IMG/VR virus record: IMGVR_UViG_3300047510_001496
Coordinates: 1 to 37,795 of that record
Source of the DNA: a virus
Length of the DNA stretch: 37,795 nucleotides
Strand: one strand, 5' to 3'
Below the pieces are notes generated by a model. That model worked only from the letters and a program-made list of their open reading frames with translations, made no database searches and was not told the DNA's origin. Positions within the stretch are counted from its first letter, which is position 1, and each line of letters begins with the position of its first letter. Shown here piece after piece: positions 1-37,795 of this stretch. The position numbers and the translations under genes were made by a program.

Positions 1-318
1 GGCGGTGGAGGTGGCGCGGCACAACCAGGTAATGGCGGCAATGCAGCGATTCGTAGTAAAGGCGGAGACGGTATTTTAACAGATATAAGAGGCACATTTG
101 TCTATTATGGTGGAGGCGGAGGTGGAGGTACAGCAGGTGTTGCGTCAGCATCAGGTGGGTTAGGAGGTGGAGGAAACGGTCAACGCCGAAGTTCTGGTGC
201 TTCTACAGCTACTAACGGAACAGACGGATTAGGAGGAGGTGCAGGTGGAACCGGAGACCGGGAAGCTACCGGTAGAAGAGGAGGAAGTGGGGTAGTTATA
301 ATAAGATATAAAAAATAA
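1..318 (+). CDS. Glycine-rich tail/adhesin protein, C-terminal end (partial)
   Basis: Frame 1 is open from the first base to a TAA at 316-318, so only the last 105 residues are present. The translation is dominated by runs of glycine, with Ser, Ala and Thr between them, and ends in GGSGVVIIRYKK. That ending is typical of the glycine-rich C-terminal domain of phage tail and fibre adhesins (family knowledge), which tend to have long Gly loops at the receptor-binding tip. No start or N-terminal domain is visible, so the protein cannot be named. The DNA is much more G-rich than its surroundings because of the glycine codons. A late-type promoter and the neck gene follow after 34 bases. Compare the glycine-rich domain that seems to begin at the right edge of the window. 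Confidence 0.75.
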   Translation, partial: GGGGGAAQPGNGGNAAIRSKGGDGILTDIRGTFVYYGGGGGGGTAGVASASGGLGGGGNGQRRSSGASTATNGTDGLGGGAGGTGDREATGRRGGSGVVIIRYKK

Positions 319-338
319 AACTTATACTCATCTTTTAT

Positions 339-352
339 TGTAAATATATTAA
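339..352 (+). promoter_or_regulatory. Late-type promoter element before neck gene
   Basis: The 8-mer TGTAAATA (339-346) is followed by TATTAA and then the ATG at 353. The first T of TAAATA (341) is 12 bases before the start codon, the same spacing as at 15825, 29718 and 31853. It resembles the T4 late -10 box TATAAATA. With T4 geometry, transcription would start at about 352-353, giving a leaderless mRNA. No Shine-Dalgarno sequence is visible. Confidence 0.6.
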
Positions 353-1234
353 ATGGCATCAGTTCTTCCTAACAAATTTCACGGTAGTACCACTTTTAAT
401 TCTAAAATTAAAAGTTATGACCTTTTAGCTCAAAGAGTTCGTAGAGCATTAGGAGAACCTCTTATTCAAATAGAAATAAGTAGTGAACAAATTTACGAAC
501 TTATAGACATATCTATTGAATACTTCACCAAATTTGCTGGTGTCACAGAAGAGTTTTTAGTTTTCCGTTCTGACCTATATATACCTGGAGTTGGTTTACC
601 TTTAGATAGACTATTCAGTATTACACCAGATATGTATAGCCCATCAAATCCAGACACAATGGCAGCAAGTTTAAGTGCTGGATATGATTTTGATTTAGAT
701 GATTACCGTAAAGTTATAGATGTATATTCATTTGCAGAAGGTAACAATTCTGGTGTTAACACTCTTTTTACTATAGAAAATACGATAGCTCAACAAGCAT
801 ATTTCGGTCATTTATTAGGTAATATGGGATATGATTTAATTACTTGGCAAGCTCTTAAAACTTGGTTGGATACTCGAGAAAAACTTCTAGGAATGATGCC
901 ATATTTGCGTTTTAATCCGGATACTCAAATTTTAAAAATCATCCCAGAACCAAGCCAACAAGCATCTCGCTATTTAGGATTAATCGGAGCCAAGGTTCAA
1001 AAACCTATTAAAGATTTAGTAAATCAATTATGGGTTTATCGATACACATTAGCCCAAACAAAAATAGCCATAGGGCATGTTCGCGGAAAATATTCAGGAA
1101 CAAATTTATTTGGTGGTCAACAAGTCAATGCCGCAGATTTATTAAGACAAGGTGAAAGAGAAAAAGACGAATTAGAAAAAGAAATAACAAGTGATCAAAT
1201 TGATAGAGAACCTATTCGTTTCTTTATTGGCTAA
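353..1234 (+). CDS. 13: Neck / head-closure protein, T4 gp13-like
   Basis: 293 residues, close to T4 gp13 (309). The N-terminal part (about residues 30-60) has the gp13-like pattern LGEPLIQIEISSEQIYELI, matching the T4 stretch around 'LGAPIINVELTPDQIYD'. The C-terminus (about 262-293) has an acidic/basic helix rich in EKDELEKE and ends in PIRFFIG, comparable to T4 PPFGILVG. In T4, gp13 with gp14 closes the DNA-filled head and makes the site where the tail joins, so it should act late in head assembly. The start lies directly behind a late-type promoter. The stop overlaps the next ATG by one base (TAATG), so translation of the gp4-like gene is probably coupled. No gp14 homologue lies next to it in the window. 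The assignment is from remembered T4 sequence, not a search. Confidence 0.8.
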   Translation: MASVLPNKFHGSTTFNSKIKSYDLLAQRVRRALGEPLIQIEISSEQIYELIDISIEYFTKFAGVTEEFLVFRSDLYIPGVGLPLDRLFSITPDMYSPSNPDTMAASLSAGYDFDLDDYRKVIDVYSFAEGNNSGVNTLFTIENTIAQQAYFGHLLGNMGYDLITWQALKTWLDTREKLLGMMPYLRFNPDTQILKIIPEPSQQASRYLGLIGAKVQKPIKDLVNQLWVYRYTLAQTKIAIGHVRGKYSGTNLFGGQQVNAADLLRQGEREKDELEKEITSDQIDREPIRFFIG

Positions 1235-1698
1235 TGAAAACAAAATTAGGGAAGAGACATCCCAATTATTCTCAAGGAGAATTTAAACCTAAAAACATTA
1301 ATAAATATAGAGGATCATATCCTATTTTATATCGTTCTAGTTTAGAACTAAAAGTGATGAGATGGTTTGATGATAATAATAATGTTATATCTTGGGGTTC
1401 TGAATCAGTTGTTATTCCTTATTTTTCACCAATTGATGAAAAGAGTCATCGATACTTTGTTGATTTCATAGTTAATTTAAAAACTAAAGAAGGTGAAATT
1501 AAAAAATTATTAATAGAAGTAAAACCTTTCAAACAAACTATCAAACCTCTTTTATCACCTTATAAAAAACCCACAACATTAATGTATGAAAATAGACAAT
1601 ATATATTGAATCAAGTTAAATGGGAAGCTGCAAAAGAATGGGCTCAAAAAAGAGGTTATGAATTTTTAGTGTTAACCGAAAAGAATATAAATCGTTGA
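1234..1698 (+). CDS. 4: Head completion nuclease, T4 gp4-like
   Basis: 154 residues, the usual gp4 length (T4: 150). It aligns by eye along its length with T4 gp4: FKPKNINKYRG near the start, RSSLE (35-38), IPYFSPID (61-68), HRYFVDF (72-78), IEVKPFKQTI (94-103), and LTEK close to the C-terminus. E38, D77 and E95-x-K97 form a PD-(D/E)XK / TnsA-type nuclease signature. In T4, gp4 is needed to finish packaged heads before tail joining and is thought to trim DNA ends. The start codon shares one base with the gp13 stop. The head-completion function follows from the family, and the intact catalytic set suggests the enzyme is active. Confidence 0.88.
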   Translation: MKTKLGKRHPNYSQGEFKPKNINKYRGSYPILYRSSLELKVMRWFDDNNNVISWGSESVVIPYFSPIDEKSHRYFVDFIVNLKTKEGEIKKLLIEVKPFKQTIKPLLSPYKKPTTLMYENRQYILNQVKWEAAKEWAQKRGYEFLVLTEKNINR

Positions 1699-1714
1699 GT
1701 TGGACATCTTCAAC

Positions 1715-1735
1715 CATAAATATTTTCAATAAAAT
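1715..1735 (+). promoter_or_regulatory. Late-type promoter element before prohead protease
   Basis: CATAAATA (1715-1722) differs from the T4 late box TATAAATA at one position. The expected start is near 1728, giving a leader of about 8 nt before the ATG at 1736. It lies in the 37-base gap after the gp4-like gene. Confidence 0.55.
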
Positions 1736-2410
1736 ATGCATTCTAATATCTACCGTCTTTTAGTAGAGGAACCAACCTATGAAGTTTCTTACGTCATAGA
1801 AGAAAAAAATCGTACATCTCCTTCAATATTAAAAATAAAAGGTCCATTTTTGATGGCCAATGAAGCCAACAAAAATAAAAGAATTTATCCAAAAGATTTA
1901 ATGTCAGAGGAAGTGGCTCGCTACAAAAAAGAAATGATAGATTCTCAAAGATCAACTGGTGAACTCAATCACCCACAAAGCCCAGAAATTAATTTAGAAA
2001 GAGTTTGTCATATTGTTACAGACCTCAAAGAAAATGGTAACATTTATGAAGGAGAATCAAAAGTATTATCAACACCAATGGGTAACATTGTTAGAGCTTT
2101 AGTTTTAGATGGTGTTAGATTAGGTGTATCAAGCAGAGCTTTGGGTAGACCAGTTCCACAATCTGACGGTTTGGATAGAGTAGAAGATTTTCGTCTCGTT
2201 GCAATAGATGTTGTTGCAGATCCTTCTGTGCCATCTGCATTTGTAAATGGTATCCTTGAATCCAAACAATGGACATTAAATGAAAACGGAGAATTTGCAC
2301 CAGTATTTGAAACGTTCGAAAAGAACATATCCAAATTACCAACTAAAGGTAAGGAAGAATTTCTTAAAGAACAAATTATAACTTTTATCAATGCTCTTAA
2401 AACATTATAA
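1736..2410 (+). CDS. 21: Prohead core protease, T4 gp21-like
   Basis: 224 residues (T4 gp21: 212). Serine protease of the U9/S78 type that digests the scaffold and trims capsid proteins during prohead maturation. Visible signatures are GELNHP with the probable catalytic His79, INLERVCHIV (85-94), TPMGNIVRALV (113-123), and GVRLGVSSRALG (126-137) with the probable nucleophile in the S132-S133 pair. These blocks match T4 gp21 ('GELDHP', 'LGVSSRALG') closely. It sits before the small core protein and gp22, its expected substrates, and before gp23, as in T4-like head clusters. Its own late-type promoter lies just upstream. Confidence 0.92.
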   Translation: MHSNIYRLLVEEPTYEVSYVIEEKNRTSPSILKIKGPFLMANEANKNKRIYPKDLMSEEVARYKKEMIDSQRSTGELNHPQSPEINLERVCHIVTDLKENGNIYEGESKVLSTPMGNIVRALVLDGVRLGVSSRALGRPVPQSDGLDRVEDFRLVAIDVVADPSVPSAFVNGILESKQWTLNENGEFAPVFETFEKNISKLPTKGKEEFLKEQIITFINALKTL

Positions 2411-2424
2411 TGGGGCAAAATAAA

Positions 2425-2443
2425 GATAAATAATATATATACT
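2425..2443 (+). promoter_or_regulatory. Late-type promoter element before small core protein
   Basis: GATAAATA (2425-2432) followed by an A/T-only stretch. The expected transcription start is near 2438, about 6 nt before the ATG at 2444. No Shine-Dalgarno sequence is visible. Confidence 0.5.
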
Positions 2444-2644
2444 ATGAATATACGTTCCCTTATTTCTAAATTCGTGGCTCAGATTTGTGAAAAAAAATAT
2501 TCTGAGGCAGATAATACTTTAGATAACATTGTTACGGAGAAAGTTAAAACCCGTATCAAAAAAACAGCAGAAAAGATGGAGCCTAAAAAAGCAAAGGCAG
2601 AAATGAAAAAAGTTGCTAAAAAGGCCACTAAAAAGAATAAATAA
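2444..2644 (+). CDS. Small Lys/Ala-rich prohead core protein (gp67/gp68-like position)
   Basis: 66 residues, strongly basic, with a C-terminal half made mostly of Lys, Ala and Glu (KKAKAEMKKVAKKATKKNK). It was found between the protease and the scaffold. T4 has two small prohead core proteins, gp67 and gp68, in this cluster, but before gene 21 rather than after it. A basic, probably helical peptide could line the prohead and be digested by the protease. I see no clear sequence match to either T4 protein, so this rests on position and composition. It has its own late-type promoter. Its last codons carry the possible promoter of the scaffold gene. Confidence 0.6.
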   Translation: MNIRSLISKFVAQICEKKYSEADNTLDNIVTEKVKTRIKKTAEKMEPKKAKAEMKKVAKKATKKNK

Positions 2645-2655
2645 ATCTATAATAT
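2636..2655 (+). promoter_or_regulatory. Possible late-type promoter before scaffold gene
   Basis: AATAAATA (2636-2643) overlaps the stop of the small core protein gene. With T4 geometry, transcription would start near 2649, about 7 nt before the ATG at 2656. It is less convincing than the others because it lies within AT-rich Lys/Asn codons. Confidence 0.35.
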
Positions 2656-3540
2656 ATGGACATCTCCGCAATACTAGAAAAAGTAGACAAAACCGTTCTT
2701 AACGAAGAAACAGCCAAAGCAATTGCTGAGGCATTTGAACAAGCTGTTACAGAGAAATCAGATTCAAGAGTCAAACTCGAATTAGAATCAGCTTTAACAA
2801 AACAAGACGAAGATCACGCGGGGAAACTTCAAAAGCTATTAGAAGCCATTGATACAGACCACTCCAAAAAACTTCAACAAGTTGTTGATGCTATCAATGA
2901 AAACCACACAGCTAAATTAGAAAAGCTTGTAGAATTTTATCGTAAAGCTCTCAACGAAAAAGCAGAGTCATACAGCAATCGTATTGTCGAAGAATTGAGC
3001 AATTATCTTGATTTATATCTTGAGAAAAAAATTCCTCAAACACAATTAGATGAAGCTGTAGCCAATACAACAGCTCGTGAGCAACTTCAAAAGATTCGTG
3101 AAATCGTATCTTTTGACCCAGCAACTCTTAATGAAAATGTAAAAAGCATCATCACAACAGGCAAACAAAAAATTGATGAGCTTCAAAATCAACTTAATGA
3201 ATCTTATAAACAAAACATTGAGTTACAAGAGAAAGTTAAATCTTTAAATTCTTCTTTAATCTTAGAAGACAAAACAAAAGGCATGTCAAATGCTAAAAAA
3301 GATTTTGTAACAAAACTATTGAGCGACAAAACTCCGGATTATATTACCGAGAATTTTAATTATGTCGTTGAGATGTTCGAAAGGGAAGAATCCGAAACAT
3401 CAACTAAATTAGTAGAAGAAGCTAAGCAATCAGCCATCTCTAAAGATGCCAAAGTGCCAGCAACTCCTACAGTAGTTGAGGAATCTTCTTCACAGGAAGC
3501 TCCTGTGAACGAATATCTAGCAGCTTTGAAAGGAAAATAA
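2656..3540 (+). CDS. 22: Prohead scaffold (core) protein, T4 gp22-like
   Basis: 294 residues, almost wholly predicted helical and coiled coil: Lys/Glu/Gln/Asn-rich heptads run through about residues 40-240, including near-repeats of the type DHxxKLQxxxxAI at about 54-95. It ends NEYLAALKGK, much like the short conserved tail of gp22 in other T4-like phages. It lies between the protease and the major capsid gene, the invariant place for gp22. Known role: it forms the internal scaffold of the prohead and is then degraded by gp21. Sequence conservation of scaffolds is low, so position and coiled-coil character carry most of the weight. Confidence 0.85.
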   Translation: MDISAILEKVDKTVLNEETAKAIAEAFEQAVTEKSDSRVKLELESALTKQDEDHAGKLQKLLEAIDTDHSKKLQQVVDAINENHTAKLEKLVEFYRKALNEKAESYSNRIVEELSNYLDLYLEKKIPQTQLDEAVANTTAREQLQKIREIVSFDPATLNENVKSIITTGKQKIDELQNQLNESYKQNIELQEKVKSLNSSLILEDKTKGMSNAKKDFVTKLLSDKTPDYITENFNYVVEMFEREESETSTKLVEEAKQSAISKDAKVPATPTVVEESSSQEAPVNEYLAALKGK

Positions 3541-3594
3541 TTCCTTTTAATTGGTTGGAGAAGGCAAATACGCACTTCCCGAACGCTTATCCAT

Positions 3595-3600
3595 AAGGAG
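3595..3600 (+). promoter_or_regulatory. Strong Shine-Dalgarno of the major capsid gene
   Basis: AAGGAG ends 10 bases before the ATG at 3611, within a 70-base leader (3541-3610). It is the only textbook ribosome binding site I could see before a gene in this window. The leader has no TAAATA box, so the gene is probably read from upstream promoters or from an element I cannot recognise. Confidence 0.7.
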
Positions 3601-3610
3601 ATAAAATAAT

Positions 3611-5065
3611 ATGTCTAATGTCAAACCAGCCCCTGGTTTTATCGACAAAGGCCGCGCCGCTCAACTTTTAGAGAAATGGGCTCCTGTTCTTGATTACTCA
3701 AGTGACAAAGTCCGTCCTATCGAAGACGAGCACGCTCGCGTTACCACAGCCATGCTGATGGAAAACCAAGAGCGTTGGTGCTTAGAAGAATCTGGAAACT
3801 TCGCCGGTAACGGTGGATCTTTCGGATCAGGTTCATCTATTGGTGGTGTTTATACACCCCCAGGCAACATCACATCACGTGACACATACGCAACAGGTGA
3901 TGCACGCTTACCAAAGGTTTTAATACCAATGATTCGTCGTACATTCCCTGAGCTAATCACGAATGAGATCGTCGGTGTCCAACCAATGAGTGGCCCTGTA
4001 GGTTTGGCCTTTGCATTACGTTATCGCTATGAGACAGACAGCCTTGGTGGCACAGGTGTTGACGGTTATAATTCACTCGGACCCGTAAATTACGGCAAAG
4101 ACAATCTTATACCTCGTCAAAACAATGGCGCCGAACTAGGTTATCAAACACTCGATACACGCTTCACAGGTACTAGCGCATCAGCACTTTCCGGTAACAG
4201 TGACTTCCAAGTCATTGGTAACGACCAAGGTGTTGCAGCTATCCTCAGCCAATTCGAGTTAACTGGAAACATTCCTCAAGTAACAGTTGAGTTCAGCAAA
4301 ACAGCAGTTGAAGCCGGCACACGCCGTCTCGCAGCTCGTTGGAGCGTTGAACTCGAGCAAGACTTGAAGAACATGAACGGTCTCGACATCGATTCTGAAT
4401 TAACAAACGCCATGAGCTATGAAATTCAGGCCGAAATCGACCGCGAAATGGTCATCAGAATGATCCAAGTCGCTCTCAATGCAGGTTCCGTAAACGGATA
4501 TAGCTTCTGGCACGCCGCATCAGCTGACGCACGTTGGCTCGGTGAGCGTAACCGTGACTTCTATAGCAAGGTAATTGTTGAGGCTAATCGCATCGCAATT
4601 CGTAACCGCCGTGGCAGCGCTAATTTCATTATCGCTACACCACGCGTTTGCGCAATCCTTGAGATGTTACCAGAGTTTCAATGGATGCCTGTAAACGGCA
4701 ACATCAACACACAACCAACCGGCATCGCCAAAGTTGGTACACTTGGTGGTCGTTTCACAGTCTACCGCGACACTCGTACAGATGCTCAATATCTCGCAGG
4801 CCAACGCTCAACAGCGTTAGAGTATGCTCTCTTGGGTTACAAAGGCACAGAGTACTACGATACAGGTATCGTATACTGCCCTTACATCCCTGTCATGATT
4901 CAGCGTACAATCGGTCCTAACGACTTCAGCCCACGTGTTGGTCTGATGACCCGTTATGGTGTCGTAGATTACATCTTCGGCGCTTCATTGTACTACCACG
5001 TAATCATCGTCAGCGGTCTAGGTACAGCCAATGTTGCTCAAGACAACGGCAGACTCTATCTGTAA
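3611..5065 (+). CDS. 23: Major capsid protein, T4 gp23-like
   Basis: 484 residues (T4: 521), HK97-fold major capsid protein. Aligned blocks with T4 gp23: an early LLEKWAP, MIRRTFPELITNEIVGVQPM then GPVGLAFALR (about 114-146), RWSVELEQDLKNMNGLD, the downstream ANFIIATPRVC, LGGRFTVYRD, and GYKGTEYYDTGIVYCPYIP. Residues 49-60 contain LME and LEE, which fit the (L/I)xE cleavage rule of the prohead protease. Cleavage after E60 would match the T4 site (E65), removing an N-terminal delta domain. Codon use is visibly different from its neighbours, with many C/G-ending codons (CGC, GTC, ATC, CTC), as expected for the most abundant virion protein. It has a strong ribosome binding site and is followed by a terminator. 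Confidence 0.96.
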   Translation: MSNVKPAPGFIDKGRAAQLLEKWAPVLDYSSDKVRPIEDEHARVTTAMLMENQERWCLEESGNFAGNGGSFGSGSSIGGVYTPPGNITSRDTYATGDARLPKVLIPMIRRTFPELITNEIVGVQPMSGPVGLAFALRYRYETDSLGGTGVDGYNSLGPVNYGKDNLIPRQNNGAELGYQTLDTRFTGTSASALSGNSDFQVIGNDQGVAAILSQFELTGNIPQVTVEFSKTAVEAGTRRLAARWSVELEQDLKNMNGLDIDSELTNAMSYEIQAEIDREMVIRMIQVALNAGSVNGYSFWHAASADARWLGERNRDFYSKVIVEANRIAIRNRRGSANFIIATPRVCAILEMLPEFQWMPVNGNINTQPTGIAKVGTLGGRFTVYRDTRTDAQYLAGQRSTALEYALLGYKGTEYYDTGIVYCPYIPVMIQRTIGPNDFSPRVGLMTRYGVVDYIFGASLYYHVIIVSGLGTANVAQDNGRLYL

Positions 5066-5085
5066 TAGGTCCTCGCATCATTCAC

Positions 5086-5121
5086 ATTACCTACCTTCGA
5101 AAGAGGGTAGGTAATTTTTTT
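5086..5121 (+). terminator. Rho-independent terminator after the capsid gene
   Basis: ATTACCTACC (5086-5095) pairs perfectly with GGTAGGTAAT (5106-5115) across a 10-base loop, and the stem runs directly into seven T (5115-5121). It lies 20 bases after the capsid stop and closes the head operon. Confidence 0.92.
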
Positions 5122-5124
5122 GTA

Positions 5125-5152
5125 TTGATTTATCTATACTATATCTTAATAT
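5125..5152 (+). promoter_or_regulatory. Possible sigma70-like promoter before P-loop gene
   Basis: TTGATT (5125-5130), 16-base spacer, TAATAT (5147-5152), then the ATG at 5159, so transcription would start at or beside the start codon. It lacks TAAATA. Weak alone, but it parallels the better promoter at 7300-7327. Confidence 0.35.
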
Positions 5153-5158
5153 ATAACA

Positions 5159-5770
5159 ATGAGATTTGCATTAACAGGATCACATGGTGTAGGTAAAACA
5201 ACTCTTCTTCAAGCTCTCCAAGATTATTTGGATTTTAAAGATATTAAATGTCTTTTTAATGTGTCTTCTGCGAGAAAAATTAAAAAGGCAGGAATGGCAA
5301 TTAATGAAGAAGGAGACAACTATGATGTAGTTCAGATGATAGTAGAAAGTAGCCATGTTGCGGTTTTTTGTGAGGACAATTGGTTTGCTGATCGCAGTGT
5401 TATTGATGGTTACGCATATACGGAATATTTGTATAATCAAAATAAAGTAAATCACAATGTATATGATGCTATTTTAACTCAAGTAAACACTTTTCTACCT
5501 CTATATCAGGAAGTGTTTTATATACCCATTGAATTTGATATCGAAAATGATGGAGTTAGGCAAACGGATAAAGAATTTCAAAAAGCAATAGATGAAATTA
5601 TTTTAGATAAAATCAAAGAAATAAGAGGCAATAATTACGTTACAGTTACAGGATCGGTTGAAGAAAGAACTAAAAAAATAAAGAATTTACTTGACTATTA
5701 CCTTAAAAATGATGTAACATATAAAGGTGAATTTATTCATTCTAGACAAAGATCCTGTTCAAGCTGCTAG
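5159..5770 (+). CDS. P-loop ATPase / nucleotide kinase-like protein
   Basis: 203 residues. The N-terminus is a classical Walker A in its expected place: GSHGVGKTT at 7-15 directly after the first beta strand (MRFALT). The fold resembles AAA_28/NadR-type or thymidylate-kinase-like P-loop proteins, with a DRSVIDGYAY stretch that could be the 'DR' lid or substrate region of such kinases, followed by YIPIEFDIENDGVRQ. The substrate cannot be told. The last 14 residues overlap the following gene by 44 bases in another frame and end in RQRSCSSC, so the tail may be a late addition. It is the first gene after the capsid terminator and probably belongs to nucleotide metabolism together with the dUTPase at 7401. 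Confidence 0.65.
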   Translation: MRFALTGSHGVGKTTLLQALQDYLDFKDIKCLFNVSSARKIKKAGMAINEEGDNYDVVQMIVESSHVAVFCEDNWFADRSVIDGYAYTEYLYNQNKVNHNVYDAILTQVNTFLPLYQEVFYIPIEFDIENDGVRQTDKEFQKAIDEIILDKIKEIRGNNYVTVTGSVEERTKKIKNLLDYYLKNDVTYKGEFIHSRQRSCSSC

Positions 5771-6260
5771 GTATTACCAAGACCTACACGTTAATAAAAT
5801 TATTATTGAAGGTTCACAGCTTTTAGCTGCTGCGTACCCTTTAGAAAGATTGGCCCAAGATGATTGTCCAAGAACCCAAAAAGGTACACCTAGAGTGCAC
5901 GGACATTACAATCATCCAATGTCTAAATGGGTAAGAGAAAATCGTATTAATTTTAAATGGGCTTTAAGACATATAGAAGCTTTAAGTGAAGAATACACAT
6001 ATCGTTTCGGAGATGTTCACTATACACAATCTTTTATTGAATGGTGTTATAAAAATTTTCCTAATTTGCCGGATGGTCGTTTAACAGAACACCCACAATG
6101 TTTTAGAGTATCATATCCACAATGTATTGTTCCTGGGGATCCAATACAAGGATATCACAATTATTACAATGCAGCTAAACAATCTTTTAAATTTGGTAAA
6201 AAGGTTGTTAATGCAACATGGACTAAAAGACCGGTTCCACCATTCTTTCAACCTAAGTAA
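5727..6260 (+). CDS. Conserved phage protein of unknown function (GTG start)
   Basis: 177 residues, starting at GTG with AAAGG just before it, 44 bases inside the previous gene. The start MNLFILDKDPVQAARYYQDLHVNKIIIEGSQLLAAA belongs to a family I recall as a widespread uncharacterised protein in T4-like and other phages. Later blocks are HYNHPMSKWVRENRINFKWALRHIEAL and FRVSYPQC. Conserved His, Glu and Arg residues in helices (DLHVNK, IIEG, RHIEAL) could form an active site. The layout loosely recalls pyrimidine-dimer glycosylase-like proteins, but I cannot support that. Other starts further in would remove the conserved N-terminus, so GTG is preferred. Confidence 0.7.
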   Translation: MNLFILDKDPVQAARYYQDLHVNKIIIEGSQLLAAAYPLERLAQDDCPRTQKGTPRVHGHYNHPMSKWVRENRINFKWALRHIEALSEEYTYRFGDVHYTQSFIEWCYKNFPNLPDGRLTEHPQCFRVSYPQCIVPGDPIQGYHNYYNAAKQSFKFGKKVVNATWTKRPVPPFFQPK

Positions 6261-6268
6261 ATCTATAT

Positions 6269-6715
6269 ATGACCTTTAAAAATTACATAACAGAAAAGAG
6301 TAATAAATTTAACATATCATGGCAGATAGTTAGAGTTAATGCTCGAAAAATTAAAGACGTAAAAGAAAAGGTTTATTATGTTTTAAATTTTTTAAAAGAA
6401 AATCCTAACAAACATAACTATGATAGAGTTTATAATTGGTTAAGCATGACCAAATTAGGTTATAAATCAAACCCAGAAGCAATGGAAGTATTTGATAGCG
6501 CAATTGATAATATTGAGCACCATAAAAATGATAGGTTTTCATCAGAAGAAGATTCTTCAAACGATCTCGAAAACATTTCAACAGAGGATTTGAAAAAAGT
6601 ATATAAAGATTTAAAACAAAGAAAATACGGGTTTCAATACAAAACCGTACCGATAGCCCATACAAAGTTTTTAAATGAGCTAGAAAAAGAATTAGATAAA
6701 AGACAATCTGATTAA
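6269..6715 (+). CDS. Unknown protein, charged
   Basis: 148 residues, not recognised. It begins MTFKNYITEKSNKF, a type of opening common in small T4-like phage proteins, and is rich in Lys, Asp, Asn and Glu. The central part (about 35-95) looks helical, an acidic Ser/Asp/Glu linker lies around 92-104, and a second helical, Lys-rich part ends at the C-terminus. No motif, signal peptide or membrane segment is seen. It starts 8 bases after the previous gene and is probably cotranscribed with it. It is the last plus-strand gene before the convergent minus-strand gene. Confidence 0.55.
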   Translation: MTFKNYITEKSNKFNISWQIVRVNARKIKDVKEKVYYVLNFLKENPNKHNYDRVYNWLSMTKLGYKSNPEAMEVFDSAIDNIEHHKNDRFSSEEDSSNDLENISTEDLKKVYKDLKQRKYGFQYKTVPIAHTKFLNELEKELDKRQSD

Positions 6716-6730
6716 GAATGTCTGTTTATT

Positions 6731-6747
6731 TCTTTTATTATAAAAGA
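6731..6747. terminator. Small AT hairpin between convergent genes
   Basis: TCTTTTA / TAAAAGA form a 7-bp stem with a 3-base loop in the 79-base gap between genes that point at each other. There is no clean T run directly after it on either strand, so it is only a possible bidirectional terminator. Confidence 0.3.
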
Positions 6748-6794
6748 TACTAATATCAGAAATAAAAAAGAAAATATTAAAGCTTCAATAGTGC

Positions 6795-7292
6795 TCAATC
6801 ATTTTTTTGGAACTCTGCGTCTAAAACCTCCAGTTTTTCTTTCTTAGGCGCAGATGATTTATCGAATAACTTCGACATAATCTCGTCCCTAGTTGCTATC
6901 AAAACATTTGTAGTTTGAGGGAGTTTTGATAACATATCATTTCTAGAAGCTACTTCTAATTTTTTAACTTCTAAATTGTTTTTATTTTGTTTATTTTGTA
7001 AATTTATACTGTTAAGTGTTGATATGGCTTTTGATGTAGCGTTAATAAGTTGAGATAAAGAGCTTATTTCACGAGGATCATTTCCTCTTACAACACTATC
7101 TTTTAATGTTTGTACTGCATTTAAACTAGATTCTATTAATTCAGCAGTCTTCTTGTAAATGTAATCATTTACATTTTCGTCTGAAAGATTATTAATCTCT
7201 TCAGTATTAATGGGTATTATATTTTGACTTGCTGGTACTGAATCTGCTCGAAGCTGTTCAACAATGTCATCAATTTCATTTGAATCAGACAT
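6795..7292 (-). CDS. 16: Probable terminase small subunit, T4 gp16-like
   Basis: 165 residues, almost exactly T4 gp16 (164). The architecture matches by eye: an acidic N-terminal tail, a central pair of helices (about 45-120: YIYKKTAELIESSLNAV, RGNDPREISSLSQLINATSK), where DPREISSLSQLI can be laid on T4 SPRHMEVFATLM, and near the C-terminus a short block NVLIATRDEIMSKL (about 129-142) resembling T4 'ATVFMGSPTELMDEI'. Small terminases assemble as rings that recognise DNA and regulate gp17. The gene stands alone on the minus strand among plus-strand genes, behind a sigma70-like promoter and without a late box, which is odd for a packaging gene. The large terminase is not in the window. A different helical phage protein cannot be excluded. 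Confidence 0.55.
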   Translation of the reverse strand: MSDSNEIDDIVEQLRADSVPASQNIIPINTEEINNLSDENVNDYIYKKTAELIESSLNAVQTLKDSVVRGNDPREISSLSQLINATSKAISTLNSINLQNKQNKNNLEVKKLEVASRNDMLSKLPQTTNVLIATRDEIMSKLFDKSSAPKKEKLEVLDAEFQKND

Positions 7293-7299
7293 ATTTTAT

Positions 7300-7327
7300 A
7301 TTATATTACAACTATATACGATATCAA
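7300..7327 (-). promoter_or_regulatory. Sigma70-like promoter for the minus-strand gene
   Basis: On the minus strand: TTGATA (7327-7322), 16-base spacer, perfect TATAAT (7305-7300). The expected start, about 7 bases on, falls at 7293, next to the ATG at 7292, so this mRNA may also be leaderless. It is the best -35/-10 pair in the window. Confidence 0.55.
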
Positions 7328-7363
7328 TACTTATTAAAAATCGGGTGTATTTCACATTACATC

Positions 7364-7391
7364 TAGACTTTTTATCAATTTACGTTATTAT
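7364..7391 (+). promoter_or_regulatory. Weak sigma70-like promoter before dUTPase gene
   Basis: TAGACT (7364-7369), 16-base spacer, TATTAT (7386-7391), 9 bases before the ATG at 7401. The -35 is poor. Its main support is the divergent layout and the absence of a TAAATA box. Confidence 0.25.
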
Positions 7392-7400
7392 TATAAAAAT

Positions 7401-7859
7401 ATGGAACAACAATTAGTACCAGGTTTTCAACCTATTAAAATACACTTCATTAAAACTCATCCAGATGCTGAATTGCCTTCTAAAAAGAATCTTTCTGATA
7501 CAGGTTATGACCTAACCTCTGTAGAAGATATAGTAGTTCCAGCTAAAGGATCAGCAATAGTACCTATCGGGTTGAAAGTGGGAAAATTTGTTCAAGGTTT
7601 ATGGTATTTAATTTTACCAAGATCTGGTATGGGATTTAAACATGGTATTCAACCTCATTTAGGGGTTATAGATAATCCCTATCGAGGCAGTTTAGACGTC
7701 AAATTATACAACTTTTCAGATACTGACTATCAAGTACACAAAGGTGATCGCATAGCTCAAATTGCATATTTTCCTTTACTATGTATTGAACCAGAATGGA
7801 CGGAAGAAGCAGAAGAAACACAAAGAGGTGAAGACGGATTTGGAAGCTCAGGTAGATGA
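7401..7859 (+). CDS. dut: dUTP diphosphatase (trimeric dUTPase)
   Basis: 152 residues, standard size. All five family motifs are present: DTGYDL (33-38), PRSGMGFKHG (73-82), GVIDNPYRGSLDV (88-100, with the metal/base-binding D91 and Y94), KGDRIAQI (114-121) and the C-terminal RGEDGFGSSG (142-151) that closes over the triphosphate. The enzyme hydrolyses dUTP to dUMP and PPi, keeping uracil out of phage DNA and feeding dTMP synthesis. It acts as a trimer in the cytoplasm. Its stop overlaps the clamp-loader start (ATGA), so the two form a replication pair. A sigma70-like rather than late-type upstream region fits early or middle expression. Confidence 0.96.
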   Translation: MEQQLVPGFQPIKIHFIKTHPDAELPSKKNLSDTGYDLTSVEDIVVPAKGSAIVPIGLKVGKFVQGLWYLILPRSGMGFKHGIQPHLGVIDNPYRGSLDVKLYNFSDTDYQVHKGDRIAQIAYFPLLCIEPEWTEEAEETQRGEDGFGSSGR

Positions 7860-8785
7860 ACCATTATAATCAGCTTTGGGTAGAAAAATATCGACCTCAA
7901 AAATTAAATGAGGTTATTCTTTCACCGGAAATACAAAGTCATTTTACTTCTTTAAAAGAAGATATTCCTAATCTATTGTTCTACGGAAGTCCTGGCACTG
8001 GTAAAAGCACCTTAGCAAAAATTATAGTTAAAGACATTCTACAATGCCAATATCTTTATATTAATGCATCAGATGAAAACGGTATTGACACTATTCGTAA
8101 TAAAGTCATTAGCTTTGCTCAAACTAGATCTATAGATAGTAAAAAGAAAATTGTTATTCTTGAAGAAGCAGACGGTTTAACTGGTGAGAGTTTAAGAATA
8201 TTGCGCAATGTAATGGAAGAATATTGCGATACTACACGTTTTATATTAACAGCAAATTACATTAATAAGATTATAGAACCTATTCGATCCAGATGTGTTT
8301 TATTTAAATTGCATCCAGATTTAAAAGATTGTTTAAAAAGATGTATTTATATTCTTAAAGAAGAAGGTGTTAAGGTTTCACCAGATCAGAAAAATCTTCT
8401 ATTACCTTTTATAGAAAGTAGATATCCAGATTTACGTCGAATCATAAACGATTTACAAAAATTTTCAATAAACGGTGAATTGATTATTAAAGAAAACGAC
8501 AACATTTATGATATAAGTGAATATGTTATAAAGTCTTTAATAGAACGCAAAAATTCATTAGACATAAGAAAATATGTTATAGAATCTGAAAAGTTTTTTA
8601 ATAACGACTACCATCAATTATTAAGAGGTATGTTTGATTTTGTTTATATTTCACAAATACCAGATAATGTTAAAAAAATGATGGTATTAGAAATAGGCGA
8701 ATATATGTATAGAGACGCTTTCGTGTTAGATCACGAAATTAACTTTTTCTGCTGCGTATTAGCTTTAGAAAAATGTCTTAATTAA
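7856..8785 (+). CDS. 44: Sliding-clamp loader ATPase, T4 gp44-like
   Basis: 309 residues (T4 gp44: 319), AAA+ clamp-loader subunit of the RFC/gp44 type. It has WVEKYRPQKLNEVI at the N-terminus (RFC box), Walker A GSPGTGKST (44-52), Walker B VILEEAD (100-106), the sensor region RFILTANYINKIIEPI and the arginine-finger SRC at 145-147. With gp62 it opens the gp45 clamp and loads it at primer-template junctions, which also matters for late transcription in T4. The Walker B reads EEAD rather than the usual DEAD. Neither gp62 nor gp45 is in the window. Translation is coupled to the dUTPase by a 4-base overlap. The stop overlaps the stop of the opposing gene at a TTAA. Confidence 0.92.
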   Translation: MNHYNQLWVEKYRPQKLNEVILSPEIQSHFTSLKEDIPNLLFYGSPGTGKSTLAKIIVKDILQCQYLYINASDENGIDTIRNKVISFAQTRSIDSKKKIVILEEADGLTGESLRILRNVMEEYCDTTRFILTANYINKIIEPIRSRCVLFKLHPDLKDCLKRCIYILKEEGVKVSPDQKNLLLPFIESRYPDLRRIINDLQKFSINGELIIKENDNIYDISEYVIKSLIERKNSLDIRKYVIESEKFFNNDYHQLLRGMFDFVYISQIPDNVKKMMVLEIGEYMYRDAFVLDHEINFFCCVLALEKCLN

Positions 8786-9333
8786 GCGTATCTTTTATCT
8801 ACAGCAGGTGAAGCTGGGATAGATGTGTTTTTAGTTGGTAACATATTATCCACAGGTTGATTGCCTAAATCAGATTCTAATTTAAACACCTTGGCATTAG
8901 AGCCGATAGGCCTTTCATATTTATTAGGCACTCCATCAACCGGTGGTAAATTGATACCATAGTCTTTAACAGACACATAATCCCAATTTCCAGGTACTGT
9001 AAATTCACCCATCTCTGTAGGCCATTGAACGGTTCTAGGATCACAACGTAAAACTAGATAAGTTTGCCCAACACCTTCGTTATCGTTTGAATCTTTGTAA
9101 TTTGCATAGCTGTCTCCGACAACTCTCTTGATAAAGAAAAGAACTTCATTATCTATTAGCTCTTTTAAAAACTTCGTAAAATTTTCATGACCGGCATAGT
9201 GCTGTTTAAAGTAATCACTTTTTAAAAATTCCGGTTTAATAGTGATAGGAGTGCCTTCTCTAAATCCACCGTTAGAAAAATGAGTAAAGGCAGTCTCAAA
9301 TAAGGTTTCAAATTTGTTATATTTTTGATTCAT
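8782..9333 (-). CDS. Unknown protein, probably late/structural
   Basis: 183 residues, not recognised with confidence. The first 70 residues (FETLFETAFTHFSNGGFREG, then KFLKELID) look helical. The middle (about 70-140) contains GQTYLVLRCDPRTVQWP and VPGNWDYVSVKDYG, probably beta structure. The C-terminal 45 residues are Pro/Asn/Ser-rich and likely disordered. The gene is divergent from gp25 and shares its palindromic late-type promoter, which argues for a late, possibly virion or assembly role. Its end overlaps the clamp-loader stop tail to tail. I recall similar proteins in marine T4-like phages but cannot name the function. Confidence 0.6.
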   Translation of the reverse strand: MNQKYNKFETLFETAFTHFSNGGFREGTPITIKPEFLKSDYFKQHYAGHENFTKFLKELIDNEVLFFIKRVVGDSYANYKDSNDNEGVGQTYLVLRCDPRTVQWPTEMGEFTVPGNWDYVSVKDYGINLPPVDGVPNKYERPIGSNAKVFKLESDLGNQPVDNMLPTKNTSIPASPAVDKRYA

Positions 9334-9348
9334 ATATAGTATGTTAGA

Positions 9349-9363
9349 CCTAAATATTTATCC
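9349..9363. promoter_or_regulatory. Palindromic bidirectional late-type promoter
   Basis: The core TAAATATTTA (9351-9360) is a perfect palindrome. Plus strand: CCTAAATA (9349-9356), expected start near 9362, 6 nt before the ATG at 9368. Minus strand: GATAAATA (9362-9355), expected start near 9349, about 16 nt before the ATG at 9333. It therefore serves both divergent genes and places the upstream ATG at 9341 outside the late transcript. Confidence 0.6.
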
Positions 9364-9367
9364 GGAT

Positions 9368-9877
9368 ATGGCAACAATTTACATAGATAATTTAGTAAAA
9401 CCGCGTCAAACGAATTCTCCATACAATTTTCCAGCTAAAGAAACCCCATTAGAAGACAACATTTATGCTGATTTACATTTAGATTTAAAGCTTAAACGCA
9501 AATTGGGTGTAGGAGACGAACCGGCTAATTCATCAGATATAATATCAGATACAGATACAGACGCTATAAGAAATTCTTTATATAATTTGTTTACAACAAG
9601 ACCTGGGCAAAAATTATTAACACCAGCGTTTGGTTCTAATTTAGAACAATTTTTATTTGAGTCTGTTAATGAATTGAATGCCAGAGTCATAGGTGATACG
9701 ATCTACACATCCATAAGAAGATTTGAACCTAGAGTAGAAGTTTTAAAAGTACAAGTAACACCTAATCCAGATGAAAATTTGTATAGAGTGTTATTTGTCT
9801 ATAAGTTATTAAATATGGGTGAAAACCAAACGTTTTCTATCCAAATAGAATCTAATAATAATATAACAATTGTATGA
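9368..9877 (+). CDS. 25: Baseplate wedge subunit, T4 gp25-like
   Basis: 169 residues from ATG 9368 (178 if the ATG at 9341 is used). I chose 9368 because 9341 lies upstream of the late-type promoter and because MATIYIDN is a more natural start than MLDLNIYPD. The gp25/lysozyme-like wedge signature is clear: DAIRNSLYNLFTTRPGQK, LTPAFGSNLEQFLFE, TIYTSIRRFEPRVEV with the conserved EPR, and NLYRVLFVYKL. gp25 is the conserved core of contractile-tail baseplates (T4 gp25, TssE in T6SS) and joins gp6, gp7 and gp53 in each wedge. Its stop overlaps the gp6 start by four bases (ATGA). Confidence 0.92.
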   Translation: MATIYIDNLVKPRQTNSPYNFPAKETPLEDNIYADLHLDLKLKRKLGVGDEPANSSDIISDTDTDAIRNSLYNLFTTRPGQKLLTPAFGSNLEQFLFESVNELNARVIGDTIYTSIRRFEPRVEVLKVQVTPNPDENLYRVLFVYKLLNMGENQTFSIQIESNNNITIV

Positions 9878-11679
9878 GCCAATATATAGTAGAAACAAAT
9901 AAAAATTCTTACGTAACTTTTGACCCAATTAGTTTAAGGGACGTAATAATTAACCGTCTTAATCAAGGTCAGGTGTTCACAGACCAAAATTACCAAGGCT
10001 CAAACCTATCTGCTTTGATAGATATTATAAGTTATACATTTAGTACACTTTTATTTTATTTAAACAAAACCTCATCTGAGAGTATGTTTTCAGAAGCTCA
10101 AATCTATGAAAACATGAACCGCATTGTTAAACTTTTAAATTACAAACCTATAGGAAGACTAACTCAAAATGTTGGATTTGGATTAACCGCTTCTGGCAAT
10201 TTACTTGCTGGTAATTATGCAATACCTCGTTACAGTTATGTTACAATAGGTGGAACAAACTATTCTATTAATCAAGATGTCTCATTTACCAAGAATGTAG
10301 ATGAGGAAGAAGTTATAACCAGCTTATCAAACAATTACTTGATTTATCAAGGAGCGTTTGAAGAATATCCTACATACGTAGCAGCTGGTATAGAAAATGA
10401 AGTCATATATTTAACATTACCAGACAACACCCAAATAGACCATTTTAATATTTTTGTATATGTTAAACCACAAAACGCAGCTAAGTGGGAAAGGTGGAAT
10501 ATAGTTTCTGATCTTTTTCTTACCAAAAGTAATGATAAAGTTTATGAAACACGTTTTAATGAAAACAAAAGATATGAGGTTTTATTTGGTGATGGTATAA
10601 ACGGTAAAAAATTAAATGAAAGCGATCAAGTTGCTATATATTATCTGCACATTAATCCAACAGCAGGACCTTTAGGAAGCAATGCTTTAGATAACGCTGT
10701 AGTAGTACCTTTTAATTCTTTAAGATTTAATGAAATATTAGATGATACCTTAGAATCTTTTGGAGCTTATTTATCACCCCAACAAATGGGTTTTATAAGA
10801 TTTTCAAACCCATATCCGTCAACTGAATATGTCCCAGAAGAAAACGTAGATTCTCTACGTAAAAATGCACCACAAAAATTCCGTTCTCAATTTCGTTTGG
10901 TAACAGTTCAAGATTATGAAGCATATTTTAGAACCAATTTTGGTAGTTTTATAGCAGACGTTAAAGTAGTGGATAATGATTCATATTTAAATAATCATTT
11001 AAAATATTTGTATAATATAGGTTTAAAAAATCCTCAAACACAAAATCAAATTTTATATAATCAAATTAAATTTGCAAATAGTTGCAATTTTAACAATTTA
11101 TATGTATACAGTGTTCCACAAAGCGAAAATCAATTGTACCTGTCTCCTCCTCAAAAAGAAATAATTTTAGATCGCATACAAGAAGTCAAAACTATAACTT
11201 CTCAAATTGTAAACATGGACCCAGTTTACATGAATTTAGCTTTTTACGTTCAAGCACCAAACCAAAAACCAACCATAGCTGACATAGAAGCCAGTAAATT
11301 ATTAGTAACTAAAGAGTTAACCACAAGAAGATCAGACTCTTCAATTATATCAGAAGTTGCATCGGTTATAAGAAACAATTTCAATCGTAAAGTTTCTAGA
11401 TTAGGCCAAAAAATAGATTTATATCAATTAGCAGCAGATATATTACAAATCGACGGAGTCAATAGTATTCAAACTTATAGATCAGACTATCAAGTTTATA
11501 ATAACGGTATAACATTGTTGATATGGAATAACACATATCCAGATCAAGACGTTGAGACATATTCTCAAAATATTCAATTTGAAAATTTTAAATATCCTAT
11601 TTTCTACGATATAAACAATTTAGAAGAATATATTCAAATAAACACTCAACAACCTTCGATAAAAGCCGTTGAATTTTAA
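9874..11679 (+). CDS. 6: Baseplate wedge protein, T4 gp6-like
   Basis: 601 residues (T4 gp6: 660). Baseplate_J/gp6-type protein: an N-terminal part with LSALIDIISYTFSTLLFYLNKTSSE, where the early 'D.I...F..' helix and long hydrophobic stretches match gp6 homologues, a central beta region with YEVLFGDGINGKKL (the recurrent FGDG of the J family), and a C-terminal part beginning FRSQFRLVTVQDYEAYFRTNFG followed by VYMNLAFYVQAP. gp6 dimers form the inner ring of the T4 baseplate and hold the wedges together. It is translationally coupled to gp25 upstream. The next gene starts 13 bases after its stop. Confidence 0.88.
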   Translation: MSQYIVETNKNSYVTFDPISLRDVIINRLNQGQVFTDQNYQGSNLSALIDIISYTFSTLLFYLNKTSSESMFSEAQIYENMNRIVKLLNYKPIGRLTQNVGFGLTASGNLLAGNYAIPRYSYVTIGGTNYSINQDVSFTKNVDEEEVITSLSNNYLIYQGAFEEYPTYVAAGIENEVIYLTLPDNTQIDHFNIFVYVKPQNAAKWERWNIVSDLFLTKSNDKVYETRFNENKRYEVLFGDGINGKKLNESDQVAIYYLHINPTAGPLGSNALDNAVVVPFNSLRFNEILDDTLESFGAYLSPQQMGFIRFSNPYPSTEYVPEENVDSLRKNAPQKFRSQFRLVTVQDYEAYFRTNFGSFIADVKVVDNDSYLNNHLKYLYNIGLKNPQTQNQILYNQIKFANSCNFNNLYVYSVPQSENQLYLSPPQKEIILDRIQEVKTITSQIVNMDPVYMNLAFYVQAPNQKPTIADIEASKLLVTKELTTRRSDSSIISEVASVIRNNFNRKVSRLGQKIDLYQLAADILQIDGVNSIQTYRSDYQVYNNGITLLIWNNTYPDQDVETYSQNIQFENFKYPIFYDINNLEEYIQINTQQPSIKAVEF

Positions 11680-11692
11680 TTTCTTATAAGCC

Positions 11693-14600
11693 ATGCAAGT
11701 CAGTTTCACGGTTAATAAATTTCAAGGTTATGCCGGAGCAACAGAATTTACTTTTAATTCTACTCCAGTACCGGCTGTTAATGAAACTGTCCAAAGCATT
11801 TTATGGGATTTTGGTGACGGTACGTACAGCCAGGTAGAAGATCCAGCTCACATTTATTATTATCCGGGAATTTATAAAGTTACTTGTAATGTCTATGGTA
11901 AAACCACAACTGGAACTTCTACATTAGCTCAATATACGAGTTCTTTAAGAGTTAATTTATATGTAAACGAATCAATTTATTTTGATTACGTGCCACCACC
12001 AACTTTTGCTAGCCACTATAATAGATATCCCTTTAGGGTACACATAACTTCACCTTATTTAGGTGATCATTATGTAGATTTAGGTGCTCAATACTCTCGC
12101 AGTTATCAACATCAAGATCCGCAAAATAAGTGGTCATTTTTAAGACCAGAATGGAAATTTTTAGACTTAAATGGGAATATAATTCAAAGTGTCAAAACTA
12201 CAGACACTCCTATAAAAGTTAATAAGGAAGGGCAGATAGATCCTAACGGAGCAGTAGTTGGTGTATCTGGATATGCAGAATTTTATTTTATTGATGATAT
12301 ATTTAATTTTGATTTAGCTGTTAACCAGCAACCTTATACAACTATATTAGCAACATTACAAACTAGTGCCACTAGAGGTTTTAATGACGGATTTAATACA
12401 GATAAAGATTTGCCAGGATTTGCAAATAGTTTAGCAGAAGCAATATGCCCTTATATATCACTTTGGAGACCTCCCCAATATCTAAGAATAACAGAAAACG
12501 GGTTAAGAGAATATGCAAATCCTAGATGGGTAGGAGCTAAAAATCCTATAATAATATATTCTGCTTATAAAGGAAGTGATTATCCGGATGAATGGATAGA
12601 CGGCAATGGAGTTAAATTATACAACCCAGAAAGCAACTTCTCTCACAATTTTCCTTTAACCAATGATAAGGCAGTTAATTTATCTGTAACTCTAACTGGT
12701 GTAAGTTCATTTTTTGTACCATCCTCGACTGTCATTTTATGGACAGACGGAACTGGATATAAAGTTCCTGGTTATTATAAAGGACATTTTGAAACTTCAA
12801 ATCCATCTTCTTCTCAATTTGCAATTATTACAGCCGGTTGTTTTATACCAACGCCAGATATATCAGCAAATTATATTAATCCAGTTTTATGGTTATCTAA
12901 CCCAGAAGCCGGTATGGTCGCTACAGTTCAATATCAATTTCAAACCAGTTTAAGTGACATATCAACCCGCAATTTAAATTTAGCACAAGTCCATGCTTTT
13001 GATGCTCCTATTATACTAGAACCAGATTTTTCTAAAGATCCTATGTCTTTATCTGGATTCCACGGAATCAATAGCATAGCAGCATTACCAGCTCCTCATT
13101 TTCATGCGTGGGCAAGTGATGGTGAAATGAACATGCTATATAGATTTGCAACTACTGGGCATATTTTATGTGCTGTAGATATTAATAATATAGTTAGAGA
13201 AAATGGTCTTGGATTTGCCTCACAAAATCAAGTATCACCCGCATCAATAGCTTTAGACGGTAATCGAAATATTTGGATGACGTTGTATGATACAGTTTCA
13301 GTTCTTAAATTCGATCCAGCAGGCAATTTTCTTTTCGCAGCACATCCTCTTAACACTATTGGATATGCTCTACCATCTGGAGCAAATATGTTACCTTCTA
13401 TGGAAGAATTTAGCAGATTTGATCAAGAGTCTTATTTTTATGATGCCACAGAAGAAGACGTTAACCTAATAGAACCTACCTGTATAGAAACTGACATATA
13501 CGATAATGTATGGGTTACCTATTCAAACACTTATAGTGGATTTTTAATAAAGTATAATACAAATGGTGTTTTACAATTCTATTACAACTACCCAATTCAA
13601 TATCATCCACAAGATATAATTTCAGATAGAGATGGCAATGTTTGGGTTGCAGTGTCTCACATTTCTTACGGAGATAGAGGAACTATAGAAAAAAGAGACA
13701 CAACAGGAAATGTTATAAGTTCTTTTGGACCTTTTAGATCACCCAATAATATTACATTAGATGTATCTCAAAATTTATGGTTTACCCAAAGCTATAACTG
13801 GATAGGTCGTATTAATAATAGGAATAGTACAGTTAGATCTTTACAACTATCTGGTAATAGATGGGATATCAACTCAAATATACCAGATTGGATATATCCA
13901 GCTGATAACACAGACGAAACTGCATTTGAAGGTATAGCGTCTGATATAAGAAATAAAATATATGTTCTCAATTCTGTTGAGAATCAAATGTATGTTGTAA
14001 ATGCTAATACTTTTGCTTTTGAAAATAGATTTTACATAAACCCTCAAGGATTTACATATTTCTTAAATGATCAATACGAATCTACTCAAGTAGGATATAA
14101 CGTATGGAGTAAATCATTACAGGCTCAAGGTGATTGGTCCGGATGGAGATGGGTTAATAAATATGGTCCGACTAAATTGCCACAATATACTTTAACAAAT
14201 ACATCAACCTTTTATCTAACCGGTGAATCTAATTGGTTAACTTTTAATACTTCTAATCCTTATGATATATTTAAAGTTAATGAAGACCATGACCTACCAG
14301 ATCAAATGTATAAAATGGCTTTTATGCCTTCTTTGATTGATAGCCCATTTTTGTTTAATACATTTTTAGGTTCCATTTTCGGAAAATATCCATTTGAACA
14401 CGATGATTTGGGTGTTGAGAGTTATGAAAAGATTGCCAATTTTGTCGAAAATCAAACAGATTTAGATTATTGTAATATAGATCAATTATATAGTTTAGCT
14501 GAACAAGTTGATTTAGATACAGATGATTTTATTCTTAAATATCCTCCAGCTATTAAACGATTAATGGATTTAGCAAGCGTTAATCAATCTCGATTATGGG

Positions 14601-15028
14601 GTGGTCGTTTGTTAAATCAAAACAATTTTGCAGTTCCAAGCGATAAGGGAGTCTTAAACAGAGGAGAACCTCTTACAACAGCAACATATTTCGTTTCTGC
14701 AGGCACTCCTGTTATATTAAAAACTAAATCTTTAAATTCTTATAAATACATTCCTACAGGTTTAATATACGGATTATCTGGGTATAGTTTAAATATGTTA
14801 GCGACTTCCATTGGTTTAGATCCTATTACATGGGATCAGTATTATGAATTTTATTCATTTATACCAGGTTCAGATAATACACAAATTGAAGGGATCATTG
14901 ATTGGGATAACCCACAAACTACATTAAACGAGACCTTATCATCAGAACACGAATGGCTTGGCGAAGAAAAAGTTTTAGAGACCATGTTTTCTTATTATCT
15001 ATATAAGGGACTTGGTTTATTAGAATGA
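11693..15028 (+). CDS. Large baseplate wedge-like protein with PKD and beta-propeller domains
   Basis: 1111 residues, similar in size and place to T4 gp7 (1032), directly after gp6. Residues 1-95 are a PKD domain with the classical WDFGDG (38-43) followed by a YYYPGIYKV strand. About 457-800 carries NHL/Vgb-like propeller blades with recurring 'N.wv...D..v.KfD..G' units such as NIWMTLYDTVSVLKFDPAG and NVWVAVSH. GDWSGW (813-818) then closes the propeller, and a matching GDFSGY is found in the protein at 31853. The C-terminal 240 residues (FLFNTFLGSIFGKYPFEHDD, YEKIANFVENQTDLDYC, then LWGG) look like a baseplate attachment domain. I infer a wedge protein that has gained surface-exposed modules. 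The gp7 equivalence is positional. No late box is seen, so it is probably cotranscribed with 25-6. Confidence 0.65.
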   Translation: MQVSFTVNKFQGYAGATEFTFNSTPVPAVNETVQSILWDFGDGTYSQVEDPAHIYYYPGIYKVTCNVYGKTTTGTSTLAQYTSSLRVNLYVNESIYFDYVPPPTFASHYNRYPFRVHITSPYLGDHYVDLGAQYSRSYQHQDPQNKWSFLRPEWKFLDLNGNIIQSVKTTDTPIKVNKEGQIDPNGAVVGVSGYAEFYFIDDIFNFDLAVNQQPYTTILATLQTSATRGFNDGFNTDKDLPGFANSLAEAICPYISLWRPPQYLRITENGLREYANPRWVGAKNPIIIYSAYKGSDYPDEWIDGNGVKLYNPESNFSHNFPLTNDKAVNLSVTLTGVSSFFVPSSTVILWTDGTGYKVPGYYKGHFETSNPSSSQFAIITAGCFIPTPDISANYINPVLWLSNPEAGMVATVQYQFQTSLSDISTRNLNLAQVHAFDAPIILEPDFSKDPMSLSGFHGINSIAALPAPHFHAWASDGEMNMLYRFATTGHILCAVDINNIVRENGLGFASQNQVSPASIALDGNRNIWMTLYDTVSVLKFDPAGNFLFAAHPLNTIGYALPSGANMLPSMEEFSRFDQESYFYDATEEDVNLIEPTCIETDIYDNVWVTYSNTYSGFLIKYNTNGVLQFYYNYPIQYHPQDIISDRDGNVWVAVSHISYGDRGTIEKRDTTGNVISSFGPFRSPNNITLDVSQNLWFTQSYNWIGRINNRNSTVRSLQLSGNRWDINSNIPDWIYPADNTDETAFEGIASDIRNKIYVLNSVENQMYVVNANTFAFENRFYINPQGFTYFLNDQYESTQVGYNVWSKSLQAQGDWSGWRWVNKYGPTKLPQYTLTNTSTFYLTGESNWLTFNTSNPYDIFKVNEDHDLPDQMYKMAFMPSLIDSPFLFNTFLGSIFGKYPFEHDDLGVESYEKIANFVENQTDLDYCNIDQLYSLAEQVDLDTDDFILKYPPAIKRLMDLASVNQSRLWGGRLLNQNNFAVPSDKGVLNRGEPLTTATYFVSAGTPVILKTKSLNSYKYIPTGLIYGLSGYSLNMLATSIGLDPITWDQYYEFYSFIPGSDNTQIEGIIDWDNPQTTLNETLSSEHEWLGEEKVLETMFSYYLYKGLGLLE

Positions 15029-15789
15029 AATTTTTACAAGTTCAATTAACCCCTAATAAAACAACCAGAGCTGGAAACTATCCTTTAATAGTTAGCAATG
15101 ACCCTGCTCAGTGTTCTATAGATACTTTTACTCAAGAAAGTTTAATAACCCCTGATAATATTTTTATAGATTTAGCAAATAATGGGGTATTACAAATCCC
15201 ACCAGATGAACTTGAAGAAATACCTTGCGTTGGATGTTCCTGTTGTGAAGAACCCACTTCAGACGATCCTTCAACAGTAGAATATTACGGTTACTGGTCT
15301 AGTCCTACCTCTTGTGCTTGTGTAGCAGCCGGAGCATCTTGTAACCCTTTTAAAGTTACTACAGCTGGAGGAGTTGTTAAAAACGGCTATAAATGTGTTT
15401 TGACAAATGAACCCCTTACAAACGTTCAATGTTATACTTCAAGTTTTGCCAGCGGATTACAAGCATGTGGTGTTATTTCAATTCCATGTCCTACAACATG
15501 CACACCAGATAAATGGAATTTTATAGGTAGTAAAATATTTGTTAATATATTTGGTTCTCAGGCTTTGGCATCGGTTGTTGGTGGTGCAGATGATGATGCA
15601 AGACTAACCCGTGGAGACGGAACTACAAGATGGTTTAGATCCGGATTACCCGATCGTCCAGCATGCCAAGCTGGTAATATCAATTATCAATTTATAGCAG
15701 AACCAAATGAAATTTTTCTTATAGAAGGATATGATACATTCGGTGGTAATGGCGGTTTAAACATATGTGTCACTTTTACTCAATTATAA
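15025..15789 (+). CDS. Cysteine-rich virion protein of unknown function
   Basis: 254 residues, not recognised. About 15 cysteines are seen, clustered at CVGCSCCEE (near 72-80) and SCACVAAGASC, with further C..C pairs (PCPTTC) and single Cys spread to the end. The N-terminus (about 1-60) is a plain beta-like stretch, and the C-terminal third is Gly/Asp-rich with RGDGTTRWFRSGLPDRPACQ. There is no signal peptide, so disulfides would form only outside the cell or after lysis. Metal binding, or disulfide locking of a surface knob, are both possible. The start overlaps the previous stop (ATGA), so it is translated with the wedge-like protein and could be its partner. Confidence 0.6.
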   Translation: MKFLQVQLTPNKTTRAGNYPLIVSNDPAQCSIDTFTQESLITPDNIFIDLANNGVLQIPPDELEEIPCVGCSCCEEPTSDDPSTVEYYGYWSSPTSCACVAAGASCNPFKVTTAGGVVKNGYKCVLTNEPLTNVQCYTSSFASGLQACGVISIPCPTTCTPDKWNFIGSKIFVNIFGSQALASVVGGADDDARLTRGDGTTRWFRSGLPDRPACQAGNINYQFIAEPNEIFLIEGYDTFGGNGGLNICVTFTQL

Positions 15790-15810
15790 TCCTTAACTTG
15801 GTACTCTTTA

Positions 15811-15824
15811 TCTAAATATTATAA
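15811..15824 (+). promoter_or_regulatory. Late-type promoter, leaderless geometry
   Basis: TCTAAATATTATAA runs directly into ATG 15825. The T of TAAATA (15813) is 12 bases before the ATG, and the expected transcription start is about 15824. There is no Shine-Dalgarno, and a pyrimidine-rich stretch (CTCTTTATC) lies just upstream. Confidence 0.65.
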
Positions 15825-18800
15825 ATGGCATCTTCCACAGAAAGTAACGTTCCTTTGAATTTTAATCAATGGTCTGCCCGACAATTAGCAATAATACCCG
15901 GTTCAGAACAAAGAGAATATTCTAGATATTTAATAGATTGGTATAAGAACAAATCTACAGAAAAATCTAGAAATCAAGACGCCATCAAACAAGACTATGT
16001 TCAATTAGTTAAAGATTTAAGCTTTTTATTCGGTCAAGCAGAGAAAGATCGTTTTCTAGCAGATGTAGATTATACAAACGAAGAAGAATTGATATTTTCT
16101 GTACCGTTTTTTGCTCGCAAATTAAAAGAAATATCAAAAGTTTTATCGGCTAAAAGGGAAGCAATTAAACAAGCTAAAATCAAATATAATTTAATAGGTT
16201 CTAATCAAGGTTTAGAAACTCTTTTATACGAATACATGCTAAAGGGGTTTACAAAAAGAGAAGGCACCATAACCCAAGTACCAGCACTTCCTATTCAAAA
16301 TATATTTCCAGAACTTTCTGCTATTAAAGATAACTTTTATATAGAAATTGAAGAATTGCACGACCCCTCAACTTACCATGATTCTGATCCTTCTGTAGAT
16401 ATACAAAATTATGTATCCTTAGAAGATGTTTTAAATGCACCTCCCTTCGACGACCCTAATTTAACAGATGAAGAAGTCTTAAATTTATTAACTTCTAGAT
16501 TTTTGCCTAGAGTAGCGCCTACTCCATTGTCTAAAGTATTTTTCGATTATCTATCAGCGTTAAACACAAATGACATTTTTTCTATAATTGATACATATGG
16601 TGCAACTCAAACCATTACAAATGAAATAGTTGGTACAGAAAAATATCTAGGAGAAACTGTTTACGGGTTAACTGCTATAAGATTAAGAGAAATTTCTACA
16701 GCAGATCAGGTTTTATCTTTAGATTTACAAGATGGAAACAATTGGTTCTATTGGCCAAGCGGTACTCAAATAGTAGAGCCTTATAACTTTAACAATTATT
16801 TTCAACCTATATTAATAAATGATTCTAATTTCATATCAAGCAGTGCAACTGGTGGTACAGATTTTAGCAACTCTGATCTTATTTTTACAGACAAAAGTGG
16901 AGTTGTTGAAGGTGCATGGTTGAAAGGAGTTACGGAAGAAAATTCAAAAACACAAATACAAATAACATTACCTGGTGGTACTACAAAAGAATTCATGTTT
17001 CCTTTTGTAGGATTCAGATTATCTACAAGAGGATTTGGTTGGGATGGTTATGCCTTTAACGATAGTTATTTGCAACAATTTAATTTACTACCTTATTCTC
17101 AACAAAAACAATTATTAGAAACCTATTATACTACCAATTTACCTAATTCAGCTGCATATCCAGTTTATTTAAATCAAACTCAATTAAGAAGATTAGGCTT
17201 TTCTAACATATTTTTTGATCAAGCAGATAATATTTTAAAACAAGGTAAAAGAAGTGATATTCCAGACGTATACAGCGATGCTTTAAACGACCCTACAGAA
17301 CAAGCGTATTTGTATAGATTTATAAGAACGGACATTCCCATAGAAACTGGAGCAAATAGTATTTTATGGCCTATATCAAAAATAGCAGAAGACGGTAATT
17401 TACCTATAACTGTAACAGAAAATGATAATTTACCAACTAGACTATCAGAACACGATCCTTCTATAGCAATGTTGGGTGCAGTTGGTGGTTTATCGTTTAG
17501 CACTTCAGATGTTATATATCGTTTAGATTCAAGATCTGGTGATGAAATAGAAGCTGCGTGGTTACGTGCAGGTGATGTATCTTTCTTAGATTCAACTAAA
17601 AATACTATAGAAGTATATAATACATCGGCTGTAGAATGTGCTGTTCCTATAACTGGTCCAGTTCAATTAGGATTACATTTTAGAGTCGAGAGTGGTACTA
17701 AAATGTCTTTTGTTTGGTGTGGACCTGACACATACGCAGATGAAGTAATATATGCATATTCTCATAGTGCTGATTGTCCGTATACAAAAAACGGTCCACA
17801 TAATTATTATAGAAACCAAGACTTTAGCAACCCAGGACCCTTAAACTCAACATTACAGTATGAAAAATGTAATTGCCGAGCTGTTAAATACTCGCCTATA
17901 GGCCATGCAGGTTCTGTCTTTACAGATTACAATGGAATGGCGGATGTTATATTTGCAGACCCTCAAGGATTAGGGAATGAATTTGCAGTAAACTCATGGA
18001 GAGACACTAGAGGATTTAATGTTTACAACAGTCCTCAGTTTGCATTTTTCCAATTAGCAAAAAAACCAAGTTCTCAATATGGTGAACTTATAGGACAACC
18101 TTCTCTTAACTTTCCTACCAATGAGAAAGATATTAGATGGGTACAACCCCCAGGTACAGAAGAATTTGTTGATTATGATGATGACGGTATAGATGATAGA
18201 TACCAAAGATATCCTGGTGATAAAGGAGAAGGAGAATTTAAATTCTATTCAGACGAAGAGGTAGGATGGGGTCCTGGTAAATGGTTAACTAGCGCAGGAA
18301 CGCGTATGGTTTTAAAAACTGGCAGAAGATATACATATTATAGAACTTCTTTACGTAAAGGATCAAACACAGCTCCTTACTTGGTTGTAAAATATCCTTA
18401 TAAAGAAATCAATTCTTTATTATGTGATGGTGCTTGTTCTGATATAGTATTTGTTTTAGATGCTAGCTTATCTCAAACATATGTTTTTGAAACTGTTAAA
18501 AACATTGTTAAACAAATTTATAATGTTTTATTACAAAACGCTCAACATCAATTAGGTTTAGTTGCTTTCAATCAAGACGCAACAACAATTTCATATTTGT
18601 CTCAAGATGCATTTGCTTTGAGATTATTAACATCCTTATTATCTCCTTCCGGCAAAACTAATATTACAGATGGATTGTTATTGGCTGAAGCAATTTTAAC
18701 AACAAGAATACCGGAAGAATCTATTGAAAATAATGATTTATTCGCTTTATGTCGCCAATTAAACGTAACCATAGCAAGTTGTGGTGCTGGCTCTGTTACT

Positions 18801-21116
18801 GTTAATGAACCTCGCAATTCTTGTAGAAAACGTATTATCATATTCAGTGATGGCGAGGCAAATATAGAACAAGATTCTGTTATCACAACAGCTAACAGAG
18901 TAAAAAATAATGGAATAGAAATTATTTCAATAGATATAGGCACATTAGGGTTATTCAATAATAACATGGAAGAAATTGCAACTAACTCTGACCTTTATTT
19001 TAATCTACAGCAATATCTTTTAAACAATGACGGAGACGACAATTCTTTTGCAAACTTTATAGCCCAACTTATTTCAGATTGCCCTCCAATTAAACCAACT
19101 TGGTGTAAGGCTATAAAAGGTTCTACTGGTGAGTGGATAGAGACCAATGAAGTTTCTGATATGATCCTATATCCCGGAGATTATTTAAGTTATACTCACC
19201 AAGGAGGAGTTTTTTATACAAGCCCAGTAGACTCTTCCACAAATTTTAATCAAACCGGTATAGATTTTACAATTAATGTAAAACTCAATGGATGGGATTA
19301 TACAACAAACACATTTTATGCATCTGCATACGGTTCTAGATTTGGATCAAAACCTTTTTGGGGAACCGCATATAATGTATACGACGAAGACAATAGTTAC
19401 TATAAAGAATCTATGGCATTCGGTGGTCATATAAGATTCTTTAATGATTATGTACCAGTTAAACAACCAGAAATTTCTCCATTAGTGTTAGAGAACGGAA
19501 ATTTAATAAAATATACTAATAGGTCGCCAAATAACTTAAATTGGCAAGAATACATAGACATCAAAATTACAGATACAGAACGTAGATGGAATAAAATTGA
19601 GTTTTATAAAGATGTTTCCAATTTAGCAAATTTATTAAAAGTAAACAATCTTGATGTTATAGCATATCCATCAATGGAACCAAGCACCTTAACATTAGAA
19701 AGTTATTCTCAATTTAAACCAGCTTACTATAACTACTTTGCACAAAATAGTTTTAAATTTAATCAAGATTTATTTTATGCCGATAGGTGTGAAAATAGTT
19801 TTGTAATTTTTAATTCCGCGGTTATCATTAATCCTTTAACACCTTCTGCCAATTTAGACAATAGATTTTATCCAACTATAGCATCTATATCATATCCCCA
19901 TTTAGCTGTAAGTGAAAGGCAGGTAGGGGAATATATGGTACCAGATACTTTAGGAACTCCAACTTGGAGAGGCAGAGGATATAAAAACTTTATAGACCCA
20001 AATCGTGTATCTATTTTAGAAGCTGCAAGTGCGGAAGAAGTGTTTTTAGACCTCAACAAATACAGTAGTAGAAATAGAGGATTAACTAAAAAAGACCAAC
20101 TATCACCAATTACAACTTATAATATAAGCAATGATTGGATTGCAGAACCTTATAGTGCTTGCGGAAAAGCCGGTGTTATATTAGGTACCAAAGAAAACCA
20201 AAAATTCACACCTTATCAAACTAGTTACGAAATTTTAAATAAAAATTATTACGGAATAACTAGACAAGAAGATTCTTTTGAATTCTGGACACCAGCCAAT
20301 CCAGCAACTTGGAATGAACCTGTCAAATATCCTTTAACTTTTAGAAAAGAATTAGAAGCAGCAACTTATAAAAATCGCATAGACAATTTATTGGTTAATA
20401 AAGGAAAAATGTCCCAATGGAAAACTGATATTTTTGGATATGATTACGGATTATTTAAAAAGTCAGACAGAAATGATCCGTTTTTTAATGATGTAGTATT
20501 ACTACTTCCTATGAACGCTAATTTTCAAGATTTTTCAAAAAGCGCAAATAGTATATCGATTTTTGGCACACCTTCAATAGTTCCATTTTCTCAACGCCCA
20601 GATAATGGAGGATACTTTGATAGCAGCGGAGATTACTTGTCAATTAGTGATACACCAAATTTGGGACTCGGGACTCAAAACTTTACCATAGAAATGTGGA
20701 TATTTAAATCAACAGCACTAGTAAACTGGAATGGTATATTTGAGCTTGGTACTGGTATAAATCCTTATCAAAACGGGTTAATGCTCAGACTACAATCAAC
20801 TACAACAGATTCATTGTACATAGCAAATGTTGCTTATAACTGGTCTCCTTCTTCCAACTTCCCATTAAACCAGTGGAACCATTTAGCTCTGGTAAGAAAT
20901 GGTAATAGTTTCACAGTATATGTAAACGGTAATAGTGTACTCAGTGTAACTAACAGCGCCAATTTAGGTTCAACATCACGAATAACTATAGGTGCAAGCG
21001 CACATTCAACAACTCAGGGGTTAGATGGTTTTATAGACGATTTTAGAATCACAAAAGGAATTGCAAGGTATACGACAAACTTTACCCCACCAACAAACCA
21101 ATTCCCAACTTCATAA
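15825..21116 (+). CDS. 1763-residue structural protein with vWA and LamG domains
   Basis: A giant protein, not matched to a single T4 gene. The N-terminal 150 residues are helical (SARQLAIIPGSEQREYSRYL and following) and may be the particle-binding part. Residues 783-794 (DYDDDGIDDRYQ) resemble a thrombospondin type-3 calcium loop. About 873-1060 is a von Willebrand A domain: DIVFVLDASLS with MIDAS D879-S881-S883, GKTNITDGL with T945, and IIIFSDGEAN with D1009, then a strand IEIISIDIG. VSDMILYPGDYLSY (from 1110) recurs in the protein at 31853. Residues 1556-1763 are a Laminin-G-like domain ending DGFIDDFRITKGIARYTTN, nearly the same as the end of the protein at 31825. I infer a baseplate- or tail-tip-anchored adhesin with metal-dependent and sugar- or protein-binding modules. 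Confidence 0.75.
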   Translation: MASSTESNVPLNFNQWSARQLAIIPGSEQREYSRYLIDWYKNKSTEKSRNQDAIKQDYVQLVKDLSFLFGQAEKDRFLADVDYTNEEELIFSVPFFARKLKEISKVLSAKREAIKQAKIKYNLIGSNQGLETLLYEYMLKGFTKREGTITQVPALPIQNIFPELSAIKDNFYIEIEELHDPSTYHDSDPSVDIQNYVSLEDVLNAPPFDDPNLTDEEVLNLLTSRFLPRVAPTPLSKVFFDYLSALNTNDIFSIIDTYGATQTITNEIVGTEKYLGETVYGLTAIRLREISTADQVLSLDLQDGNNWFYWPSGTQIVEPYNFNNYFQPILINDSNFISSSATGGTDFSNSDLIFTDKSGVVEGAWLKGVTEENSKTQIQITLPGGTTKEFMFPFVGFRLSTRGFGWDGYAFNDSYLQQFNLLPYSQQKQLLETYYTTNLPNSAAYPVYLNQTQLRRLGFSNIFFDQADNILKQGKRSDIPDVYSDALNDPTEQAYLYRFIRTDIPIETGANSILWPISKIAEDGNLPITVTENDNLPTRLSEHDPSIAMLGAVGGLSFSTSDVIYRLDSRSGDEIEAAWLRAGDVSFLDSTKNTIEVYNTSAVECAVPITGPVQLGLHFRVESGTKMSFVWCGPDTYADEVIYAYSHSADCPYTKNGPHNYYRNQDFSNPGPLNSTLQYEKCNCRAVKYSPIGHAGSVFTDYNGMADVIFADPQGLGNEFAVNSWRDTRGFNVYNSPQFAFFQLAKKPSSQYGELIGQPSLNFPTNEKDIRWVQPPGTEEFVDYDDDGIDDRYQRYPGDKGEGEFKFYSDEEVGWGPGKWLTSAGTRMVLKTGRRYTYYRTSLRKGSNTAPYLVVKYPYKEINSLLCDGACSDIVFVLDASLSQTYVFETVKNIVKQIYNVLLQNAQHQLGLVAFNQDATTISYLSQDAFALRLLTSLLSPSGKTNITDGLLLAEAILTTRIPEESIENNDLFALCRQLNVTIASCGAGSVTVNEPRNSCRKRIIIFSDGEANIEQDSVITTANRVKNNGIEIISIDIGTLGLFNNNMEEIATNSDLYFNLQQYLLNNDGDDNSFANFIAQLISDCPPIKPTWCKAIKGSTGEWIETNEVSDMILYPGDYLSYTHQGGVFYTSPVDSSTNFNQTGIDFTINVKLNGWDYTTNTFYASAYGSRFGSKPFWGTAYNVYDEDNSYYKESMAFGGHIRFFNDYVPVKQPEISPLVLENGNLIKYTNRSPNNLNWQEYIDIKITDTERRWNKIEFYKDVSNLANLLKVNNLDVIAYPSMEPSTLTLESYSQFKPAYYNYFAQNSFKFNQDLFYADRCENSFVIFNSAVIINPLTPSANLDNRFYPTIASISYPHLAVSERQVGEYMVPDTLGTPTWRGRGYKNFIDPNRVSILEAASAEEVFLDLNKYSSRNRGLTKKDQLSPITTYNISNDWIAEPYSACGKAGVILGTKENQKFTPYQTSYEILNKNYYGITRQEDSFEFWTPANPATWNEPVKYPLTFRKELEAATYKNRIDNLLVNKGKMSQWKTDIFGYDYGLFKKSDRNDPFFNDVVLLLPMNANFQDFSKSANSISIFGTPSIVPFSQRPDNGGYFDSSGDYLSISDTPNLGLGTQNFTIEMWIFKSTALVNWNGIFELGTGINPYQNGLMLRLQSTTTDSLYIANVAYNWSPSSNFPLNQWNHLALVRNGNSFTVYVNGNSVLSVTNSANLGSTSRITIGASAHSTTQGLDGFIDDFRITKGIARYTTNFTPPTNQFPTS

Positions 21117-21154
21117 TTTTAGTTAATTATTGGAGTGTAACCTATAATCCTTGC

Positions 21155-21171
21155 TCTAAATATTAAACATA
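21155..21171 (+). promoter_or_regulatory. Late-type promoter before giant structural gene
   Basis: TCTAAATA (21155-21162) followed by TTAAACATA and the ATG at 21172. The expected start is near 21168, giving a leader of about 4 nt. It has the same TCTAAATATT core as at 15811 and 31839. Confidence 0.6.
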
Positions 21172-24100
21172 ATGAATCAATTTCGACAGGCATTTTTTAT
21201 TTCTCAAGTAGGCACTTGGCCTAATGAAATTTTTGTCATTGCTCCTTCTACACAGTTTATTGATCCGAATTTAGGATTTTTACCTATAGATAATAATGTT
21301 TTTTATTTAAACAATACTTTAAATAAAATAGACAATGCATTTTTACCTATAGGCACTAAACCTATAGGCATAAACAGCTTAAACGGTTACTCATTTATCG
21401 ACAGTCAGGTAGGCTTGAATGATCAAGGGTTTTTACAATTAGATTTTAACCCAAATTCTTATCTAATATGGGACGTTGGTTCTGTAAGAAAAAATTTTAA
21501 TACAGGACCTCTGTATAACATGAATCAAATAGATGTAAAACCCGGAGCTAATTTTGATTCGAAAGATTATTTTGGTTATTTAATTTTCCCAACAAGAATA
21601 TGTTTAAGACCAGAAAGATTGACATTCTCTGGCGGTAATTGGGTATTATCAACTCGTACGGTAGTTAGAACTGCATCTACGTTTTTTACATACAGTTCAA
21701 CTATGGATTTAGTTCCATATGATGTTTACCAAAGATTTACGTCAAGACCGCCGGTAACCGCCGTAGTACCCGCAGGATATACATTAACATATGACCTATG
21801 TGCAAGTAGAACACAAACACTAAGACCTGTAATAGATTTTACCAGTACATATAACCCAGAATACGTTTCAATTATATTAGAACCACCAAATTGTCGTATA
21901 CGTCCCGATTCAACTGCAGTATTTTATAATGTAGAATATTATTCTATAAGTCCAGACGACTTTTTATCAGAAGCTATTGATTTATCTTTTGATCCACCAA
22001 TCTTTTTAAACGCCAACAGCCCTTTCAGAACATCGTATCTTTTTAATTATGATCCTTATAAAGACCCAACAAGGCAATATTTCCAGTTAATACAAAGAAT
22101 ACCGCCCAATATAAACACTTTCAGACTTAGTGAATCCGGATTTAGCGTTTTAAGTGCTGTATTTGATTTTAATACATCTAATTTCAGATATTTTAGTAAT
22201 TTCTTCTTAAAAAGAGAAGGTACAATTTTTACACCAGTCAACACCTTAACAGGTATAGAAGGTACAAGCATAGCTCTTAACTATATAGTAGATTGTCCGA
22301 CCATTCAGCTTACAAATGAACCAGCTAAAACTGGAGCATCAATTTCCGGTGCAGCTAATACTTTTGGTGTACCTGTTGCAACTGGCCCAGCATTAATTTC
22401 AAATACATTTTCAACAAAATATCCTCCACACTTTTACTCATACAGAGTATCTGTTAGTTCTTCAACACTATTACCAAAACCAGAATACCTAGAAACTGAC
22501 ATATTATCTTTCTACCTAACAACATCTGCTATATCTGGTACAACCACATCAGTCACATTATCAACATTTATCGCATCAGATTTTAATTTCTTAACATACG
22601 ATCTAGGAACCACTAGCCCCAACGACTTAATAAAATATACAGCAGTTGAATCTGACCCTGTATTTTTATCTGCGTTAAATTGTTTTTACGGTCTTAATCA
22701 AAATTTATCTTATAATATTTTTAATAGTCCGTGGGTACCATTAGTATCTGCAAAAATGTTTTCAATATCGTATCCGACTATTGAGTATGGTGAAATTAGC
22801 TTTGCTTTAAAAGCTACAGTGTCTTCTGTAAACGGATTTTTAGATAACAAAATTATAAGACCAATAACATTAGCTTTAGGCTTACCTCCAGCAGATCCTA
22901 GACCTCCTTTCACTATTAATATTGTAGATGAAGGAGAGGATTTTATAGAAGTAGACGCCTCTTTTATTAATGCAGAACAGTTTTACCCTTATCGTGATTT
23001 AACAGATAGTGTCATCTCTTGGACTATAAGTCCTACTAGTCAATATACTTCTATAAATTCTATAGACGTCGACGAAAATCCTATACAATTTATCCCTTAT
23101 TTAAGTGCGATCCTATTTAATGAAACTACTTGGACTGTAAGAGTTTCTGGGTTTGGACCACAACCAACAGTAATCACCCTTTCTTCGCAAAAATATAATA
23201 TTACAACCTCTGTAACCTCAAACTCTGGGTTGTTTAACTTTTTCGCAGAAAATCGATTTTTAGTTGGTCCTGCTATACCATTAAACAATTTAAATGCTAC
23301 TAGAACTATAAGACTCACAGCAGCTGTGCCATATAAAGACAGAGTATATGAAATACCTCTTAATACTTCCATGAATTGGGCATGGACTTATGACAATCTT
23401 ACTTTGGCAGAAGAGCAACCTATTGAAGCGTTTTATGTAGGTCAATCTGGAACGTTCACTCTTGGAGAACAAGGCCTATCACAAAACATTAGCGCGCTTA
23501 ATTTTAATATCACACCAGCATTTGCAAATTTATTTCCAAATGTTCACAGAGTCAATATAACCGCATATTCTTTTGCTAACATACCTCCTATAGAAGGCAG
23601 TTACGGATTTGATGTTGATGATTTTCCAGACCCTTCTATTTTTAATACAGATTTTACAACAGCCTATATAAACGGTTTACAACCTATTATAGCAGATACT
23701 AGAAAGGGTATAAATGTTGTTACTAGAGCAGTTTCAAGTAGTAACAGTTTTACATTGACAGGCAACAGAGACATTCTCCCAACTATAGTAGTACCTTCAA
23801 ATGGTTCTATAGTATGGAGTGTTAGTAACAATGTAGCAGGATTAGTATCAACAAATTCATTTGCATCAGGTATTGATGTATTTTTTAGACTTAATTTAGC
23901 AACAGGTACTATTAGAAGAGAAAATTTAGTTTCATTAAGTGCAATCAATTGTATAGCTCCTGGATGGACTAGTGCGCATAGTGTACAGGCTAATACAACA
24001 TTTTATATGTTACCTGCTAGAGAATTTACAACTCCTTTAGCTTTTAATCTGTATCCGACATATATTTGGCAAGGGGGACCTTATCTTACATTATTAGACA

Positions 24101-26949
24101 ATGCAAACTACACATTAGCTACTGCACCTACAGCATATGCAAATAAAATATCAAACACACAAACGTATGCAGTATCAACCAGTTTTCCAAACCTTTTCAA
24201 TAGATATCTTTTTGAAGCAAACAATACAATATTTTCTATATTATCATCTTCAACAGGCATCTTAGACATTCCTTATTATCCGAACATTTATAGTAATAAC
24301 GGTCTAACAGTTTCTATTACAGCATATGGTAAAGAATTTCCGCAAATTTTAGGCACAACTTATGTAGATGCGTTTAATCGAACTTGGACCTATCCGAATT
24401 ACGGTCAAACTTTAAATTTCAATACAATATTGCCAGGCAGATTACAACAACGCAGCCCTAAAGTAATTCCATACGACAATCTGTCTTTAACTTTTACACC
24501 AGTCTTCACATCGATAGATCTTGATAATAATAGATTTATTTCAGTCATTCAAACTATTAGCTCAAACAATAATCCGACAGAACAAATCCCAAGTCTCGGC
24601 ACAGTAACATATATTTTATCAACCAACAATTGGACTAGTGAAGCAACAGTACCAGCAATCAACGGTTTACAAAATGTTTATTTTCTAAATGTAGGAGATC
24701 CTTATACAGAAGGTAATGTATCTGGTACTTCTGTTAATACTATCTATATCAAGGCTTCGGCTTCAATACCAGTTAAAATACAACCTACAACGTTTAATGC
24801 TTACGACAATACTCAATATCAAGAGAATAGAGATTTATGGGGGACCGTAGAACAATCAATTTCAGCCAATGCTCAATGGACTACAATAGTCGCATATAGT
24901 ACGTCAACTAATCCAGAAATTTATCTTTCAGACTACTACACAACAACCGGCAATCGTGTGTTGGTTCAGTTTAGTACACCAGATCCAATTAATTTATCAC
25001 CAACTACCACGGTTTCTACGTATTTTGTTAATTTTGGAGAAGAAGAGACGTTTATGGTAATGCCATCCGGTTTTTATTATTACCAATTTAACAGAGTAGG
25101 GACTTTTTACGCGGCATATAGTGCTGTTTATCTTAACGGATTTGTAAGAAGCTTTAATCTTAATATACCAGTAATAGTTAAATCGTCTTGGCCAGAATAC
25201 AATCAAGAGGATGTTCGCATATTAGACGAAACTAGGTTAACTCTGCCTTATAGTATAGACGATGTTGAAATACAACCTAACGAGTGGGGAGATTTAGATA
25301 TTTTCAATACAGCTATGAGTCGTATTTACGACAATCTTGAATACCTTAAAAACAACAGTAGAACAATTAATACAGATGCTCCAACAATTTATTATGGATG
25401 GTTAGGAGCAAATCAAAATTTATTATCTCAAGGTATAAGATGGTTTACTCAAACCTATGGTAATAATTATTATTTAAATGCGGCGGCAGCAACAGGTGCA
25501 ATAAATTGCAATAATCCTCGTCCAAATTGTAAACAGCCAACATCTTTCTTCTCTCAAATAAACGGATTAGCGGCGTCATCAGACCATATATTTGTATTAG
25601 ACGGATTGAGGATAAGAGCTTTATCTTCTGGTTATATTCCAGTTGAAGCTCGCTTTACAAATATGAGTCAAATTACCGCTTTATTTGTAACTCCTAAATC
25701 TCTAGCTATAGATGAGACTGGGTTAAAACTTTATACGGTAGATTTATCAAAAAACCAAGTATTTAAATTTGATGTTGATATAACCTCTTCTGTATCTTAT
25801 CTCAACGTGTCAAATGCTATAGGAGGATTTGGTTATCGTCAAGATTATAATAAATTCAATGCACCTTCTGAGGTAGTATACAACTCTAATAATATTTTTG
25901 TATTAGATTTTAACAACTATTGTGTTAAACATTACAATGCCGATTTAAACTGGTTGTATACGTATTACTCTACAGTTTTTGATACAACACGACCAATCGC
26001 AATAGTAGCCCACCCAGCTCAATTGTTATATGTATTAACCGACGATTATAAATTACACATTTTTGAATATTTTAAACCCGAACCTATTCAGACTTTAATT
26101 TTACCAGAATTAGAAGCTCTTATGGTTGGTGCAAGACTATTCTCACCAAATGTTAAATTGATATTAGATGAACCAGGAGAATTTTTATACATAGTCACCT
26201 CAAGCCAAATCTTTAAATATACAGCTACAGGATATTTCTTAACAATATTGAATATACCAGATTCATCTTCTATTAACGGATTTACAGACGCGACAGTAGC
26301 GCCTAACCGTAATGTATTGTTTTCAACACTTAATTCAATTATTAAAACTCAAGATATTTTAGAAATATTTAAAATAGGTGAAGGGTTACCTACACACTAC
26401 TGGAGTAAGGATCAAATATTAGTAAAGCGTCAAGAAATGGCACAAGACACAGTTTACAATAGAGCTTTAAAACGTATGGCTCAAAATATGAAAACTTTTA
26501 GAGATAATATGAATTCTAAATTTGTTATTAAAACTGAAATAACAGATATAGGAGCAATATCATATTTTACATTGGAACCTATAGCAGCTAACAGTTTACC
26601 AGTTTTAGATACAGACGTAGAAAATGAAACTTTATTTGTGGGAGTAAATGAATTACATATTCCTCAATCCATCAACAAAGAATTAATTAAATTGTATAAT
26701 AGCTTAAACATCTTATCAGACATTTTAACTGTAACTAATACAGGATCAGACACGACAGAAGGGTGTCCCGAAGCGTTCTGTTGGTCATGGAAAGCGACAT
26801 CTTGTTATAACCTTAAATTACCTTTAATTCGTGTATGTGGTATAAACCCCATTACATATGACGAATTGAAATTTAATTTCCCAGTCAATTATGCCCCTTC
26901 AAAAATATGGGGAAGAGCAACTTCTGATTGTTGTAAAGATTTTACATAA
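21172..26949 (+). CDS. 1925-residue structural protein, beta-rich, with propeller and Cys-rich tail
   Basis: The largest protein here, not recognised as a T4 homologue. About residues 1-1350 are Ser/Thr/Asn/Tyr/Pro-rich with short hydrophobic strands, consistent with a chain of beta-sandwich (Ig/PKD-like) modules, though I see no crisp repeat. About 1460-1680 contains propeller-like blades: HIFVLDGLRIRAL, KLYTVDLSKNQVFKFDVD, NIFVLDFNNYCVKHYNADL, LLYVLTDDYKLHIFEY. Then comes a helical stretch (KRQEMAQDTVYNRALKRMAQ, about 1755-1775) that may anchor to other virion parts, and a Cys-rich end (CPEAFCWSWKATSCYN, then CC near the C-terminus). No signal peptide. It probably forms a long, exposed arm. 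It has its own late-type promoter, and the 92-base gap after it carries the promoter of the fibre gene. Confidence 0.7.
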   Translation: MNQFRQAFFISQVGTWPNEIFVIAPSTQFIDPNLGFLPIDNNVFYLNNTLNKIDNAFLPIGTKPIGINSLNGYSFIDSQVGLNDQGFLQLDFNPNSYLIWDVGSVRKNFNTGPLYNMNQIDVKPGANFDSKDYFGYLIFPTRICLRPERLTFSGGNWVLSTRTVVRTASTFFTYSSTMDLVPYDVYQRFTSRPPVTAVVPAGYTLTYDLCASRTQTLRPVIDFTSTYNPEYVSIILEPPNCRIRPDSTAVFYNVEYYSISPDDFLSEAIDLSFDPPIFLNANSPFRTSYLFNYDPYKDPTRQYFQLIQRIPPNINTFRLSESGFSVLSAVFDFNTSNFRYFSNFFLKREGTIFTPVNTLTGIEGTSIALNYIVDCPTIQLTNEPAKTGASISGAANTFGVPVATGPALISNTFSTKYPPHFYSYRVSVSSSTLLPKPEYLETDILSFYLTTSAISGTTTSVTLSTFIASDFNFLTYDLGTTSPNDLIKYTAVESDPVFLSALNCFYGLNQNLSYNIFNSPWVPLVSAKMFSISYPTIEYGEISFALKATVSSVNGFLDNKIIRPITLALGLPPADPRPPFTINIVDEGEDFIEVDASFINAEQFYPYRDLTDSVISWTISPTSQYTSINSIDVDENPIQFIPYLSAILFNETTWTVRVSGFGPQPTVITLSSQKYNITTSVTSNSGLFNFFAENRFLVGPAIPLNNLNATRTIRLTAAVPYKDRVYEIPLNTSMNWAWTYDNLTLAEEQPIEAFYVGQSGTFTLGEQGLSQNISALNFNITPAFANLFPNVHRVNITAYSFANIPPIEGSYGFDVDDFPDPSIFNTDFTTAYINGLQPIIADTRKGINVVTRAVSSSNSFTLTGNRDILPTIVVPSNGSIVWSVSNNVAGLVSTNSFASGIDVFFRLNLATGTIRRENLVSLSAINCIAPGWTSAHSVQANTTFYMLPAREFTTPLAFNLYPTYIWQGGPYLTLLDNANYTLATAPTAYANKISNTQTYAVSTSFPNLFNRYLFEANNTIFSILSSSTGILDIPYYPNIYSNNGLTVSITAYGKEFPQILGTTYVDAFNRTWTYPNYGQTLNFNTILPGRLQQRSPKVIPYDNLSLTFTPVFTSIDLDNNRFISVIQTISSNNNPTEQIPSLGTVTYILSTNNWTSEATVPAINGLQNVYFLNVGDPYTEGNVSGTSVNTIYIKASASIPVKIQPTTFNAYDNTQYQENRDLWGTVEQSISANAQWTTIVAYSTSTNPEIYLSDYYTTTGNRVLVQFSTPDPINLSPTTTVSTYFVNFGEEETFMVMPSGFYYYQFNRVGTFYAAYSAVYLNGFVRSFNLNIPVIVKSSWPEYNQEDVRILDETRLTLPYSIDDVEIQPNEWGDLDIFNTAMSRIYDNLEYLKNNSRTINTDAPTIYYGWLGANQNLLSQGIRWFTQTYGNNYYLNAAAATGAINCNNPRPNCKQPTSFFSQINGLAASSDHIFVLDGLRIRALSSGYIPVEARFTNMSQITALFVTPKSLAIDETGLKLYTVDLSKNQVFKFDVDITSSVSYLNVSNAIGGFGYRQDYNKFNAPSEVVYNSNNIFVLDFNNYCVKHYNADLNWLYTYYSTVFDTTRPIAIVAHPAQLLYVLTDDYKLHIFEYFKPEPIQTLILPELEALMVGARLFSPNVKLILDEPGEFLYIVTSSQIFKYTATGYFLTILNIPDSSSINGFTDATVAPNRNVLFSTLNSIIKTQDILEIFKIGEGLPTHYWSKDQILVKRQEMAQDTVYNRALKRMAQNMKTFRDNMNSKFVIKTEITDIGAISYFTLEPIAANSLPVLDTDVENETLFVGVNELHIPQSINKELIKLYNSLNILSDILTVTNTGSDTTEGCPEAFCWSWKATSCYNLKLPLIRVCGINPITYDELKFNFPVNYAPSKIWGRATSDCCKDFT

Positions 26950-26955
26950 TTTTAA

Positions 26956-26998
26956 GAAGGTTAGGATAAATATTATAAATTCAAGATTAGTAACCTTC
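26956..26998. repeat. Inverted repeat flanking the fibre-gene promoter
   Basis: GAAGGTTA (26956-26963) and TAACCTTC (26991-26998) are perfect 8-base inverted arms with the TAAATATTATAAAT element between them. A second small hairpin, CTGAT/ATCAG (27014-27018 and 27022-27026), lies in the leader. It could be an operator-like site or mRNA structure, and chance is possible. Confidence 0.4.
26965..26978 (+). promoter_or_regulatory. Late-type promoter with a long leader
   Basis: GATAAATA (26965-26972) within TAAATATTATAAAT, the same 14-mer as at 15825 and 31853 but not followed by an in-place ATG. The fibre gene starts 75 bases after the T, at 27042, so the expected leader is about 64 nt. Confidence 0.55.
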
Positions 26999-27041
26999 AG
27001 TAATGAACGGTTCCTGATAAAATCAGAGACTTGAGAATAAT

Positions 27042-29675
27042 ATGAGCAATAGATTTCACAGTAAATGGCATCGTAGGAATCACCACACCTACACAAATCC
27101 AACTAATCCAGATGCAGGGCATGACCCTATAGCCAGCCAACAGCAACCTTTTCTAGGAGAATTTGTTTTATTTGGCACTTTAAGTTGCTGGGCTCCGTTA
27201 AGTTCTTATGCTGGAGGTTTCTTTTCTAATAACACTTCTCTCTGCGCTATAGCAGGTTATCGCGGTTTATTTGTTCAAGCCCCAAGAGTTGGTATGGAAA
27301 TTAAATCTAATTCCTTAGCAATTTCTGCATATTCCGAAAGACTTGGAATGAGTATAGATGCTTCTATCGGCACAACAGGCAGAGCAATTTCTGCAACCGC
27401 TTCAAATATAGGTTTAGACATTTGGTCGAATAATGTAGCCATTTCCGCGCAAGGTAATAGAATTGCTATAGAAGCAGAATCTATAGTTAGAGCGATTTCT
27501 GCTTATGGTGGATTTATAGGAGGAGAGTTTGCTTCTGCTAGTAGGGCAATATCTGCATATTCTCCTTATATTGCTGGAGAATTTGGTTCTGCTAGTACAG
27601 CGATCTCTGCTCAAGGCTCTAGAGTAGGTATTGAGGTTTATTCTAGAAATGATGGAATATCAGCATATGGTGGCAACGTTGGTATAGAAGTATATTCTCC
27701 TTTTAGAGCAATATCTGCATTTGGTGATACAGTTGCTTTAGAAGCATATTCTTACCGAACTGCAATTTCTGCGTTTAGTAATACTCTAGGAGCTTACATA
27801 TACAGTTCTCTTACAGGCACTTATGTTGAAGGTATGTCAGCTGGTGCCATGATTAGCAGCCCTATGGTTTCTCTTTCAACTGGAGGAGGTGGGTATAACG
27901 TCCTTAATAGTAGAACTGGTATCTATTGTATTCCAATGGAGAAGGATGTAGTAGGTACTCCATTTACACCAGTTTTAGCAGTTAATGGTAACTCATATTT
28001 CGATGGTGGAGTTACAATTACCGGAGATTTATCAACTCTTGGAAGAATGTCTTATTTAGATACCAAAGTCGTTATCACTAGTTCTCTTTACATTGAGAAC
28101 AAAGGTACAGATGCGGCTGCAACTGTTATACAAGAAGGTGCTCAACCAATTTTAGTATGTTATGATAAAGATGTAAGTCTTGGAATAGCCTCGTTTATTG
28201 TAGATGGTGCGACCAGTGGTAATGTAGGTATCAACACAACTCAAGCTCAATTAGTTAATAGTGCAAAATTATCTATTATAGGAAATGTGGCAACCAATGG
28301 TAAAGCATTAAGTGCTGTAGGTGAAATGTGGGTTGAAGGAGAAGTAGATCTTAACGTAACTGGTAATAGTAATACCAACGTTAATACAACAACTCCTTCG
28401 ACTACCGTAACAGTCGGTCAAGATGGTGCAACTCCTACAAATATAAACGTCAACGGTAATACCACAGTTTTAGGTACAACCCAAGTTAATAGAACCGGTA
28501 GTAAAAATACAAGTATAGGCAACGCATCCAGCACAACAACAATTGATGGACCTACCAATGTTAATACTTCGATTAATAGTAACACTAACATCAATACAGG
28601 AACTTCAACAGGTACTACAACTATTGGCAATGCATTAGCAACAGTTGTGGTCGCTGGCGATACCTCCATCAATGCTAGTATTGCAGATAACACTAATATC
28701 AATACAGGATCTTCAACGGGTACTGCAACTATTGGTAATGCGTCTGCTACAGTAGTCGTAGCCGGTGATACTTCCATCAACGCTAGTATTGCAGACAACA
28801 CCAACATTAATACCGGAAGTTCTACAGGTACTGTAACTATTGGTAATGCAGCCGCAACAGTAGTCGTAGCCGGTGATACTTCCATCAACGCTAGTGTTGC
28901 AGACAACACCAACATTAATACTGGAACATCAACAGGTGCAATTTCGATCGGCAATAGTTCAGCAGGTGCTATAACAGCAACAACCGGTTCTACAGCAACA
29001 ATTACAACTGGAAGTACTTTAAATATTAACTCCACTACAGGTCGTATAACTAATATCAACTCAGGCACCGGTGCAACAACTAATATCAACACCGGCACTG
29101 GAGCAGTTACAACAACCATAGGAAATAACACAGCTTCAAACTTAACAACCATAAGCAGTCCAAGTGTAACTGCACCAAATCAAACTTATGTAGATAGTAG
29201 TTCAGTTATTACAGGTTCCTTAGGAGATACTCGATACGGTAATATAGTAGACCAAGCATTAACAGCCAACTCTGCTGCAGATTCAGATAACACATTTACA
29301 GCAATAGCGACAATTACCTTAGAAGCAAATACAACATATGAGATCAACTCTATAGCAGTAATATCAACAACAACAACCGGAGGTTCTAAGGTTCAGTATG
29401 GATATAGTGGTGCTACAGCAGTAGTTGCTATATCTGAACAATATTATTCTTCAGCAGCAACGACTACTAATAGTGTAACCTATCAAGGAACTACTCTACC
29501 AGTCAACGCAACATCGCAAACTAGCGCAGCAGCTGCAACCCATACATACACACGAAAAGGCATTATAAGAACAAGTACAGCAGGTAATTTAACCTTAGAA
29601 ACCGCTTTAAATAGCGTAGCAGGAACTGCAACAACCTTAGCCGGATCTTATATATTAGCTAGAAAAATAGCTTAA
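27042..29675 (+). CDS. Long repetitive tail-fibre-like protein, 18-residue period
   Basis: 877 residues. Residues about 93-255 hold nine units that begin (A/G)ISA followed by a G/A/V-rich strand and '.E.YS', spaced by 18 residues (the first interval is 22). About 260-450 is an intervening domain with YFDGGVTITGDLSTLG and GNVGINTT, common in phage fibres. About 505-640 is a second repeat array of 36 residues (two 18-residue halves: TNINTGSSTGTATIGNAS and ATVVVAGDTSINASIADN). The last 130 residues are a Thr/Ser-rich beta domain with EANTTYEINSIAVIS and GSYILARKIA at the end. The pattern fits a triangular beta-helix or trimeric beta-fibre whose C-terminal domain may be the tip. No chaperone gene follows. 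The N-terminus (HSKWHRRNHHTYTNPTN) is basic and may bind the baseplate. The ATG at 27042 has only a weak GAG-type ribosome site. Confidence 0.8.
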   Translation: MSNRFHSKWHRRNHHTYTNPTNPDAGHDPIASQQQPFLGEFVLFGTLSCWAPLSSYAGGFFSNNTSLCAIAGYRGLFVQAPRVGMEIKSNSLAISAYSERLGMSIDASIGTTGRAISATASNIGLDIWSNNVAISAQGNRIAIEAESIVRAISAYGGFIGGEFASASRAISAYSPYIAGEFGSASTAISAQGSRVGIEVYSRNDGISAYGGNVGIEVYSPFRAISAFGDTVALEAYSYRTAISAFSNTLGAYIYSSLTGTYVEGMSAGAMISSPMVSLSTGGGGYNVLNSRTGIYCIPMEKDVVGTPFTPVLAVNGNSYFDGGVTITGDLSTLGRMSYLDTKVVITSSLYIENKGTDAAATVIQEGAQPILVCYDKDVSLGIASFIVDGATSGNVGINTTQAQLVNSAKLSIIGNVATNGKALSAVGEMWVEGEVDLNVTGNSNTNVNTTTPSTTVTVGQDGATPTNINVNGNTTVLGTTQVNRTGSKNTSIGNASSTTTIDGPTNVNTSINSNTNINTGTSTGTTTIGNALATVVVAGDTSINASIADNTNINTGSSTGTATIGNASATVVVAGDTSINASIADNTNINTGSSTGTVTIGNAAATVVVAGDTSINASVADNTNINTGTSTGAISIGNSSAGAITATTGSTATITTGSTLNINSTTGRITNINSGTGATTNINTGTGAVTTTIGNNTASNLTTISSPSVTAPNQTYVDSSSVITGSLGDTRYGNIVDQALTANSAADSDNTFTAIATITLEANTTYEINSIAVISTTTTGGSKVQYGYSGATAVVAISEQYYSSAATTTNSVTYQGTTLPVNATSQTSAAAATHTYTRKGIIRTSTAGNLTLETALNSVAGTATTLAGSYILARKIA
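27318..27815 (+). repeat. 54-bp-period repeats (18 residues) in the fibre gene
   Basis: Nine degenerate units each starting with codons for (A/G)ISA. The protein period is 18 residues from the second unit on. DNA identity is low, so this array is older than the 108-bp repeats. Confidence 0.75.
28560..28970 (+). repeat. 108-bp tandem repeats in the fibre gene
   Basis: Homologous positions recur at 28653, 28761 and 28869, exactly 108 bases apart, with a degenerate first copy from about 28560 and a partial last copy to about 28970. The copies starting at 28761 and 28869 are nearly identical over long stretches. 108 bp encodes 36 residues, so gain or loss of units keeps the frame and changes fibre length. 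Confidence 0.85.
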
Positions 29676-29703
29676 TATCTACAAGTGTATATTAACTTGT
29701 TAC

Positions 29704-29717
29704 AATAAATATAATAA
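29704..29717 (+). promoter_or_regulatory. Late-type promoter, leaderless geometry
   Basis: AATAAATATAATAA directly before ATG 29718. The T of TAAATA (29706) is again 12 bases before the ATG. No ribosome site is seen. Confidence 0.55.
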
Positions 29718-30392
29718 ATGGAATATACCTCTACTATATTTTTAACTACTTCTGGTACGCTTTCTTTAACTGCTACCGCCCCATTTTCTCTAGTTATAAA
29801 TCCTTCTGGTATAAATTGTACAAATAAAATATATAAGATATACTACGACTTTGGTGACGGGTCTTCTCATACACAAACATTATTCCCTGCAAATTCAACT
29901 CTTTTTAGATCTGTAAGTGGTAACTACCCTATTTTAACAGAACCTGGTGACCCTAGAAATTTTAGACAAATAAAATCTTACAATACTAAAAATGCATTTC
30001 AAAATTATAATGTAAGAATAAGTGCATATCAATTTAGTGAACCCCAAGCATACCCTTACACTATTAATTTAAGATTGTCTAGCCCTAACATAGTTTCTGC
30101 AAATAGCGCAATCGGAGTTTTTAGGGATATTAGATTAGCCTCTACCCGTATGTATGGTCCTAATAACGATTTGATTTATATATTTGAAACTACTAATCCT
30201 AATTATTTTTTACCGGTAAGTGTAAATTGGAAACTAAGACCTCAAGAACAATTTGTACAAAGTATTATGAATTATAGAACGTTTAGATTATTAGAACCTT
30301 ATGAAGATGAAAAGGTTACGTCTATAAACACTATAGCAAATATTTCAACGGTTGGAGAAGTATCTGCACTTCCAAACAGAGACCCAGCTTAA
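29718..30392 (+). CDS. PKD-like domain virion protein
   Basis: 224 residues. The N-terminal 110 residues resemble a PKD domain: YYDFGDGSSHTQT with the DFGDG at 44-48 equals the motif in the protein at 11693. The rest (about 110-224) is a beta-rich region with RDIRLASTRMYGPNNDLIYIFE and NYFLPVSVNWKLRP. PKD folds serve as spacers or binding modules in surface proteins. Two bases separate its stop from the next start, and the following protein (LamG) could be its working partner. It starts behind a late-type box. No T4 counterpart is recognised. Confidence 0.65.
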   Translation: MEYTSTIFLTTSGTLSLTATAPFSLVINPSGINCTNKIYKIYYDFGDGSSHTQTLFPANSTLFRSVSGNYPILTEPGDPRNFRQIKSYNTKNAFQNYNVRISAYQFSEPQAYPYTINLRLSSPNIVSANSAIGVFRDIRLASTRMYGPNNDLIYIFETTNPNYFLPVSVNWKLRPQEQFVQSIMNYRTFRLLEPYEDEKVTSINTIANISTVGEVSALPNRDPA

Positions 30393-30394
30393 TT

Positions 30395-31825
30395 ATGTTA
30401 ACTTATAACGATTTACAATCAAACGGAGAGATTTGGATGCGAGCACCTAATGGTGAAAGATATCCAGCTAATCAGGTACTATCTTCAATTTATATAAAAT
30501 ATGATACAGTATCAGAAACTTTTTATAATGATTTGACTAGTAACAGTGTATCTAATTTTGATGTTATATATGATACTTTACACATAACAACAACCGCAGG
30601 AAGTATTTTTGAAAAAATATACGCTGAAAATGGACAATTGCTCCCCCACAACCAATCTAATTTATTCCACCCCATATGTTCTAGCCCTTTAGATTATTGG
30701 TTTTCTGAAAGTAAAAATAAAATATATTACACAGACATCATAGACGTCTATAAAGGATATACTTCATATTCAAACTTATCAGCCCTTCAATTCTTTTTGA
30801 CCTTTAACATATTTGATTGTACTCAAGGCATTACAACCTATAAATCAGCTTATCAAATAACTTTACAACCCAAAACCGGAGCAGATTGGCGTAATAATTT
30901 ATATACTATAGAGACTCCTAAAATTACATATAACCCAGATACATATATTTTTAATATATCATTTTTAATAAAGAATGATAAAAATTTACCAGGCATTGTT
31001 AGTTTAAATTTAAAAGACAATGAAAATTATGATATAATCGAATGCAATACTTGTTTGCCGTATTTTAATACTTCAACTACAGAAAGTAAAGCAGAAAAGA
31101 TATCCTATGAAGAGATACCGTTGGTTTTACGACCACCCGCAGATCCGTATTTCAATAATAATATTTTACTATTACACATGGACGGAGTAAGTGGTTCTAG
31201 ATTGTTTATAGACAATTCACCAACAAATGCTCAAATGCTCACAGCTGGGTTTGTTATGATAGACACCGCAAGATTCAGATACGGCAACGCCTCCGCATTT
31301 TTTAATAGATCTGCTACAACTTCTTTAAGAACCTCAGCAATACCATCAGTATTCAATTTAGGAACCGGCGATTTTACAATAGAAGGATGGTTCTTTTTTA
31401 GAGAAAATAATATAGGATATCAACCTCTTATGTCTTCATACGTAGCCGGAGATCAAACCGGATGGTTACTAACAACAGAAGTTAATCATTTCTTAAATTT
31501 TTACAGTGCTTCGAACACTACATGGAACAACACTGTAGCATCTACAACAAGACCAACACTCAGCACATGGACACATATTGCTGTAACAAGACAAAACGGA
31601 ACTATAAACATTTATACTAGTGGTATTAATGTTACAACAACCAGGACAGGTGGTTCAAATCCGGTAAGATTAGGCAATTTCGTAGCTATAGGTCATTATC
31701 CTTTTTATCCGGCACCTGCAGTCAGAACATTTGACGGGTATATAGATGATATTAGAATTACGAAAGGCGTAGCAAGATACACGACAAACTTTACCCCACC
31801 AACTTACGCTTTTAGTGACTATTAA
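30395..31825 (+). CDS. LamG-domain virion protein
   Basis: 476 residues. Residues 1-250 are not recognised (beta-rich, with a few Cys such as IIECNTCLPYF). Residues 254-476 are a Laminin-G/ConA-like domain: NNNILLLHMDGVSGSRLFID, FTIEGWFFF, WTHIAVTRQNG, then DGYIDDIRITKGVARYTTN. This half is a close relative of the C-terminus of the protein at 15825, including a 23-base stretch of identical DNA (around 31781 and 21073). LamG domains in phages are thought to bind glycans or surface proteins. Start ATG is 2 bases after the previous stop. Confidence 0.75.
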   Translation: MLTYNDLQSNGEIWMRAPNGERYPANQVLSSIYIKYDTVSETFYNDLTSNSVSNFDVIYDTLHITTTAGSIFEKIYAENGQLLPHNQSNLFHPICSSPLDYWFSESKNKIYYTDIIDVYKGYTSYSNLSALQFFLTFNIFDCTQGITTYKSAYQITLQPKTGADWRNNLYTIETPKITYNPDTYIFNISFLIKNDKNLPGIVSLNLKDNENYDIIECNTCLPYFNTSTTESKAEKISYEEIPLVLRPPADPYFNNNILLLHMDGVSGSRLFIDNSPTNAQMLTAGFVMIDTARFRYGNASAFFNRSATTSLRTSAIPSVFNLGTGDFTIEGWFFFRENNIGYQPLMSSYVAGDQTGWLLTTEVNHFLNFYSASNTTWNNTVASTTRPTLSTWTHIAVTRQNGTINIYTSGINVTTTRTGGSNPVRLGNFVAIGHYPFYPAPAVRTFDGYIDDIRITKGVARYTTNFTPPTYAFSDY

Positions 31826-31838
31826 TTTGGTCGTTTTC

Positions 31839-31852
31839 TCTAAATATTATAA
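31839..31852 (+). promoter_or_regulatory. Late-type promoter, leaderless geometry
   Basis: TCTAAATATTATAA directly before ATG 31853, identical over 14 bases to the element before 15825 and preceded by a pyrimidine-rich GTTTTCTC. The spacing from TAAATA is 12 bases. Confidence 0.65.
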
Positions 31853-34800
31853 ATGCCAACAAGTATTAATTCATATGCTTTATCCACAATCTATTGGAGA
31901 CCTATAGATTTTAATGTTGTTGGTAGTGATTACTCTTTAACAAAACAAACTATATACTTTAACAATGGCATGGAATTTAACACATTCAATGCTCTTAAAG
32001 AAGGTAAAGATTTAAATTTCAACAGGAAAACCGGTTTATTTTTAACTAATGTTTTTAATAATACGGGTATTTTTGTTTCAAACGAAACTCCAGATGTAGT
32101 AGAAACATTAACAGAGATAGAAACCCCTTTATATGATGTTTTTAGTAGATTTTCTATATCTCTATCAACTATCAACACTGGTTCAACAGTTTTAGCAAGA
32201 ACCTCAAGTATTAGAATAGATTCTGTTAATACATTAAAATTTATATTCATGGAGGATGACACCAAAGTAATGGTGCAATCTCCAGATGGTTTATTTTTAA
32301 CTAGCGAATCAATGTCAAATTTTGGTTTAACATTTAAAACCAAAATAAGCCCGTTAGGAAGTGCTCAATTATTCGATTACTTTTTAGGTAATAATGAAAT
32401 AACTTTATTCAAATCAGGAACAGACTATACAGAAGTTGTTGCTAGATATCCTAATAACATATACGGATTAGCACCTTATTATTCGATAGGGCGAAATGCT
32501 CCTTTATCTGCGGTTTATCGATTAGGATTTTCATCTGTAAATTTTAAAGATATAGAACCAACTAGTGTAGTTGATAGTAAATTAGTAGAGTATGAAACAA
32601 ACCCCGTAGCTGTAGAAAAATATTTAAAAATTAATAAAGCATATTCTAGTGAAAAATATTATCAAAACTATCTAGGAATATTTCCTTATGAGTATCCTAA
32701 CTATAGTGAAGACAGAGTATTATATCCATTGCAAATACACGGTCTCAAAAACTATCAAACACCAGAATATAATTACAGTATAGCCCCACAAGGCATTTAT
32801 CCTGAAAATAGTATTAGAAGAGATTATACCAAAATATTCTCAGGTACAAATCAAACTAAAGGATACAGTAATGTATATCTCGCATACGAAGCAGATACTT
32901 CATTAATCACATTTCCTACTGATTCGGACGTAGCTTTTCATTTTCCTCCTACATCAGAACCTATTCCTCTCAATTCTCAAAGCTCTAACCCGTCTCATGT
33001 CTATTCTGGTTTAATAGAAGACGGAGCAATTGCTGGTCAGGTACCGTATACGTCTGATAGAATTTATATAAAACATAAAGACTATCAAGAAGATATACCT
33101 GGAATACCACAACCTCCTAATGTTACCCAATACTCCAATACTTGGTTATGTTCTTGGTTGTCGGGAACACCAGGTGGATCTAAAATTTGGATGGATAGAT
33201 TTTATAATGCCGCTTTTTACACCTTAGATGACGCTTTAAGTGCAAAGGTGATGGTTTATAATGACAGGTTAGACATGACTAAAACATATAGTTATGACGT
33301 AGTATCTGATATGATTTTATATCCAGGCGTTTTATATCTTTATCACCATGCTGGAAAAGAAACTAGTAAAGCGTTTTTAACACATTTAGATGAAGACCCT
33401 AGCTTAGAAAGAGGAGCAAAAATTTTACAAATCAGTGCTTGGAATACAGATACACTACAAGATGTGTCGAATTATAATAACGATGGAACCGTATTTTTTA
33501 ATTTTGATGCAAACCGATTTACAAATGGAGAATTTTTAATTTTAAACGGAACTAACCATGCTACCTTTCCCGCAAGGAGCATATTATTACAACCGACCAG
33601 ATTAACCACTTCACTATGGGTATATGCAGAAGATTGGTCTAACATTGAAGGGAACCAAATATTTGGAAATTACTATAATAGTGGATTTGGTTTAATTAAC
33701 GATAGTGCTTTGACAGCTCCTCTATTCACTATAGTCAACAGCACAGACGGAATTGCTTATAATATCAATTATAGATTTAATGCAGTTTCAAATACTAAGA
33801 CAACCTTAATAAGACCTTCAATGTCTGCTACAGGTGGGCCTCGTTTTATATTAAGAACTCCAGATTTAAATTATACAATATTTGATCAATCCTCTTTAAC
33901 TTATTATAGATTTTATCCAGATGGTAGAAGAGACGAAACGTTTACTACTATAAATTTAACACTGAGAGCTGGTATTAGCGCTATTTCACAAGTTGAAATG
34001 GATAGTAATTACAATTATTACATTTATGATAGAAATGCCCGTAGAACCGCCAGGCTAAATCCTAACGGTACTTTCAATAGTGTATCAACAACACCAGCTC
34101 AAAGAGAAAGAATAGAAATAGATCTAAACAATAATTTAATATATACCAATGGCAATACTTCTGTTATAGATAATGATAATAATTTGTGGTACATGGTAGG
34201 TTCAAATTTATATAAGAACAATACTATTTTTGCTAATATAGGAGCTACACAACAAATTTCAATTGATTCAAATAATAATATTTGGTTAGCTCACGGCCAA
34301 GATTCTGTGACCAAAATTAATAGTTCTGGTGTTATTGAATTTACAATCCGAGTTAGTAGACGATCTGGTATACCAGAAGACCCGTGTTTATCTTCACCGG
34401 CATTCGGTAGATTTAGATACATTAATTTTGTTAAACCTCCAGCAACAGTAGGAGCCTGTGATAATAAACCGATATCAAAAGATTTATTGGTTTTAATAGA
34501 CACCAGAGATAATGAAGCATATTTAATTAATGATAGAGGAAATATCTTAGCAAAATTAGAATTACGTTCGTTGGCACAAACTCAAGATCTTCCTCTTTTT
34601 TACGCCGATGGCGATTTTTCAGGATATCAATATCTACGTAAATATGGATTTTTTAATAAACGTTTAGGTTGGAAGCTTAAAATTGCAGAGCCTACAGGGT
34701 TTAACTCTCAAATTCTTTCTCTCAACTATCCTGTGAGCGGTTTAACAAGTGGGTGGCATCATATATGTTTAACCTTTGATGCTACTACCGGATTTGCTCG

Positions 34801-35281
34801 TTATTATATAGACTCTATTAAAGTTACAGAAAGAATTTTTTCCCCTGGTATATATCAATTATATTATGACTTTAGATCTCCCTTACAATTAGGAGCAGCT
34901 TCTATACGTAACTCAACTTTAAATGATGTAATAGGTGTAGATGATGGATATAAATTTATAGGAAGAATATCAGATTTAAGAATGTATGCTAAATCTTTAA
35001 ATGATGGAGAAGTAGAGCAATTATACTATTCTTCAGATTTAATAGAAGGACGTAAAGATTTACTATGGAATATGCAGACGGGGACTCGTAATTATATTGA
35101 AGAAATACAACATTGGTTCCAAATGCAACTCCCAGGAAGTAAAAGCAAATACTACAACATAAACGTTCATAATTTAAACGTTCCACAAGAAGTAAAAGTG
35201 CTTATAGAAGATGCCATTAAAAACAGTGTTCATAAATTAGCACCAGCTCATACTTCTTTATATAAAATAAACTGGATGTAA
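31853..35281 (+). CDS. 1142-residue structural protein: LamG split by a beta-propeller
   Basis: Residues 1-480 are beta-rich and not recognised. VSDMILYPG (484-492) recurs in the protein at 15825. About 545-640 looks like the first half of a LamG/ConA sandwich (NGEFLILNGTNHATFPARS, TTSLWVYAEDW, GNYYNSGFGLI). About 660-905 is NHL-like propeller (NNLWYMVGSNLYKNN, NNIWLAHGQDSVTKINSSG, DLLVLIDTRDNEAYLINDRGN), closed by GDFSGY at 920-925, the same closure as GDWSGW in the protein at 11693. About 955-1070 then resumes the LamG fold (SGWHHICLTFDATTGFARYY, GRISDLRMYAKSL). The C-terminus (about 1075-1142, EEIQHWFQMQLPGSKSKYYNI) may be an attachment domain. I infer a baseplate-linked receptor-binding or spacer protein. 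No T4 homologue is evident. Confidence 0.7.
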   Translation: MPTSINSYALSTIYWRPIDFNVVGSDYSLTKQTIYFNNGMEFNTFNALKEGKDLNFNRKTGLFLTNVFNNTGIFVSNETPDVVETLTEIETPLYDVFSRFSISLSTINTGSTVLARTSSIRIDSVNTLKFIFMEDDTKVMVQSPDGLFLTSESMSNFGLTFKTKISPLGSAQLFDYFLGNNEITLFKSGTDYTEVVARYPNNIYGLAPYYSIGRNAPLSAVYRLGFSSVNFKDIEPTSVVDSKLVEYETNPVAVEKYLKINKAYSSEKYYQNYLGIFPYEYPNYSEDRVLYPLQIHGLKNYQTPEYNYSIAPQGIYPENSIRRDYTKIFSGTNQTKGYSNVYLAYEADTSLITFPTDSDVAFHFPPTSEPIPLNSQSSNPSHVYSGLIEDGAIAGQVPYTSDRIYIKHKDYQEDIPGIPQPPNVTQYSNTWLCSWLSGTPGGSKIWMDRFYNAAFYTLDDALSAKVMVYNDRLDMTKTYSYDVVSDMILYPGVLYLYHHAGKETSKAFLTHLDEDPSLERGAKILQISAWNTDTLQDVSNYNNDGTVFFNFDANRFTNGEFLILNGTNHATFPARSILLQPTRLTTSLWVYAEDWSNIEGNQIFGNYYNSGFGLINDSALTAPLFTIVNSTDGIAYNINYRFNAVSNTKTTLIRPSMSATGGPRFILRTPDLNYTIFDQSSLTYYRFYPDGRRDETFTTINLTLRAGISAISQVEMDSNYNYYIYDRNARRTARLNPNGTFNSVSTTPAQRERIEIDLNNNLIYTNGNTSVIDNDNNLWYMVGSNLYKNNTIFANIGATQQISIDSNNNIWLAHGQDSVTKINSSGVIEFTIRVSRRSGIPEDPCLSSPAFGRFRYINFVKPPATVGACDNKPISKDLLVLIDTRDNEAYLINDRGNILAKLELRSLAQTQDLPLFYADGDFSGYQYLRKYGFFNKRLGWKLKIAEPTGFNSQILSLNYPVSGLTSGWHHICLTFDATTGFARYYIDSIKVTERIFSPGIYQLYYDFRSPLQLGAASIRNSTLNDVIGVDDGYKFIGRISDLRMYAKSLNDGEVEQLYYSSDLIEGRKDLLWNMQTGTRNYIEEIQHWFQMQLPGSKSKYYNINVHNLNVPQEVKVLIEDAIKNSVHKLAPAHTSLYKINWM

Positions 35282-35282
35282 T

Positions 35283-36050
35283 ATGGCGACAATACCGGGT
35301 AAAATTAACATATCTTGTTCAAACACTTATCTAATTGATGAGAGACAGTGTTTAGGAACGTCTTTTAATTATATTAACTATAACTATGCAAGTTTGTCTG
35401 CCGGTTTAATATTTTTAGAAAGAACAGGTCAAAGCTGGAATCGTATTTTTAGTGTATTCGCCGCAAACAGTTCAAAATGGGTTACAACCACAGATAACGT
35501 TTTAAAATATACAGCTGATTGGACAACGGCATATAACACTGTAAGCTCTTTAAGTGCAAATTGGACGAAAGACTTTACAGTATATTATCCAAGAATGTTA
35601 GAAATTAATACATGGTATGGGTATTCAGATAGCCAAAAATCAAACATTATAATTCCGTGGATGAACGTCAACTTTCCTATAAGAGATTATATTGACGGGC
35701 AAAAATCTTCTTTATACATCAACCTTTACGCAGATTTTAATTTTACATATTCATTTTTTAGATCTTTAAACGAACCTTGTACACCCAATGGAGGAGGAGG
35801 AAGCATATCTTGCACAGGTTGTGCTAAACCAAGTATAGGATGTAACTGGAATGGTAGATGTTTTAATGGAATGGACTACTGCTCCACTAGATCCGTAGGA
35901 GCAAATGCTTCAATAGCATGTGCTGGTCAAAATGGTAGAACGTTGCAAATAGGCTTAGCAAGAAGTTCTGTAGATAGACACGTTGCAAGAATAATTCGAG
36001 TAGGATTATTGAAAACTCCAACATCATGGACGGTCACTAATTATTTTTAA
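35283..36050 (+). CDS. Cys-rich virion protein, paralogue A
   Basis: 255 residues. The N-terminal 105 residues are shared in pattern with the next two genes: CLGTSFNYINYNYASL and TVSSLSANWTKDFTVYYP. A variable Cys-rich segment (about 165-220: PCTPNGGGGSISCTGC, IGCNWNGRCFNG, DYCS) follows a Gly-rich turn. The end (RTLQIGLARSSVDRHVARII and the residues after) is a beta strand pair also found in pattern in the other two. The 'SANW' type of segment is familiar to me from tail proteins of marine phages, often as repeats. It starts 1 base after the previous stop. I infer subunits of a short adhesin or tail-tip complex. Confidence 0.65.
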   Translation: MATIPGKINISCSNTYLIDERQCLGTSFNYINYNYASLSAGLIFLERTGQSWNRIFSVFAANSSKWVTTTDNVLKYTADWTTAYNTVSSLSANWTKDFTVYYPRMLEINTWYGYSDSQKSNIIIPWMNVNFPIRDYIDGQKSSLYINLYADFNFTYSFFRSLNEPCTPNGGGGSISCTGCAKPSIGCNWNGRCFNGMDYCSTRSVGANASIACAGQNGRTLQIGLARSSVDRHVARIIRVGLLKTPTSWTVTNYF

Positions 36051-36057
36051 TTAAAGT

Positions 36058-36993
36058 ATGTCATACACCCTCAAACCTTTATTAAGTAGTGAAACAATTG
36101 GTGATTCTTTATCAGCAGTTAATAATAACTATTACAACCTAGACGTATGGACTAACAGCATTATCACTAGCGCGGTTATGATGTGGGAACCTTTAATAGA
36201 CTATTATAACTTCTATAAATCAGATTGGAATCAAATAGTAACATTAACTCGCAATAATAGTGCTAAATGGTTAAGCATGGTAACAACAGTTGAGGCAAAC
36301 AGTGCTAAATGGATTGAACCTATTACAATTTTTTATCCAGATTTTTTCCCAGATCCGTTTACATCCGAAAACGTTGTAACCGTTACTGAATTTTTAAAAA
36401 ATGCATTTCCTATATATCCAGGCGGAGGTGACTACCCTGGAGTTTATGGTCAAAGATTAAATTTACCACCAGGAACAATAGTAACACAAGATTTTATCGA
36501 TTCAGATGGTGATAGAATAGATGATAGAGAACAAAGATTTCCTGGAGATGATGGTACAAAACAATTTTCAGCAGCACCTGTGTATGTTGAAAATCAATTA
36601 GCAGTTGTATATGCAATGCCGTTTACTCAATCATTAAATGCGATTAATATTGAAACGTATTTGACAGACTTTACAATTTGTGTAACGAATCCTAGACGAG
36701 TTTGCGTAACTTGTTGGAATTATTATTCTGGAGGAGGGCCTTGTGGATGGGGATATGTTAATTGTCCTAGATATAGTAATTCTTGTAGCCAATGTAAAGA
36801 CGTACAATGTTGGTATAATAACCCACCATATATACCACAGCCAGCACCTGCTGGATTAAGCTACGGCCGAAGTAAAATAGATGCTAATGTAACAATGAGC
36901 TATTCAGAAAGAAGAGAATCTCTAAATATAATAGGAATTGTATACCGTATTAGAAATTGTACATGGCAATTTGAAAAATTTCTAACAGCATAA
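36058..36993 (+). CDS. Cys-rich virion protein, paralogue B, with TSP3-like loop
   Basis: 311 residues. It has the family N-terminus TIGDSLSAVNNNYYNLDVW and TVEANSAKWIEPITIFYP, parallel to its neighbours. An insertion after a Gly-rich turn has DSDGDRIDDREQRFPGDDG (from D148), like thrombospondin type-3 calcium loops and like DYDDDGIDDRYQRYPGDKG in the protein at 15825. A Cys-rich segment follows (about 226-272: CVTCWNYY, CGWGYVNCP, CSQCKDVQC). The end ANVTMSYSERRESLNIIGIV resembles that of paralogue A. It starts 7 bases after the previous stop (ATTAAAGT spacer). Confidence 0.65.
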   Translation: MSYTLKPLLSSETIGDSLSAVNNNYYNLDVWTNSIITSAVMMWEPLIDYYNFYKSDWNQIVTLTRNNSAKWLSMVTTVEANSAKWIEPITIFYPDFFPDPFTSENVVTVTEFLKNAFPIYPGGGDYPGVYGQRLNLPPGTIVTQDFIDSDGDRIDDREQRFPGDDGTKQFSAAPVYVENQLAVVYAMPFTQSLNAINIETYLTDFTICVTNPRRVCVTCWNYYSGGGPCGWGYVNCPRYSNSCSQCKDVQCWYNNPPYIPQPAPAGLSYGRSKIDANVTMSYSERRESLNIIGIVYRIRNCTWQFEKFLTA

Positions 36994-36995
36994 TT

Positions 36996-37795
36996 ATGTC
37001 ATTATTAAATCATACATATGAAATATTTCCGCAAGATTGTGTAGGAGATTCTGCTGGTAAACACAACTTCAACATACTTTCTTTAGATACATTACAATGC
37101 AACATATCTAGTAAGTGTTTTGAAGGTTCTACAAACTATGCAACAGCATTTAATGAACTCACTGCTATTATACCAGATCTAATTTTTGCGGCAAAACTTT
37201 ACGAAAACCCTTTTAGATATAATACAGTTTATTGTGCAGTGAACACTTTAAGCGCTTATTGGACAAGACATGAATTTTCAGTCACCTATCAAGTTAATGT
37301 ATCTAATTTACAAAACCGCAGTTTGAACGCTCCAGTACAAGGTACGGGTCAATCGACTTTAATAAATCTGGCAAAAAGTTATATAGACACGAATTTTCCT
37401 GCTGCACAATTTTTAGAAAAAACTTTAGTTAACGTAAATTTATTTTTATATAGCACTAATAATCCAGACAACATTCAAATACAAAAATCTAATGAAATAA
37501 CTTTTATGAACAGAACTATGAATTATATTAGGTATTCAAAACCTAGTGTTCATTTTTCATGTATTAAGGTATTCAAATTTTACAAAAATAATGGTAGATG
37601 GGTATATTTAAATACTGTTGGTGATTCGTGCCCACCAGCGTCACCGGCACCATCCACTCCAAATCAACCACCAACTGTTGTAAATCCTGGCACAGGCACA
37701 ACGCCAGTAGCACCGGTGGAAGGTAGTAAACAATTTTTAAATTGTGGACAATATGCTTGGACGGTTCCTTCTGGTGTAAATAAACTAAAGATAAT
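36996..37795 (+). CDS. Virion protein, paralogue C, glycine-rich domain starting (partial)
   Basis: Reading starts at ATG 36996, 2 bases after the previous stop, and stays open through 266 codons to the window edge. It was not in the list of complete reading frames. The N-terminus (CVGDSAGKHNFNILSLD, then AVNTLSAYWTRHEFSV) matches paralogues A and B. The family end block (VHFSCIKVFKFYKNNGRWVYL) is followed by a Pro/Thr/Ser-rich linker (about 205-240) and then QFLNCGQYAWTVPSGVNKLKI. That last phrase is the usual opening of glycine-rich adhesin domains (compare 'FTVPAGVTKIKV'), so a Gly-rich tip probably lies beyond the edge, as on the other side of the window. Confidence 0.75.
   Translation, partial: MSLLNHTYEIFPQDCVGDSAGKHNFNILSLDTLQCNISSKCFEGSTNYATAFNELTAIIPDLIFAAKLYENPFRYNTVYCAVNTLSAYWTRHEFSVTYQVNVSNLQNRSLNAPVQGTGQSTLINLAKSYIDTNFPAAQFLEKTLVNVNLFLYSTNNPDNIQIQKSNEITFMNRTMNYIRYSKPSVHFSCIKVFKFYKNNGRWVYLNTVGDSCPPASPAPSTPNQPPTVVNPGTGTTPVAPVEGSKQFLNCGQYAWTVPSGVNKLKI

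Follow-up and report, generated by a model that had tools for sequence, protein, structure and literature searches.

A MIDAS-containing von Willebrand A domain in a large protein from the baseplate gene region of uncultured T4-superfamily phages

Among the closest described systems is gp164 of the Bacillus thuringiensis phage 0305phi8-36. This protein is encoded in the baseplate/fibre gene region and carries a central von Willebrand A (vWA) domain which is absent from the homologues of its relatives (PMC2147016). In extracellular contractile injection systems (eCIS), the tail fibres likewise bear VWA domains, which have been read as a target-binding module (PMC12923769). The vWA proteins found in ATV and in some jumbo phages have been proposed to act as adaptors for MoxR-type AAA+ chaperones (PMC7824862, PMC7911831). 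In the open-access literature we found no MIDAS vWA domain in a T4-superfamily baseplate protein.

Here, a stretch of viral DNA of 37,795 nucleotides (IMG/VR record IMGVR_UViG_3300047510_001496), called the window in the following, was analyzed. A vWA domain with a complete MIDAS had been proposed in a large phage structural protein by a first-pass annotation of this sequence. The protein concerned comprises 1763 aa, and its gene lies in the region of baseplate and tail genes of a phage of the T4 superfamily (Table 1).

Table 1. Features of the window and of the vWA-bearing protein.
Feature	Position (nt)	Strand	Basis or remark
gp23 major head protein	3611..5065	+	PHROG 138 at 3e-89, tblastn, tree; assigns the phage to the T4 superfamily
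gp25-like baseplate wedge	9341..9877	+	PHROG 261 at 7e-30
gp6-like baseplate wedge	9874..11679	+	PHROG 219 at 1e-33
1111-aa protein, PKD and beta-propeller-like matches	11693..15028	+	in clade B, homologues lie ahead of the scaffold gene
254-aa protein between 1111-aa gene and scaffold gene	15025..15789	+	
vWA-bearing scaffold protein, 1763 aa	15825..21116	+	uninterrupted open frame; full-length IMG/VR homologues collinear over residues 1-1545
Scaffold strands preceding the vWA insertion (YTYYRTSLR...PYLVVKYPYK)	18327..18404	+	conserved in clades A and B
vWA domain, residues ~872-1085	18438..19079	+	Pfam VWA/VWA_2, PDB profile search, AlphaFold2 and Foldseek
MIDAS motif D879-x-S881-x-S883	18459..18473	+	D879 and S881 invariant 31/31; position 883 S or T
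MIDAS T945	18657..18659	+	invariant 31/31
MIDAS D1009, then invariant G1010	18849..18851	+	invariant 31/31; large insertions here in L006 and L009
Scaffold strands following the vWA insertion (PTWCKAIKGSTGEWIE..SDMILYPGDYLSYTH)	19095..19199	+	conserved in clades A and B; in clade B they run on directly from the preceding strands
C-terminal LamG (concanavalin A-like) domain, residues 1599-1743	20619..21053	+	Pfam Laminin_G_3 3.6e-19; absent from shortest relatives

Fold and architecture of the 1763-aa protein

The fold of the central region was analyzed by profile searches and by structure prediction. Pfam VWA matched residues 873-956 with E=4.1e-12 (47 bits, cut-off 23.8), and VWA_2 was matched as well. 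Nucleotides 18807-19013, which encode the second half of this domain, gave an independent match with E=7.5e-7; the two halves match separately because a less conserved stretch (about residues 960-1000) lies between them. A profile built from 30 sequences retrieved collagen VI, Mfa5, integrin alpha2 I and CMG2 chains from the PDB. Whole-sequence E-values started at 1e-28, where repeated domains are summed; single domains went up to about 1e-5.

An AlphaFold2 model was calculated for residues 600-1300 together with 36 homologues (overall mean pLDDT 70, pTM 0.51). The pLDDT was mostly 80-94 across the vWA core and low in the 965-990 insertion. A Foldseek search with this model yielded 411 PDB chains at E<=1e-3. 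The top match was TEM8 (E=6.8e-12, TM-score by target length 0.78), followed by CMG2, BatB, integrin alpha1/alpha2 I, SpaC and Mfa5. Among predicted viral proteins the fold matches were mostly annotated vWA proteins, over vWA-sized stretches, and the scaffold itself was not among them. Residues ~872-1085 are a vWA domain, as had been claimed, and the five residues named as its MIDAS were found at the positions given for them, namely D879 (nt 18459), S881 (18465), S883 (18471), T945 (18657) and D1009 (18849). In the model the first vWA strand leads into the DxSxS motif, T945 stands ahead of a helix, and D1009 comes after the fourth strand. This predicted placement at strand ends and helix starts agrees with a canonical MIDAS. 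An antisense ORF in the vWA region (18602-18967, minus strand, 121 codons) is not conserved in relatives and is probably a chance frame.

Other parts of the protein vary. Beyond residue 1545 the relatives extend by 0 to about 530 aa, and the LamG end is replaced or missing in many of them. The C-terminal LamG module (window 20475-21104) is homologous to that of a 476-aa protein encoded at 31142-31813 (32% identity, 9e-17). A DxDxDGxxDxxxxxPGD segment, Ca-binding-like by appearance, occurs at residues 775-805 (18147-18239) and again in a 311-aa protein (36466-36567), with 56% identity over 34 aa between the two. In the vWA protein it lies within an insertion that the other clade-A members lack, and it points to recent copying of a module among tail genes. 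A SDMILYPG motif common to the vWA protein and a 1142-aa protein failed to hold as a domain match.

Relatives, MIDAS conservation and insertion site

Single-sequence searches with the vWA domain alone gave no matches in IMG/VR, INPHARED or the PDB. A search with the whole protein detected one relative in IMG/VR (L003, 38% identical), and profiles then retrieved 8 and 49 loci from this database. After removal of identical copies 40 proteins remained. Clade A comprises 31 full-length members including the window protein (30 without one near-copy), the others being 37-49% identical to the window protein. Eight proteins (L047, L048, L049, L050, L052, L055, L056 and L060; 24-28% identical) form the sister group, clade B. 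Outside LamG, no relative of the scaffold was found in PHROGs, the PDB or the cultured phages of INPHARED that would place it in a named baseplate or fibre family, and the reference prokaryote genomes contained no scaffold homologue.

Every full-length clade-A member carries the vWA domain with D-x-S-x-S/T, T and D at the MIDAS positions; none has lost or swapped it. Only 9 of 225 vWA columns are invariant in the 31 homologues, and four of the nine are D879, S881, T945 and D1009 (hypergeometric p=1.2e-6). On average, pairs of homologues are 34% identical in the vWA domain versus 46% in the rest of the protein on either side. The domain keeps its MIDAS but diverges faster than its scaffold, and selection has held the metal site under tighter constraint than the sequence around it. 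A degenerate domain, inherited as a mere passenger with a functionless MIDAS, would suit the faster divergence, but the MIDAS share of the invariant columns speaks against it; we dismiss this reading as highly improbable.

The clade-B proteins align collinearly with the scaffold, yet have no vWA domain. At the junction, strands ending in PYxIxKYxY are followed after a few residues by WxKA...GxW....SDMxLxPGDYxxYxH. In a tree of the scaffold minus the vWA domain both clades are split by one 100/100 branch; therefore a single gain or loss suffices. The vWA domain is accordingly a discrete insertion which was gained or lost once. The direction was not read from the gp23 tree because this tree is poorly resolved and has a very long outgroup branch.

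Two relatives, L006 (10001-16129) and L009 (9986-16147), contain an insertion of ~280-320 aa directly after the MIDAS Asp-Gly. It has very few Gly or Pro and is helix-like by composition. Such extensions next to the MIDAS would alter the reach of a binding face. L026, L028 and L029 have smaller insertions at this site.

Related genomes also encode other vWA-like proteins with a DxSxS motif, which are unrelated to the tail scaffold (L097:458-1870, 470 aa; L098:245-1507, 420 aa). The 420-aa protein has a long acidic stretch ahead of its vWA-like domain and is CobT-like by appearance.

Phage identity and gene neighbourhood

In addition to gp23, gp25 and gp6, the window encodes gp20, gp21, gp22 and a clamp loader. 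Gp23 was detected in 17 and gp25 in all of 20 related contigs (up to 248 kb). By these genes the phages belong to the T4 superfamily. Membership in the cyanophages (Kyanoviridae) was considered and rejected: gp23 separates from the cyanophage and T4 rows at 100/100, albeit in a poorly resolved tree, and 16 related contigs gave no Photo_RC match (psbA). Since psbA is not universal in cyanophages, the host may still be a cyanobacterium.

In clade B the gene order is gp25, gp6, a gene for ~1000 aa or more, and the scaffold gene. The window keeps this order with the 254-aa gene as one extra. In most clade-A contigs the scaffold gene lies away from gp25-gp6, in some beside fibre-like genes. Judged by its gene context, the scaffold likely has a role in the baseplate or a fibre. 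The N-terminal half gave a poor model (pLDDT 59) and an empty fold search; therefore no T4 counterpart can be named.

Two further genes deserve description. The gene after the vWA scaffold in one relative (L005:14937-17288) encodes a tail-fibre-like protein of 783 aa with collagen repeats (Pfam Collagen 1.9e-34). Collagen is a ligand of some animal vWA domains. In the window, positions 27042-29675 encode a repetitive protein of 877 aa with ISAYSxxxGxEVYS-like and NTGTSTGTxTIGN-like repeats. It is possibly a fibre and had no PHROG or Pfam match.

Proposed function and comparison with known systems

Adhesion to host or matrix, as suggested by the first-pass annotation, is plausible because the fold neighbours are largely adhesins and the vWA domain is a discrete insertion that diverges faster than its scaffold. 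We lean with moderate confidence towards a metal-dependent binding head on a baseplate or tail-fibre scaffold, most likely for a ligand on the host cell surface or of extracellular nature. In this model the large scaffold would belong to the baseplate or the tail fibres of an uncultured lineage of T4-superfamily phages, one branch of which carries the vWA domain between neighbouring scaffold strands. The domain would face outwards from the virion. The MIDAS would hold a divalent ion, and an acidic group on the partner would complete the coordination; the partner would most likely be a host ligand, either on the cell surface or extracellular. The binding-head reading is suggested by the adhesive nature of the closest fold neighbours (TEM8, CMG2, integrin I, SpaC and Mfa5), by a MIDAS kept in 31 of 31 sequences while the remaining vWA domain outpaces the scaffold in divergence, by the absence of this discrete insertion from clade B, by the gp25/gp6 synteny together with LamG or collagen-like neighbours, and by the helix-like sequence that some relatives have added next to the MIDAS. 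The universal retention of the vWA domain in clade A counts against this reading, because it resembles a structural part more than a fast-changing host-range cassette. The displaced position of the gene in most clade-A contigs also counts against it.

Alternatively, the MIDAS might make a contact inside the virion: an acidic residue on another tail or fibre protein would dock there and latch the two proteins together, and the site would play no part in host binding. That every clade-A member has the domain would be expected if it were a structural fixture, and the protein lies among other large tail-type proteins; both are consistent with this. On the other hand, the clade-B scaffold works without a vWA domain. 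Moreover, in the short flanks compared the clade-A neighbours differ widely, and no partner gene confined to clade A was identified. We regard such an internal contact as the strongest alternative, though rather unlikely.

The vWA domain could also serve as adaptor for a MoxR-type AAA+ chaperone during assembly. Viral MIDAS vWA proteins frequently have an AAA+ ATPase as partner (PMC7824862, PMC7911831), and a host chaperone could take the place of a phage-encoded one. However, no MoxR-class AAA_3 match above the cut-off was obtained in 20 related contigs, which may be incomplete. The AAA_5 matches were mostly ORFs of 312-337 aa located between gp23 and gp25, and in size and position they correspond to the clamp loader gene of the window. 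In addition, the vWA domain is built into the tail scaffold rather than adjoining an ATPase gene. An adaptor function is consequently quite improbable.

A secreted or intracellular phage product outside the virion would agree with the location of the gene away from gp25-gp6 in most clade-A contigs. Against this stand its place after gp25-gp6 and the 1111-aa-type gene, conserved in the sister group and the window, and the tail-type LamG and collagen-like neighbours, which make a non-virion protein very improbable.

The binding-head reading has wider implications. Phage adsorption has long been known to depend on divalent cations. To our knowledge, few protein metal sites behind this dependence are known, and the vWA MIDAS is a candidate for such a site. 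Natural scaffolds with and without the vWA domain in uncultured T4-superfamily phages offer a comparative test of a metal-dependent adhesion site in the tail.

Integrin alpha-I, TEM8 and CMG2 share the vWA fold with a DxSxS/T/D MIDAS and are the top fold matches, but the sequence identity in the fold alignments is about 15-21%. Integrin alpha-I sits inserted in a beta-propeller and is likewise a vWA domain mounted within another domain. This likeness implies neither a propeller fold of the phage scaffold nor an alpha7-type switch in its vWA domain. A mechanical sensor, which had also been suggested, is not supported; the sole hint is the position of the vWA domain between neighbouring scaffold strands, which resembles this integrin mounting. 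We consider it improbable that the domain serves throughout the lineage as an integrin-like receptor module of a T4-type baseplate, binding the host through a metal bridge and relaying this event to the baseplate as a conformational signal. The bacterial pilus-tip adhesins Mfa5 and SpaC, matched by profile and/or fold, likewise present a MIDAS vWA domain on a surface fibre. They belong to cellular pili, not to phage tails, and no shared scaffold was found.

Viral vWA proteins of the MoxR-vWA or CobS-CobT type (ATV, haloviruses, jumbo phages) also bring a MIDAS vWA domain into a virus. Theirs are AAA+-paired and lie outside a tail scaffold, whereas here no MoxR match passed the cut-off in the 20 related contigs. 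The eCIS fibres carry their VWA domain on a machine derived from a contractile tail, but they are separate fibre families and no scaffold homology is implied. Most similar is gp164 of 0305phi8-36, where the vWA domain is also central in a large protein of the phage tail region and a swapped module. That phage is unrelated and a single case, while the domain described here is shared by about 30 divergent members of a T4-superfamily lineage, with a conserved MIDAS, a defined insertion site and helix-like insertions by the MIDAS. Thus, the isolated 0305phi8-36 report is extended to a whole lineage.

Follow-up and report, generated by a model that had tools for sequence, protein, structure and literature searches.

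The window analysed here is the complete IMG/VR record IMGVR_UViG_3300047510_001496, a stretch of 37,795 bases with a GC content of 0.337. It encodes a gp23-like major capsid protein with 33–35% identity to 15 listed Synechococcus, Prochlorococcus and cyanophage records, a protein matching GPW_gp25 in Pfam (E 7.9e-15) and a gp6-like baseplate wedge (phrog_219, E 1e-33), and by these capsid and baseplate genes the phage is an uncultured T4-superfamily myovirus. Searches of the phages collection returned no match to gene 11693 by blastn, nor by tblastn to the 15825 backbone, the N-terminal domain of 30395 or the D4 segment. The record starts with a coding stretch rich in glycine (1–318) and ends with a gene (36996–37795) whose final residues, TVPSGVNKLKI, resemble by eye the start of a Gly-rich stretch; because both ends look Gly-rich, repetitive genes of this kind may be where the contig was broken.

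Two genes of the window, 15825 (gene A) and 30395 (gene B), end in LamG modules that share an exact 23-bp run. Their placement in the baseplate/tail-fibre region is based on gene order beside the gp25 and gp6-like genes. The features are as follows.

15025–15789, + strand: stand-alone gene, 254 aa, homologous to the fused C-terminal tip of the gene A homologue of relative L212
15825–21116, + strand: gene A, 1763-aa baseplate-region protein with a conserved backbone of ~1,545 residues (38.8% identity to L005) and a C-terminal LamG
18441–18692, + strand: VWA domain, gene A backbone residues 873–956 (PF00092, E 4.1e-12)
20469–21113, + strand: LamG module A, an exchangeable C-terminal tip (HMM match, residues 1549–1763)
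21072–21094, + strand: 23-bp exact run, copy 1, coding for TTNFTPP and the first two bases of the next T codon
30395–31825, + strand: gene B, 476 aa, an N-terminal domain kept in relatives and a C-terminal LamG
30395–31150, + strand: N-terminal domain of gene B, mostly beta (homologues of 221–249 aa; model pLDDT 80.6)
31151–31822, + strand: LamG module B (HMM domain, residues 253–476; PF13385)
31781–31803, + strand: 23-bp exact run, copy 2
31853–35281, + strand: conserved neighbour gene, 1142 aa, used as a probe for syntenic relatives (45 loci, 36–49% identity)

The preliminary description had held that the two proteins end in homologous LamG domains, and this was borne out by matches to PF13385 (Laminin_G_3) at residues 1599–1743 of gene A (E 3.6e-19) and 316–457 of gene B (E 1.9e-17), with scores of 69.9 and 64.3 bits against a gathering cut-off of 27.6. 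The two domains share 31.6–34% protein identity, while the N-terminal parts show no significant similarity to each other (best E 1.8), in keeping with the statement that the remainder of the two genes is unrelated. The neighbouring gene 31853 carries a divergent LamG of its own (residues 960–1054, PF13385 E 3.9e-7); by eye, an apparent first LamG half lies at about residues 530–640, seemingly separated from the second by ~300 repeat-like residues, and L005 looks likewise.

The AlphaFold model of LamG A (pLDDT 78.9, with residues 1–26 below 50; pTM 0.82) matched ConA-like domains in Foldseek with a probability of 1.00 and query-normalised TM-scores of ~0.5–0.6, and LamG A is predicted to be a ConA-like jelly roll. 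By sequence profile, the LamG A alignment resembles the S-layer protein domain 4qvs (E 4.4e-14), the arabinanase AbnA (5hon, E 8.1e-10) and pappalysin-1 (E 3e-4), and by fold the model resembles 5hon, pappalysin and the pentraxin PTX3. Identity to the listed solved fold matches is 10–20%, and none of those listed is a phage protein; the jelly-roll parts of clostridial neurotoxins and trans-sialidases, which are on the same list, have the fold alone in common with it. In the phages collection, 248 records matched LamG A and 228 matched LamG B at E ≤ 1e-5, with the best places all below 60% identity. Both are like the PF13385 domains of tailed-phage structural proteins and are ordinary domains in themselves; what differs from the usual phage PF13385 is that here two of them cap two otherwise unrelated genes of one phage. 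The model of the N-terminal domain of gene B gave no clear match to solved structures (Foldseek, VIA-align).

To place the modules among related phages, we used 52 relative loci (L005 and L206–L256) found with window genes and window/L005 alignments, which form 28 groups after merging of loci that share a 100-mer. The N-terminal domain of gene B, used as sole query in viral_contigs, found no relatives, and these were reached afterwards via the neighbouring genes. L005 and L245 have their 15825, 30395 and 31853 homologues next to one another, without either LamG, and genes 21172, 27042 and 29718 are absent between them. For 30395, the relatives supplied homologues of 20 distinct sequences in 14 groups, all of them without a detected LamG; these homologues are 221–249 aa long, except where they are fused to the 31853 homologue (L226, L225 and L211, one sequence) or truncated at a contig end (L224). 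Similarly, no LamG was detected at the end of the 15825 homologues in 18 distinct readable C-termini from 17 groups. Since the homologues in syntenic relatives lack them, both LamGs are lineage-specific additions.

The 15825 homologues share the backbone to about residue 1545 (38.8–49.4% identity over best segments) and diverge after it. The L005 homologue, for example, aligns over residues 7–1545 at 38.8% identity and stops 30 residues further on, and the VWA domain is present too in the homologue of L209. Beyond the backbone, the following endings were read.

No further tail, 0–31 residues: 4 homologues (L236, L253, L244, L245)
Legume-type lectin: 1 homologue (L222; PF00139, E 4.5e-22)
Ig domains: 3 homologues (L246, L206, L232)
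Unassigned domain type: 8 homologues (the L248 copy, with a Gly-rich insert, grouped by eye)
TPT linker and unassigned end: 1 homologue (L229)
Homologue of window gene 15025: 1 homologue (L212, the closest relative)

This slot is hypervariable. On the tree of the 31853 protein (17 rows, 16 relatives and the window), the C-terminal ending changes at least six times; the tree covers 16 of the 18 distinct endings, L206 and L209 having no 31853 homologue in their loci. By eye, the ending found in eight homologues had looked ConA-like, an assignment that further comparisons do not establish: an alignment of seven of them, with L248 left out, gave a profile comparison probability of 2.9% and no PDB match at E ≤ 1, and Pfam matched just one of the seven members (E 0.021). 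Gene 15025 aligns over residues 70–252 with residues 1553–1722 of L212:17009-22177 at 46% identity, an apparent gene-to-tip fusion or fission, and no homologue of it besides that in L212 was found in the 52 loci. One further LamG of this type occurs in these loci, inserted into the N-terminal region of the L218 homologue of 31853 (L218:778-4821; profile match to residues 56–283, PF13385 159–301), a third insertion site in this gene group. At the place of the 30395 homologue, L253:8744-13447 has a 415-residue module with a GTSAGTPQWAALLA stretch fused before the 31853 domain; we take this module to be sedolisin-like, and it had no match in Pfam.

A conserved N-terminal part with a C-terminal module that is exchanged between related phages is the arrangement of a modular phage adhesin, and the endings on the VWA backbone of 15825 are a case of modular tip replacement, which is an established mode of evolution in phages. 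Domain mosaicism in the receptor-binding and baseplate proteins of phages has been well documented (Smug et al. 2023, PMC10684548), and the proteins studied here are like those described there in having a conserved N-terminal virion part and a variable C-terminal module, and in that unrelated proteins share domains; the words 'lectin' and 'laminin' do not occur in the main text of that paper. A description of a VWA-backbone family with alternative ends was not found among the titles listed by searches of the open-access literature.

To examine the relationship between the two modules, we ranked and placed them among other LamG domains. Module B ranks 291st of 546 others among the LamG matches of A, and A ranks 172nd of 535 among those of B; most domains of this set had been retrieved with the A+B alignment or the motif, so the ranks do not come from a random sample. 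The nearest relative found for LamG A lies in another phage, L006, where it occupies the middle of a protein with several LamGs; the two are 54% identical over 211 residues. A is nearer to this domain than to B, although the L006 gene is no orthologue, and the relatives' homologues yielded no orthologous LamG for either gene. In a LamG tree whose bootstrap had not settled, A and L006 group with support 99/95 within a seven-row clade (99/99) that does not contain B, and B stands on a long branch for which no sister has support. Constraining A and B to be sisters cost 10.4 log units and was not rejected (p-AU 0.101). By their sequences, A and B appear to come from different LamG lineages and not from each other, and we infer separate acquisition of the two modules, strongly for A and weakly for B.

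The 23-base run reported near 21073 and 31781 is exact at 21072–21094 and 31781–31803. The 23-mer occurs exactly twice in the window, 10,709 bp apart, inside the motif ARYTTNFTPPT. The modules as a whole had been called near-identical in DNA, which does not hold: identity reaches only 82% over the 74 nt around the run, in domains that are 34% identical in protein. In 100 dinucleotide shuffles of the window, the longest exact direct repeat had a mean of 15.6 and a maximum of 21 bp, and none of the 100 reached 23; the only other exact direct repeats of at least 18 bp in the window are two inside a tandem repeat at 28.7–28.9 kb. When the proteins were held fixed and codons were drawn from the window codon usage (20,000 draws), the probability of a longest shared run of at least 23 was 0.0115. 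Against this codon-usage null, the run is mildly unusual and not decisive. Mismatches bound it on both sides. Within it, seven of eight codons are the same against 3.4 expected (P 0.010), and both copies share the rare codons ACG and ACC. Directly upstream, 13 identical residues have five codons in common (6.2 expected); the whole 24-residue motif has 12 of 21 (9.6 expected, P 0.20), and the whole domain 37 of 68 (33.0 expected from window codon usage). Synonymous divergence outside the run is at background, and for the run itself codon choice gives a P of ~0.01.

The same 23-mer, at the same codons, was found in viral_contigs in two stretches outside the window (L001 and L002), a search that may omit records closely resembling the window. 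Both carry one identical LamG protein, and their remaining genes, as far as read, are unlike those of the window. The family consensus at the motif is ARYTxNFTPPT (20-row alignment). Among the matches listed, a sample of 79 TTNFTPP motifs, the two of the window included, used many codon combinations; from another search, the best 80 of its 481 matches were used.

Next, we calibrated the run on real LamG pairs, using 557 LamG domains with distinct DNA from fetched loci, including the two of the window. Domains shorter than 140 residues and pairs with fewer than 120 aligned columns were dropped from both calibrations, as were between-phage pairs differing in GC by more than 0.04 (bins of whole-domain identity) or 0.03 (classes of identical motif residues). 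The identity-binned calibration, which used a 12% sample of the between-phage pairs and left the loci of one contig unmerged, additionally dropped pairs with fewer than 25 identical body or 10 identical motif residues (M and W uncounted). The motif-class calibration dropped pairs with fewer than 16 identical motif residues or more than 60% identity, loci sharing a 60-mer and the A–B pair itself.

The A–B pair has 21 of 24 motif residues identical. In the class with 20–21 identical residues, runs of at least 23 occurred in 17 of 681 between-phage pairs and, without A–B, in 2 of 46 same-locus pairs (P 0.34). This between-phage rate and similar calibrations place the run as uncommon yet within reach of coincidence, and the rate of 17/681 provides a calibrated control for gene-conversion claims based on the LamG end motif. 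The corresponding counts were 3 of 63 same-locus against 8 of 2088 between-phage pairs with 18–19 identical residues (P 0.003), the class that accounts for most of the same-locus excess, 0 of 111 against 7 of 4633 with 16–17, and 1 of 9 against 7 of 116 with 22–24. Pooled over pairs with at least 18 identical motif residues, A–B excluded, the counts were 6 of 118 and 32 of 2885 (Fisher P 0.003, the pairs not being independent). Binned by domain identity, runs of at least 23 were found at 20–35% in 7 of 2924 between-phage and 1 of 282 same-locus pairs, the latter being A–B by its values, and at 35–50% in 25 of 2687 and 9 of 499.

Codon identity was compared between motif and body in the same bins. 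It was 0.450 in the motif and 0.452 in the body for the 499 same-locus pairs of 35–50% identity, 0.416 and 0.421 for the between-phage pairs of 35–50% identity, and 0.448 and 0.438 for the same-locus pairs of 20–35% identity; in 21 same-locus pairs of 50–70% identity, codon identity in the motif exceeded that in the body (0.534 against 0.472). LamGs of one locus therefore share long runs somewhat more often than those of different phages, for which a common codon usage and genuine tandem duplication are also possible causes; no clear trace was seen of a process that homogenises the LamG motif in particular.

Taken together, these results make it probable that LamGs were added separately to two baseplate-region proteins, likely as glycan-binding tips, and that the 23-bp identity is a coincidence of codons. 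In this T4-superfamily phage, genes 15825 and 30395 would encode structural proteins that belong to the baseplate/tail-fibre region, each composed of a conserved, presumably virion-side part and a C-terminal LamG that, among the relatives, is seen only in this phage. The two LamGs would have been gained separately from a large pool of phage LamG domains, in keeping with relatives that fill the same 15825 slot with a legume-type lectin, Ig domains or a different domain, or leave it empty. From what is known of the family, the LamGs would most likely protrude from the baseplate and bind host surface glycans, with a possible role in host range. The 23-bp identity, which sits in ARYTTNFTPPT, the motif that the LamG family conserves best, would then reflect codon coincidence and not a conversion tract.

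A short-patch gene conversion or crossover over the last ~25 bases, by which the 3′ end of one module was overwritten from the other, is unlikely in our assessment. The exact identity with its shared rare codons and codon excess is what such an event would leave, and the excess of long runs in same-locus pairs points the same way. Because L006 ends in ARYSGNFAVP, unlike A, the end of A could have been replaced; against this, the consensus is already ARYTxNFTPPT, so that no donor is required for the end of A. A converted tract would measure only ~23 bp, with mismatches immediately outside, the same 23-mer is present in a phage with unrelated gene content, and the 499 same-locus pairs of 35–50% identity lack a motif-specific excess over the body. 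The recent gene conversion that had been proposed for these ends is thus not borne out: with a run bounded by mismatches and codon sharing near expectation upstream and domain-wide, it is not needed as a mechanism. In its favour, same-locus pairs generally reach a run of 23 more often. The accompanying proposal of module swapping is right in a broader sense, in that both LamGs are lineage-specific additions to genes with LamG-free homologues, but they were apparently not swapped between A and B.

Equally doubtful is that one LamG was duplicated inside this phage and diverged over a long time. Both modules belong to the same Pfam family, lie in the same phage and are C-terminal, and the A+B clade was not rejected; however, the 31.6–34% identity of A and B contrasts with the 54% identity of A to the LamG of another phage, and the supported A+L006 pair and seven-row clade without B also argue against it. 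A DNA-level element (a recombination or regulatory site) that LamG modules would retain at their 3′ ends, suggested by the recurrence of the 23-mer in three LamG modules from two phages whose gene contents are unrelated, is highly improbable and largely refuted by the diverse codons of the 79 sampled motifs among the matches listed and by the finding of the exact 23-mer outside the window in only two viral_contigs stretches, one and the same LamG.

With separate acquisition and codon coincidence as the preferred reading, an apparent gene-conversion signal becomes a probable codon coincidence, and the six kinds of ending that relatives carry on one VWA backbone, counting none as a kind, make it possible to ask which ending goes with which host. 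We tentatively suggest that the VWA protein of ~1,545 residues may represent an undescribed family of baseplate 'sockets' with interchangeable tips, that the 30395/31853 junction may be a second socket, holding a LamG here and a protease-like module in L253, and that together they might form the main host-range determinant of these phages.

Other repeats and signals were also observed in the window. A second shared segment of 84 nt, with 74% DNA identity, lies in genes 15825 (18156–18239) and 36058 (36484–36567) and codes for a stretch of the type DxDxD.IDDR.QR.PGD.G, which we take to be calcium-loop-like. Here, 13 of 16 identical residues share a codon against 8.3 expected (P 0.013); the segment had no match among ORFs from the 52 relative loci, nor had the 15825 copy any in the phages collection, and the segment is a better candidate than the 23-mer for a module shared within the phage. 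Genes 15825, 21172 and 31853 each have the sequence TCTAAATATTA just 5′ of their start (15810–15830, 21154–21174 and 31838–31858), and these upstream elements strike us as reminiscent of T4-type late promoters. As a late promoter, CTCTAAATATTA was rejected, since a scan of the window with up to two mismatches gave 13 matches against 14.7 expected, not above chance. Gene 27042 contains tandem 108-nt repeats at 28580–28955, whose units share exact runs of 39 and 25 bp.
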